From the NCBI GenBank assembly GCA_023301795.1, contig JALZVU010000238.1, forward strand, positions 1 to 48,707: a DNA stretch of 48,707 nt, written 5' to 3'. Every line of letters starts with the position of its first letter. Within the stretch, counting starts at the first letter, position 1. Source of the stretch: Granulosicoccus sp. Lineage in GTDB: Bacteria > Pseudomonadota > Gammaproteobacteria > Granulosicoccales > Granulosicoccaceae. A program made the translations under genes and the position numbers. Shown in pieces: positions 1-48,707 of the stretch. The notes beneath the pieces were generated by a model that was not told the DNA's origin, searched no databases, and saw only the letters and a program-made list of their open reading frames with translations.

Positions 1-1272
1 GTTATAGAAGGTAGCGAAGCTGAAAAAGCGCTGGATATAAGCAAACTCCGTAGCGAGACTGGTTACATCACGCTCGACCAAGGCTACGGTAATACTGGTA
101 GCTGCGAGAGCGCTATAACCTACATAGACGGAGACGCTGGTATTTTGCGCTATCGCGGCATCCCTATAGAACAGTTCGAAGACACTCCTAATTTCATCGA
201 AGTTTGCTGGTTACTCATTTTTGGTAACCTTCCCACCGCAGAAGAATATATTGATTTCAGTGATCGTCTCACACGTCATGCAACGTTGAATGAGTCGATG
301 AAGCATCACTTTCAAGGCTTTCCAAATCAAGCTCCTCCGATGGCTATCCTGTCTGCCATGATCAATGCACTGTCCTGTTTTCATCCTGACATGATCGAGG
401 CTGATGGTGACGCGCAATTTATTACAGCAGCTGCTCGTTTGATCAGTAAGATAAGAACGATTGCCGCCTTCGCCCATCGAAGCTCAGTCGGCCGCCCTTA
501 CAACTATCCCAACCCGAATTTGTTGTACGTGAATAATTTCATGCACATGATGTTCTCCGAACCTCATGCCCCCGCCGAAACTGATGAAATCGTCCGATTG
601 GCTTTCAATCTGGTTTTGATTCTCCATGCTGATCATGAGCAAAATTGCAGCACGTCCACTGTTCGAATGGTGGGTAGTAGCGGCGCTAACCTGTTTGCTT
701 CCTGTGCTGCCGGCGTTTGTGCGTTGTGGGGGCCTTTGCATGGTGGTGCCAATGTTGCGGTTCTGGAAATGCTTGAGCAAATCCACCAGGGTGACATCAC
801 GGTGGAGGAGTACATGACCAAAGTAAAAGATAAAAACAGTGGCGTCCGTCTGATGGGTTTTGGGCATCGCGTGTACAAGAACTTTGACCCACGTGCGCAA
901 ATTCTTCAGAGAGTGGCAACAAAATTACTGGCTCACCTAAACATTGATGATCCGCTGTTGGAGATTGGTCAGCGCCTTGAGCAGATTGCACTGAATGATC
1001 CGTATTTTATCGAGCGCAAACTCTATCCCAATGTAGATTTTTATAGTGGCATTATTTTGCGCGCACTTGGCATTCCGACCAACATGTTCACTGTTATTTT
1101 TGCCATGGGACGTATGCCTGGCTGGATTGCCCATTGGCGAGAACAAAACCTGCAAGGCTCGCGTATCGGAAGGCCACGTCAAATTTACACAGGTCCGACC
1201 AAAAGCGACTATATTCCCAGGAGTGCCAGAGGTTGGCAAGGATCCTCGGATAAGGACATTCTGCTTGGTTGA
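1..1272 (+). CDS. gltA: Citrate synthase, type I (5'-truncated by window edge)
   Basis: The enzyme condenses acetyl-CoA and oxaloacetate to citrate, the entry step of the TCA cycle, in the cytoplasm. The reading frame is open from base 1, so the true start lies upstream; 423 residues are visible, against about 427 for the whole E. coli protein, so only a short N-terminus is missing. The catalytic triad is intact: His in PLHGGAN (codon 739-741), His in GFGHRVYKNFDPRA (865-867) and Asp in PNVDFYSGI (1036-1038). The C-terminus RPRQIYTGP is typical of the hexameric, NADH-regulated proteobacterial form. A first ATG-like start inside the window would cut off conserved sequence (the GDAGILRYRGIP region), so I reject it. 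The gene is followed by 180 bases with no strong terminator. Confidence 0.97.
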   Translation, partial: VIEGSEAEKALDISKLRSETGYITLDQGYGNTGSCESAITYIDGDAGILRYRGIPIEQFEDTPNFIEVCWLLIFGNLPTAEEYIDFSDRLTRHATLNESMKHHFQGFPNQAPPMAILSAMINALSCFHPDMIEADGDAQFITAAARLISKIRTIAAFAHRSSVGRPYNYPNPNLLYVNNFMHMMFSEPHAPAETDEIVRLAFNLVLILHADHEQNCSTSTVRMVGSSGANLFASCAAGVCALWGPLHGGANVAVLEMLEQIHQGDITVEEYMTKVKDKNSGVRLMGFGHRVYKNFDPRAQILQRVATKLLAHLNIDDPLLEIGQRLEQIALNDPYFIERKLYPNVDFYSGIILRALGIPTNMFTVIFAMGRMPGWIAHWREQNLQGSRIGRPRQIYTGPTKSDYIPRSARGWQGSSDKDILLG

Positions 1273-1452
1273 TTTCGCGGATCGCGACATCGGGCTGCCA
1301 TCCTGATGTCGTGGACACAATGTGACGCTGGAAAACGAGTCGGTTTGATTCTAGAGGTAGAAAAAGAAGAACTTAGCCGTTTAGTATGAGCTTTCGGAAA
1401 AATTGAACTATGGACGGGAAAATAATGTGTTTCTCACTACCATCGTGTTCTG

Positions 1453-3192
1453 ATGCTGCATAAGCGCACAACGCTGAGGCAGCTACTAACGATACCTTAT
1501 GTATTGTTGGTTATGCTGACAGCGTTGCTCATAGGCATCCTGTCTTATCGTGCTGGTGGCGATACGGTTGATACGCTATCCGATCTTGTTCTGAAAGAAA
1601 CAGTCAATCGTATTTCTCAGAGCATCGATAGACACATATCCGGCTCAGAGGCGGTTCTCGAGACCGCTTTTCCCTCAGACATAAGCCCGCCGGTCTCAGT
1701 GGAGGATGAGCTTGACAGTTTGCGCACCAGGCTCTGGCTTGCCACCAGTATCCACAGAAATCCTAACAACTACGCGTACTACGGCGACAAGAACGGTCAG
1801 TTCATCGGTCTGTGGCGATTTTCAGAAACCGATGCAGAGCTAAGAGTTCGAAAAGATGCAGAGTCTGCACGATCTATTTATCGGTTCTCACGCATCAACG
1901 GAGATCTTGGTGAGCCGACGCTAGAGACTACGATGTTCGATCCTCGAGTGCGTCCATGGTTTATTGCGGGCAAAAGCGCCGACAAATCCCAACGGTGGAC
2001 ATCAATTTACATTGACTTTAAAACCCGCGAACTAGTGGCCACTCGGGCAGCACGTGTCGATAATAGCGCTGGAGAATTTCAAGGCGTTGTAGCCACTGAC
2101 CTTTCACTAGAGGTGCTTAACGAGTTTTTGAAAACACTGTCTTTAAGTGAAAATGGGGTGGCATTTATTGTAGAGCGCAATGGCGACATACTTGCCTCTT
2201 CACGAGGTTCTCAAGTGAGTTTGGACGACAATGGGCGGGTTAATGCTGCAAACAGTGGTGACTCTCTGATTGCCAGTACTTACGCTGCTGTGCTCAAGCT
2301 GACCAATGAGCCCGGAGCTGTGGCAGGTACTCAATCCACGGTATTTGAGGATCCGGGTGAGGCGCTCGTTCAAGCGGGCTACTCTCGTTTGGAAGATGCG
2401 GCCGGACTTGACTGGATCGTAGCGGTTGCTGTGCCGCGTGCAGACTTCATGAGCAGAGTGAACACCAACATGAAGCAGACTGTAGTTATGGCGTTGATAG
2501 CATGCGCGCTAATCGTAATAACAGGCTTTTGTATTCTTAACAGGATAGCAGGTGATCTACGACAACTTGCTGTTGCTGCCCAAGCGATGGGTGAGGGTGA
2601 TCTAAGTGTCACTGTCCCCGTGGAGCGTGACGATGAAATTGGCGAACTGGCACAGAGTTTTTCTGTGCTGCGGCAACAACTGCTCACCGACAGGCTCACG
2701 GGAATTGCTAATCGTGATGCCATTGTGCGTCGAGTTGAAGATCGAATTGTTCGGCATCGTCGTCGTAATGATGAACAGCCGTTTGCCTTATTGTTTATTG
2801 ATCTGAACGATTTCAAAGGTATTAACGATCAGCATGGCCATGATATTGGTGATCAGGTTCTAGTGGAGGTAGCTGATCGTCTGTCGCGCAACTTGCGAAG
2901 CTCTGATATGGCGGCACGCTTTGGCGGTGATGAATTTGTTGTACTGCTTGATGAGATTGATGGTCGCGACAATGTAAAGGCAGTCTGCCAAAATCTGAAA
3001 GCGTCTCTGCTGCAGCCATTTGACTCAATTTCAGCTGTTGGAAAGGGTAAGATTTTACACACGCAAAGTGCTGCTATCGGTTTTGCTGTGTTCCCAGAGG
3101 ATGGAAGGGAGCTGGAGACATTGATGAAGCATGCAGATGCACAGATGTATGCGGCCAAATCTAAAATACGATCGTTGGATCGTACGACCTAA
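1453..3192 (+). CDS. Membrane diguanylate cyclase (Cache-HAMP-GGDEF)
   Basis: This is a 579-residue inner-membrane sensor that should make cyclic-di-GMP from two GTP. The order is: an N-terminal membrane segment (about residues 13-30), a periplasmic Cache-type sensor with YAYYGDKNGQFIGLWRF and a FDPRVRPWF motif, a second membrane segment (about 342-362), a HAMP linker ending in DDEIGELAQSF, and a C-terminal GGDEF domain. The active-site loop is a canonical GGDEF (residues 491-495). An RxxD inhibitory I-site (RSSD, 482-485) sits five residues before it, so product feedback inhibition is likely. There is no EAL domain. The Cache ligand cannot be told from sequence. The stop codon overlaps the end of the convergent ydiJ gene by 4 bases. 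Confidence 0.93.
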   Translation: MLHKRTTLRQLLTIPYVLLVMLTALLIGILSYRAGGDTVDTLSDLVLKETVNRISQSIDRHISGSEAVLETAFPSDISPPVSVEDELDSLRTRLWLATSIHRNPNNYAYYGDKNGQFIGLWRFSETDAELRVRKDAESARSIYRFSRINGDLGEPTLETTMFDPRVRPWFIAGKSADKSQRWTSIYIDFKTRELVATRAARVDNSAGEFQGVVATDLSLEVLNEFLKTLSLSENGVAFIVERNGDILASSRGSQVSLDDNGRVNAANSGDSLIASTYAAVLKLTNEPGAVAGTQSTVFEDPGEALVQAGYSRLEDAAGLDWIVAVAVPRADFMSRVNTNMKQTVVMALIACALIVITGFCILNRIAGDLRQLAVAAQAMGEGDLSVTVPVERDDEIGELAQSFSVLRQQLLTDRLTGIANRDAIVRRVEDRIVRHRRRNDEQPFALLFIDLNDFKGINDQHGHDIGDQVLVEVADRLSRNLRSSDMAARFGGDEFVVLLDEIDGRDNVKAVCQNLKASLLQPFDSISAVGKGKILHTQSAAIGFAVFPEDGRELETLMKHADAQMYAAKSKIRSLDRTT

Positions 3193-6107
3193 AGACACGC
3201 TTCTAACACTTCAACAGGGTGCATGACTCGGCGTTGCGTGTTATCCGTAAATTGCTCGTGACAACTGAATCCGTTAGCAACGATGACTGTTTGTGAGTGG
3301 GTGTTATCGATGGCAGGTTTTAACGCTCGATCGAACAGTTTCTGGCCAATCCAGCGGGTTTCCTTGCGCATGCCATAGGTGCCCGCCATACCGCAGCATC
3401 CACTTTCCACCTCCTCAAGTTGTGTAAAGCAAGCGTTCATCCATAGCCGGTCTTCAGTCGCGAGGCCGAGTGATTTATCGTGGCAATGAAGATGGAGAAT
3501 CCCCGAAGACAATGTGTGTTTTACCGGAATGCTTAACTGCGAAAGGTAGCTACTTATGGTGCAGGATTTGGTACCTAAAGCCTGTGCGCGCGGATCGTCC
3601 GGAAATAAACGAAGTAGCTCATCCTTGAACACTGATAAGCAGGAGGGCTCTAGCACCAGCACAGGTGCTGCGTCTGGTACATGAGGCTGAAAATTATCAA
3701 GGATACGACTTAATGTGGTTCGTGCCTCCTCAAGAAGCCCGTACTCGTATAGGGGGCGACCGCAACAGAAATGCTGCTTTGCCACGCCAACCCGCAAACC
3801 CGCTTTAATGAGCACACGCACGGCAGATTTGATAATGGCAGGTCGGTAGTGGTTGTTTATAGAATCGTTCCACAAGATAACGCTTGGCTGATGCATCTGT
3901 CCAAACCAGTAGAAATGCTCATCTTGATTTATAGCCTTCTGGCTTGCCCATTTGGAGAATGATTGCGTTGCCAGTGAGGGCAATTTTTTTTCAGGCGCTA
4001 AGCCTAGCCATTTTTTTGCAATATCACTGACATAGCTTTTTTGCATGAAGTTAACGAGCCTGGGCGCGATCGACAAATACGGCAACCAGCGACCCAATTG
4101 CCCAAATATATGGTGTGACAGAGGCCTGCGTTGATGCTCAAAATGCTTGTGCATGAACTCGGCCTTGTAGCTGGCGATATCTACTTGTGTGGGGCATTCG
4201 CTTTTGCAGGCTTTGCATGACAAACAGTGTTCCATCGAGTCAGCTACGGCCTTGTCTTGCCAGCCATCATTTAAAATTTGTCCGCGTGCCAGCTCATGCA
4301 GCAGATGAGCTCTACCGCGTGTGGAGTAACGCTCCTCACGCGTAACTTGATAGCTTGGACACATAGCGCCTTTGTGCGCTCGGCATTTTCCCATACCGAT
4401 GCAACGCTCGGTGGATCGGCCAAAGCCTTGTGGGTCTTCAGTGAACTGTAGTTGTGTTACCAGCGTTGGTGTCTGGTAGTCGGGGCCGAACCGCAGGTTG
4501 TCGTCCATCTTGTAGGCATCTATCAACTTGCCTGGGTTCATTCTCAAATCCGGATCCCAGATACCTTTGAAACGCCTGAATGCTTCCATCAGCTCATCAC
4601 CATACATAATGGGAAGAAACTCAGCTTTGGCCTGACCATCACCGTGCTCGCCTGATAATGAGCCACCGAAACGTACTACCAGGTGCGCTATGTCGTTACT
4701 GAATGCTCGCCATTTCGTTACCCCTTCTTCGGTGCGTGGGTCGAAGGTAATGCGAGCGTGAATACACCCGTCGCCAAAATGTCCATACAGGCTGGTGCTG
4801 TAGCCGTACTGCGTTACCAGCGCTTTGAATTCACGCAGGTAGTCGCCTAATTGCAATGGATCCACCGCCGTATCCTCCCAGCCCACAATCGGGTCAGGAT
4901 CGTTGGGGTTAAGACTCATGGACGTGGCAGAGGCACCTTGTTCACGAATACTCCAGATAGCTGACTCTTCATCTGGATGAATTGGTTTTACCGAAACTAC
5001 GCGTTTTGTCTGTTGCATGGCATTGACGAACCGTTCCAGAGTTTCGGTGGCCATCTGTGAAGATACAGCTGCTAGCTCAACCAGAATCCAAGCGCGACCC
5101 TTGGGCAGCAGAGCCACCTCGGACTGTCTAAGGCTTCTATCGTTAAGACCGCCGACAATGCCCCAGTCCAAACCCTCCATGGCGATAGGCGAGAAAGGCA
5201 TGATGTCAGGCACACAATCGCCTGCGTCAAAAATATCCTCGAAACCCAAGACAAGCAGTCTCGTGAAAGCTGGTTTTTCTATCAACCGTACCCGGGCTTG
5301 CAGTATGGATATACACGTACCTTCAGAGCCAACCAAAGCGCGCGCAACGTTGAAACCGTTTTCCGGTAAAAGCTGATCCAGGTTATAACCCGACACTCTG
5401 CGTTTTATGGTTGGATAGCGTTTGCGTATTTCATCCGCGTATTGGTCTCTTAACGCTACGAGGTCTGTATAAATTTGTGATCTTCTGTCTCCAGCAGACA
5501 GGATTTTTTCAAGTTCTTCATCGGTGGTGGGCCCTACCCAGAAGCGCTCACCGTCACTGGTAAGTATCTCCAGCTCCAATACGTTCTCAACGGTTTTACC
5601 TGCCAGCATAGAGCGAGGTCCGCAGGAGTTGTTGCCTATCATGCCGCCCAGAGTGCAACGGCTATGCGTGGCAGGGTCTGGACCAAACGTCAGGCCATGC
5701 TGTTCGGCAGACGCTTTGAGGCTGTCGCACACAATGCCAGGTTGAATCAATGCGGTACGGTTTTGTCGGTCAATCTCAACCACTTGGGTAAGGTAGCGTG
5801 AGCAATCAAGGATGATGGCCTCGTTCACGCACTGGCCATTTTGTGACGTTCCACCACCACGCATTAATAGTGGCAGGTTGTGCTCTCTGCACAACGCTGA
5901 AGTCAGCACGATGTCATCTACCGTTTTGGGATAAATCACGCCCAACGGAATTTGTCGATAATTGGAGGCATCGCTGGTATAAAGCGCTACACCTGCGTCG
6001 CTAAAATCGTGATGCCCATCCAACTGATGAAGGAGTACGTTGGAAATAGTGGCTAGTGCGATAGTGTTGTTCGTGCGCGCTAAAGGCGAAGAGGTTACTC
6101 TGCTCAC
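3189..6107 (-). CDS. ydiJ: YdiJ-type FAD/Fe-S 2-hydroxyacid dehydrogenase
   Basis: This is a large flavoprotein of 972 residues. An N-terminal FAD-binding type 4 domain carries RGGGTSQNGQ and GNNSCGPRSM, followed by an FAD-oxidase C-terminal domain (YGHFGDGCIHARI, SGEHGDGQAK). Two ferredoxin-like clusters follow (CIGMGKC...CP and CLSCKACKSECP), and a CCG domain closes the protein (FCCGRPLYEYG, EPSC, SGCCGMAGTYG). E. coli YdiJ, of the same architecture and about 1018 residues, is a D-2-hydroxyglutarate dehydrogenase; the substrate here is inferred from that. Electrons would pass to the quinone pool or another carrier. The start is GTG and overlaps the pta stop by 4 bases (GTGA), so translation is probably coupled to pta. 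Confidence 0.88.
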   Translation of the reverse strand: MSRVTSSPLARTNNTIALATISNVLLHQLDGHHDFSDAGVALYTSDASNYRQIPLGVIYPKTVDDIVLTSALCREHNLPLLMRGGGTSQNGQCVNEAIILDCSRYLTQVVEIDRQNRTALIQPGIVCDSLKASAEQHGLTFGPDPATHSRCTLGGMIGNNSCGPRSMLAGKTVENVLELEILTSDGERFWVGPTTDEELEKILSAGDRRSQIYTDLVALRDQYADEIRKRYPTIKRRVSGYNLDQLLPENGFNVARALVGSEGTCISILQARVRLIEKPAFTRLLVLGFEDIFDAGDCVPDIMPFSPIAMEGLDWGIVGGLNDRSLRQSEVALLPKGRAWILVELAAVSSQMATETLERFVNAMQQTKRVVSVKPIHPDEESAIWSIREQGASATSMSLNPNDPDPIVGWEDTAVDPLQLGDYLREFKALVTQYGYSTSLYGHFGDGCIHARITFDPRTEEGVTKWRAFSNDIAHLVVRFGGSLSGEHGDGQAKAEFLPIMYGDELMEAFRRFKGIWDPDLRMNPGKLIDAYKMDDNLRFGPDYQTPTLVTQLQFTEDPQGFGRSTERCIGMGKCRAHKGAMCPSYQVTREERYSTRGRAHLLHELARGQILNDGWQDKAVADSMEHCLSCKACKSECPTQVDIASYKAEFMHKHFEHQRRPLSHHIFGQLGRWLPYLSIAPRLVNFMQKSYVSDIAKKWLGLAPEKKLPSLATQSFSKWASQKAINQDEHFYWFGQMHQPSVILWNDSINNHYRPAIIKSAVRVLIKAGLRVGVAKQHFCCGRPLYEYGLLEEARTTLSRILDNFQPHVPDAAPVLVLEPSCLSVFKDELLRLFPDDPRAQALGTKSCTISSYLSQLSIPVKHTLSSGILHLHCHDKSLGLATEDRLWMNACFTQLEEVESGCCGMAGTYGMRKETRWIGQKLFDRALKPAIDNTHSQTVIVANGFSCHEQFTDNTQRRVMHPVEVLEACL

Positions 6108-7111
6108 AGGGGGTTATCAGGCCCGGCTTGCACCGACGTTACAGCGAGCAGCGCGTATACATCCTCAGCACTGCAACCTCTGGACAGGTCATTGGCAGGC
6201 TTGTTGAGTCCTTGCAGAATAGGACCAACAGCTTTCATGTTGCCCAGCCGTTGAGCAATCTTGTAGCCAATATTGCCGGCCGCAAGATTGGGGAAAATAA
6301 ATACGTTTGCAGTGCCCTTGAGGGGTGAATCTGGTGCTTTACGGGTTGCTACAGATTCAACAAAAGCGGCGTCGAACTGCAGCTCTCCATCAATTATAAG
6401 CTCTGGGCGTGCAGCCTTTGCCAGAGCACATCCTTCACGTACGGCCGTCACGGATGAATGTCTGGCGCTGCCAGCGGTGGAGAATGAGAGAAGGGCGGTG
6501 CGGGCTGTGTCTCCCATTAAGGTCTCAAATGAATCGGCGGATGAGCAGGCTATGTCTGCTAGCTGCTTGGCTGTGGGATCAATAACCAAGGCGCAGTCAG
6601 AAAACATGAGCGGTGATGTGTTCCCAGAGTGTGCTTCGGGCGGAAACATCAAGAAGAAACTGGATACTGTTTTAACGCCAGGGGCTACACCAATGATTTG
6701 CAAAGCGGCTCTTACGGTGGCAGCCGTGGTTTCAACGGCGCCGCCAATGCTGCCATGTGCATCACCGCAACGCACCATCATGGCCGCAAAATTCAATGGT
6801 TTTCGTATGGCGCTTGCAGCGTCATCCAGATCAATGCCTTTGTGCTTGCGTAATTCAAAATACGCCGATGCGTACTGGTCGGTGTGTGGCGAATCATCAG
6901 GATCAATGACAGTGAGCTTGCCGGGTTCAGCACCTGCAGTAACAATCTGCGCTTCAATATCTGATCTGGGACCAATTAATATCGGATGAGCGATGCCATC
7001 CTGGTGGGCACGTAATGCTGCTTCAACAACACGTGAATCAGCACCCTCCGCTAGTGCAATTTTGCGCGGGGCGTCGATGGCTTTCTGGATAATTGCGTCG
7101 AAGGCGTTGAT
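6104..7111 (-). CDS. pta: Phosphate acetyltransferase, non-canonical start
   Basis: The enzyme interconverts acetyl-CoA and acetyl phosphate. The product is a stand-alone PTA domain of about 335 residues. Conserved stretches include LAEGADSRVVEAALRA near the N-terminus, MMVRCGDAHGSIGGAVETTA, and FPNLAAGNIGYKIAQRLGN and GPILQGLNKPANDLSRG near the C-terminus. ORF finders start it at a TTG at 6796, but the homology continues in frame upstream without a break. Above that there is no ATG, GTG or TTG before an in-frame TAG at about 7147. An AAGGA Shine-Dalgarno sequence lies 8 bases before an ATC at 7109-7111, exactly where PTA homologues begin (then NAFDAIIQKA). I place the start there; the ATT at 7127-7129 is an alternative. 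No ackA is seen nearby. The stop overlaps the ydiJ start. Confidence 0.85.
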   Translation of the reverse strand: MNAFDAIIQKAIDAPRKIALAEGADSRVVEAALRAHQDGIAHPILIGPRSDIEAQIVTAGAEPGKLTVIDPDDSPHTDQYASAYFELRKHKGIDLDDAASAIRKPLNFAAMMVRCGDAHGSIGGAVETTAATVRAALQIIGVAPGVKTVSSFFLMFPPEAHSGNTSPLMFSDCALVIDPTAKQLADIACSSADSFETLMGDTARTALLSFSTAGSARHSSVTAVREGCALAKAARPELIIDGELQFDAAFVESVATRKAPDSPLKGTANVFIFPNLAAGNIGYKIAQRLGNMKAVGPILQGLNKPANDLSRGCSAEDVYALLAVTSVQAGPDNPL

Positions 7112-7168
7112 AGGTTTGTTCCTTGAAATCCAGATGGAGTCGATCTACTCTCAATCATAACAAGTATG

Positions 7169-8800
7169 TCAAGAGCGATGACCCTCAGCATCTTCTCGAA
7201 TCATGTCAACGGCTTTTTCAGCCATCATGACCATCGGGCCATTGGTATTACCTGACACGAGCGTAGGCATGGAAGAGCAATCGATAACACGCAGGTTTGT
7301 GACGCCGCGTACTCTCAAGCGCTCGTCCAGAACTGCCATGGGGTCGTCGTCCGTACCCATCTTGCAGGTGCCAGAAGGGTGGAATATCGTTGCCCCGTTA
7401 TTACGGCAATACTCAAGCAGTGCCTCGTCAGTATCTGCCTCGACGCCAGGCTTCACCTCACGTTTGACAAAAGGACTCATGGCTGCGGACTGGGCAATAG
7501 CGCGGGCAGACCTCATACCTGCCACCGCCGTGCGTCTGTCCAGATCCGTATCCAGATAGTTGGGTTGCATCGATGGTGCTTCGAACGGATCGGCTGATTT
7601 GATACGAACATAACCTCGAGATTCGGGGCGTAGCTGGCAGATCGATAGTGTAAACCCAGAGAATTTGTGCACGTCCCCACCTGCCATATCCGCTGATAGG
7701 GTAGCCACATGAAATTGTATGTCTGGTGTTTCGGTCTCGTCAGGCAGTGAGCGCATAAAGCAGCCCCCCTGATTGATGCCCACCGCCAGTGGGCCACTGC
7801 GCGTGAACAACCATTGAAGCCCCAGTTTAGCCTGACCGATGAGCGAGTTTAGATCATCATTAGTCGTTGGGATATTGGCTTCAAAGGTGAGCCGGATTTG
7901 CAGGTGATCCTGAAGATTTTCGCCCACTCCGGGAAGATCCTTGACCACTGAGATACCGTGTTCTTTCAGAAGCTGTGCAGGTCCAATCCCCGATAGCTGC
8001 AATAGTTGGGGTGATTGTATTGCACCCGCACACATGAGTACTTCACCGCTCGCAAATGCTTCTTTGTCGATACCATTCTGACGATAGCGGACGCCTGTCA
8101 CCTTGGTGCCTTCCATGATCAAACTGCTAGCTTGAGCTTCAGTTTCTACAACCAGATTACTGCGTGAGCGCGCAGGTTTCAGATACCCTTTTGCCGTGCT
8201 CCAGCGCCATCCGTTTCGGGTGGTCAGCTGATAGTAACCAGCGCCCTCTTGCTGTGCGCCGTTAAAGTCATCGGTTCTGGGTACACCCAGTTCTCCAGCA
8301 CCATCGATAAATGATTCGATCAATGTGTTCTTAGTAGTGATATCCGAAACGGCTAATGGGCCATCGGCACCGTGGTACTCACTGGCACCGCGCTGGTTGC
8401 TCTCGGAACGTATGAAGTAGGGCAGACAGTCATCGTAGGACCAGCCTTTGTTGCCGATGCTTTTCCAGTGATCGTAGTCCTCGCGCTGACCGCGCACGTA
8501 AATCAAGCCATTGATAGAACTGGATCCCCCCAGAGTCTTTCCACGTGGCCAGTAGATCTCACGGTTGTTCATGTTCGGGTCGGGATCCGTGCTGAAGCAC
8601 CAGTTGTACTTCTTGCTCCACATGGTCTTGCCGTACCCGATGGGCAGGTGAATCCAGAACGAATTATCAGACGGGCCGGCTTCAAGCAACAACACACGGG
8701 TGTCGGGATCTTCACTTAGACGGCCAGCCATGACGGCCCCGGCCGACCCAGCTCCCACTACGATGTAATCAAACGCTCCAGACACTTGGCATCTCACCAT
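7169..8800 (-). CDS. GMC-family oxidoreductase (choline/alcohol dehydrogenase-like)
   Basis: This is a 543-residue FAD-dependent oxidoreductase of the glucose-methanol-choline family. The Rossmann motif VVGAGSAGAVMAGRLSE is at residues 15-31, and the family signature WPRGKTLGGSSSINGLIYVR follows near residue 84. The C-terminal catalytic region has His474 in FHPSGTCKMG and Asn518 in GNTNGPMVMM. It probably oxidises a primary alcohol or choline-like substrate to the aldehyde; the exact substrate cannot be read from sequence. It stands alone between pta and a 434-base regulatory region. Two inverted repeats just upstream may be operators. A link to the catabolic island that follows is possible but unproved. 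Confidence 0.9.
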   Translation of the reverse strand: MVRCQVSGAFDYIVVGAGSAGAVMAGRLSEDPDTRVLLLEAGPSDNSFWIHLPIGYGKTMWSKKYNWCFSTDPDPNMNNREIYWPRGKTLGGSSSINGLIYVRGQREDYDHWKSIGNKGWSYDDCLPYFIRSESNQRGASEYHGADGPLAVSDITTKNTLIESFIDGAGELGVPRTDDFNGAQQEGAGYYQLTTRNGWRWSTAKGYLKPARSRSNLVVETEAQASSLIMEGTKVTGVRYRQNGIDKEAFASGEVLMCAGAIQSPQLLQLSGIGPAQLLKEHGISVVKDLPGVGENLQDHLQIRLTFEANIPTTNDDLNSLIGQAKLGLQWLFTRSGPLAVGINQGGCFMRSLPDETETPDIQFHVATLSADMAGGDVHKFSGFTLSICQLRPESRGYVRIKSADPFEAPSMQPNYLDTDLDRRTAVAGMRSARAIAQSAAMSPFVKREVKPGVEADTDEALLEYCRNNGATIFHPSGTCKMGTDDDPMAVLDERLRVRGVTNLRVIDCSSMPTLVSGNTNGPMVMMAEKAVDMIREDAEGHRS

Positions 8801-9234
8801 TCAGGCCTCTATTCCTGAACGGAATTCGAGAGTGAGGGCGCCGTACGTGTATTGGATCTGTGGGAGAACCTTAACAACCCATTGCCCGAAGCGTCATGTT
8901 ATTTGATGTGAAAATGGAACGCAATGTTCCAACAACTGAAATTCGTACAGAGTCTGGGCTAGCGAGTGCTGGCCAAGGTAAGTCAGAATGCAGGGTCCAA
9001 ATTCGGGTTGTAGGTAGCTTGCAACCCGATAAGATCACCGTTACTTCTAACCCGTGTAAATTGACCAGCAACGAATTCACCCTGGTTCAAAGTTGCCCAG
9101 ATTTTTTGATACTCAGGGGATTGATGTTCTTTGGACCGAACAAAACCATGAAAGAGCCTCAGTTACCTTCGGTAACCTGTGTTAACCGCTGTGTGCGGTA
9201 TATTAGGGTTTCTCGTGTCTGGCAGGGGAATAGC
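8801..9234. other. 434-base intergenic region between the GMC gene and ybiI
   Basis: This region separates two divergently transcribed genes and should hold both promoters. I see three inverted repeats: ATTCC-N5-GGAAT at 8811-8825, TGGAAC-N5-GTTCCA at 8915-8931, and GTTACC-TTC-GGTAAC at 9162-9176. A TATATT at 9199-9204 could be a -10 box for ybiI, but I find no good -35 at the right spacing. An open frame runs through from 8896 into ybiI, but its predicted protein has no recognisable features and I regard it as chance. Confidence 0.5.
8915..8931. promoter_or_regulatory. Perfect inverted repeat TGGAAC-N5-GTTCCA, possible operator
   Basis: The 17-base dyad has six perfectly matched bases per arm and a 5-base centre, a layout common for dimeric TetR- or GntR-type repressors. 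It lies 115 bases upstream of the GMC oxidoreductase start and about 300 upstream of ybiI. It does not match the MarR-type palindromes at 10464 and 20151. No regulator gene is adjacent, so the binding protein is unknown. Confidence 0.35.
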
Positions 9235-9501
9235 ATGGCTGGTGGGTGGTCGCGCGATGGTGCGGTGCAAGAACAGATTGATGCAAGCGTCGACGATGCT
9301 GTGCGTCAGGCCAGAAGTAACTTGCGCACAGGTATCAGCGCCACACACTGCGATGAGTGTGAGGCTGAGATTGCGCAGCGCAGGCGTGAGGCGTTGCCTG
9401 GAGTACGCCTGTGCATATCCTGTCAACAGACACAGGATGAGAAGGCCAGTAACGCATCAACGTTTAACAGGCGCGGCAGCAAAGATAGTCAGCTACGCTA
9501 G
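9235..9501 (+). CDS. ybiI: DksA/TraR-family C4 zinc-finger protein YbiI
   Basis: This is an 88-residue protein that matches E. coli YbiI (also 88 residues) along its whole length. It starts MAGGWSRDGAVQEQIDASV, has a four-cysteine zinc finger (CDEC...CISC, with RRREALPGVRLC between) and ends in the family-typical NRRGSKDSQLR. A longer open frame from 8896 exists, but its upstream part has no homology; ATG 9235 has a purine-rich AGGGGA upstream and gives the standard length. YbiI-type proteins are short relatives of the RNA polymerase secondary-channel factor DksA, though their own role is poorly defined. The acidic coiled-coil tip of DksA is absent. Confidence 0.92.
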   Translation: MAGGWSRDGAVQEQIDASVDDAVRQARSNLRTGISATHCDECEAEIAQRRREALPGVRLCISCQQTQDEKASNASTFNRRGSKDSQLR

Positions 9502-9572
9502 AAACTCTGCGAAGCAGAAATGTCTAAACCCATTTCCGGCATTTCTCGGCTTTTTCGATCTTTGAGGCTACA

Positions 9573-10289
9573 TCAGCTAACCGTTACATGCAGATCGCCA
9601 ACGCCTGCAACGTGCCCGTGCATTTTATCGCCACGCTCAATAGCGGCCACGCCGGACGGCGTGCCTGTCAGGATGACATCTCCTGGCTGTAAGGTGAAGA
9701 GTGTGGAGAGAATGGAGATCATCTCCGAGGTCTTCCAGATCATCTGGTTAAGATCCCCGGTTTGCCGAACTTCATCATTCACCTTAAGCCAGATGTCCCC
9801 GGTGTCCACATGGCCGCACTCGGACACTTCCACTATTGGGCCAGCAGGTGCAGACATCTCGAATGCCTTGCCAATCTCCCATGGACGCCCCATTTTCTTC
9901 ATCTCGCCTTGCAGGTCGCGACGTGTCATGTCCAGCGACACACCATAGCCGTACACGCAGTCCAGAGCATTTTCCAAAGGGATGTCGTCTCCGCCACTTT
10001 TTAACGCAACTAGCAGTTCAATCTCGTGGTGCACATCGTTGCTCATCTTCGGGTAGGGGAATTGTGCGGCATCTGCAATGAGGTTGTCCGGGTTTTTCTG
10101 GAAGAAGAAAGGCGGCTCCTTGTCAGGATCATGGCCCATCTCAACGGCGTGGGCTGCATAATTACGACCCACGCAATACACCCTGTGCACCGGGAATCGC
10201 TCAGTTTTGTTGGCAATGGATAAACTGGCGACCGGTGGTGGATCAATGACGTAGAGGCTGGCGGTGTTAGCTTGATTGTCGGTACTCAT
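9573..10289 (-). CDS. Fumarylacetoacetate hydrolase (FAH) family protein
   Basis: This is a 238-residue single-domain FAH protein, the size of fumarylpyruvate hydrolase and acylpyruvase FAHD1. The family core is clear: VGRNYAAHAVEMG, PFFFQKNPDNL, the metal-binding HHEIELLVAL, YGYGVSLDMTRRDLQ and GDVILTGTPSGV near the C-terminus. Members cleave or decarboxylate acylpyruvates in aromatic and heterocycle catabolism. It is transcribed away from the molybdenum-hydroxylase operon across a shared 240-base intergenic region with a MarR-type palindrome, so it may be co-regulated and act late in the same pathway. The substrate is not determined by sequence; 5-oxoprolinase or oxaloacetate tautomerase activity also occurs in this family. 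Confidence 0.88.
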   Translation of the reverse strand: MSTDNQANTASLYVIDPPPVASLSIANKTERFPVHRVYCVGRNYAAHAVEMGHDPDKEPPFFFQKNPDNLIADAAQFPYPKMSNDVHHEIELLVALKSGGDDIPLENALDCVYGYGVSLDMTRRDLQGEMKKMGRPWEIGKAFEMSAPAGPIVEVSECGHVDTGDIWLKVNDEVRQTGDLNQMIWKTSEMISILSTLFTLQPGDVILTGTPSGVAAIERGDKMHGHVAGVGDLHVTVS

Positions 10290-10432
10290 GCGGTTTTGGT
10301 CTTGATTGAAGGAGGATCAAATAATATTTTTACACGAGATTGGCTCTTACGCATATGAGGTGAATGCTGAAACAATCCGCCATCGGCTGAATCAATGGAG
10401 TCAGGTGTGCGCGCAGCAGGCAATAAAATCCT

Positions 10433-10479
10433 TTGACGAACCCTTCCCAAAGGTGATAAAACTTGTTTGTGCACAAACT
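10433..10479 (+). promoter_or_regulatory. Promoter and MarR-type operator of the Mo-hydroxylase operon
   Basis: TTGACG (10433-10438) and GATAAA (10455-10460), 16 bases apart, form a likely sigma-70 promoter. Immediately downstream lies the perfect palindrome GTTTGTGCACAAAC (10465-10478), within TTGTTTGTGCACAAAC. The same arrangement, with a closely similar palindrome, is found before the Rieske gene (20122-20166). A repressor bound here would cover the transcription start. The region also lies upstream of the divergent FAH gene. The regulator is inferred to be the MarR protein encoded at about 20 kb. Confidence 0.6.
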
Positions 10480-10529
10480 AAATATTGCTCTCCAAATCGC
10501 ACAGCACGCGGTGAGCTTAGAGGGTTTTC

Positions 10530-11372
10530 GTGACTTACGCTCAACCAAAGAATCTTGATGAGGCACTTGGATTGCTGGCCGAAGAATCGTGGTCGATTCT
10601 GGCGGGCGGCACGGATTTCTACCCAAGTGTTCTGGAACGCCCCATGCCCAGTCGTGTCATGGATATCCATGCTCTGGAAGAGCTACGACCGATCAGCGTC
10701 GAAGATTCACACGTGCGCATCGGCGCTGGTGCCACGTGGAGCGATTTGATCGATGCCCAATTGCCGCCAGCCTTCGATGCGCTGAAACTGGCAGCTGCAG
10801 AGGTGGGGTCTGTACAAATACAGAACCGAGCCACTGTGGTGGGCAATCTGTGTAATGCCTCGCCGGCAGCGGATGGCGTGCCACCTTTACTCATTCTGGA
10901 TGCGGCTGTGGAGTTGGTTTCGCACGCAGGTATCCGCACATTGCCGTTGCAAGAGTTCACCTTAGGTAACCGGCGCACTGCCAGAGCATCCAACGAGATG
11001 GTCAGTGGCCTACTTGTTCCTCAGCAATCCGTGCAGGGCCAATCAACTTTCTTGAAACTCGGCGCACGCAAGTATCTGGTTATATCTATTTCGATGGTTG
11101 CAGGTCGTATGGTCATTGACCACAAAGGCGTCATCGAAGATGTGGCGTTGAGTGTCGGTTCGTGCTCGTTGGTTGCACAACGATTGACTGACCTGGAGGC
11201 AGCGTTAACCGGGCAGGTCGCGTCAAAGGATCTGGGGTCTCTGGTAAGTACCAGACATCTGGAATCGTTGGCTCCCATAGATGATGTTCGAAGCACCATT
11301 GCCTATCGCATGGATGCCTCACTGGAATTGATCAGACGCTGCGTTAACACCTTGGGGAGTACGCCGGCATGA
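10530..11372 (+). CDS. Molybdenum hydroxylase, FAD-binding subunit (CoxM/XdhB-like)
   Basis: This is the 280-residue medium subunit of a xanthine-dehydrogenase-family enzyme. It passes electrons from the iron-sulfur clusters to its FAD and on to an acceptor. FAD-contact motifs are visible: LAGGTDFYPSV (about residues 25-35) and the TVVGNLCNASPAADGVPPLL stretch (about 105-124). The start is GTG, with AGAGGG about 5 bases upstream. It is the first gene of a tight operon: its stop overlaps the next start by 4 bases (ATGA). Together with the following gene it should form a complete enzyme that hydroxylates a carbon next to a ring nitrogen; the reductase and enamidase neighbours point to a pyridine carboxylate. 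Confidence 0.93.
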   Translation: MTYAQPKNLDEALGLLAEESWSILAGGTDFYPSVLERPMPSRVMDIHALEELRPISVEDSHVRIGAGATWSDLIDAQLPPAFDALKLAAAEVGSVQIQNRATVVGNLCNASPAADGVPPLLILDAAVELVSHAGIRTLPLQEFTLGNRRTARASNEMVSGLLVPQQSVQGQSTFLKLGARKYLVISISMVAGRMVIDHKGVIEDVALSVGSCSLVAQRLTDLEAALTGQVASKDLGSLVSTRHLESLAPIDDVRSTIAYRMDASLELIRRCVNTLGSTPA

Positions 11373-14107
11373 CGCTACTGACGGTTAATGGAAAACAGGT
11401 AGAGCTGAATGCACATCCTCTTGAGCGTCTGTCGGATGTGTTGCGCGGCGCGTTAGAGTTGACGGGCACCAAGGTCGGTTGTAACACTGGCGATTGTGGT
11501 GCTTGTACGGTGCTGCTTGATGGCAAAGCCGTTTGTAGTTGCCTGACCCCTGTTGGCCAGACCAACGGCTGTAAGGTAGAGACGGTGGAAGGGTTGGATA
11601 CCGATGGTTCCCTGAGCCAGTTGCAACGTAGTTTTCTACATTTTGGCGCGGCACAATGTGGCATCTGCACGCCAGGGATGTTGATGGCTGCCAAGGCGCT
11701 GCTCGCCGATACGCCGCGTCCCAGCCAGGATCAGGTGGAGCAGGCGTTATCGGGTGTCTTGTGTCGGTGTACTGGCTATCGGAAAATTGTGCAGGCAGTG
11801 ATGGAAGCCACTCAGTTTGTCGACACCCAGACCGCACCTGCCATCGGACATAATGTGGGTGCTGCACTTCGTCACGTGGATGGTGAACCAAAAGTGACGG
11901 GTGAGTTGCGTTATGGTGCTGATACGGTTCCGGCTAACGCACTATCTCTGCGTGTATTACGCAGCCCGCATCATGCGGCAGTGTTTGAGTTTGGCGACAT
12001 TGAGGCTTTTGTCAGAACCACTGAGGGTATCGAATGTGTTTTAACAGCCAAGGATATTCCTGGCCTCAATTGCTTCGGGGTCATCCCGCCATTTGCTGAT
12101 CAGCCGGTGTTTGCTGATAAAAATGCGCGTTTCCGTGGCGAAGCTATAGCCGCTATCGTGGGTGATCCGCAGACAATAGCTGCGCTGGATCTAAGCACAT
12201 TTCCCATACAGTGGTATCCGCAGGATGCTGTGCTTGAGCCTCATGAGGCTATGCAAGCTGATGCGCTATTACTGCATAAGTTACGTGATGAAAACATATT
12301 GATACGCGGTCTGGTCGAGCGCGGTGATGCAGAATTGGCTTTGCAAAGCTGTACACACACCGCAATGGTTAGCTCGTCAACGCCGTTCATCGAGCACGGA
12401 TATATTGAACCTGAGGCAGGCTACGCTAGACGTGTGGGTGATCGGTTGGAAATTTTTGGCTGCACGCAAGCCACGCACATGGATCGTGAAGAAGTTGCCC
12501 AGATAATGGGGTTGGCGCTTGATGCTGTTCGTGTGATGCCATCAGCCTGTGGTGGCGGATTTGGCTCGAAGATCGATGTATCGTTCCAACCCTACATTGC
12601 TTTGGCGGCCTGGGTCACTGGAAAGCCTGTAACGATTTGTTACACGCGGCCTGAGTCCATGCGTTCAACCACGAAACGGCATCCTTCCGATATAACGTTA
12701 AGTGTTGGTTGCGACGATTCAGGCACTATCACAGCATTTGATTTTCACGGAATATTCAATACTGGGGCATACGCTAGCTGGGGCCCCACCGTTGCCAATC
12801 GCGTGCCGGTTCATGCGTCAGGGCCGTACTTTATTCCAAACTACCGTGCACGCAGTGTAGCTGTGCATACCAACACGCCACCAGCGGGCGCGTTTCGCGG
12901 TTTTGGCGTGCCGCAATCAGCCATCGCGCAAGAGTGTGCGTTTGATGAACTAGCTGAAAAGGTCGGGATGGACAGGCTTGACTTCAGGTTGCATAACGCC
13001 TTACGTAACGGTCAGTCTACTGTCACAGGGCAAGTGTTTTCTGCCGGTGTCGGTATTGTTGAATGTCTGGAGGCTCTACGCAATGCCTGGCATGGTGCGT
13101 TGGAGAGGGCAAAGCAGTTTAACGCCACTACAAATGGTTCGGGTATACGCAAAGGGGTCGGGCTTGCAACATGCTGGTACGGTTGTGGCAATACATCGCT
13201 GCCTAATCCCTCAACTATCCGCTTTGGTATCAAGGCTAGCGGTGAGCTGGTGCTGCATCAGGGTGCTATGGATATCGGGCAGGGTTCCAATACGGTTATT
13301 ACACAAATTGCGGCTGATGCTCTGGGTGTATCAGCTCTTGAGATCGTACGCATAGACGGTGATACTGACTTAACACCAGATTGCGGTAAGACATCGGCTT
13401 CGCGGCAAACGTTTATAACGGGTTCAGCAGCGAAGCTTGCAGGGGAGGCGTTGCGTGCAATGTTACTGCGTAAAGCCAATGTAGGCGCAGACGCACGATT
13501 GGTTTTTAAAGAGCAGAGCATCGAGTTACAAGGTGGTGGTCAGAGTGTCACGCTTGATTTGAAGTCTCTTCCGACTAACGAGCATGGCTATGTGTTTATG
13601 GCGCAGGAAACCTACGACCCGGTAACCCAAGCATTGGATGAAAAAGGTCAAGGAGTACCCTATGCTCTCTATGGCTACGGTGCGCAAATTATGGAGCTTA
13701 GCGTGGATACTCGTCTGGGCACCGTCAAGCTGAATCACATAACCACGGCTCATGATGTAGGACGTGCTATTAACCCTCTACTGGTAGAAGGGCAGATCGA
13801 AGGTGGGGTTGCACAAGGTGTCGGTATGGCGCTTATGGAAGACTATCGGCCGGGGATGACTGAAAACCTCCACGACTATCTGATGCCGACGATTGGCGAT
13901 ATGCCGCAGTTCACTAACATTATTGTTGAGGTTTCCGATCCCGAAGGGCCCTATGGTGCCAAAGGTCTGGGTGAACATGTGCTGATACCGACAGCACCTG
14001 CCATTCTCAATGCTATCCGTCATGCTACGGGCGCGTGCATTCGAGACCTTCCAGCCACACCCGATAAGGTTCTGGCGGCTATCCAGGCGTTACCGGAGGC
14101 GTCATGA
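11369..14107 (+). CDS. Molybdenum hydroxylase, fused [2Fe-2S] and Mo-binding subunit
   Basis: This 912-residue protein joins what are often two separate subunits. Residues 1-150 hold the two [2Fe-2S] clusters: a plant-ferredoxin type (Cys38, 43, 46, 58) and an alpha-helical type (Cys97, 100, 132, 134). From about residue 165 the protein is a molybdopterin-binding large subunit with GGGFGSK (395-401), AFRGFGVPQ, DIGQGSNTVI, AHDVGRAINP and AKGLGE. The last contains the expected catalytic glutamate (Glu869). The likely cofactor is molybdopterin cytosine dinucleotide. By context the enzyme hydroxylates the carbon beside the nitrogen of a pyridine carboxylate, as nicotinate dehydrogenase does. No maturation factor (XdhC type) is in the window. 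Both ends overlap their neighbours by 4 bases. Confidence 0.92.
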   Translation: MTLLTVNGKQVELNAHPLERLSDVLRGALELTGTKVGCNTGDCGACTVLLDGKAVCSCLTPVGQTNGCKVETVEGLDTDGSLSQLQRSFLHFGAAQCGICTPGMLMAAKALLADTPRPSQDQVEQALSGVLCRCTGYRKIVQAVMEATQFVDTQTAPAIGHNVGAALRHVDGEPKVTGELRYGADTVPANALSLRVLRSPHHAAVFEFGDIEAFVRTTEGIECVLTAKDIPGLNCFGVIPPFADQPVFADKNARFRGEAIAAIVGDPQTIAALDLSTFPIQWYPQDAVLEPHEAMQADALLLHKLRDENILIRGLVERGDAELALQSCTHTAMVSSSTPFIEHGYIEPEAGYARRVGDRLEIFGCTQATHMDREEVAQIMGLALDAVRVMPSACGGGFGSKIDVSFQPYIALAAWVTGKPVTICYTRPESMRSTTKRHPSDITLSVGCDDSGTITAFDFHGIFNTGAYASWGPTVANRVPVHASGPYFIPNYRARSVAVHTNTPPAGAFRGFGVPQSAIAQECAFDELAEKVGMDRLDFRLHNALRNGQSTVTGQVFSAGVGIVECLEALRNAWHGALERAKQFNATTNGSGIRKGVGLATCWYGCGNTSLPNPSTIRFGIKASGELVLHQGAMDIGQGSNTVITQIAADALGVSALEIVRIDGDTDLTPDCGKTSASRQTFITGSAAKLAGEALRAMLLRKANVGADARLVFKEQSIELQGGGQSVTLDLKSLPTNEHGYVFMAQETYDPVTQALDEKGQGVPYALYGYGAQIMELSVDTRLGTVKLNHITTAHDVGRAINPLLVEGQIEGGVAQGVGMALMEDYRPGMTENLHDYLMPTIGDMPQFTNIIVEVSDPEGPYGAKGLGEHVLIPTAPAILNAIRHATGACIRDLPATPDKVLAAIQALPEAS

Positions 14108-15657
14108 GCGAGTCAGATAGGCGGTCAAGAATCCTTAAGGAAAAAATACGCTGCGATGCCTGTCCGGTGATGTGCTATATCGCTGATGGGCGTTCAGGTG
14201 CGTGTGATCGCTATGCTAACCATGCCGGGCAGTTGGTTCGGCTTGATCCGTTGACAATTTTGCAGAAGCGTTGTGAAGAAGGCGGGGAGCTTGTGCCTTT
14301 TATCAGCGGTAGTGAGACTGCAACAGACCCGGACAGCGATGAGGTTTCGGTAGACTCATCATGGGACGGGAAAATCGTTCATTCATCTGAGGCCTTTGTA
14401 ACTGCGATCGGTGCAGGCACTACATATCCGGACTACAAGCCTGCCCCCTTTATCGTGGCAAGTGAAGTAGACGGTGTGGACATGGTAACCGTTGTCACCG
14501 AAGGGATATTCAGTTATTGCGGTGCCAAGATAAAAATTGATACTGACAGGCATTTAGGTGCTGAGTGCAGCGCCGTACGTGTGAAAGGCGAGGCGGTCGG
14601 GCATGTAACAACTGGCGAGTACGGCTCTCAAATGTTGTCTTTGGGCGGTGTTCATCATCTCACTGGCGGTAGCAAAAAAGAGGGGCGCATCACGTGTGAA
14701 ACATTGCTGTCGTTATGTAACTGCGAGGCTGTTGAATTAAGTGTTGATGGTGGTTCAACGGTGGTCGTGCAGGCCGGTGTCGCACCCATCATTGATGGTG
14801 TTACGGAAGAGCGTATGCGTGTGGGCTGCGGGTCAGCAACCGTGGGTATGTTTGCATCTCAGTGGCAGGATCTGGTTGATGAGGTGGTTGTGGTGGATGA
14901 TCACATTACGGGTGTTGTGTCAGAGCATCAGGCCGGTAAGGTGCTGGGCTGGCCAGCTAGTGGTATTCGTATCAACGGACGTAAATCCACACCGGGTCGT
15001 TATTTTCAGGTGGCGGAACCGGGAACCGGTTGGGGAGGTACTGACCTGAATGATCCGTTGGGCATAGTGGGTGAATTCAAAGCTGATATCGCAAAGCCTG
15101 GTCAATCGTTATTGATGGTTTCAACCACCGGGGAACAATTTTCTTACTACGAATTGGATGAGGCGTTAATTCCTGTCAAATTGCCAATGCCTGAAAGACT
15201 GCAAGCCAGTATCGAACGCATAGAGGAAAATTGTGAGCCAGCGTTGTGTAGTGTGGTGTTCATGGGTGGGGCGGGAGGCTCGTTAAGAGCCGGTGTTACG
15301 ACAAACCCGGTACGACTCACCCGTTCAGTGAAGCAGGCCCTGACTACCGTGACGTGTGGTGGTGCACCAAGTTATATATGGCCGGGCGGCGGTATTACCG
15401 TGATGAGTGATGTCACGCTGATGCCATCCAATGCATTTGGCTATGTACCCACACCTGCGCTGGTGGCCCCCATTGAATTCACCGTACGCCGTGATGATTA
15501 TGAAGCCATGGGTGGACACATGGGGCATATCGTGCCGCTAGTGGAGGCGGTGAAAGGCGTGACTGGACCGCAGAATGATCATGTTATGGCAGGTCAGCGC
15601 ACTGTTGATCCTAATGGTGACAATCCCTGGCCACTTGAGGGGCGTGCAAATCGATAG
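14104..15657 (+). CDS. hnr: 6-hydroxynicotinate reductase-like iron-sulfur protein
   Basis: This is a 517-residue protein of the family annotated as 6-hydroxynicotinate reductase. In Eubacterium barkeri that enzyme reduces 6-hydroxynicotinate to 1,4,5,6-tetrahydro-6-oxonicotinate with ferredoxin. Four cysteines near the N-terminus (Cys17, 20, 24, 34, within CDACPVMC and GAC) look like a [4Fe-4S] site. The rest is rich in Gly/Val strands without a classical Rossmann motif. The family call comes from my memory of the sequences and is strongly supported by the neighbours: Mo hydroxylase directly upstream and an enamidase 2.7 kb downstream. The start overlaps the preceding stop (ATGA). The natural electron donor in this presumably aerobic host is unknown. 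Confidence 0.75.
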   Translation: MSESDRRSRILKEKIRCDACPVMCYIADGRSGACDRYANHAGQLVRLDPLTILQKRCEEGGELVPFISGSETATDPDSDEVSVDSSWDGKIVHSSEAFVTAIGAGTTYPDYKPAPFIVASEVDGVDMVTVVTEGIFSYCGAKIKIDTDRHLGAECSAVRVKGEAVGHVTTGEYGSQMLSLGGVHHLTGGSKKEGRITCETLLSLCNCEAVELSVDGGSTVVVQAGVAPIIDGVTEERMRVGCGSATVGMFASQWQDLVDEVVVVDDHITGVVSEHQAGKVLGWPASGIRINGRKSTPGRYFQVAEPGTGWGGTDLNDPLGIVGEFKADIAKPGQSLLMVSTTGEQFSYYELDEALIPVKLPMPERLQASIERIEENCEPALCSVVFMGGAGGSLRAGVTTNPVRLTRSVKQALTTVTCGGAPSYIWPGGGITVMSDVTLMPSNAFGYVPTPALVAPIEFTVRRDDYEAMGGHMGHIVPLVEAVKGVTGPQNDHVMAGQRTVDPNGDNPWPLEGRANR

Positions 15658-16627
15658 CGGCCCACACTATCAATGGCTGTCTGATGGTCGACGACTGCAC
15701 TTGCAGCATGGGCCTATCGATTTGGTTATTGAGGCCGTCGGGACTCCTGATGCAGTGGCCTTGGCTTATCAGCAAGCGCATGAAACTTTTCAACGTGTAT
15801 TGCCCGAGCTTGTAGCCGAGCTTGATTGCTTGCGTGCGCCATTGTGTGTGTCACAGCATTCGCCATCGCCATCGCCATCGCCATCGCCATCGCCATCGTA
15901 CGCACAACCTCAGCTACCGCCAGACACACGAAACCGGAAGCCGTGGAGGCCAGAATGGAGTGTTGCGCAGCGCATGGTTGCAGCAGCAGCACCTTATGCT
16001 GACATCGATCATAGTGGTGGTTATGTAACCGCCATGATCTGCGTCGCAGGTTCGGTGGCTGATCACATTCTGGAATCCATGCTTCACAACAACACACTGA
16101 GTCGGGCGTACGTGAACAACGGAGGCGATATTGCGTTGTGGTTAGCACCGGATGAGTCTTTCACTATCGGGATCTGTGAAAACGCACAAACTGCTCGGAT
16201 TGGTTCGCAATTAGAAATACAGGCGCGGCACCGTGTCGGCGGTATCGCCACCAGCGGTTGGCAAGGTCGCAGCCATTCACTCGGCATTGCCGATGCGGTT
16301 ACTGTGCTGGCAGAGACGGCCGCAAGTGCGGATGTTGCCGCCACCATCATAGCCAACGCTGTGGACCTGCCGGGGTCTGATTGCATACAAAGAACCCCCG
16401 CTGTTGAGTTGTCGCCAGACAGTGATCTGGGCGAGCGATTGGTCACCGTTGCGGTTGACAAGCTGGCGCAGCCGCTTATAAACAGCGCACTTGATCGTGG
16501 CGAGCAGCGCGCAATGCAGCTACTATCCAAAGGCTTCATAACGTCAGCCTACATAAACTTGCAAGCTCACCATAGAGTTTGTGGCAATCCCATACACATC
16601 CTTCGTGCAGGAGCAATGCATGCCTGA
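15644..16627 (+). CDS. UPF0280 family protein (ApbE-superfamily-like)
   Basis: This is a 327-residue protein of the uncharacterised UPF0280 family (COG2122), distantly related to the flavin transferase ApbE. Typical features are the DHSGGYVTAMICVAGSVADH region, the AYVNNGGDIALWL stretch and GIATSGWQGRSHSLGIADAV near the C-terminal third. I choose GTG 15644, which has GAGGGG upstream and starts VQIDSGPHYQW; a more distal ATG at 15575 would overlap the previous gene by 83 bases. An in-frame TCGCCA hexanucleotide tract inserts Ser-Pro repeats at about residues 73-85. The catalytic role is unknown. The consistent placement between the reductase and DUF1185 genes suggests it serves the same pathway, perhaps in flavin attachment. 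Confidence 0.82.
   Translation: MQIDSGPHYQWLSDGRRLHLQHGPIDLVIEAVGTPDAVALAYQQAHETFQRVLPELVAELDCLRAPLCVSQHSPSPSPSPSPSPSYAQPQLPPDTRNRKPWRPEWSVAQRMVAAAAPYADIDHSGGYVTAMICVAGSVADHILESMLHNNTLSRAYVNNGGDIALWLAPDESFTIGICENAQTARIGSQLEIQARHRVGGIATSGWQGRSHSLGIADAVTVLAETAASADVAATIIANAVDLPGSDCIQRTPAVELSPDSDLGERLVTVAVDKLAQPLINSALDRGEQRAMQLLSKGFITSAYINLQAHHRVCGNPIHILRAGAMHA
15860..15898 (+). repeat. TCGCCA hexanucleotide tract, 6.5 copies, in the UPF0280 gene
   Basis: Six full TCG-CCA units plus one TCG lie in frame and encode (Ser-Pro)6-Ser. The tract falls between the first alpha/beta segment and the DHSGG core, in what is probably a surface loop. Because the unit is two codons long, slippage would change loop length without a frameshift. 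Confidence 0.9.
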
Positions 16628-17204
16628 AGTCATTGTCAGAAAATCGGTGATAAGCATCGATGAAATATTCCATGAAGGAGGGCCGCCCAGCGCCAAACCT
16701 CTGCTACGGGGTGCAATTAGCTCGGTGATCATTAATCCCTTTGCGGGGCGCTACGTGGAGGAGATCACCGGATTTATCGATGATCTGCGGCCATTGGGAT
16801 TGCAGATGGCAAAAGATCTCCTCAAAGCGCTCGGCGGTGATCCGAGTGTGGTTGAAGGCTATGGCAAGGGCGCTATCGTGGGTGAGGCTGGCGAACTGGA
16901 ACATGGCGCCTTGTGGCACGCACCTGGTGGTTATTCCATGCGTGATCAGCTACCCGCCTCCAAGGCTATCGTACCCTCAACAAAGAAAGTAGGTGGCCCG
17001 GGTGCACGTCTGGATGTGCCCGTAACCCATTCCAATGCTTCTTATGTGCGTTCACACTTCGACGCTATTGAAGTGCGGGTCAATGATGCGCCCAAAGCAA
17101 ATGAGATGGTGGTGATCCTGGTGATGACCACGGGTGCCCGAATACACAACCGCGCAGGTGGCCTGGCAGCCAGCGACATACTTGGTGAGGATGGATTGAA
17201 ATGA
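16620..17204 (+). CDS. DUF1185 (amino acid synthesis family) protein, copy 1
   Basis: This is a 194-residue member of PF06684. The one crystal structure I recall for the family shows a chorismate-mutase-like fold with suggested amino-acid metabolism; no reaction is established. ATG 16620 has AGGAG six bases upstream and starts MPEVIVRKSV; a longer frame from 16581 lacks support. Conserved stretches shared with copy 2 are NPFAGRYVEE, YGKGAIVGEAGELEHGALWH, SNASYVRSHFD and VRVNDAPKANEMV. The start overlaps the UPF0280 stop by 8 bases and the stop overlaps copy 2 by 4, so the genes are tightly coupled. A ring-opening or isomerising step in the heterocycle pathway is a reasonable but unproved guess. 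Confidence 0.88.
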   Translation: MPEVIVRKSVISIDEIFHEGGPPSAKPLLRGAISSVIINPFAGRYVEEITGFIDDLRPLGLQMAKDLLKALGGDPSVVEGYGKGAIVGEAGELEHGALWHAPGGYSMRDQLPASKAIVPSTKKVGGPGARLDVPVTHSNASYVRSHFDAIEVRVNDAPKANEMVVILVMTTGARIHNRAGGLAASDILGEDGLK

Positions 17205-17788
17205 GTACGGCGAAAATCAGAAAAATTGTTACCACTGTTGATTGCACCTACCTTGAAATGGGACAGTCTATTGATCCACCGACACGCCGCGCCGTGAGCG
17301 TTGCTGTCATCGAAAACCCGTTTGCTGGCGAGTATCACCAGGACCTTGAGGCGCTTATGGTCATTGGTGAAGAGCTGGGCGATCTATTAGGGAGAAAGTG
17401 TGTAGAGGCTTTGGGGATAGAGCCTGCGCAGGCACAAAGCTACGGTAAATCCGCCATGGTCGGCGAGAACGGTGAGCTCGAGCATGCCGCCGCCATTTTG
17501 CATCCGCGATTGGGCAAACCACTTAGAGCTGCAGTAGGACAGGGTGCGGCGCTGGTGGCATCCAGCAAGAAAATGGGTTCAATGGGGCAGGTGCTGGATG
17601 TACCGCTTGGTCATAAGGATGCAGCTTACGTTCGTTCGCACTTTGATGGTATGGAGGTCAGCATTAACGATGCGCCACGCGCCAATGAAATTATGGTGGC
17701 GGTGGCTGTTACTGATTCCGGAAGGCCGTTACCCAGAGTGGGCGGGCTGGAAGCTGCAGATGCGAAAGGTGAGGACGGTTTGCGTTAG
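17201..17788 (+). CDS. DUF1185 (amino acid synthesis family) protein, copy 2
   Basis: This 195-residue paralogue of the preceding gene keeps the same landmarks: NPFAGEYHQDLE, YGKSAMVGENGELEHAAAI, DAAYVRSHFDGMEVSINDAP and a GGLEAADAKGEDGLR C-terminus. The two copies have clearly diverged, which suggests an old duplication and perhaps a heteromeric complex rather than a recent copy. It is the last gene of the tightly overlapping operon that begins at 10530; the next gene starts about 180 bases later. There is no signal peptide or membrane segment. Function is unknown, as for copy 1. Confidence 0.88.
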   Translation: MSTAKIRKIVTTVDCTYLEMGQSIDPPTRRAVSVAVIENPFAGEYHQDLEALMVIGEELGDLLGRKCVEALGIEPAQAQSYGKSAMVGENGELEHAAAILHPRLGKPLRAAVGQGAALVASSKKMGSMGQVLDVPLGHKDAAYVRSHFDGMEVSINDAPRANEIMVAVAVTDSGRPLPRVGGLEAADAKGEDGLR

Positions 17789-17966
17789 CGCAGTATCACC
17801 GACTGCTCGACCTTTAGAGCAATACTCCCTTTGCGAGATGGATTATTGCCAGGGGGGGTGAACCATAACCTTGTGGCGCACGTCAGAGAAAGAGAGAGTT
17901 TGGCGTATTCTCCTCGAGTTCGCTGATAGATCGCAAATCACCATTGATGTTGGAGACTGTACGACC

Positions 17967-18368
17967 ATGTTAAAAGTTTTAGGAGTGAGCTTAGGTGTCA
18001 TCGTGGCTTTCGCTGCACTAGGCTACTTCATGATATTGGGGGTTGGCAAGCCCATTGGCTCAGATCTGTCCATTGTCGGTAAGGGGCGCCCTGCATTGGT
18101 GATGGCGTATGAGAATTTTTCACCCGATGGCGGAGAGGCACTCAATCGCTTGCGCGCAATTCGGAGTGACTATGATGCACAGCTGGATTTTGTCATTGCC
18201 GACCTTGGCACGCCACAAGGGCGTGAGTTTGCCAGCCGGCATGAGATCGGGGATTCTCAGGCGGTCTTCCTGCTGCCCAATGGTGAGCCGCTGCAGCGCA
18301 CGGTGATTGCGCATGACGAGCAAGAGCTACGTCAGCGCCTGGATGCAAAGTTAGCGGCCGTGAAGTAG
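17967..18368 (+). CDS. Small membrane-anchored thioredoxin-fold protein lacking CxxC
   Basis: This is a 133-residue protein of unknown function. A single N-terminal hydrophobic segment (about residues 5-27) acts as signal anchor or uncleaved signal. The remainder resembles a thioredoxin fold: a beta strand PALVMAYENF, a helix with EALNRLRAIR, a strand LDFVIADL, then QAVFLLPNGEPLQRTV, where thioredoxins have their cis-Pro region. There is no CxxC or any cysteine, so disulfide chemistry is excluded. ATG 17967 is preferred over upstream frames because it places the hydrophobic segment at the very N-terminus. It lies between the catabolic operon and the convergent enamidase gene; a functional link is not evident. 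Confidence 0.65.
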   Translation: MLKVLGVSLGVIVAFAALGYFMILGVGKPIGSDLSIVGKGRPALVMAYENFSPDGGEALNRLRAIRSDYDAQLDFVIADLGTPQGREFASRHEIGDSQAVFLLPNGEPLQRTVIAHDEQELRQRLDAKLAAVK

Positions 18369-18385
18369 TTAACGTTGAGGCGTAC

Positions 18386-19561
18386 TTACTCCACAATTGA
18401 AGGAAGTCGCGCTGCTGGGGGAGTATTTCGGCTGCGGGTAGACGTCACTTTGCCGTCAATGATGGTCATGCCGATACCCGGAAGATTGCCTTGCTGAATG
18501 CTCTCTAGCATATCCTTACCCGGTGAGTGCTGGGCCTGGTCAAGGATGATGAAATCAGCAGACATACCGGGCTCAATGATGCCTGTGTCCAGTTCGCGCA
18601 TACGTGCTGTGTTGCCTGTAGCGAAGCAGAAAGCAATTTCTGCAGGCACGTTTCCAAGACTTGATAGCATGGCAATCATGCGTAGGATGCCCAATGGCTG
18701 GACACCAGACCCTGCTGGTGAGTCAGTGCCCAGAATCACACGCTCGGATTGCTCAATCTCAAACGCTATGCGCATGGCAAGAAGACCTGCACGCTCGTTG
18801 CCGTTATGGACGATTTCTATGCCGCGGCGGCAGCCCTCACACAGGCAGACGATCTGATCGTCGGGTAGGGCGGTGTGGCCCCCATTAATGTGCCCGATAA
18901 TGTCAGCGTCGGCTTCCAGCACAATATCCTTGTCGATAAGTCCTGATCCCGGAATAGAGGGGCCGCCGGTATGTATGGTTGACTGCATACCGTATTTACG
19001 CGCCCACTTTACCATCTGCGCGGCGCTCTCTCCGGCTTTGACAGTGCCCAAGCCAACCTCTCCCAGAAGTTTTACTCCGGCTTCAGACAGTTCTTTAAAA
19101 TCATTTTCTTCCATTCCTTCTTCAAGTATCGGAGCCCCTGCATGCATTTTTACGCCGGAGGGGCGAAAATTCTCATACCAACGCTGCGATGCTATGGCCA
19201 TTGCCTTGAGGCCGACAATGTCTTTTGGCCTGCCAGGCAAATGAACCTCGCCTGCTGAAATCATCGTGGTGACACCGCCATGCAGGCACGAATCAATCCA
19301 GTGAATTTGCTGTTGTCGGGGTGTGTAATCGCCGATGACCGGGTGCACGTGGCTGTCAATAAGTCCGGGTGCAAGCCATGTGTCAGCTGCATCGATTATT
19401 AACTCAGCGTTATCGGTATCCATATCACGCTCGTAGCCTATGGCACTGATGCGACCATCAATCGCAATGACGCAATCGCCGTCTAATAACGGGGCTTCCA
19501 GTTTGCCCGAAAGGATGCGTCCGATATGGCGGATAACAAGCTTTTTCGGTTTTTCGGTCAT
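18386..19561 (-). CDS. ena: Enamidase (amidohydrolase superfamily)
   Basis: This is a 391-residue amidohydrolase closely resembling the Eubacterium barkeri enamidase (EC 3.5.2.18). That enzyme hydrolyses 1,4,5,6-tetrahydro-6-oxonicotinate to 2-formylglutarate and ammonia. Metal-site residues are all present: His71 and His73 (LIDSHVHP), Glu168 (LGEVGLGTVK), His197 (IHTGG), His224 (GHINGGHT) and Asp280 (LGTDSPAGSG). The C-terminal RSRNTPPA is, as I remember it, also found in the E. barkeri protein. It lies 84 bases downstream of marR on the same strand, so the two probably form one autoregulated unit. Together with the Mo hydroxylase and reductase it completes the three-step reductive route. 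Ring position of the carboxylate in the real substrate is not fixed by sequence. Confidence 0.85.
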   Translation of the reverse strand: MTEKPKKLVIRHIGRILSGKLEAPLLDGDCVIAIDGRISAIGYERDMDTDNAELIIDAADTWLAPGLIDSHVHPVIGDYTPRQQQIHWIDSCLHGGVTTMISAGEVHLPGRPKDIVGLKAMAIASQRWYENFRPSGVKMHAGAPILEEGMEENDFKELSEAGVKLLGEVGLGTVKAGESAAQMVKWARKYGMQSTIHTGGPSIPGSGLIDKDIVLEADADIIGHINGGHTALPDDQIVCLCEGCRRGIEIVHNGNERAGLLAMRIAFEIEQSERVILGTDSPAGSGVQPLGILRMIAMLSSLGNVPAEIAFCFATGNTARMRELDTGIIEPGMSADFIILDQAQHSPGKDMLESIQQGNLPGIGMTIIDGKVTSTRSRNTPPAARLPSIVE

Positions 19562-19645
19562 AGGTGGCTCACAGGGGAAATGAAAAAATAAACATCAACA
19601 GCTAATAGTCATACCACTAAGCAGCTTACAACGCTTGAATGAATC

Positions 19646-20086
19646 TCACTTTTCCAGTTGTATCTTTCTCAGCAATTGCATAAGCCTTTGTGCTTCGCGC
19701 TCTGTTAATCCGTCCAGTGTTCTTGATGAAATCGTACGCGCAACCGGTAAGCATTCTGAAATCAGGCACTGCCCATCGTCGCTCAGCGAAATACGTAGGC
19801 GGCGCTTGTCGTTGGGGTCAGTACGGGTCGTGATAAGAGCTTTTTTTAGCAATCGCTCTATAACACCGTTGGTGGTCGCAGCATCGATTCCAATTTGCCG
19901 GCCCAGCTCATTTTGTGATTCTTCACCGACATTGGACAGTGTCACAAGTAGAGCAAACTGGGTTGGTGTGAGTTCTGGAAGGTGTTGGTGAAATATTTCG
20001 AGGTGACGCTGATTGGCAAGGCGCAATAAATAGCCGATTTGATCGGACAACAGATAGTCGTCTTCCTTGTCGTGCCCTTGCATCAT
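19646..20086 (-). CDS. MarR-family transcriptional regulator
   Basis: This is a winged-helix regulator of about 146 residues. The core reads DYLLSDQIGYLLRLANQRH, then LTPTQFALLVTLSN, the recognition region ELGRQIGIDAATTNGVIERL and the wing DPNDKRRLRISLSDDG. I place the start at ATG 20084-20086; an upstream GTG at 20159-20161 would lie inside the palindromic operator, which is unlikely. It probably represses its own gene, the divergent Rieske gene and the distant Mo-hydroxylase operon through TTGTTyGTrCACrAAC sites. The effector would be a pathway substrate or intermediate, often an aromatic acid for this family. The enamidase gene follows on the same strand. Confidence 0.87.
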   Translation of the reverse strand: MMQGHDKEDDYLLSDQIGYLLRLANQRHLEIFHQHLPELTPTQFALLVTLSNVGEESQNELGRQIGIDAATTNGVIERLLKKALITTRTDPNDKRRLRISLSDDGQCLISECLPVARTISSRTLDGLTEREAQRLMQLLRKIQLEK

Positions 20087-20121
20087 ATGAAGGTACCGGT
20101 TGTGCGTGAAATTCACAAGAC

Positions 20122-20166
20122 TTGACGTCCTTGATTGTTTAGGTATAACTTGTTCGTACACGAACA
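20122..20166 (+). promoter_or_regulatory. Promoter of the Rieske gene with MarR-type operator
   Basis: TTGACG (20122-20127) and TATAAC (20144-20149), 16 bases apart, form a good promoter toward the Rieske gene. The perfect dyad TGTTCGT-AC-ACGAACA (20151-20166) begins two bases after the -10 box and so covers the transcription start. It also lies at the 5' side of marR on the other strand, as expected for autoregulation. The sequence and its position relative to the promoter match the site at 10433-10479. Confidence 0.65.
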
Positions 20167-20190
20167 GTATATTCTATTGAGAGAGCAGCC

Positions 20191-21246
20191 ATGAGCAGCG
20201 CCAACAATCAGTATGTCCATGATGCATGGTATGTGGCTGGGTGGTCGTCAGAATTCACTCACAGTTTGTTGCCGCTAATGATTCTGGAGCAGGCGCTAGT
20301 AGGCTATCGCTGTGCAGATGGGACAGTGGCTATTCTTGAAGATCGTTGCCCGCACCGACAACTGCCTCTCTCCAAAGGCCAGCTTCATAACGACAATATC
20401 CAATGTGGTTACCATGGCATGACGTTCAACGGACAGGGCCAATGTGTACGGATACCGGGGCAAGACAACATCCCGTCATCAGCCTATGTTCGCACCTATC
20501 CGGTACATGAAAAAAACAACATTGTTTTTATCTGGATGGGGGAGCCTGATAAGGCGGATACAAATGCCATATTTCATCTGCCACAATTTGACAGCGATCA
20601 ATGGCACGCACACCAAGGCGATGCACTGCACTTGAAAGCACATTACATGAATGTTGCTGAAAATCTGGTAGATCCTGCCCACGTCAGTTTTGTTCACCCC
20701 ACTACGCTAGGAAATGCAGCCAGTGAAGACATTGAGGTACATGTTGATGTAGATAGCGATGTGTTGCTTGCATGGCGCTGGATTCGTGATGCGCCGCCTG
20801 TGGGTTTCTTTCAGAAATTTGGTGGCTTTGACGCCAATGTCGATCGCTGGCATTACTATTACTTGCATTTGCCATGTACGGCTGTCATTGATTTTGGCAG
20901 TGCTGATGTGAGCGCACAGTTGCAAGAGTCAGAGCGTGACAAGGGTGTGCGGATTTTTGCATTGCACTTTTTGACACCGGTTAATGAGCATTACACCATT
21001 GATCGCTGGATGCATCTACGTAATGCAGCCGTGGGTGACGAACAGGCATCCGAGCAGATGGATGCCATGTTCCGAATTGCTTTTAATGAGGATAAAGAAA
21101 TACTCGAAGCCATTGACGAGGCTGAACGTGCTGTACAGACACGCAAGCCCATTCGCCTGGCAATAGACAAAGGCCCTATTGTTTACCGGCGCAGAATCCA
21201 ATCGTTGATTGATGGGGAGCGTCCTGAAGTAGAGCTCCACGCGTGA
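20191..21246 (+). CDS. Rieske [2Fe-2S] oxygenase, VanA-like alpha subunit
   Basis: This is a 351-residue terminal oxygenase. The Rieske cluster ligands are Cys53, His55, Cys72 and His75 (CPHRQLPLSKG...CGYHGMTF). The mononuclear iron site is in the second domain with His164 and His169 (ENLVDPAHVSFVHP) and probably an Asp near NEDKEILEAID. Size and layout are those of the vanillate O-demethylase/VanA group, which oxidatively remove O- or N-methyl groups or hydroxylate aromatic acids. No ferredoxin reductase (VanB type) is nearby, so the electron donor must come from elsewhere. It is divergent from marR with a shared operator. In this context N-demethylation of an N-methylpyridine carboxylate is an attractive inference only. 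Confidence 0.88.
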   Translation: MSSANNQYVHDAWYVAGWSSEFTHSLLPLMILEQALVGYRCADGTVAILEDRCPHRQLPLSKGQLHNDNIQCGYHGMTFNGQGQCVRIPGQDNIPSSAYVRTYPVHEKNNIVFIWMGEPDKADTNAIFHLPQFDSDQWHAHQGDALHLKAHYMNVAENLVDPAHVSFVHPTTLGNAASEDIEVHVDVDSDVLLAWRWIRDAPPVGFFQKFGGFDANVDRWHYYYLHLPCTAVIDFGSADVSAQLQESERDKGVRIFALHFLTPVNEHYTIDRWMHLRNAAVGDEQASEQMDAMFRIAFNEDKEILEAIDEAERAVQTRKPIRLAIDKGPIVYRRRIQSLIDGERPEVELHA

Positions 21247-21375
21247 GGGATAACAGGGTGAGCCAGAACCGTTAGACTATGCAAGCGTGACATTGATCTA
21301 AAGCTAACTACTGTATCGTCATCAGTAAAAAACCCAACGCAGGCCCACAAGGTATGCGTTCCACAGGAGAGATGA

Positions 21376-22602
21376 ATGAAGTATCGAAGCAGGTTGTCTG
21401 CCGTAGCCATACTTGTCGCCAGCACCGTAGTGTCTATCACTGGGGCTCTTACCGGCGTTGCACAAGCCGCAGAGCCCATTAAAGTCGGTGAGATCAATCA
21501 CTACAAACGAATGGCGGCATTCGCCGGACCTTACAAAAATGGAATCGAGCTTGCGCTTGAGGAAATCAACGCGCAGGGAGGCGTCTTGGAAAGGCCCCTG
21601 GAATTTATTTTTCGCGATGATCAAGGCAAGCCGGGTGAGGCCATCAAAATTGCTGAAGAGCTGGTTAGTCGCGATGAAGTGGTGATGCTGACAGGCACTA
21701 TTCTGAGTAATATCGGACTTGCATTGTCGTCGTTTGCTGCTGAGAAAAAGGTGGTATACCTTGCATCGGAGCCTCTGGCTGATGCGCTGGTCTGGGAGGC
21801 AGGCAATGACTATACGTTCCGTCTGCGTGCATCCACATATATGCAGGCGGCGATGCTGGCAGAGGAGGCGGCCAAAACCGATGCGGTAACGTACGCCACT
21901 ATTGCCCCCAACTATGCTTATGGCAAAGATGCAGTAGCTGCATTTAAAAAGGCCTTGACTGCTCTTCGTCCGGATGTAGAGTTTGTTGCTGAACAATGGC
22001 CGGCCTTGTTTAAAATCGATGCAGGTGCTGAGGCGCAAGCGATTGAGCGTGCCAAGCCTGATGCTATTTTCAATGTGACATTTGGCGGTGATCTTGCCAA
22101 GTTTGTTCGTGAAGGTACAACCCGCGGCTTGTTTGATGGCCGCAATGTGTACGGTCTTTTAACGGGTGAGCCTGAGTACCTGGAGCCATTGGCTGATGAG
22201 GCGCCTGTTGGCTGGACGGTAACTGGCTATCCTTGGTACGACTTCGAATCTGGCGCGAACAAAGTGTTTGTTGACGCCTACATGGAGCGCTTTGACGACA
22301 GCCCGAAAATTGGTTCTCTGGTGGGATACATGACGGCCCAATCCATTGCTGCTGCTATCAAGCGAGCAGGATCTACTGAAATGGAATCCATACGTGAAGC
22401 TTTCATCGGGCTTGAGGTTGACACGCCAGTGGGCTCAATTGTCTTTCGCTCACAGGATCATCAAGCAACGATGGGTGCCTTTGTGGGAACTACAGCGTTG
22501 CAAGATGGCGCTGGTGTGATGGTGGACTGGACCTACAAGGAAGGAGCGAATTATCTGCCTTCTGACGAAGAAGTAGCCGCTATGCGTCCAGCCAGTCAAT
22601 AG
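21376..22602 (+). CDS. ABC transporter substrate-binding protein (branched-chain/amide type)
   Basis: This is a 408-residue periplasmic binding protein of the LivK/Peripla_BP_6 type. A signal peptide is clear: basic start MKYRSR, hydrophobic core, and probable cleavage after AQA (about residue 31). The mature part starts EPIKVGEINHYKRM and has the family stretch GIELALEEINAQGGV. This family binds amino acids, amides, urea and aromatic acids; the binding pocket cannot be read by eye. It is the first gene of a four-gene importer operon located next to the catabolic genes, which argues for uptake of the same substrate. GGAGAG lies upstream of the ATG. Confidence 0.9.
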   Translation: MKYRSRLSAVAILVASTVVSITGALTGVAQAAEPIKVGEINHYKRMAAFAGPYKNGIELALEEINAQGGVLERPLEFIFRDDQGKPGEAIKIAEELVSRDEVVMLTGTILSNIGLALSSFAAEKKVVYLASEPLADALVWEAGNDYTFRLRASTYMQAAMLAEEAAKTDAVTYATIAPNYAYGKDAVAAFKKALTALRPDVEFVAEQWPALFKIDAGAEAQAIERAKPDAIFNVTFGGDLAKFVREGTTRGLFDGRNVYGLLTGEPEYLEPLADEAPVGWTVTGYPWYDFESGANKVFVDAYMERFDDSPKIGSLVGYMTAQSIAAAIKRAGSTEMESIREAFIGLEVDTPVGSIVFRSQDHQATMGAFVGTTALQDGAGVMVDWTYKEGANYLPSDEEVAAMRPASQ

Positions 22603-22614
22603 GTATCTGATTCT

Positions 22615-24462
22615 GTGGGTCTTTTCATTGCTCAGCTATTGACAGGCCTTGCCAATGCGGCAACGCTGTTTCTTGTGGCGTCTGGCTTGTCGCTTATTTT
22701 TGGCGTCACAAGAATTGTCAATTTTGCCCACGGATCGTTTTACATGCTGGGGGCTTTTGTTGGCTATTCCCTGATGCAAGTATTGCCGGGTGCCATTGGG
22801 TTCTGGGCTTCTGTTCTACTGTCGGGTCTGATAGTTGGGCTTATCGGGGTTGTTGTCGAGATGCTGGTGTTAAGGCCGGTATACAAGGCACCCGAGCTAT
22901 TTCAGTTGGTAGCAACATTTGGGGTCATCCTTGTCATCCAGGATCTGGCCTTGATGATCTGGGGAGCGGAAGACCTGCTGGGCCCACGTGCACCTGGACT
23001 CAAGGGTGTGGTTCGGATCATGGGAGAGCCGGTCCCGCTATACGACCTTGCTCTCATCGCCATGACCCCATTCGTGCTTTTCGCATTGTGGTATCTGATT
23101 GCCCGAACGCGTCTGGGTGTGTTGGTTCGCGCAGCCACGCAAGATAGAGAAATGGTTGCTGCACTGGGTGTTAATCAGGCCTGGTTATTCACCGGGGTCT
23201 TCTTTTTAGGTGCTGCTTTAGCGGGCCTAGGTGGGGCCATTCAGCTGCCCAAAGGCGGCGCTGATTTGCTGATGGATTTCAATATCCTGGCGGCCATCTT
23301 TGTTGTGGTCGTCATCGGTGGTATGGGGTCGCTACCAGGTGCCTACATAGCCGCTGTGCTTATATCGGTGCTCAATGTGTTTGGTGTGTCCTACTTGCCG
23401 CAAAGCACCCTTGTATTGATGTTTGTGGTTATGGCGGTTGTTCTTACCATTCGCCCTTACGGATTATTAGGCCGCGAAGAAGTAGCAGGCGAACACGGGC
23501 AGGTTGGTGAGCCGGATCGTCCTATCAAGCCTGCAGGCGTGCGTGCGCGAGTCATCGTTGGCATCGGGTTGTTGTTACTGCTGGCGCTGCCGATGGCCGA
23601 CTCACATTTTCTTGTCATATTAGCCACCGACATCATCATTTTCGCGCTGTTTGCAGCTAGCTTGCATTTTCTGCTGGGCTTGGGCGGGCTTGTGTCGTTT
23701 GGACATGCCGCATTTTTTGGCGCTGGTGCCTATGTGGCCGCGCTGCTGGTATCTCACGCGAACGCACCGATGGAGCTGGCTTTTTTGTTGGCACCCGTAG
23801 GTGCTGGCATGGCAGCCTTGATCATCGGCTGGCTTTGCTTGCGATTGACTGGCGTGTACTTTGCCATGCTGACTCTGGCATTGGCCCAGCTGCTCTGGTC
23901 TCTGGTGTTCCAGTGGGATGAGTTCACAGGCGGTGATGACGGACTAGTGAACATCTGGCCTGCCAAGTGGCTATCCGAGGCCAACAGTTACTTCTACTTC
24001 ACGGCGATTGTGGGTGTGGGTGGGATTATTTTGTTGCGCCATATGGCTCATTCGCCGTTTGGCTTTGCATTGCGCGCAGCGCGTGATTCTCAGCGTCAGG
24101 CAGAGGCAACAGGCATCGATACGAAACGAGTGCAATGGATGGCCTTTACAGTGGCCGGTGTATTAGCGGGGGTGGCTGGCGGGTTGTTCGTATTCTCCAA
24201 AGGCAGTGTTTTTCCTAATGAGCTGGAAATTGCCAAATCATTTGATGGTCTCATCGTTGTGTTTCTGGGAGGCGTTAAAACCCTGTCCGGTGGTGTGGTT
24301 GGCGCTGCATCATTGGAGCTGGTGAAGGACTACCTCACACGATTTGAATATTGGCGTCTTGCTTTGGGCTTGCTAATCATTTTTGTTGTCATCGTAGCTC
24401 CTACCGGTATTGTGGGTTCGCTTCGCTCTTTGCTCGAACGCGTGCGGGGTAGCTCGACATGA
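22615..24462 (+). CDS. ABC transporter permease, LivH-LivM fusion
   Basis: This is a 615-residue inner-membrane protein that joins the two permease subunits of a branched-chain-amino-acid-type importer. The N-terminal half (to about 285) is LivH-like, with GLSLIFGVTRIVNFAHGSFY and GGMGSLPGAYIAA. The linker around residues 285-310 is hydrophilic. The C-terminal half is LivM-like, with GGLVSFGHAAFFGAGAYVAA and a GVYFAMLTLALAQLLWS stretch. Separate LivH and LivM genes are more usual. Start is GTG 22615. The stop overlaps the LivG start by 4 bases. Together the halves should form the complete membrane channel. Confidence 0.92.
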   Translation: MGLFIAQLLTGLANAATLFLVASGLSLIFGVTRIVNFAHGSFYMLGAFVGYSLMQVLPGAIGFWASVLLSGLIVGLIGVVVEMLVLRPVYKAPELFQLVATFGVILVIQDLALMIWGAEDLLGPRAPGLKGVVRIMGEPVPLYDLALIAMTPFVLFALWYLIARTRLGVLVRAATQDREMVAALGVNQAWLFTGVFFLGAALAGLGGAIQLPKGGADLLMDFNILAAIFVVVVIGGMGSLPGAYIAAVLISVLNVFGVSYLPQSTLVLMFVVMAVVLTIRPYGLLGREEVAGEHGQVGEPDRPIKPAGVRARVIVGIGLLLLLALPMADSHFLVILATDIIIFALFAASLHFLLGLGGLVSFGHAAFFGAGAYVAALLVSHANAPMELAFLLAPVGAGMAALIIGWLCLRLTGVYFAMLTLALAQLLWSLVFQWDEFTGGDDGLVNIWPAKWLSEANSYFYFTAIVGVGGIILLRHMAHSPFGFALRAARDSQRQAEATGIDTKRVQWMAFTVAGVLAGVAGGLFVFSKGSVFPNELEIAKSFDGLIVVFLGGVKTLSGGVVGAASLELVKDYLTRFEYWRLALGLLIIFVVIVAPTGIVGSLRSLLERVRGSST

Positions 24463-25265
24463 GTGCGGTTCTTGAAGTTGTCGGTCTCAGCAAATCGTTT
24501 GGTGGGATACATGCGGTTAGTAACGTTGATTTTTGTGTTGCGCCAGGTGAACTGCTTGCGTTGATAGGCCCCAATGGCGCCGGTAAAACCACCTGCTTCA
24601 ATATGCTCATGGGACAGCTCAAACCCACTAAGGGTGATGTATTTTTGAAGGGTGAGCGTATTACTGGCATGCTGCCACGCAAGGTCTGGCGCCGTGGTGT
24701 GGGTCGGACATTTCAGATTACCGGCACCTATCAGTCGATGACTGTTATCGAAAACGTTCAGATGGCGCTTATCTCACATCACAAGCGCGTGTTCTCCATA
24801 ACATCCTACGCAACACGCCTGTACGAAAAACAGGCCATGGAGCTGTTGGAGCTTGTAGGCATGCCGGAACAGGCACAACGAGCGTGTGCCATTCTGGCCT
24901 ATGGCGATCTGAAGCGACTGGAGCTTGCCATAGCGCTTTGTCATGAGCCGTCATTGCTACTGATGGATGAGCCTACTGCAGGTATGGCCCCCAGTGAGCG
25001 TATTGCCTTGATGCAGCTAACAGCCGATATTGTTGCCCAGCGCGGAATCAGCGTGTTGTTCACAGAGCATGATATGGACGTAGTTTTTGCGCATGCGCAG
25101 CGCATTATGGTGCTTAACCGAGGAGAGCTGATAGCGGAGGGTAGTGCTCAGATGATTCGCAACAACCGTATGGTGCAGGAGGTCTATCTGGGGGGAGGTA
25201 GTCTCTTTGAGGATCAAACCCTTGACGAACATGCCGGCGCGCCGGGCGGTGATCAGCATGCTTGA
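24459..25265 (+). CDS. ABC transporter ATP-binding protein, LivG type
   Basis: This is a 268-residue ATPase for the importer. Walker A is GPNGAGKTT, the signature is the LivG-typical variant LAYGDLKRLELA, Walker B is LLLMDEPTAGM and the H-loop is LFTEHDMDVV. The FQITGTYQSMTVIENVQ motif is like the F-Q loop of LivG. The start codon overlaps the permease stop (ATGA) and the stop overlaps the LivF start by 8 bases, so the three are translated as one unit. Confidence 0.94.
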   Translation: MSAVLEVVGLSKSFGGIHAVSNVDFCVAPGELLALIGPNGAGKTTCFNMLMGQLKPTKGDVFLKGERITGMLPRKVWRRGVGRTFQITGTYQSMTVIENVQMALISHHKRVFSITSYATRLYEKQAMELLELVGMPEQAQRACAILAYGDLKRLELAIALCHEPSLLLMDEPTAGMAPSERIALMQLTADIVAQRGISVLFTEHDMDVVFAHAQRIMVLNRGELIAEGSAQMIRNNRMVQEVYLGGGSLFEDQTLDEHAGAPGGDQHA

Positions 25266-25959
25266 GTTACAAGGCGTTAACAGCTTCTACGGTCGAGCTC
25301 ATATTTTGCGTGATCTGAGTTTTAGTGTCGGGACAGGCGAGGTGGTGTCCCTGCTGGGTAGAAACGGCGCCGGTAAGACCACTACGGTCAAGTCGATAAT
25401 GCAACTGGTAAAGCCTGCCAGTGGCTCTGTCAATTTTGATGGCCACGAACTGGTGGGCACACCTACTCATAAAGTGGCCAAGCTGGGTATTGGTTACGTG
25501 CCAGAAGAGCGCCGAATATTCACAGATCTAACCATTAGTGAGAATCTTGAAGTCGGCCGTCAACCTCCACGCGAGGGTGTGTTTGAGTGGACAACAGATA
25601 TTTTGTTCGAGCTGTTTCCCAACCTGGCCGAACGTCGCAACAATCGCGGTAAGGCCTTGTCTGGCGGTGAGCAGCAAATGCTTTCCATCGCCCGTACGCT
25701 TATGGGTAACCCTCGGTTACTGTTGCTGGATGAACCTAGTGAAGGCATTGCGCCTGTGATTGTGGAGCAAATGGCGCAGACCATACTCAAGCTTAAAGCT
25801 GAGGGGTTACCGGTGCTGCTTTCCGAGCAGAATCTGCATTTTGCGCGGATGGTATCTGACAGGGCGGTGATCATTGAAGGGGGACTCAAGAAATACGATG
25901 GTACGTTTACTGAGCTGGATGCATCACCTCAGGTAAGAGAGGCCTTTCTGTCGGTTTAG
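25258..25959 (+). CDS. ABC transporter ATP-binding protein, LivF type
   Basis: This is a 233-residue second ATPase of the importer. Walker A is GRNGAGKTT, the signature LSGGEQQMLSIAR, Walker B LLLLDEPSEGI and the H-loop LLSEQNL, with Gln in place of His, as is common in LivF. VPEERRIFTDLTISENL is also typical. ATG 25258 (MLELQGVNSFYG) is preferred to an ORF start at 25207, which would overlap LivG by 59 bases. It is the last gene of the operon; 95 bases separate it from the chemoreceptor and no clear terminator is visible. Confidence 0.94.
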   Translation: MLELQGVNSFYGRAHILRDLSFSVGTGEVVSLLGRNGAGKTTTVKSIMQLVKPASGSVNFDGHELVGTPTHKVAKLGIGYVPEERRIFTDLTISENLEVGRQPPREGVFEWTTDILFELFPNLAERRNNRGKALSGGEQQMLSIARTLMGNPRLLLLDEPSEGIAPVIVEQMAQTILKLKAEGLPVLLSEQNLHFARMVSDRAVIIEGGLKKYDGTFTELDASPQVREAFLSV

Positions 25960-26054
25960 TGGAGAATGAGCCTTAAGTTGGCTTGCATATTGCCGATTCA
26001 TTGGTCATTGAGCGTTCCGCGCTTCTAACCGCGTTTCAGCGAGTAACCTGCCCC

Positions 26055-27599
26055 ATGCCTATGAATTCTTTGACTCTTAAGACGTTTTCTCTCGTCTGTC
26101 TTCTGATCATTTCATCTATCGGCGCAGGGCTAGCGGGGCTGTATCAGTTGCGTGAATCTTTGGTGGAATATGAAGACACCCTTGAAAACCAGGTGGCGCA
26201 TGAACGGGCGATAAAAGAGGTGTTGATTGACTTCAAGACCCAAGTACAGGAGTGGAAGAACACACTGCTGCGCGGTTCTGATCCAGAACAGCGTGAAAAA
26301 TATTGGACTAGATTCCAGGACAAGCAAGTGCTGGTTGGTTCGCAGGTCGATACGTTACTGGTTGCCCTTGAGGGAAGCGAGGCCGGTGATCTGGTTCGCA
26401 AATTCAAGGTGGCGCATACGCAAATGGGTATTGGGTATTCAGACGGATTCAATGCCTATGTGCAGTCTGGGAACTTGTCAGCTGTCGGCGATAGTGTTGT
26501 GGCAGGCTTGGATCGGGAGCCCACAAGAACCCTGATCGAAGCTGCCGACAAGCTGGAAGAACAGGTGTACTTAGCGGTGTCGCATGCCGAGAGCAAGGAG
26601 GCATCTGCAATACAATTGAGCTATATTTTTCTGGGCGTGTTTGCTGTGTTTGGCTTGCTCGGAGCAGCATTGCTTGCTCGCTCATTGGCCCGTCAAATTG
26701 GGGGTGATCCAGTACTTGCGCTTGAAACGATCAATCATATCGCCGAAGGTGACTTGTCAAAGCCGATTGTATTACGTACGGGTGACACCACCAGTATGAT
26801 GGCGGGCCTGGAGCAAATGCGTCAGAGTCTTTCGACTTTTATTGCTCAGGTGCGCAGCAGCAGTGAAGTTATTGCCTCTGGCTCTGTACAAATTTCGGAC
26901 AGCAGTACTGATCAAAGCCAACGGGTTGAGCAGCTGGCAAGCTCTCTCGAGCAAACTGCAGCCGCAATGGATGAACTGGGTAGCACGGTGAGCCAGAATG
27001 CCTCCAACGCCCAACAAGCCGACTCCTTGGCTAAAACAGCGTCATCAGTGGCCAAGGCTGGTGGAGACGTTGTTGCAGAAGTGGTGCACACCATGGCTGA
27101 AATCAACACCAGCTCGCAGAAGATTGTCGACATCATTGCCGTCATCGACAGCATTGCCTTCCAGACCAATCTGTTGGCTCTGAACGCTGCGGTGGAGGCT
27201 GCGAGAGCGGGTGACCAGGGCCGAGGTTTTGCGGTAGTGGCCAGTGAAGTAAGAGCGCTTGCTCATCGTAGCTCGGACGCTGCTAACGAAATCAAAGAAT
27301 TGATCAACACCAGTGTAGGGCGAGTTGAAAAAGGCGGGCAGCTGGTCGATAAGGCCGGTGTAACCATGAACGATGTAGTTAAGTCCATTAGTAGTGTCAC
27401 CGAGTTAGTGGGTAACATTAGCCACGCTAGCGCTGAGCAGCGCGAGGCGGTCAGGCAGGTCGGTCAAGCGGTCACCGGTATGGATGACGCAACCCAGCGC
27501 AGCACGGCTGTAGTGGCAGAAAGTACTGTTGCCGCCGCAAGCTTGCGTAGTCAGTCTCATGAGCTGGTTGACTCTGTTGCGCGCTTTAAGCTGGTTTAG
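26055..27599 (+). CDS. Methyl-accepting chemotaxis protein
   Basis: This is a chemoreceptor of about 514 residues. After a first membrane helix ([16 protein letters not shown]) comes a periplasmic domain of about 150 residues that is predicted mostly helical, like a four-helix-bundle sensor. A second membrane helix ([18 protein letters not shown]) is followed by a HAMP domain and a long signalling coiled coil. The conserved hairpin tip includes [20 protein letters not shown] and [15 protein letters not shown]. No C-terminal CheR/CheB-tethering pentapeptide is seen. The start is uncertain: TTG 25983 is possible, but ATG 26055 (or 26061) places the first membrane helix correctly. Next to the importer operon, it could sense the same substrate, though nothing in the sequence proves it. 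Confidence 0.9.
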
Positions 27600-27655
27600 G
27601 GACTTGCAGGCCTTCGGTACTTGAGAGCTTGGCCTGTGTGGTAGCCTCTCCCAGC

Positions 27656-28579
27656 CTACTTTATAATTAAATTACCTGCCGTACGCTGCACCTTGGGCGC
27701 TTCGATAACAGGCTCTCGGCCACCACGCAAAATTGAATTGCCTTCAAATGTATCGCGCTGATCTACAGATGCCGCGTTTAACCAGTCACTCTCGTGTATC
27801 TGTCCGCTCTTGCCATAAGCGGTTAGCGCGTTTGTATAGCAGGCAAGCTCCACGGCTTTTGGATCAACGTTTCTGGACAAGGCCAGTTGAGCGGTTTTGG
27901 CAACAGCTAGAGGTTCAGAGATGCCCCAGTCGCAGGCTGAATTAACAATAATGCGTTCACCGCCATATTGCTGTAGCAGCGCCACCATGCGTTCACTGCC
28001 CATTTTGGTTGACGGATATACTGAGAATGCTGCCCAGTAACCTCGATCCAGAACGTCGTCGATAGTTTCTTCATTGTTGTGATCAACGATGACCCAGCTT
28101 GGATCAAGGCCATGCTCCTCACACACATCCATCGAGCGTAATGTGCCTGATTTCTTATCCCTGTGTGGCGTGTGAACAAGCACTGGAAGTTCAAGCTCCA
28201 GAGATAACTCGAGTTGTGCGCGAAAGTATCTGTCTTCAAGTTCTGTCTGTTCGTCGTAACCGATCTCGCCAATCGCCACCACTTTTTCTTTCAGTGCGAA
28301 GCGCGGCAATATCTGCATGACGTCCTCTGCCAGTGACTCGTTGTTGGCCTCCTTTGAGTTGAGACCAATTGTGCAGTAGTGACTGATGCCAAACTGACTT
28401 GCACGAAATCGCTCAAAGCCGATAATTGCAGACAGATAGTCTTCATAAGTTGCCACGTGTGTACGTGGTTGTCCCTGCCAGAATGCAGGTTCTATGATGG
28501 CAACCACGCCCGCGGCTGCCATTGCTTCATAGTCATCCGTTGTGCGTGAAATCATATGGGCGTGCGGATCTATGAACAT
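27656..28579 (-). CDS. eboB: EboB, TatD-family metal-dependent hydrolase of the ebo cluster
   Basis: This is a 307-residue TIM-barrel hydrolase related to TatD. Metal ligands are visible: HxH in DPHAHMIS at the N-terminus, Glu in AIGEIGYDEQ, His in VLVHTPHRDK, His in VIVDHNNEE, and Asp in NSACDWGIS. It belongs to the ebo group by its neighbours and by the FIDPHAHMISRTTDDY opening. The ebo genes are needed to move a scytonemin precursor to the periplasm in cyanobacteria; their chemistry is not known. The start overlaps the eboA stop by 1 base (TAATG). It ends convergently with the chemoreceptor gene. Confidence 0.87.
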   Translation of the reverse strand: MFIDPHAHMISRTTDDYEAMAAAGVVAIIEPAFWQGQPRTHVATYEDYLSAIIGFERFRASQFGISHYCTIGLNSKEANNESLAEDVMQILPRFALKEKVVAIGEIGYDEQTELEDRYFRAQLELSLELELPVLVHTPHRDKKSGTLRSMDVCEEHGLDPSWVIVDHNNEETIDDVLDRGYWAAFSVYPSTKMGSERMVALLQQYGGERIIVNSACDWGISEPLAVAKTAQLALSRNVDPKAVELACYTNALTAYGKSGQIHESDWLNAASVDQRDTFEGNSILRGGREPVIEAPKVQRTAGNLIIK

Positions 28580-29328
28580 TATGTCGCTCTCTCCAAGTTG
28601 AATTCTTCTTGCTCAGCTGGTGACATGTACGGCTTGGCAACCGTCCATAATTCCGGACTGACAGTGCGGCCAGCAGCGCGGCGCTCGCGAGCAGTATCGA
28701 GCAGCATACGGGCAAGCTCGACGTTACTACGCGTTTCAAGTCCCACGATAGGTGCCAGTGTACTGTCGATAAATAGTGCTTTCAATACCATGTGATTAAA
28801 GCGGTGAGTATCAAGATACCAGGCAGGATAGGGGTTGTTATGTGCAATGGCTTCAAAGACTTCGCTCATGTTGCTGCGTAGCCCGTCCGCCAGATGATCA
28901 TTAAGGGCATCTGAGGATGGGTAGAGAGGCAGGCCGCCGTATAATGCCGTTTGTTCTTTCAGGTCTGCATGACGCAGCAGTCGACCCACTTGTTCGGCGA
29001 GTTGTAAGGGGTGGTCGAAGCAGGTCAACACTAGCATCCGCGCTAAGGCATCGACGCTTAGCGTGTGTGCGTTCCATCCCGGCATGAGTTCATTGAGTTT
29101 GGCTCGCTCTACCGGTACCATGGACACCGTGTCAGATCCTAAGCGCCTTGGACATAGGCCAAATGCTAGATCAACGCTTCTATTGCTTTTTTCAATGACT
29201 ACCAATGCCAGCTGATCACTTAACCACTGTTGCCGATCCAGCGTTAGTGATGATTTCAAGGCGGTTTGAAGTATCAATCGTGCCTGTTGACGGGCATCTG
29301 CATCGGGTGGAGTACTCTGGAGTGACAT
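28579..29328 (-). CDS. eboA: EboA domain-containing protein
   Basis: This is a 249-residue soluble, mostly helical protein of the EboA family, which has no known activity. The recognisable part is the C-terminal half with HNPYPAWYLDTHRFNHMVLK, then LFIDSTLAPIVGLETRSN. There is no signal peptide, membrane segment or known catalytic motif. It is always associated with the other ebo genes as far as I know. It is the first gene of an eboA-eboB unit and is divergent from eboF across only 41 bases. Confidence 0.85.
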   Translation of the reverse strand: MSLQSTPPDADARQQARLILQTALKSSLTLDRQQWLSDQLALVVIEKSNRSVDLAFGLCPRRLGSDTVSMVPVERAKLNELMPGWNAHTLSVDALARMLVLTCFDHPLQLAEQVGRLLRHADLKEQTALYGGLPLYPSSDALNDHLADGLRSNMSEVFEAIAHNNPYPAWYLDTHRFNHMVLKALFIDSTLAPIVGLETRSNVELARMLLDTARERRAAGRTVSPELWTVAKPYMSPAEQEEFNLERAT

Positions 29329-29369
29329 TTGCTTAACCGTAAGTTCGTTCTTTAAATTGGGGTAATTGC

Positions 29370-30776
29370 ATGAAACCGGTTCTGGTCATACTTGCTGTGG
29401 GTCTGAGCCCTTCGATGGTGAGTGAGCATACCCCAAACCTACGCAAGTTAGCGGCCAGAGGCGGGCAACGTGCCTTGACAACCATCAGTCCGGCAGTCAC
29501 TTGCTCGGTTCAAAGCACCTTGCTCAGTGGAGAAATGCCAAACAAACATGGTGCAGTAGGGAACGGTTGGTACGACCGTGAGCGCGCCGAGATTGGCTTC
29601 TGGAAACAATCCAATCACCTTGTGGGTGGGGAAAAAATCTGGGAGACAGCACAGCGTCTGGACGCCGACTACACCTGTGCAAAGATGTTCTGGTGGTACA
29701 ACATGTATTCGACAGCTAACTGGAGTGCAACGCCACGGCCACAATACCCGGCTGATGGTCGAAAAATACCTGATCACTACACGTACCCAAGCGATCTGCA
29801 TGATGAGCTGGATGATAAGTTTGGGCAATTCCCGCTGTTCAGCTTCTGGGGACCGAAAGCTGACATCACGTCCAGCCGCTGGATAAGCGATGCCACGGTG
29901 CATGTGATGAAAACCCGACAACCCAACCTGACGTTAACGTATCTGCCGCATCTGGATTATAACCTGCAACGGTTGGGGCCAGATTTGTCACATCCGCGAA
30001 TACAAAAAGACCTACAAGAGCTTGATGAGTTATGTGGAGAGCTTATTGAAGCGGCGGATTCCCAGGGTGCGGATACCATTATTGTCTCTGAGTATGGAAT
30101 AACATCAGTCACTGATGCCATTCATATCAATCGCCACCTGCGTAGAGCAGGGTTGTTATCCGTCAGGCAAGAGTCAGGTATGGAGCAGCTGGATGCGGGT
30201 GCGTCTTGTGCCTTTGCTGTCGCTGATCATCAGTTGGCGCACGTTTATGTAAATCAACCGGCGCGCTTTGAAGAGGTGCGTCAGTTGTTATTGAATGTTG
30301 AAGGAATCGAATCGGTGGTTGCAGGCAATGAGCGCGCCTCGCTCGGGCTCGATCATGATCGATCTGGAGATCTCATCGCCACTAGTAATGCGGATCGATG
30401 GTTTAGCTATTATTACTGGCTGGATGCTGACAAAGCCCCTGACTATTCCAGAACTGTGGATATTCACAGAAAACCTGGCTACGACCCTGTAGAGCTATTC
30501 GTAGATCCTGACATTAAAATCCCCATGTTGAAAGTGGCATCAATTCTAGGAGCTCGTAAATTGGGTTTCAGTCGCCTCATGGATGTCATATCCCCGTCTG
30601 CCACCGAGTTGGTTAAAGGTTCGCACGGACGCGTAACCGATAGTGAAGATGATGGACCGTTAGTGATCAGTAGCAATGCCGCGGTGCTACCCGAAGGTGC
30701 CATGCATGCAACTGATTTCAAGGCTTTTGTGTTGGCGCATCAGTTTGAAGCTGTTGCGTTGAATGGGGTTGCTTGA
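29370..30776 (+). CDS. eboF: EboF, alkaline-phosphatase-superfamily protein (altered metal site)
   Basis: This 468-residue protein has the nucleotide pyrophosphatase/phosphodiesterase fold of the alkaline phosphatase superfamily. The nucleophile region AVTCSVQSTLLSG keeps the likely catalytic Thr. Other expected metal ligands differ: the first strand is ILAVGLSPSM, without the usual Asp, and the normal SDHG motif reads SEYGIT, so Asp-His is replaced by Glu-Tyr. DYNLQRLGPD stands where a His is usual. Either it uses a different metal set or it no longer hydrolyses phosphodiesters. It is the only ebo gene on the plus strand here, divergent from eboA and convergent with eboC. Confidence 0.83.
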   Translation: MKPVLVILAVGLSPSMVSEHTPNLRKLAARGGQRALTTISPAVTCSVQSTLLSGEMPNKHGAVGNGWYDRERAEIGFWKQSNHLVGGEKIWETAQRLDADYTCAKMFWWYNMYSTANWSATPRPQYPADGRKIPDHYTYPSDLHDELDDKFGQFPLFSFWGPKADITSSRWISDATVHVMKTRQPNLTLTYLPHLDYNLQRLGPDLSHPRIQKDLQELDELCGELIEAADSQGADTIIVSEYGITSVTDAIHINRHLRRAGLLSVRQESGMEQLDAGASCAFAVADHQLAHVYVNQPARFEEVRQLLLNVEGIESVVAGNERASLGLDHDRSGDLIATSNADRWFSYYYWLDADKAPDYSRTVDIHRKPGYDPVELFVDPDIKIPMLKVASILGARKLGFSRLMDVISPSATELVKGSHGRVTDSEDDGPLVISSNAAVLPEGAMHATDFKAFVLAHQFEAVALNGVA

Positions 30777-30852
30777 GCCCGGACGTCTACGCGGCTGGAA
30801 TTAGTCGGCTGCGCAGATACCTCGGACAGTTTGCCAGCTGAAACAACGCGAG

Positions 30853-31749
30853 TTAAGTACCCGCAACCCATTTCTGCAAAGCCAACGTCAGGCCAAAGCC
30901 AACGATACAGGTCACAGCGCCAGAAAGTCCCCAAACCATGCTGAGAAAGACGCCATCTACCAGGCAAATGCCAGCAATCATCAGCCCAATGGCCTGACCC
31001 TTTTCAGCGCCAGTGCCTTTCGTAACTCGCGCATGGGCAGTAACGATAACGGGTATCAGCAAAGCGGCGGGAACCAGTGCACTGGCCGACGACGAAACCC
31101 CTAAGGCCGTGCCCATGAACACAGGAATACTCATTAATGCAAGCGGCCAGTAGTCCAAAAGCGTGCGAGGAGAATCGATGGAGTGCTCGTGTTTGGCAAA
31201 GTAGGTAAGTCCGATAATCCAGCTTAGTGTGCATAGCATGGCTGCAAACAATATCGGAGACAGGCTGGCTGTGAGTGCATAGCTTGTGGTTAACAGTACA
31301 CAGGCACGAGCACCTGCCATCAACAACGGGCTTAATGGGTTCTGTTTGTGATGGCGGTTGTAGATGATGATAAAGCCTAGAAGCATGGCGACACTCACCA
31401 GCCATCCCGCGCTGCCACTGCCTTGAGCATCTGGCGCTGACATACGAGCGCTATAGACAAGCAACAAGCCGATAGTGGCATACCCTAGCGCATAGGCCTC
31501 AACCCGATCACGACTGATGTGGCCCGAAGGGATAGGACGGTGCTGCTGATGTTGGCTGTCATAGTCTGCATCGCATGCATCGTTGTAGTACATGCCTGCA
31601 ATGTAAAAAAGCGTCATTGCAACCAGTAGTAATAAGCAACTGGATAAGCCTAGCGTGGCCCCAGTCACGGCACTTGCGGCCAATACGTTTGTCCATACTG
31701 TAGGCAGGTTGGATACTCTGCCCAAAGTCAGATGTGTCATGTAATTCAT
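30853..31749 (-). CDS. eboC: EboC, UbiA-family prenyltransferase-like membrane protein
   Basis: This is a polytopic membrane protein of about 298 residues with roughly eight or nine hydrophobic segments. The first aspartate-rich motif, NDACDADYDSQHQQHRPIPSG in part, is the prenyl-diphosphate/Mg-binding signature of UbiA. The second motif is weak (TYFAKHEHS), which is usual for this subgroup. ATG 31749 (MNYMTHLTLGRVSN) is chosen; a longer frame to 31803 overlaps eboE. The acceptor is unknown; a soluble cyclic product made by EboD/EboE is a reasonable guess. It is the last gene of the eboD-eboE-eboC unit. Confidence 0.87.
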   Translation of the reverse strand: MNYMTHLTLGRVSNLPTVWTNVLAASAVTGATLGLSSCLLLLVAMTLFYIAGMYYNDACDADYDSQHQQHRPIPSGHISRDRVEAYALGYATIGLLLVYSARMSAPDAQGSGSAGWLVSVAMLLGFIIIYNRHHKQNPLSPLLMAGARACVLLTTSYALTASLSPILFAAMLCTLSWIIGLTYFAKHEHSIDSPRTLLDYWPLALMSIPVFMGTALGVSSSASALVPAALLIPVIVTAHARVTKGTGAEKGQAIGLMIAGICLVDGVFLSMVWGLSGAVTCIVGFGLTLALQKWVAGT

Positions 31750-31759
31750 GGTCGCTACC

Positions 31760-32992
31760 TCAGGCCGTCTCGACAGTAGCTTCGGCTGTTCGTAATGTGT
31801 CATTCACCCAGGCAAGCTCTCGCGCAATCGCATCTCCCACAGGCAGGTTGCGCAAATGCATTGGCAGTACGTCCCACGTGTAGGTTTCAACTTCCAGATG
31901 CGGCGCTATCGGGCTGCGGGCATGCGCGTCGAGGACGCGAGCCAAGTCATGTTGGGTGGTACCGAAATTTGGGAGTGTTGAAAGAAAAACAGGGACATGG
32001 AAATGTACCCGCCATTCTTTAGTCTGCCCGGATGGTTGCAGTTCATGTGCCTGCATGGCAAGCGGTAAATCGTCATAACGCGTAAGCCTTTCGCTGCATT
32101 TTTCAACCACTTGGTGAAGGTATACGGGTTCATCAAAAGCCGCTAGGGCAGCCAGTGATTCTTGATTGACCTGAGGGATTCGAAGTGCTGAGCTTAGCTG
32201 CAGTTTGATGATGGGAATGCCAGCAGATTGCATGCGTTGTATGCCTGCCAAGGGGTCTTCGAACTCCACTGCCGCGTGACAAATGTCATAACAAATTCCA
32301 AGATGCGTACGCAGTGCAATTGCAGCTTGACTGGGGTTGATGCCTGTGAGCTTTGCTAGCGAATGTACTGAGGCTTGCGCATACAGATCGTTTTCAAAGA
32401 ATGCGATCACATCGTCCACAGTTTCCAGTAAACAGGCAGGCTCTGGTTCAAGCGCTACTGCTATCGTGACACCCGTACGCCTTTGTACGTCCATGCAGTG
32501 CGCAACGCAGCTCAGCAGGTTGCGCACAATCGCCGCTTTGGTATCGGTGTCTGCCCATTCGCGAAAGGTTCCAGGTACTGTGCTGATGCTGCCAAAGTTA
32601 TCCGGTGGTGCAAGCTCTGCGAGTACATCGGCAATAGTGCAGGTGTAATCAAGTCGGTGCTGGCTGCTCCAGTCAGGCCGATATACATCTGCCTTGACTT
32701 TCGTTCCGTGGAACGCTCCATAGGGAAAACCATTGACTGTAAAAACGTAGACGTCTGTCGAGCGTAACCATTGTTTGAATTCGGCCAACGCGTCTGGGTG
32801 CTTTAGTGATGTGATGCTGGCCATCGATGCGCGCAGACCTAAGCCAAAGGGCGCGTCTGGGCTGGTTTGTTGTTTGACATGAGGCACATGCTTTTGTAGC
32901 AATGGCAATAACTCATTCCACTGCTCGCCAGCATGGATGTTTGTGCAGTATCCCAAGTGTGAACTATTGACTCCAGCGCGCGACAGCTTCAT
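31760..32992 (-). CDS. eboE: EboE, TIM-barrel sugar-isomerase-like protein
   Basis: This 410-residue protein belongs to the xylose-isomerase-like TIM-barrel superfamily. It opens with the EboE hallmark HLGYCTNIHAGEQWNELLP. Later strands carry VALEPEPACLLET and GICYDICHAAVEFEDP, whose Glu, Asp and His residues resemble the metal ligands of these isomerases. Known only as a metabolite-traffic protein of the ebo cluster. Its stop lies 10 bases from the eboC start and its start overlaps the eboD stop by 4 bases (ATGA). It presumably acts on the product of EboD. Confidence 0.86.
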   Translation of the reverse strand: MKLSRAGVNSSHLGYCTNIHAGEQWNELLPLLQKHVPHVKQQTSPDAPFGLGLRASMASITSLKHPDALAEFKQWLRSTDVYVFTVNGFPYGAFHGTKVKADVYRPDWSSQHRLDYTCTIADVLAELAPPDNFGSISTVPGTFREWADTDTKAAIVRNLLSCVAHCMDVQRRTGVTIAVALEPEPACLLETVDDVIAFFENDLYAQASVHSLAKLTGINPSQAAIALRTHLGICYDICHAAVEFEDPLAGIQRMQSAGIPIIKLQLSSALRIPQVNQESLAALAAFDEPVYLHQVVEKCSERLTRYDDLPLAMQAHELQPSGQTKEWRVHFHVPVFLSTLPNFGTTQHDLARVLDAHARSPIAPHLEVETYTWDVLPMHLRNLPVGDAIARELAWVNDTLRTAEATVETA

Positions 32993-34215
32993 GGATTGGC
33001 TCCGGCCTGCATCTGCAGCAATGCGGTTTCAATGATGTTGGTGTCCATGTGGTTCACTTCCCGTCCCTCGCCAATAGTGTCCAGTAAGGTGATCGTCAGT
33101 TGTCCGCCCAGGTGACGTTGAAAATCGTCAAGCCCGGTAATTACTGAGCATTGGCCTTGTTTGTCTCGTTCAAACAATGCCTGATCATTCAACACAAACC
33201 CTAATGTTGTGAGTACGCAGATGATCCGGTTGAGGGAGTCATCGTCCAGCAAGCCGGTTAGCTGGGAATAACGACTGTCTAGTGCGATGCCTATCGCGAC
33301 TGCATCGCCATGGCTTATCCTGTTTTTTGTCATTTTCTCAAGGCGGTGAGCTGCCCAGTGTCCAAAGTCCAGAGGGCGAGCGGCACCTTTTTCGAAAGGA
33401 TCTCCCGCCTGTGTGATTTGATCCAGATGTAGCTGTGCGCATCGCTCGATAAGATACCTTACCGCCTTGGAGTCAAATGCTGCCAGGCGTTGCGCGTTGA
33501 CTTCTATCCAGTCAAAAAATACTGCATCTCGTATCAACGCTACCTTCACGGCTTCCGCCATGCCAGCGCGACGATGATCACTGTCCAACGTAAGCAGAAA
33601 CTGATCATCGTTGATGACCGCAAAGGGTGGGGCAAATGTGCCGTACCAGTTTTTCTGACCAAATCGGTTAATACCGTTTTTAACGCCGATACCTGCATCA
33701 TTTTGCGCAAGTACGGTGGTGGGCATTCGAATTAGCCTAACGCCGCGGTGTGCCGTGGCTGCTGCCAGGCCTACCGCGTCCAGCATTGCACCTCCACCAA
33801 TAGCGATGACGAAGGAATGCCGGTCGATGCCGTTGTTTTCGATGTGTTGGGACAGGTCGTCCTGCAGGGCAGTGTCCTCTTTGGCATTCTCGCCACCAGG
33901 AACAATAATGGGAGTGCCAGCAGAGGCTATATTTGCTGAATAGTGATCGGCGTAAGATAGCCACTGTTGACTTAGCCATGGGGTGTGGGTGGCCACGCCA
34001 TCATCGATAAGGACTAGTACCCGATGGCGCTTTTTCGGCTCTTGTAATGTCAGGGTTTGAGCCAGCGCCGGGTTGTCCAGCGCAAACGCATGACTGGTGA
34101 AAACCACCGGGTAGTTAAATGCTACCGAAAAGCTTGCCTGATGAGTAACGGTTGTGCTGTCGTTTTCAGGGTTCTGGAATTCATTTGGTAGGTTTGGAGG
34201 TAATGGCAAAGACAT
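32989..34215 (-). CDS. eboD: EboD, 3-dehydroquinate-synthase-like sugar phosphate cyclase
   Basis: This 408-residue protein belongs to the sugar phosphate cyclase superfamily. The NAD-binding GGGAMLDAVGLAAATAHRG and RMPTTVLAQNDAGIGVKNG segments are intact. The three expected metal ligands are present: Glu in GMAEAVKVALI, His in LDFGHWAAHRLE and His in ISHGDAVAIG. It is therefore likely to be catalytically active on a phosphorylated sugar, but is distinct from the housekeeping aroB enzyme, and the substrate is unknown. It heads the eboD-eboE-eboC unit, 85 bases downstream of the ABM gene. Confidence 0.86.
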   Translation of the reverse strand: MSLPLPPNLPNEFQNPENDSTTVTHQASFSVAFNYPVVFTSHAFALDNPALAQTLTLQEPKKRHRVLVLIDDGVATHTPWLSQQWLSYADHYSANIASAGTPIIVPGGENAKEDTALQDDLSQHIENNGIDRHSFVIAIGGGAMLDAVGLAAATAHRGVRLIRMPTTVLAQNDAGIGVKNGINRFGQKNWYGTFAPPFAVINDDQFLLTLDSDHRRAGMAEAVKVALIRDAVFFDWIEVNAQRLAAFDSKAVRYLIERCAQLHLDQITQAGDPFEKGAARPLDFGHWAAHRLEKMTKNRISHGDAVAIGIALDSRYSQLTGLLDDDSLNRIICVLTTLGFVLNDQALFERDKQGQCSVITGLDDFQRHLGGQLTITLLDTIGEGREVNHMDTNIIETALLQMQAGANP

Positions 34216-34300
34216 GATTGAGGAGCAAGTGGTGGACCGGGTACCACCGGTTGGGTGAAAGTATTGTGCCAGTTACCTCGAAGAACTCAAGTTTTTGTCG

Positions 34301-34663
34301 TTAGCGGCGAAAACCTGTCTCCATCGTGAAGTAAGTGGGATTCAATCCGCTCAGTGGTTCTTTGAGTTGCTCAAGCTCGGCTGCTGGTCCGTGGATTTCC
34401 AGAAGGTCCAGGCTGGCTATGGCTAACGCTTGCTTGAGAAGGCCGTCAACGTTCTCCAGGTGGGCCAGAATGCCTGCAGCGCTGGTGTACCCTTCACGAC
34501 AGTGTGCCCGTTGGCCGCTGAAGCTGAAACCGTAGAAGACCACCTCGGACTCATTCATGGTGCGTTCTACCATTTGTGCTCCAAGGGCCTTGAATTCCTC
34601 CAGCTTGCCGTCTTGAACGGTGAAGTACGGGACGAGGGAGCAAACGTTGTCGTTTAGTGCCAT
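34301..34663 (-). CDS. ABM-superfamily (antibiotic biosynthesis monooxygenase-like) protein
   Basis: This is a 120-residue protein with a dimeric alpha-beta-barrel-like sequence. It has an SLVPYFTVQDGKLEEFKAL strand-helix, then VVFYGFSFSGQRAHCREGY and a helix AAGILAHLENV. ABM-fold proteins include small oxygenases and many of unknown role; no cofactor-binding residue is certain. It lies 85 bases upstream of eboD on the same strand and could be the first gene of that unit. It is not a recognised member of the ebo set, so any partnership would be new. Confidence 0.72.
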   Translation of the reverse strand: MALNDNVCSLVPYFTVQDGKLEEFKALGAQMVERTMNESEVVFYGFSFSGQRAHCREGYTSAAGILAHLENVDGLLKQALAIASLDLLEIHGPAAELEQLKEPLSGLNPTYFTMETGFRR

Positions 34664-34909
34664 GTTATTTTCCGTGATTTTGGTGTTGGTGGGTTGACGC
34701 CTTGCTGTCAGGCTCAGTCCGAGTGTATCGCGTTAACTGGAACTGTTTCCAGTCAATGCCGTGAACAGTCAGATTACTCTGCAGATCAACAGGGTTACGC
34801 GCCATCTCCCTATTGATGTAACTCCCTCACCGTAGCTTTTACCGATTTGACATTAAACTGTTGCAATTGCAAAAGGACTGTCACGCCTATGGCTATGCAC
34901 AGTACAGGC

Positions 34910-34918
34910 TGCTATACT
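34910..34918 (+). promoter_or_regulatory. Extended -10 promoter of the rimP-nusA-infB operon
   Basis: TGCTATACT is an extended -10 element (TGn followed by TATACT at 34913-34918). No good -35 is found 16-18 bases upstream, which fits an extended -10 promoter. Transcription would start near 34925, about 170 bases before the rimP start. Confidence 0.55.
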
Positions 34919-34924
34919 CTGCGC

Positions 34925-35053
34925 AATATATTCAATGAACTCCCTCGGCATCTGCGGTTTGCTGATAGTAGCGTTGTCTCAGGCAACCTGTCGCCAACTG
35001 GTAGATGGGCGTCAGTCATATGCGTTTTCATGGGCTCCTGAGGGAGCCTTTTT
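34925..35053 (+). ncRNA. rimP leader RNA with terminator/antiterminator
   Basis: The leader ends in a typical intrinsic terminator: GGCTCC (35033-35038), a 4-base loop, GGAGCC (35043-35048), then five T. An upstream segment CTCCCTC (34940-34946) is perfectly complementary to GAGGGAG (35040-35046), and the pairing can be extended to 9 bases with one wobble. It would break the terminator, so the two folds are exclusive. A conserved rimP-leader attenuator has been described for gammaproteobacteria (Rfam, as I recall) and this is probably an example. Since nusA lies in the operon, NusA autoregulation is a plausible signal. Confidence 0.65.
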
Positions 35054-35093
35054 CATTGGTCGGGTCGTCGTATTATTCTGGAGTAAGTAGTGC

Positions 35094-35552
35094 ATGCAGC
35101 GAGCAAGTCCTCAAGTTGTCAGCGTAGTTGAGCCGGTAGTCAGCGGTCTGGGCTACGAGCTTGTGGGCGCAGAGTTTGGTCAGGCAGAGAATGGTCAGAC
35201 GCTGCGAGTCTACATTGACAAGGACGATGGCATCCTCATGGAAGACTGTGCTGCTGTCAGTCGTCAGCTTAATGCGGTACTGGATGTTGAAGATACGATA
35301 AAGAGTGCTTATTTGCTGGAAGTGTCATCGCCAGGGGTCGATCGCCCATTGTTCACTGAGGCGCAATTTGCGGCTCAGGTAGGTGAGCAGGTACGCGTGA
35401 GAATGGCGGACGGAGTGAACGGCAGGCGTAATTTTAAAGGGCGACTTGTGGGTGTGGAAAATGCGAATGCGGTGGTTGAGGTAGACGGTATTGATTACGA
35501 TCTGCCAGTGACTGACGTTGAGCAAGCCCATCTCATCGGACGTATGCCTTGA
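35094..35552 (+). CDS. rimP: Ribosome maturation factor RimP
   Basis: This is a 152-residue cytoplasmic protein needed for maturation of the 30S ribosomal subunit. It has the two-domain RimP layout: an N-terminal alpha/beta domain with LGYELVGAEFG and TLRVYIDKDDGI, the LEVSSPGVDRPLF signature in the middle, and an SH3-like C-terminal barrel. The operon order rimP-nusA-infB is conserved across bacteria. It lies 40 bases after a leader terminator, which probably controls it. Confidence 0.96.
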   Translation: MQRASPQVVSVVEPVVSGLGYELVGAEFGQAENGQTLRVYIDKDDGILMEDCAAVSRQLNAVLDVEDTIKSAYLLEVSSPGVDRPLFTEAQFAAQVGEQVRVRMADGVNGRRNFKGRLVGVENANAVVEVDGIDYDLPVTDVEQAHLIGRMP

Positions 35553-35661
35553 TGGCGTCGGTCAGGTGGTGGTCTGAGGGTCGGCATCGGGCTGTTCAGA
35601 ATAACAACAACAGTAACTTTACAAGTGGGCTTTGCGCACTTCGTACTGAGGCTTGTGATAA

Positions 35662-37185
35662 ATGAGTAAAGAGATACTCCTGGTAGTTGACGCTGTCTCA
35701 AATGAGAAGGGCGTTGACGAGGGCATTATATTTGAAGCGCTGGAAGCTGCGCTGGCATCGGCGACGCGTAAGCGACACGGTGGTGATATTGAGGTGCGCG
35801 TCTCTATCGATCGCACCACAGGTGATTACCTCACCTATCGTTGTTGGGAAATCGTCGAAGATGATGCCGAGATGGAATTCCCCCTTCGGCAGATCACAAT
35901 TTCCGCAGCACAATATGATGACGAATCTCTCGGGTTAGGTGGCTTTGTTGAAGAAGAAATCGATTCAGTCGATTTCGGAAGAATAGCTGCGCAAACCGCC
36001 AAACAAGTCATTGTCCAGAAGGTCCGCGAGGCCGAGCGCGAGAGGGTCGTCGACGCCTATCGCGATCGCGTTGGCGAGCTGGTCATGGGTATCGTCAAGC
36101 GCCTTGAGCGCGGTGGTGTGTACCTTGATCTGGGCAGCAATGCGGAAGCCTACATTTCCCGCGAAGACATGATTCCCCGTGAAGCTGTTCGCCCTGGCGA
36201 TCGGTTGCGAGGTTATCTTCGCGAGGTACGTAGCGAGCCCCGTGGTCCACAATTGTTTGTGACGCGGACAGCACCAGAATTTCTTATCGAGCTTTTCAAG
36301 CTTGAAGTACCTGAGGTTGGTCAGGGCGTTATATTAATCAACGGTGCAGCTCGTGATCCTAGCGCCCGTGCCAAGATTGCTGTCTCATCATTAGATCCCA
36401 GACTTGATCCAGTGGGCGCTTGTGTAGGTATGCGCGGTTCTCGAGTGCAAACGGTGTCTAACGAGCTCGCAGGTGAGCGCATCGATATCATTCTGCATAA
36501 TGAGAATCCTGCGCAATTCGTTATCAACGCCATGGCCCCGGCGGAAGTCAAGGGCATTGTGGTCGATGAAGAAAAAGGCAGCATGGACATCGCTGTCGAG
36601 AGTGAGAAGCTGTCGCTGGCAATAGGGCGCGGCGGTCAGAATGTCCGACTAGCCTCGGAGCTGACGGGCTGGACGCTGAACGTGATGGATGAATCGGCAG
36701 CTGAAGAGAAAAGCGAAGAAGAGTCCAAGGTGACTGTTCAGGTATTTGTCGATCAGCTGGATGTCGATGAAGAAGTTGCACTTATTCTTGTGCAGGAAGG
36801 GTTTACCACCGTTGAGGAAGTGGCTTATGTACCTCGCGATGAATTGCTGGACATTGACGAATTCGAAGAGGAAATCGTTGACGAGTTGCGTAGTCGCGCT
36901 CAGGATGCTCTCCTGACAAAAGCTATCGCAACAGAAGAAAAGCTTGGTGGCAACACGCCAACGGCTGAGCTAATTGCCATGGAAGGGATGAGTGAAGAGC
37001 TTGCTTTTGAAATGGCGTCTCATGAAATATTGACAGTTGATGACCTGGCAGATCAATCCATAGACGATCTTATGGTGGTTCAGGGTATGAATGAAGAACT
37101 TGCCGGAACGCTGATCATGAAGGCGCGAGAGAGCTGGTTCGCCGACGAAGAGGCTGGGGCTGATGAGCCGGAGCCGAGCACATGA
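35662..37185 (+). CDS. nusA: Transcription termination/antitermination factor NusA
   Basis: This is a 507-residue factor that binds RNA polymerase and nascent RNA. Domains are in the usual order: N-terminal domain (1-135), S1 ([16 protein letters not shown]), KH1 ([17 protein letters not shown]), KH2 ([14 protein letters not shown]) and two acidic AR repeats at the C-terminus (about 365-430 and 440-495). The two AR repeats, as in E. coli, support a gammaproteobacterial origin. The start at [16 protein letters not shown] matches the family. The gap to infB is 120 bases. Confidence 0.97.
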
Positions 37186-37305
37186 TCTTTTAGCAGCTGA
37201 AGGTAGCGCTCGCGGTTTTGTATGGTGAGCAAGGGTTCGTGGCAAAGTGAATAGATAGTAGTAACGTCCGGCGATGCTGGTCGTACAGGAAAAACAAGAG
37301 AAGCT

Positions 37306-40209
37306 ATGGCTGAAGTAACTGTAAAACAGCTCGCGCAGGTCGTTGGAACACCGATTGAAAAGTTGCTTGTGCAACTTGGAGATGCGGGTATTCCCAAAAC
37401 TGGCGAAAACGACATGATCTCCGATTCGGAGAAGTTGACGTTGCTGACGCACCTTCGAGAGTCTCGTGGGCAAGCCGCTCCAGGTGGCGCTAGTAAAAAG
37501 ATTACGCTTAAGCGTAAGCGTGTCAGTGAGTTGAAAACTGATGCGTCCGGGCGCAAGAAAGTGAATGTCGAGGTACGTGGTAAACGTACCTATACTCGCC
37601 CGGGCGAAGATGCGGCTCCTACAGAGTCTGCTGCGCCGTCTGCATCTGAAGAGGTGGCAGCTGAGGCTGAGTCTGCACCTGCGAAAGTTGCACCGCCCGT
37701 GGTTGACGCGAAAGCGGCAGCTGCAGCGGAGGCAGATGTTGCCAATCAGGTAGCTGCTCAAGCAGCTAATGAAGCTGCTAGCCAAGCTGCTGAGGAGGCC
37801 GCTAATGCTGTGGCCAGTCAGGCAGCTGCCAGCCAGGCTGCTGCGGATTCCGCTGCGCCTGCACAAGATGCATCACCAGCCAGCGCGCCGCCACCATCAG
37901 AGAATGATGTAGTCGCAGCGTTAGAGAAACAGGCGGCCGCAGCTGCGGTAGCTGCACAGGTCGAACAGGCAGCTGCAGCAAGTGCAGCGCCTGCGAAACC
38001 TGCAGCCGAATTGTCTTCGGCTGATAAAGCAAAACTCGTACGCGAAGCTGAAAAGCGCGCCGAGATGGAAGCGCAAGCGCGTGCCGTTGCTGAGCGCATG
38101 GCCGAGAAGCAGGTTGCTGGCGAGAGACGACGTGAGTCGGACGAAAATGCCAAGCGCGAACAGGAGCGACGCGAGCAGGAACGTGTCGCTGCTGAGCTCC
38201 AGCGTCGCGCTGCCATGGAAGCCCAACAGGCTGCCAGTAGCAATGATCGCGGTGGTGCACGTGGCGCTGACAAACCGAAAGGTAAGGGTCGCGGCAAAGG
38301 CGGCGGTGGTGGTGGCGGTGGTGATACCCGTTACGGTCGTAACCAGTTGCACGTGGCCAAGGGCAAGTCAGGCCGCAGAAAAGGCAAGGCGAAGCGCTCT
38401 ATGCCGGCAAACTTCGAAGCCAAGCATGGTTTCGAGATGCCTACCACGCCGGTTGTGCGTGAGGTAGACGTGCCAGAGACCATTACGGTTGCCGAGCTTG
38501 CTAACAAGATGGCTGTCAAGGCAGCTGAAGTTATCAAGGCGATGATGAGCATGGGCGTCATGGCGACCATCAATCAACTGCTCGATCAGGATACGGCCAT
38601 CCTTGTTGTTGAAGAGATGGGTCACAAAGCCAATCCTATGAGCGCTGATGATGTCGAAGCAGCGTTGGCAGCTCTGGTAGCGGGCGACACTGAAGGTGAC
38701 GTCGAGCCTCGTGCACCAGTTGTCACTATCATGGGTCACGTTGATCACGGTAAGACGTCATTGCTGGATTACATCAGAACCTCCAGAGTGGCCTCAGGCG
38801 AAGCGGGTGGTATCACGCAGCATATCGGTGCTTATCAGACTGAAACCGAGAATGGTGCCATTACTTTCCTCGATACACCGGGTCACGCGGCGTTTACCTC
38901 GATGCGTGCACGTGGCGCGCAGGCAACGGATATCGTTGTCCTGGTGGTTGCGGCAGACGATGGTGTTATGCCGCAAACCATAGAAGGTATCCAGCATGCT
39001 CGTGCAGCAGCGGTGCCAATGATCGTTGCGGTTAACAAGATGGACAAAGAAGGTGCTGATCCGGAGCGCGTGCGAAACGAGCTTTCTCAGCACGGTGTTA
39101 TCTCGGAGGACTGGGGTGGTGACACACAATTTGTACCGTTATCAGCCCTGACGGGCGATGGTGTTGATAAATTGCTTGAAGGGTTGTTGCTGCAGGCTGA
39201 AGTACTCGAGCTCGGTGCGGTAAACGATGGTAATGCCTCCGGTATTGTCATTGAAGCCTCACTGGACAAGGGTAAGGGGCCAGTTGCCACCATTCTTGTG
39301 CAAAACGGAACACTCAAACGCGGCGACAGCTTCATCTGTGGACAGGTAACAGGTCGTGTACGTGCCATGTTCGATGAGAACGGCAAAGCAGTTGATGAGG
39401 CAGGTCCATCTACACCTGTTCAGGTGCTGGGTCTGTCATCAACACCGAATGCCGGTGATGAGATGCTCGTGGCATCTGATGAAAAGAGTGCACGTGAACT
39501 GGCTGAGCTTCGTCATGGCAAGCAACGTGATGCTCGTCTTGCCGAACGCCGACCACAGCGTATGGAAGATGTGTTCTCGCAGATTAAGGGCAACGTGCCT
39601 TCTGTCAATTTCGTCGTCAAGGCGGATGTAAAAGGTAGTTACGAAGCCATTCGCGACTCCCTTGAGAAGCTCAGCACAGACGAAGTGGAAGTTCGCATCG
39701 TCGGTGGTGGTGTTGGTGGTATCAACGAGTCGGACGCCAATCTGGCATCTGCCTCTGGTGCAATACTGGTCGGATTCAATGTCCGGGCAGATGCCTCAGC
39801 ACGCCGCTTGATTCAAGAGCAGGAAACTGATCTTCGTTATTACAGCATCATCTACGAACTCATTGATCTTGCCAAGATGCTTGCTGGTGGCCTTCTGGCA
39901 CCAGAAGTTCGCGAACGCATTATCGGTAACGCCGAGGTTGGCGAGGTCTTTACTTCACCGAAGTTTGGTCAGATTGCTGGTTGTATGGTGGTCGATGGTG
40001 TGGTCAGAAAAGACGAGCCCATACGAGTACTGCGCGACAACGTGGTCATCTACGAAGGCGAGCTTGAATCACTAAGACGCTTTAAAGATGACGTTAAGGA
40101 AGTGCGCATGGGTACTGAATGCGGTATCGGCGTTAAGAACTACACAGACGTCAAGCCTGGCGACATGATCGAGGTGTTTGAACGCACCGAAGTTGCCAGA
40201 ACGCTTTAA
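37306..40209 (+). CDS. infB: Translation initiation factor IF-2
   Basis: This is a 967-residue GTPase that brings initiator tRNA to the 30S subunit. The N-terminal IF2_N domain ([15 protein letters not shown]) is followed by a long low-complexity region (about residues 100-350), very rich in Ala, Glu and Arg with a Gly-rich patch. A second IF2_N-like segment ([16 protein letters not shown]) comes next. The G domain has [15 protein letters not shown] and NKMD. Domains II-IV complete the protein to a normal C-terminus. Long antisense frames over the Ala-rich part are shadows. Confidence 0.97.
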
Positions 40210-40248
40210 GCAATCACGTGATACAGCAGTACAGGAGTTATTCAGTTA

Positions 40249-40671
40249 GTGCCTAGCGATTATCCTCGTAGCCATAGAGTGGCCGATTTCATCCAACGGG
40301 AGTTATCGGTTCTTATTCGTAACGAGCTGAAGGATCCCAGACTTTCACCGATGCTGACGATCGCATCGGTGGATGTCTCCAGAGATCTGTCAGTGGCCAA
40401 AATCTACTTTTCTGTATTTGATCCAGAGGAGCGAGATCCCTCTCAAGAAGCTTTGACCAGTGCGTCGGGTTTTTTGCGCAGGCAGCTTGCTCGCCAGATG
40501 AAGACTCGTACTGTGCCGCAGCTGCGGTTTCTCTATGACGATTCCGCTGAACGTGGTGCTCATATGTCGGCGGTTATTGCTGATGCGGTGGCCAGTAATA
40601 CCACTGACGACGAGAATCCGGATACTGCCGCCAGTGCAGAATCGGACAGCGACGCAGCGCCGAAAACATAG
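40249..40671 (+). CDS. rbfA: Ribosome-binding factor A
   Basis: This is a 140-residue cold-shock and 16S-processing factor with a KH-like fold. RSHRVADFIQRELSVLIRNE and DPRLSPMLTIASVDVSRDLS are diagnostic. The start is GTG 40249, with CAGGAG upstream. The last 25 residues are acidic and low-complexity (TTDDENPDTAASAESDSDA), longer than in E. coli. It sits between infB and truB as in most gammaproteobacteria. Confidence 0.95.
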   Translation: MPSDYPRSHRVADFIQRELSVLIRNELKDPRLSPMLTIASVDVSRDLSVAKIYFSVFDPEERDPSQEALTSASGFLRRQLARQMKTRTVPQLRFLYDDSAERGAHMSAVIADAVASNTTDDENPDTAASAESDSDAAPKT

Positions 40672-40686
40672 CCTAGGCTGGATTTT

Positions 40687-41805
40687 ATGGCTCGACGACA
40701 TCGACGCGGGCGCCCGGTACACGGGATCCTGCTGCTGGACAAGCCCAGCGGCGGGAGTTCCAACCACGCCTTGCAGAAAGCCAAACGTCTGTTTGGTGCC
40801 GCCAAGGCGGGACACACGGGCAGTCTGGATCCGCTGGCAACTGGCATGTTGCCTATCTGTTTTGGCGAGGCCACCAAACTGAGTGCCTTTTTGCTCGATG
40901 CGGACAAAGGCTATGAGACCACGCTGAAGTTGGGCATCACGACGAATTCTGCGGATGCTGACGGCGAAGTGGTGCAGGAGAGGCCGGTTCCGGCTGATCT
41001 GGATCGCGCAGCCTTTGAGAAAATCTGTGCACAATTCATGGGGCCGATCATGCAGGTTCCGCCTATGGTTTCGGCCATAAAGATTGACGGTAAAAGGCTT
41101 TACAAGCTTGCGCGAGAAGGCATTGAAGTCGATCGACCGCCGCGACCGGTCACTATTCATTCATTAGAAGTATTGTCTTTCTCAGGTGATACTGCGCGCC
41201 TCGCAGTGTGCTGTTCTAAAGGTACCTACATCCGATCTTTGGTTACTGATATCGGCGAGGCTATTGGTTGCGGTGCGCATGTGAGTGCGTTGCGCCGCAC
41301 TTTTGTGTCGCCCTTCGAGCAAATGCCGATGATCAGCATCGAGACGCTCGAACAGATGATGGCGCAATTGTCGGCGGAGGCGCCGGATTCAGAAGGTCCG
41401 GAAAAAACCCAGACCTCAGAGGTTCAACCCATCTATTTTCAGCCCTCCGGCTCTGTCGGATCGCCAGGCGTTGCGCCATCGATGAATGCACCAGATTCTG
41501 CACAATCATCAGACGCTGAGCGCGCTGTCGTTCAGCCGCCTGATGCTTCTCTATGGCCGATTCTGGATGCTCTTTTGCTGCCATCTGATGCTGGGCTTGG
41601 GCACCTGCCTTCTGTCACATTAGATGCTGGAGCTGACACTGTATTCGGAAACGGCAATCCCGCTAGTTGCCAGATGGACTTCGAGCCAGATCCCAGCGAA
41701 AAGACGCTCTGTCGGGTTTATGACAGCGCTCGACGCCTTGCTGGTCTGGGAGAGGTGAGCGATGTGGGAAGGGTGTCACCTCGACGCGTTCTCCAGTGGG
41801 ATTGA
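40687..41805 (+). CDS. truB: tRNA pseudouridine(55) synthase TruB, with linker insertion
   Basis: The enzyme makes pseudouridine 55 in the T-loop of tRNAs. The catalytic Asp is in GHTGSLDPLATGMLP, and GILLLDKPSGGSSN and YIRSLVTDIGEAIGCGAH are also conserved. At 372 residues it is longer than E. coli TruB (314). The extra length is a Ser/Pro/Glu-rich stretch at about residues 233-288 between the catalytic core and the C-terminal domain that begins LWPILDALLLPSD. The stretch looks disordered. The frame is intact on both sides, so it is an insertion rather than damage. Confidence 0.95.
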   Translation: MARRHRRGRPVHGILLLDKPSGGSSNHALQKAKRLFGAAKAGHTGSLDPLATGMLPICFGEATKLSAFLLDADKGYETTLKLGITTNSADADGEVVQERPVPADLDRAAFEKICAQFMGPIMQVPPMVSAIKIDGKRLYKLAREGIEVDRPPRPVTIHSLEVLSFSGDTARLAVCCSKGTYIRSLVTDIGEAIGCGAHVSALRRTFVSPFEQMPMISIETLEQMMAQLSAEAPDSEGPEKTQTSEVQPIYFQPSGSVGSPGVAPSMNAPDSAQSSDAERAVVQPPDASLWPILDALLLPSDAGLGHLPSVTLDAGADTVFGNGNPASCQMDFEPDPSEKTLCRVYDSARRLAGLGEVSDVGRVSPRRVLQWD

Positions 41806-41828
41806 GCGCTGATCAAACCTGATACAAT
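41802..41828 (+). promoter_or_regulatory. Promoter of rpsO
   Basis: TTGAGC (41802-41807) and TACAAT (41823-41828), 15 bases apart, with a TG one base before the -10 (TGATACAAT), form a plausible extended -10 promoter. It begins at the end of truB and would start transcripts about 55 bases before rpsO, as in E. coli, where rpsO has its own promoter. Confidence 0.5.
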
Positions 41829-41890
41829 ATGCGGCTTGCTGTGAGCCTAATTTCACAGTTTTTTTTCATTTAACGAGTAATTAATCCTAT

Positions 41891-42163
41891 ATGTCTTGCT
41901 TAAGCGCTGAACGAAAGGCGGAAATCGTCAAAGAACACCAAACAGACTCCACAGACACGGGGTCACCAGAAGTACAAGTTGCATTGCTGTCTGCGCGAAT
42001 CTCTCATCTCACTGAACACTTCAAAGCTCACAAGCACGATCACCACTCACGTCGTGGTCTGCTGAGAATGGTTAATCAGCGCCGCAAGCTGCTCGATTAC
42101 CTGCACCGTAAGGACGCCTCGCGTTACCAGAACCTGATCAAGCGTCTAGGTCTGCGTCGCTAG
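41891..42163 (+). CDS. rpsO: Ribosomal protein S15
   Basis: This is a 90-residue primary 16S-binding protein of the 30S subunit. The core [20 protein letters not shown] and [20 protein letters not shown] segments are typical, and the length is standard for S15. A stem of GGCTGC (42178-42183) and GCAGCC (42203-42208), followed by a short T-rich run, lies between it and pnp. It may be a weak terminator or an RNase III site, as found between rpsO and pnp in E. coli. Confidence 0.97.
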
Positions 42164-42298
42164 AAAGGCATGTCCGTGGCTGCTCAACTGAAATCAAGCT
42201 GTGCAGCCTATCTTTTGGCAGAGTATCGAGGCTTTGCGCCAGACCACGTTTAGTTTGCGTATCTGGCCGCAGGCCGCTTACCTTCTCAGGAATATTTT

Positions 42299-44410
42299 GT
42301 GACCATACATTCAAAAACATTTCAGTTCGGTAGTGAGACCGTAACCTTGCAGACCGGCGAAATCGCTCGTCAGGCAAGTTGTGCCATCGTTGCCAGCATG
42401 GGCGACACCGTTGTACTTGTTACTGCGGTAGGTCGACGTGAGGCAAAGCCAGGTCAGCCGTTTTTCCCGCTGACCATCAATTATCAGGAAAAGACATACG
42501 CTGCGGGTAAAATCCCCGGTGGTTTTTTCAAGCGTGAAGGTCGTCCCAGTGAGTCTGAAACACTGATCTCACGTCTTATTGATCGTCCACTTCGACCGCT
42601 ATTCCCAAAGGGTTTCATGAACGAGGTGCAAGTCATTGCAACCGTTATGTCTCTGGACCCTGAAATCAGCGCTGATATTCCTGCTCTACTGGGCGCTTCT
42701 GCAGCACTTGCGTGTTCCGGAATGCCATTTGCCGGCCCTATTGGCGCTGCAAAAGTGGGTTATATCAACGAAGAATATATACTTAATCCATCAGTTTCAC
42801 AGATGGAAGAGTCCAAGCTTGACCTCGTTGTAGCCGGTACAGACTCTGCGGTACTCATGGTTGAATCTGAAGCTGATCAATTGTCAGAATCCACCATGCT
42901 TGATGCCGTAATGTTCGGTCACGAGCAAATGCAGGTTGCTATCACTGCTATCAACGAGCTCAAAGCAGACGTTGCTGCAACTCCTTGGGACTGGAAAGCA
43001 CCTGAAGAAGATGCTTCACTGGCTCAGAAAGTTGACGATGCTGCTCGCGCAGATCTTACAGCTGCCTACCAGATTGCTGACAAAATGGCCCGTCAGGATG
43101 CAGCATCTGCAGCCAAGCAAAACGTCGTTGCCGCACTGGCAGCAGCAGATGGCGAAGACGGTTATTCCGCTTCGGATGTAAAAGGCGCCTTTTCCAAGCT
43201 GGAAAAATCAATCGTTCGTCGTCGTATTGTCGATGGTGAGCCACGTATTGATGGTCGTACGCCTGATACAGTTCGTCCCATTACGGTACACACTGGTGTT
43301 CTGCCACGTACTCACGGCTCTGCTGTGTTCACACGCGGTGAAACTCAGGCCATCGTTGCTGCCACACTGGGTACTACCCGGGATGCACAGATCATCGATG
43401 CGCTAAGCGGTGAGACACGCATGGCGTTCATGCTTCACTACAATTTTCCTCCATACTCGGTGGGTGAGACAGGTTTTGTTGGTTCTCCCAAGCGTCGCGA
43501 GATTGGTCACGGCAAGCTTGCCAAGCGAGGCGTGCAGGCTGTTATGCCGGATGAGGAAGAATTTCCGTACACCATCCGTGTTGTCTCGGAAATCACTGAA
43601 TCCAACGGTTCAAGTTCAATGGCATCCGTCTGTGGAACCAGCCTTGCACTCATGGACGCTGGTGTTCCATTGAAAGCACCTGTTGCCGGTATCGCGATGG
43701 GTCTGATCAAAGAAGACGACGGCTATGCGGTTCTGTCTGACATTCTGGGTGACGAAGATCATCTCGGTGACATGGACTTCAAGGTTGCAGGTTCCGCTAA
43801 TGGTGTTACCGCGTTGCAAATGGATATTAAAATTCAGGGCATCACGCGTGAGATCATGGAAAAAGCGCTTGAGCAGGCTAAGGGTGGTCGAATCTGGATT
43901 CTCGGTGAGATGGCCAAGGTGCTTGGCGAGGCGCGTGATGATCTGTCTGAGCACGCTCCACGTTTCATCACTATTAAAATCAATCCTGAAAAGATCGCAG
44001 CTGTTATTGGTAAGGGCGGAGCTGTTATCCGTGCACTAACTGAAGAAACAGGCGCAACTATCGACATCGGTGACGATGGCATGATCAAGATTGCTTCCAG
44101 CGACCGTCTGGCAGGTGAAGAGGCGCGAAAGCGCATTGAATTGATCACTGCTGATATCGAAGTCGGTACTATTTACGAAGGCCGCGTTCAGAAGCTCATG
44201 GACTTTGGTGCTTTCGTTAACATTCTGCCTGGTAAAGATGGTCTGGTACATATTTCTCAGATTTCTGAAAACCGCGTTCAAAACGTGGCCGACGAGCTGT
44301 CTGAAGGTCAGATGGTCAAGGTCAAGGTACTTGAAGTGGACAAGCAAGGTCGTATTCGCTTGAGCATGAAAGCAGTCGAAGAAGGCGAAGCGGTTTCTGC
44401 TGACGCTTGA
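42299..44410 (+). CDS. pnp: Polynucleotide phosphorylase
   Basis: This is a 703-residue 3'-5' phosphorolytic exoribonuclease and degradosome component. It has two RNase PH-like domains (the first opening with [17 protein letters not shown]; the second with [20 protein letters not shown]), a helical linker, then KH ([20 protein letters not shown]) and S1 ([19 protein letters not shown]) domains. The start is GTG 42299. The length is normal (E. coli 711). A strong terminator follows. Confidence 0.97.
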
Positions 44411-44457
44411 TTAGTTGTGTGATTGTGTAACGCTTGGCTTTTGAGGCAAGTAGAGAA

Positions 44458-44480
44458 GGGAGCCTTGTGCTCCCTTTTTT
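44458..44480 (+). terminator. Intrinsic terminator after pnp
   Basis: GGGAGC (44458-44463), a 5-base loop, GCTCCC (44469-44474) and six T form a textbook Rho-independent terminator 48 bases after the pnp stop. It closes the rimP-to-pnp block. Confidence 0.9.
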
Positions 44481-44497
44481 GTGAGCGGTAAGCTGGA

Positions 44498-44535
44498 GTG
44501 ACGTGACGTGACGTGACGTGACGTGACGTGACGTG
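44498..44535 (+). repeat. ACGTG pentanucleotide tandem repeat, 7 copies
   Basis: Seven perfect ACGTG units (44501-44535), preceded by a partial GTG, lie in the 203-base gap between the pnp terminator and tadA. The tract is non-coding. Copy-number change here could alter spacing between any tadA promoter and its gene. Confidence 0.92.
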
Positions 44536-44613
44536 AGCTTAGCTGCGGTGTGATTCAGCTGACAAGTGAGTTTTTAGTATGTGTGTAGCTGTCCATTGAA
44601 ATAGCCAAAAGAC

Positions 44614-45081
44614 ATGACATCAAAACAGCAACAGCGCGTTGATCAACAACATATGCTTGATGCCTTACAGCTTGCACAACAAGCTGATGCGTTAAATGAA
44701 GTTCCGGTAGGTGCTCTTGTTGTTAGCAAGGGCAGGGTTGTCGGTACGGGGTACAACCGTTGTGTTGCCGACACGGATCCGTCAGCACACGCAGAAGTGC
44801 TGGCACTGCGCATGGCAGCTACAACGCTTGATAATTTCAGACTTGATGGCGCTACGTTGTACGTGACCCTAGAGCCTTGCCTTATGTGCTGTGGCGCGCT
44901 GCTACAAGCTCGTATTGCACGTCTTGTGTTCGGTGCTAGAGAGCCGCGTACAGGCGGTGTTGTCAGTGTGCATGAGTCGCTACGCTTGCACGGTGTGGAT
45001 CATCACGTCGCGATCACAGAAGGTGTTTGTGCAGACGAGAGCGCAGAGCTGCTGCGTCTTTTTTTCGAAAGGCGGCGTTGA
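44614..45081 (+). CDS. tadA: tRNA adenosine(34) deaminase TadA
   Basis: This 155-residue enzyme converts adenosine 34 to inosine in tRNA-Arg(ACG). The zinc site is complete: His and catalytic Glu in HAEVLALR and the two Cys of PCLMCCGALL. The region YVTLEPCLMC is typical of tRNA deaminases. It has its own transcription unit after the pnp terminator. Confidence 0.95.
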   Translation: MTSKQQQRVDQQHMLDALQLAQQADALNEVPVGALVVSKGRVVGTGYNRCVADTDPSAHAEVLALRMAATTLDNFRLDGATLYVTLEPCLMCCGALLQARIARLVFGAREPRTGGVVSVHESLRLHGVDHHVAITEGVCADESAELLRLFFERRR

Positions 45082-45247
45082 CATCTGACAGTGATATTAC
45101 TAGGTCTTTTGCTAAGGCCCGTTCGTCTGATGTCTTTTTTCAGTTAATCCGCCTGTGCCTATACGCTCCCGAGGGAGTGCGTGAATAGGGGGGGGCTGAT
45201 GAATGCTCTGCAATACTGGTACTCGTTGAGACACACCTTTGGGAGTG

Positions 45248-45841
45248 TCAGTGGGTGTCCTGCTCATCACCACCTTTGCCAGCGTCGCCCGTAAACTGGA
45301 TGAATGCCTGGTAGGCAACCGCCGCAACGCCCCAGCCCAATCCCACCACGACGCCTGCATCGATCAGCCCGCGCCATGGTTGGTCGATGCGATTCATCAA
45401 AACAACAAGGGTCACTATGCAAATGGTGGTGATCCACGCGGTGAGCATGCGCTTGCGCGTAGCGTCGAAGAAGCTCATGCAATAAAAGGGTGCAAAAACA
45501 ACGCTGAGCCAAGTCCAGTCCGTTTTAAGTTCGAACGCACGTCCTACAACTCTGGGCGCCCAGGTTTTCTGAAATGTTCGATAGCCTTCGGCGTAAGCCA
45601 TAAACGCCACACTGGCGGCAAGCGCTAGCCAATGCGTGGCCGTTAGTGAGAACCCGAACGCTGTAATACTGATGCTCAGAAGGCGTGTGATGGCAAACGA
45701 TAATAGTGCGACGACGCCGACAATGCCCCATGCCAGCGCGAAATAGCCGATCCACTGGTTTTTTGCTGTCACTTTGGTGCCCCGAGTGTTATCTGACGGC
45801 GTGTTACTTGTGGTGTTGGCCGTCTGTGAGCGGGTTGTCAT
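45248..45841 (-). CDS. Hypothetical inner-membrane protein
   Basis: This is a 197-residue protein I do not recognise. After a hydrophilic Thr/Ser/Asn-rich N-terminus (about 28 residues) come about five membrane segments, including WIGYFALAWGIVGVVALLSF, THWLALAASVAFMAYAEG and GLIDAGVVVGLGWGVAAVAY. The loop YRTFQKTWAPRVVGRA is strongly basic and aromatic. The C-terminus is acidic and ends EQDTH. It is on the strand opposite tadA and convergent with it, with a 166-base gap in which I see no gene. No function is proposed. Confidence 0.75.
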   Translation of the reverse strand: MTTRSQTANTTSNTPSDNTRGTKVTAKNQWIGYFALAWGIVGVVALLSFAITRLLSISITAFGFSLTATHWLALAASVAFMAYAEGYRTFQKTWAPRVVGRAFELKTDWTWLSVVFAPFYCMSFFDATRKRMLTAWITTICIVTLVVLMNRIDQPWRGLIDAGVVVGLGWGVAAVAYQAFIQFTGDAGKGGDEQDTH

Positions 45842-45927
45842 CGGGGTGCTGCCTCGAACAGCCTTTTAATTACTGGAAGACGGTTCAGGGTAATAAGATT
45901 GAGTGTCATTTGCAATTGAAAACAACG

Positions 45928-45957
45928 TTGACAGGGATAACTGGCCACTAATATATA
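45928..45957 (+). promoter_or_regulatory. Probable promoter of the tonB-like gene
   Basis: A consensus TTGACA (45928-45933) is followed after 18 bases by TATATA (45952-45957) in an AT-rich stretch. The predicted transcript has a leader of about 120 bases before the TonB-like start. I do not see a convincing Fur box around it. Confidence 0.5.
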
Positions 45958-46086
45958 GGTTTGTGGACGTTTTCGAGGATGCAAGTCTGTGAATATTGAT
46001 ATTCTGTAAACGGGCGAGCAGCGCGACAGTCTGCCTATTTTCCATCCTTGGACAGACTCCTCTAGTAGCCTCATTAGATCATCCAA

Positions 46087-46851
<765 letters not shown>

Positions 46852-46858
46852 TTACAGC

Positions 46859-47788
46859 TTACTCATGCCGGTGTTGCCACACCACCTGAACCTCTTGGTT
46901 ATTTGGTGCAGGTACTTCGTTGCACGGTTCTACATGTATGAGTACGTCAGACAACTCTGGAAGCTGCTCGATGAGCGCAGCTTTGAGATTGTGGGCAATA
47001 GTGTGCCCAGCGCGTACAGAAATATCGCCGCAAACGACCAGATGAAGGTCCACGTGGTAAACCAATCCAGCTTTTCTGACAAAGCACTTCTCGGTCCCAA
47101 CCACACCGCCAACGCCTTGGGCAATGCGTCGAATGTTGATGATGAGATCATCGTGAAGTTGTTCGTCCATGAGTTCGCCCAACGCTGGGCGAAAGATCAA
47201 GTAGGCGTTAAACACGATAAACCCTGAGGCCAGTAGTGCTGCCCAGTCGTCGGCATTTTCATAACCGTCGCCGAGTGCAATAGCGATACTGATACCGATA
47301 AACGCGGTGAGCGAGGTCAGGGCATCACTACGATGATGCCAGGCATCCGCGGTGAGTAGCGTACTTTTGATCTGCTTGCCACGCTTGGCAACATAGCGGT
47401 AGGAAGCTTCCTTGATGACAATAATACCTGCAAGCACAAAGAGCGTGAACGATTCCGGGACTTCATGCGGTGTGCGTATATGCTGAATACTCTCATAGGC
47501 GATGAGTGCTGCAGAGCCTAACAATATGCCTACAACGGTGAAGGTGAGCAGTGGTTCAGCACGTCCATGTCCGTAGGGATGATTGTCATCTGGTGGCTTG
47601 GTTGCGTAACGGATGCCCACCAGTACCAGCAGAGACGAAAATACATCGGTGACTGATTCAATAGCGTCAGCGATTAATGCATAAGAATTTCCAGTGACAC
47701 CTGCGACGGCTTTCACCAGAGCAAGTGTCGCATTACCTAAAATACTGAAGATAATGGTACGGGTAGCGATTTCTTTGGATGAATTCAA
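46859..47788 (-). CDS. Cation diffusion facilitator (CDF) metal transporter
   Basis: This is a 309-residue proton-coupled efflux pump, probably for Zn, Fe or a related divalent metal. Six membrane segments are followed by a cytoplasmic domain with VYHVDLHLVV and DVLIHVEP. The transport site in helix 5 is HxxxD (AWHHRSDAL); in helix 2 the equivalent is ExxxD (DAIESVTDV), where FieF has DxxxD and zinc exporters HxxxD. The signature HPYGHGRAEPL follows helix 2. The metal cannot be assigned from this. The gene is convergent with tonB, whose stop is only 7 bases from this stop. Confidence 0.9.
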   Translation of the reverse strand: MNSSKEIATRTIIFSILGNATLALVKAVAGVTGNSYALIADAIESVTDVFSSLLVLVGIRYATKPPDDNHPYGHGRAEPLLTFTVVGILLGSAALIAYESIQHIRTPHEVPESFTLFVLAGIIVIKEASYRYVAKRGKQIKSTLLTADAWHHRSDALTSLTAFIGISIAIALGDGYENADDWAALLASGFIVFNAYLIFRPALGELMDEQLHDDLIINIRRIAQGVGGVVGTEKCFVRKAGLVYHVDLHLVVCGDISVRAGHTIAHNLKAALIEQLPELSDVLIHVEPCNEVPAPNNQEVQVVWQHRHE

Positions 47789-47883
47789 CGCAGAATATTT
47801 AGCCGCATGTTTGAGTAGAACGATAGCGTAAAGTGCTGTTAATCACCATGAAAAAACACAGTATTAAGGCGACAGTAACGTAA

Positions 47884-48606
47884 TTAACTGTTTTTTGCTT
47901 TGCTGGCTTTGCGCGTTGCGTAACCATTTTCTGCCGGTACCTTGATAACGCAATCTGGTCCTGTCATGTATAGAGAGTCGCGTTTTGCGTCGGGTTCAAT
48001 GATAACACCCCCCGTAAATTCACCAAACGCCGGTAATACGGCGCAGTGCTCCTGAAACCAGAACACTGGAGCTTTGATACTGCCACGTCGTGCCTTGCCG
48101 ATGCGCCAGGCAGGATGCAGATGACCACACAGCACGTAGCCGCGAATATCCTTGCAGGGTTCATGGTGTAAGGCTAAACCCTCAATCTCTAAAGATGATG
48201 CATGCCAAAGTAGCCTTGCGTCGGTGACGTCTCGCCCAGCGGCTCGATCATGATTGCCTGCTACAACTTCAACGACAATGTGTGAATGTTGATCCAAAAG
48301 CTGCGTTAATGTCACTAGCCAATTTTCACTTGCTGTGGGAACGTTATGCATGAAGTCGCCGAGCACGATAAGCCGCTGCGCACCGCTCGCGTGAGCAAGC
48401 GCAAAGAGTTGTTTCAACGTTGATTCGCTAATGCCCCCGGGAATGGCAATTCCATGGCGTGCGAATACATGTTCTTTGCCAACATGAACGTCTGCCGCAA
48501 ACAGGATCTTTTGAGCCGGCCAGTACATAACACGCTCAGGGTGGAGCAAGAATTCGTGATCAGCGTGTTTAACCGCTAGGCACTGCGCAGCAAAATCACT
48601 CATCAT
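47884..48606 (-). CDS. pdeM: Ligase-associated metallophosphoesterase PdeM
   Basis: This is a 240-residue calcineurin-like phosphoesterase. All core motifs are present: FAADVHVGKEH, VLGDFMHN, VAGNHDRAAG and CGHLHPAWR. It matches PdeM, which in many proteobacteria is adjacent to an Lhr-type helicase and an ATP-dependent DNA ligase thought to act in DNA repair. Those genes would lie upstream on this strand, beyond the window. The start is one of two adjacent ATGs (48601-48606), immediately after a GAAGGC tandem repeat. The C-terminus is basic (KASKAKNS). Confidence 0.88.
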   Translation of the reverse strand: MMSDFAAQCLAVKHADHEFLLHPERVMYWPAQKILFAADVHVGKEHVFARHGIAIPGGISESTLKQLFALAHASGAQRLIVLGDFMHNVPTASENWLVTLTQLLDQHSHIVVEVVAGNHDRAAGRDVTDARLLWHASSLEIEGLALHHEPCKDIRGYVLCGHLHPAWRIGKARRGSIKAPVFWFQEHCAVLPAFGEFTGGVIIEPDAKRDSLYMTGPDCVIKVPAENGYATRKASKAKNS

Positions 48607-48608
48607 TT

Positions 48609-48707
48609 TTCGCCTTCGCCTTCGCCTTCGCCTTCGCCTTCGCCTTCGCCTTCGCCTTCGCCTTCGCCTTCGCCTTCGCCTTCGCCTTCGCCTTCGCCTT
48701 CGCCTTC
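48609..48707 (-). repeat. GAAGGC hexanucleotide tract, at least 16 copies, cut by window end
   Basis: On the minus strand GAAGGC repeats run without a mismatch from the window edge to within three bases of the pdeM ATG. In one frame this reads Lys-Ala repeated, then AKNDE and a TGA that overlaps the pdeM start, which suits the basic C-terminal tail of an upstream gene translationally coupled to pdeM. Another frame (Arg-Arg) is open into pdeM. Copy number beyond the edge is unknown. Confidence 0.9.

Follow-up and report, generated by a model that had tools for sequence, protein, structure and literature searches.

What do the genes directly behind a 6-hydroxynicotinate-reductase-like gene (hnr) of Granulosicoccus sp. 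contribute to the pathway in which they lie? In the window, i.e. the whole stretch of 48,707 nucleotides analysed, hnr is followed by one UPF0280 gene and two DUF1185 genes. A first-pass annotation had proposed either that the DUF1185 proteins form a heteromeric enzyme for the reduced ring or that UPF0280 has a cofactor-loading role. Our analysis points to an explanation to which we give an even chance of being right: a reductive nicotinate-type operon in which UPF0280 is a maturation factor of the reductase Hnr and the DUF1185 proteins work beside a ring-opening hydrolase.

Gene order and proposed pathway

Table 1. Features of the hnr locus in the window.
Feature	Coordinates	Strand	Evidence
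Molybdenum hydroxylase FAD subunit	10530..11372	+	PF00941, PF03450
Molybdenum hydroxylase fused [2Fe-2S]-molybdopterin subunit	11369..14107	+	Fer2, Fer2_2, MoCoBD_1, MoCoBD_2
hnr, 6-hydroxynicotinate-reductase-like, 517 aa	14104..15657	+	61-71% identity to 26 plasmid records
UPF0280 (COG2122-like, ApbE-superfamily), 327 aa	15644..16627	+	NF003322 338 bits
DUF1185a / AA_synth, H-type	16620..17204	+	PF06684 225 bits
DUF1185b / AA_synth, L-type	17201..17788	+	PF06684 235 bits
Enamidase-family amidohydrolase, probable ring opener	18386..19561	-	2vun E 1.6e-110
MarR-family regulator	19646..20161	-	PF01047
Rieske (VanA-type) oxygenase	20191..21246	+	PF00355, PF19112
Branched-chain-amino-acid-type ABC transporter	21376..25959	+	PF13458; PF00005 for the ORF at 24459

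According to the ORF list, UPF0280 starts with GTG at 15644 and both DUF1185 genes with ATG. Provided that this GTG is the start, hnr and UPF0280 overlap by 14 bases; the next overlaps are 8 bases (UPF0280/DUF1185a) and 4 bases (DUF1185a/DUF1185b). The coupling of three genes behind the reductase, described earlier with 8- and 4-base overlaps, is therefore confirmed, these being the last two of 14, 8 and 4. The enamidase-family gene lies behind the operon on the opposite strand. The ABC transporter comprises a binding protein, a permease and two ORFs at ATPase positions, of which the permease and the second ATPase were assigned by ORF order, matching the order in annotated relatives (L033, L035, L037).

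The pathway is probably one for the breakdown of nicotinate-like pyridines. The molybdenum hydroxylase would act first, before Hnr; Hnr would reduce the ring to a tetrahydro-oxo-pyridine carboxylate, and the enamidase would open it to give a formyl acid and ammonia. The window enamidase resembles that of Eubacterium barkeri (2vun; residues 7-389 on 3-385); it is known from sequence and, unlike its counterpart, belongs to a proteobacterial cluster. Comparison with the hnr (nicotinate) cluster of Azorhizobium caulinodans and Bradyrhizobiaceae (PMC3511419) revealed that the window differs by two DUF1185 genes, a fused-subunit molybdenum hydroxylase and a Rieske oxygenase. A Bradyrhizobiaceae homologue of Hnr with 42% identity is reported there, and the two unknown proteins of that cluster would, judged from Bradyrhizobium loci, be UPF0280 and DUF1185. 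If our explanation is true, roles can be given to genes that are so far unassigned in nicotinate clusters of the hnr type, and the annotation of many genomes can be corrected.

Pairing of UPF0280 with Hnr

Presence, absence and distances were determined in 398 genomes, in which 85 DUF1185 places were counted (one of them a partial match of 29.9 bits in G159, contig 12). Gene order was counted in the best 80 of at least 590 Hnr relatives obtained from a scan. Among these best 80, UPF0280 directly follows hnr in 74 of the 78 loci with more than 1.5 kb downstream, and one or two DUF1185 genes are in place in 64 of the 71 loci with more than 3 kb downstream, two of them in 31 of the 64. This hnr-UPF0280-DUF1185 order is more than chance. 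Across the 398 genomes, the 32 that carry hnr are exactly the 32 with a strong UPF0280 match (four weak matches, E 7.5e-5 to 9.6e-4, were left out), and in each of them 5-489 bp separate the ends of the two domains. A common presence without the reductase, named in the first-pass annotation as an argument against its proposal, was hence not observed for UPF0280 in these genomes. Six genomes with an early-ending hnr locus or no adjoining UPF0280 all hold a UPF0280 match elsewhere, one of these being a fragment at a contig end and one having an in-frame stop.

UPF0280 passes the NCBIfam NF003322 equivalog cut-off (338.2 versus 290 bits) and stays under the gathering score of ApbE PF02424 (20.1 versus 25.6 bits). 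Its AlphaFold model (pLDDT 89.7) predicts an ApbE fold across residues 13-325. The closest solved structure is 2o34 (DVU1097; Z 20.0), which we take to be a COG2122 protein, the family found in sulfate reducers and methanogens. The ApbE/Ftp flavin transferases (4xdr, 1vrm, 6nxi) match at Z 14.7-17.3 over 212-230 residues, including the Treponema pallidum FMN transferase Ftp (Z 17.3) and TM1553 (Z about 17), and the next unrelated fold at Z 7.8. Foldseek itself superposes the model poorly on ApbE chains (TM about 0.3-0.5). The ApbE-type motifs VNxGGD, ATSG and AD..AT are near-invariant in 47 UPF0280 sequences. The HIIDPxTGxP loop, which in Vibrio cholerae ApbE carries the catalytic His257, is absent from UPF0280: it falls into a gap when UPF0280 is aligned by profile with 28 ApbE sequences. 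The link to ApbE by sequence is weak: the N-terminal half is not confidently alignable, and a profile comparison with only two ApbE rows gave a probability of 0.8%. According to PMC5764234, COG2122 homology apparently stops short of the ApbE flavin-binding region.

Analysis of Hnr revealed an N-terminal CxxCxxxC...C motif, the cysteines of which are probable iron-sulfur ligands, and eight cysteines invariant across 47 sequences. Its 26 plasmid relatives are named 6-hydroxynicotinate reductase (17) or hypothetical protein (3) or are unannotated at the match (6). The Hnr of E. barkeri reportedly binds flavin covalently. The SGA[TS]-type motif, the flavinylation site in ApbE partners, was found in none of the 47 Hnr sequences; the one such segment that they all retain is DHITGVxS-like (D..TG..S/T). 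By sequence, the PDB holds no relative of Hnr at E below 1, and Foldseek with the Hnr model gave no match at E <= 0.001. The best VIA-align match, the C-terminal barrel of the glycine-cleavage T-protein, was rejected as its fold (Z 4.5, 63 residues only); Pfam GCV_T_C matches below the cut-off in eight of eight members (best E 0.003). As the Hnr model reaches only pLDDT 72, these structure matches demonstrate no relation and no novel fold.

Taken with its pairing to hnr, UPF0280 is probably a dedicated Hnr assembly or maturation factor, and its task would most likely be flavin attachment or loading that departs from classical ApbE. The cofactor-loading role proposed earlier fits the shared 32 genomes, the short distances and the predicted ApbE fold; it stays unproven because UPF0280 lacks the catalytic-His loop and Hnr the canonical target motif. 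The co-occurrence fits maturation and a direct catalytic role of UPF0280 alike.

Conserved residues and two types of DUF1185

Both DUF1185 copies far exceed the PF06684 cut-off of 27 bits. The best solved-structure match is 3byq (BB2672) for DUF1185a and 2qtp (SPO0826) for DUF1185b; these belong to the same Pfam family as the window copies, which keep their His/Arg/Glu cluster. The pathway context of BB2672, SPO0826, HcdD and TgnF is unlike that in the window; HcdD and TgnF are placed in the family by PMC7913881. The earlier description of all three families as lacking known reactions holds for the literature examined, but DUF1185 has these crystal structures. For UPF0280/COG2122 no assigned reaction was found in the literature examined, and nothing under the name UPF0280, but PMC5764234 gives COG2122 a genetic role in homocysteine synthesis of Desulfovibrio. 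The single-client form found here is a clean system in which to find the function of this family.

Both motifs quoted earlier for DUF1185 are present in the two copies, as YGKGAIVGEAGELEH and YVRSHFD in DUF1185a and as YGKSAMVGENGELEH and YVRSHFD in DUF1185b. Of the conserved salt-bridge and His residues at the BB2672 interface, E90, E92, H93, H98, H144, R172 and R176 (BB2672 numbering) are kept in both. A polar set (Y or F79, K81, E90, E92, H93, R142, H144, R172, R176) is largely conserved with single exceptions; rows of the residue table tagged 'free' (3.5-kb loci) include the window copies (L001, L002) and hnr-linked genomes and are not independent counts. Homologues form a hexamer with a Bacillus chorismate-mutase-like fold, and BB2672 has a cavity of roughly 1000 cubic angstrom near the polar set, part of which was assigned to interface salt bridges (PMC2954203).

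The two copies differ at one histidine of a four-His cluster, which in BB2672 includes position 174 and lies at the larger interface of the hexamer (PMC2954203). The residue at position 174 is histidine in DUF1185a (H-type) and leucine in DUF1185b (L-type), as in 2qtp. In 40 tandem pairs linked to hnr, this residue is always histidine in the first copy; in the second it is leucine in 34, asparagine in two, histidine and aspartic acid in one each and a gap in two. In a quick tree the H- and L-types form largely separate clades; DUF1185a and DUF1185b are an old paralogue pair.

Ring-opening hydrolases and competing explanations

DUF1185 is present in 59 of the 398 genomes, and 28 of these 59 are without hnr; here the frequent occurrence without the reductase that was named beforehand as a counter-argument was found. 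Each of the 20 genomes that have an enamidase relative carries DUF1185 on the contig of that gene, at a distance of 57 bp to 14.0 kb, and in four of them this contig carries no hnr. In two of these, the end of a tandem DUF1185 pair is 58 bp (G123) and 97 bp (G194) away from an enamidase that shares about 60% identity with that of the window; in two genomes with no hnr match, DUF1185 is 57 bp (G238) and 92 bp (G289) away from an enamidase relative with 42% identity. On three annotated plasmids (L140, L146, L148) DUF1185 directly precedes an enamidase relative (41-44% identity). Away from hnr, 6 of 46 DUF1185 places in the 398 genomes are near an enamidase relative. In 31 of the 32 hnr genomes DUF1185 is also no more than 122 bp from UPF0280, so a link to Hnr is possible.

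Ring openers were tallied in 88 Hnr loci: 80 genome loci (the best 80 of at least 590), seven plasmids and the window. In this tally, L-only loci have an enamidase in 20 cases, a hydantoinase in none and neither seen in 16; H-only loci have a hydantoinase in five, an enamidase in none and neither in one. Loci with both types comprise 20 with enamidase, 11 with hydantoinase, one with both and nine with neither, and five loci have no DUF1185 and no opener. A pairing of H-type with hydantoinase and L-type with enamidase was rejected, the Hnr tree giving 2-5 independent pairs and the sign test being not significant.

An obligate heteromer of the two DUF1185 proteins acting on the reduced ring would accommodate the His/Leu split at position 174, its place at the larger hexamer interface and the mostly separate clades. 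We consider it distinctly unlikely. Single-type genomes exist, among them one-contig genomes rated 100% complete with only the L-type (G335) or only the H-type (G071), so the obligate heteromer is not supported; G139 (one contig, also rated 100% complete) has hnr and UPF0280 and no DUF1185, and the presence of DUF1185 goes with that of the ring-opening hydrolase even where there is no hnr. That DUF1185 is instead a non-enzymatic stimulator or stabiliser of a neighbouring dehydrogenase or hydrolase is rather doubtful. The homologue TgnF is cited in PMC7913881 as boosting TgnE-dependent succinate-semialdehyde oxidation, and attempts reported there to find the same effect for HcdD failed; the largely conserved polar set near the cavity looks like an active site, even with part of it read as salt bridges.

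A somewhat improbable alternative is that UPF0280 serves Hnr in its sulfur or iron-sulfur chemistry, by delivering persulfide or assembling clusters. This alternative agrees with the eight invariant cysteines of Hnr, with the missing catalytic ApbE loop and with the requirement for COG2122 in Desulfovibrio, for which a persulfide role was proposed (PMC5764234); the predicted fold and kept motifs are of the flavin-transferase type. The COG2122 partner named in that paper is DUF39 with NIL/ferredoxin, whereas in the window it is Hnr. A relation of Hnr to DUF39, which would unify these partners, was rejected after a profile comparison that matched only a Cys-rich stretch, a weak test with a shallow Hnr profile (Neff 1.7) and two of six DUF39 rows (L202, L203) in the wrong frame. 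With no homology detected beyond that stretch, the two partners appear to be different kinds of protein. An ordinary annotation gap, i.e. a known operon with generic accessory functions and no new mechanism, is unlikely: a generic function would not be expected to pair one-to-one with hnr, as UPF0280 does.

We therefore retain the maturation factor and the hydrolase partner as the preferred explanation. Gene order, the UPF0280-hnr pairing, the linkage of DUF1185 to hydrolases, the H/L split and, by prediction, the ApbE fold are observed here; the reactions of both groups and the substrate are inferred. The DUF1185 proteins would be no Hnr subunits and would partner an enamidase, a hydantoinase A/B or an alpha/beta hydrolase, with partly separate tasks for DUF1185a and DUF1185b. 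Their substrate would probably be an unstable enamine or beta-formyl acid released by the hydrolase, and deamination, tautomerisation or decarboxylation are candidate reactions. An enamine fits badly with HcdD, which according to PMC7913881 belongs to a coumarin pathway with no ring nitrogen. Tentatively, UPF0280 may be a second, cytosolic flavin-attachment enzyme and, jointly, DUF1185 an unrecognised catabolic enzyme family. The loop-less ApbE-fold UPF0280 would then modify its sole client Hnr at a non-canonical site, e.g. DHITGVxS, and DUF1185 would handle the enamine or formyl-acid products of ring-opening hydrolases in N-heterocycle breakdown.

Other neighbours of DUF1185 are FAH-family, M20, aldehyde dehydrogenase and nucleoside-hydrolase genes. 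The label 'amino acid synthesis family protein' seems likely to be a misnomer, since the neighbours point to ring-compound catabolism. In three loci (L209, L211, L212) the longest ORF of an alpha/beta hydrolase and the ORF of DUF1185 overlap; next come a luciferase-type monooxygenase and an aldehyde dehydrogenase in L209 and L212, and an aldehyde dehydrogenase in L211.

Gene order and distribution of the cluster

The gene cluster itself is already known. Analysis of the window confirmed the coordinates, overlaps and motifs that the first-pass annotation had given for UPF0280 and the two tandem DUF1185 genes. The genome (5.78 Mb, 313 contigs, 97% complete) shows no DUF1185 genes other than DUF1185a and DUF1185b, and has two ordinary ApbE genes on contigs other than that of the window.

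Genes and sequence features of the cluster in the window
Feature	Position	Arrangement
Molybdenum hydroxylase	10530-14107	Same direction as hnr-UPF0280-DUF1185 run
hnr-like gene	14104-15657	Codirectional, overlapping ends
UPF0280	15644-16627	Codirectional, overlapping ends
TCGCCA microsatellite	15860-15898	Within UPF0280 gene
DUF1185a	16620-17204	Codirectional, overlapping ends
DUF1185b	17201-17788	Codirectional, overlapping ends
Enamidase-family gene	18386-19561	Strand opposite to operon
MarR regulator		Beyond enamidase-family gene
Rieske oxygenase (VanA-type)	20191-21246	Beyond enamidase-family gene
ABC transporter		Beyond enamidase-family gene

The analysis itself establishes the gene order, the co-occurrence of the families, a fold by prediction and a residue split between the DUF1185 copies. 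Judged from the named families, the pathway would comprise molybdenum hydroxylation, reduction by Hnr (6-hydroxynicotinate-reductase-like) and ring opening by the enamidase, which would yield ammonia plus a formyl acid as described for the E. barkeri enamidase in excerpts of PMC7356986 and PMC9304392. UPF0280 would prepare Hnr, and DUF1185 would handle the enamine or the formyl acid. What is new and testable is the proposal that the three genes divide into a helper of the reductase (UPF0280) and partners in ring opening (DUF1185). Excerpts of PMC2954203, PMC7913881 and PMC5764234, with subscription literature largely outside the scope, assign no reaction to either family; the first describes DUF1185 structures and suggests a role in amino-acid metabolism, and the second includes a DUF1185 protein in coumarin breakdown, found no effect and cites TgnF.

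With each species represented by a single genome, a scan turned up at least 590 relatives of Hnr. Among the 80 best, which were retained, UPF0280 lies immediately behind hnr in 74 of 78 loci with more than 1.5 kb of 3' sequence, and DUF1185 is in place in 64 of 71 loci with more than 3 kb behind hnr, as two copies in 31 of the 64. The ring opener near hnr differs: in the 57 of these loci longer than 21 kb it is an enamidase relative (34), hydantoinase A (10) or neither (13). All 26 plasmid records with Hnr are among the 388 with a DUF1185b relative (accessions compared), leaving 362 with DUF1185 and no Hnr match.

An Acidobacteriaceae assembly holds the molybdenum hydroxylase, hnr, UPF0280, two DUF1185 genes and the enamidase in one locus, which suggests inter-phylum transfer or a binning error. 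In genome G016 (contig 1, 2969814-2971261) two overlapping reading frames make up a split hnr, with UPF0280 and DUF1185 matches behind. The one-contig genome G139 has hnr, UPF0280, the molybdenum hydroxylase FAD subunit, an ABC transporter and hydantoinase A, and no DUF1185 match was found in it. In several hnr clusters the VanA-type Rieske oxygenase gene adjoins the gene for the binding protein of the transporter; the oxygenase's substrate might be a methylated or otherwise substituted pyridine, ahead of the pathway. Hnr residues 140-217 weakly resemble the C-terminal barrel of glycine-cleavage T-protein (sequence match in 8 of 8 members, below the cut-off; predicted model Z 4.5).

UPF0280 as a candidate partner of Hnr

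A single draw from the phylum comprised 398 genomes, the window's own included. Hnr was found in 32 of them and strong UPF0280 matches in the identical 32, the ends of the two domains being separated by 5 to 489 bp. All six genomes with an early-ending Hnr locus or no adjoining UPF0280 have a UPF0280 match elsewhere; one of these matches is a fragment situated at the end of a contig, and another carries an in-frame stop. UPF0280 very probably serves Hnr. In genome G398 the hnr locus is without UPF0280, and a UPF0280 gene with one in-frame TAG lies away from it on contig 119.

The AlphaFold model of UPF0280 (pLDDT 89.7) had its best match in 2o34, the closest solved structure (Z 20.0), followed by ApbE/Ftp flavin transferases (Z 14.7-17.3 across 212-230 residues); the next fold scored 7.8. 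Foldseek placed the same proteins at the top, with E down to 1.3e-10 (2o34) and 8.2e-6 (an ApbE type) and poor superpositions. Profile comparison with 28 ApbE sequences aligned VNxGGD, ATSG and AD..AT between the families (probability 91%; E 1.3e-6, the value for this single comparison); with just two ApbE rows it was insignificant. Across 47 UPF0280 sequences N158, G161, D162, T203, S204 and D230 are invariant, and T234 occurs in 44.

The E. barkeri Hnr reportedly carries covalently bound flavin and Fe-S clusters, and a dedicated ApbE-fold partner would explain the flavin. That the service to Hnr concerns flavin is the favoured but tentative reading, at somewhat less than even odds, since UPF0280 lacks the ApbE loop bearing the His mutated in 6nxj (H257G), and the canonical ApbE target motif occurs in 0 of 47 Hnr sequences. 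A published proposal instead places COG2122, which UPF0280 resembles, in persulfide chemistry (PMC5764234, in excerpt).

The TCGCCA microsatellite, a pure 6-bp unit in 6.5 copies, encodes a Ser-Pro linker of UPF0280; the first alignment shows a gap there in all six relatives.

DUF1185 and ring opening

DUF1185 was found in 59 of the 398 genomes; 31 of these belong to the 32 that have Hnr, and the other 28 show no Hnr. The interpretation given by the first-pass annotation is partly supported: a cofactor-loading role for UPF0280 fits its pairing with Hnr and its predicted ApbE fold, whereas a heteromeric DUF1185 enzyme acting on the reduced ring finds no support in view of the 28 genomes without Hnr and those with a single DUF1185 type. 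Enamidase relatives (E <= 1e-40) occur in 20 of the 398 genomes, and DUF1185 is on the same contig in all 20, at distances from 57 bp up to 14.0 kb. On four contigs without hnr (G123, G194, G238 and G289) the enamidase relative and DUF1185 are only 57-97 bp apart; hnr sits on a different contig in the first two, and the 398-genome search gave no Hnr match in the last two. The hypergeometric chance of this link (1.1e-18, phylogeny disregarded) is too favourable a figure, as close relatives enter the count. It is also a one-sided link: DUF1185 occurs away from hnr at 46 places in the 398 genomes and has an enamidase relative nearby at only 6 of them. The DUF1185-enamidase pair recurs in three annotated plasmids.

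At loci L209, L211 and L212 the ORF for DUF1185 shares an overlap with the longest ORF of an alpha/beta-hydrolase, followed by a luciferase-type monooxygenase and aldehyde dehydrogenase (L209, L212) or aldehyde dehydrogenase (L211), an arrangement that resembles oxidative pyridine or trigonelline clusters. Further neighbours, in ten plasmid regions hand-picked from the record list, are more varied: FAH hydrolases, an M20 hydrolase, nucleoside hydrolases and aldehyde dehydrogenases. RidA-type enamine deaminases share the chorismate-mutase-like fold that has been reported for DUF1185; this may serve as a lead and is no test of function.

Divergence of the DUF1185 pair

The conserved set (BB2672 numbering) is nearly all kept in both copies, which differ at position 174. 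A set of 40 hnr-linked tandem pairs, counting plasmids and the window, shows His in every first copy and Leu (34), Asn (2), Asp (1), His (1) or a gap (2) in the second. A quick tree built from 146 distinct DUF1185 rows requires 5 changes of this residue, against 51.5 in shuffles, so the His/Leu split is old. Single-type genomes suggest that each type can work without the other. In the BB2672 hexamer four His lie near a cavity at the larger of its interfaces (PMC2954203, in excerpt); position 174 is among them, and mixed hexamers are therefore possible. Beyond the 40 pairs the position is mixed, with His then Leu at locus L206, His in both copies at L205, and His then Gln on an Arthrobacter plasmid (L145). 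The tandem pair of this plasmid is clustered with a luciferase-type (LLM) oxidoreductase, flavin reductase, riboflavin kinase, aldehyde dehydrogenase and tautomerase.
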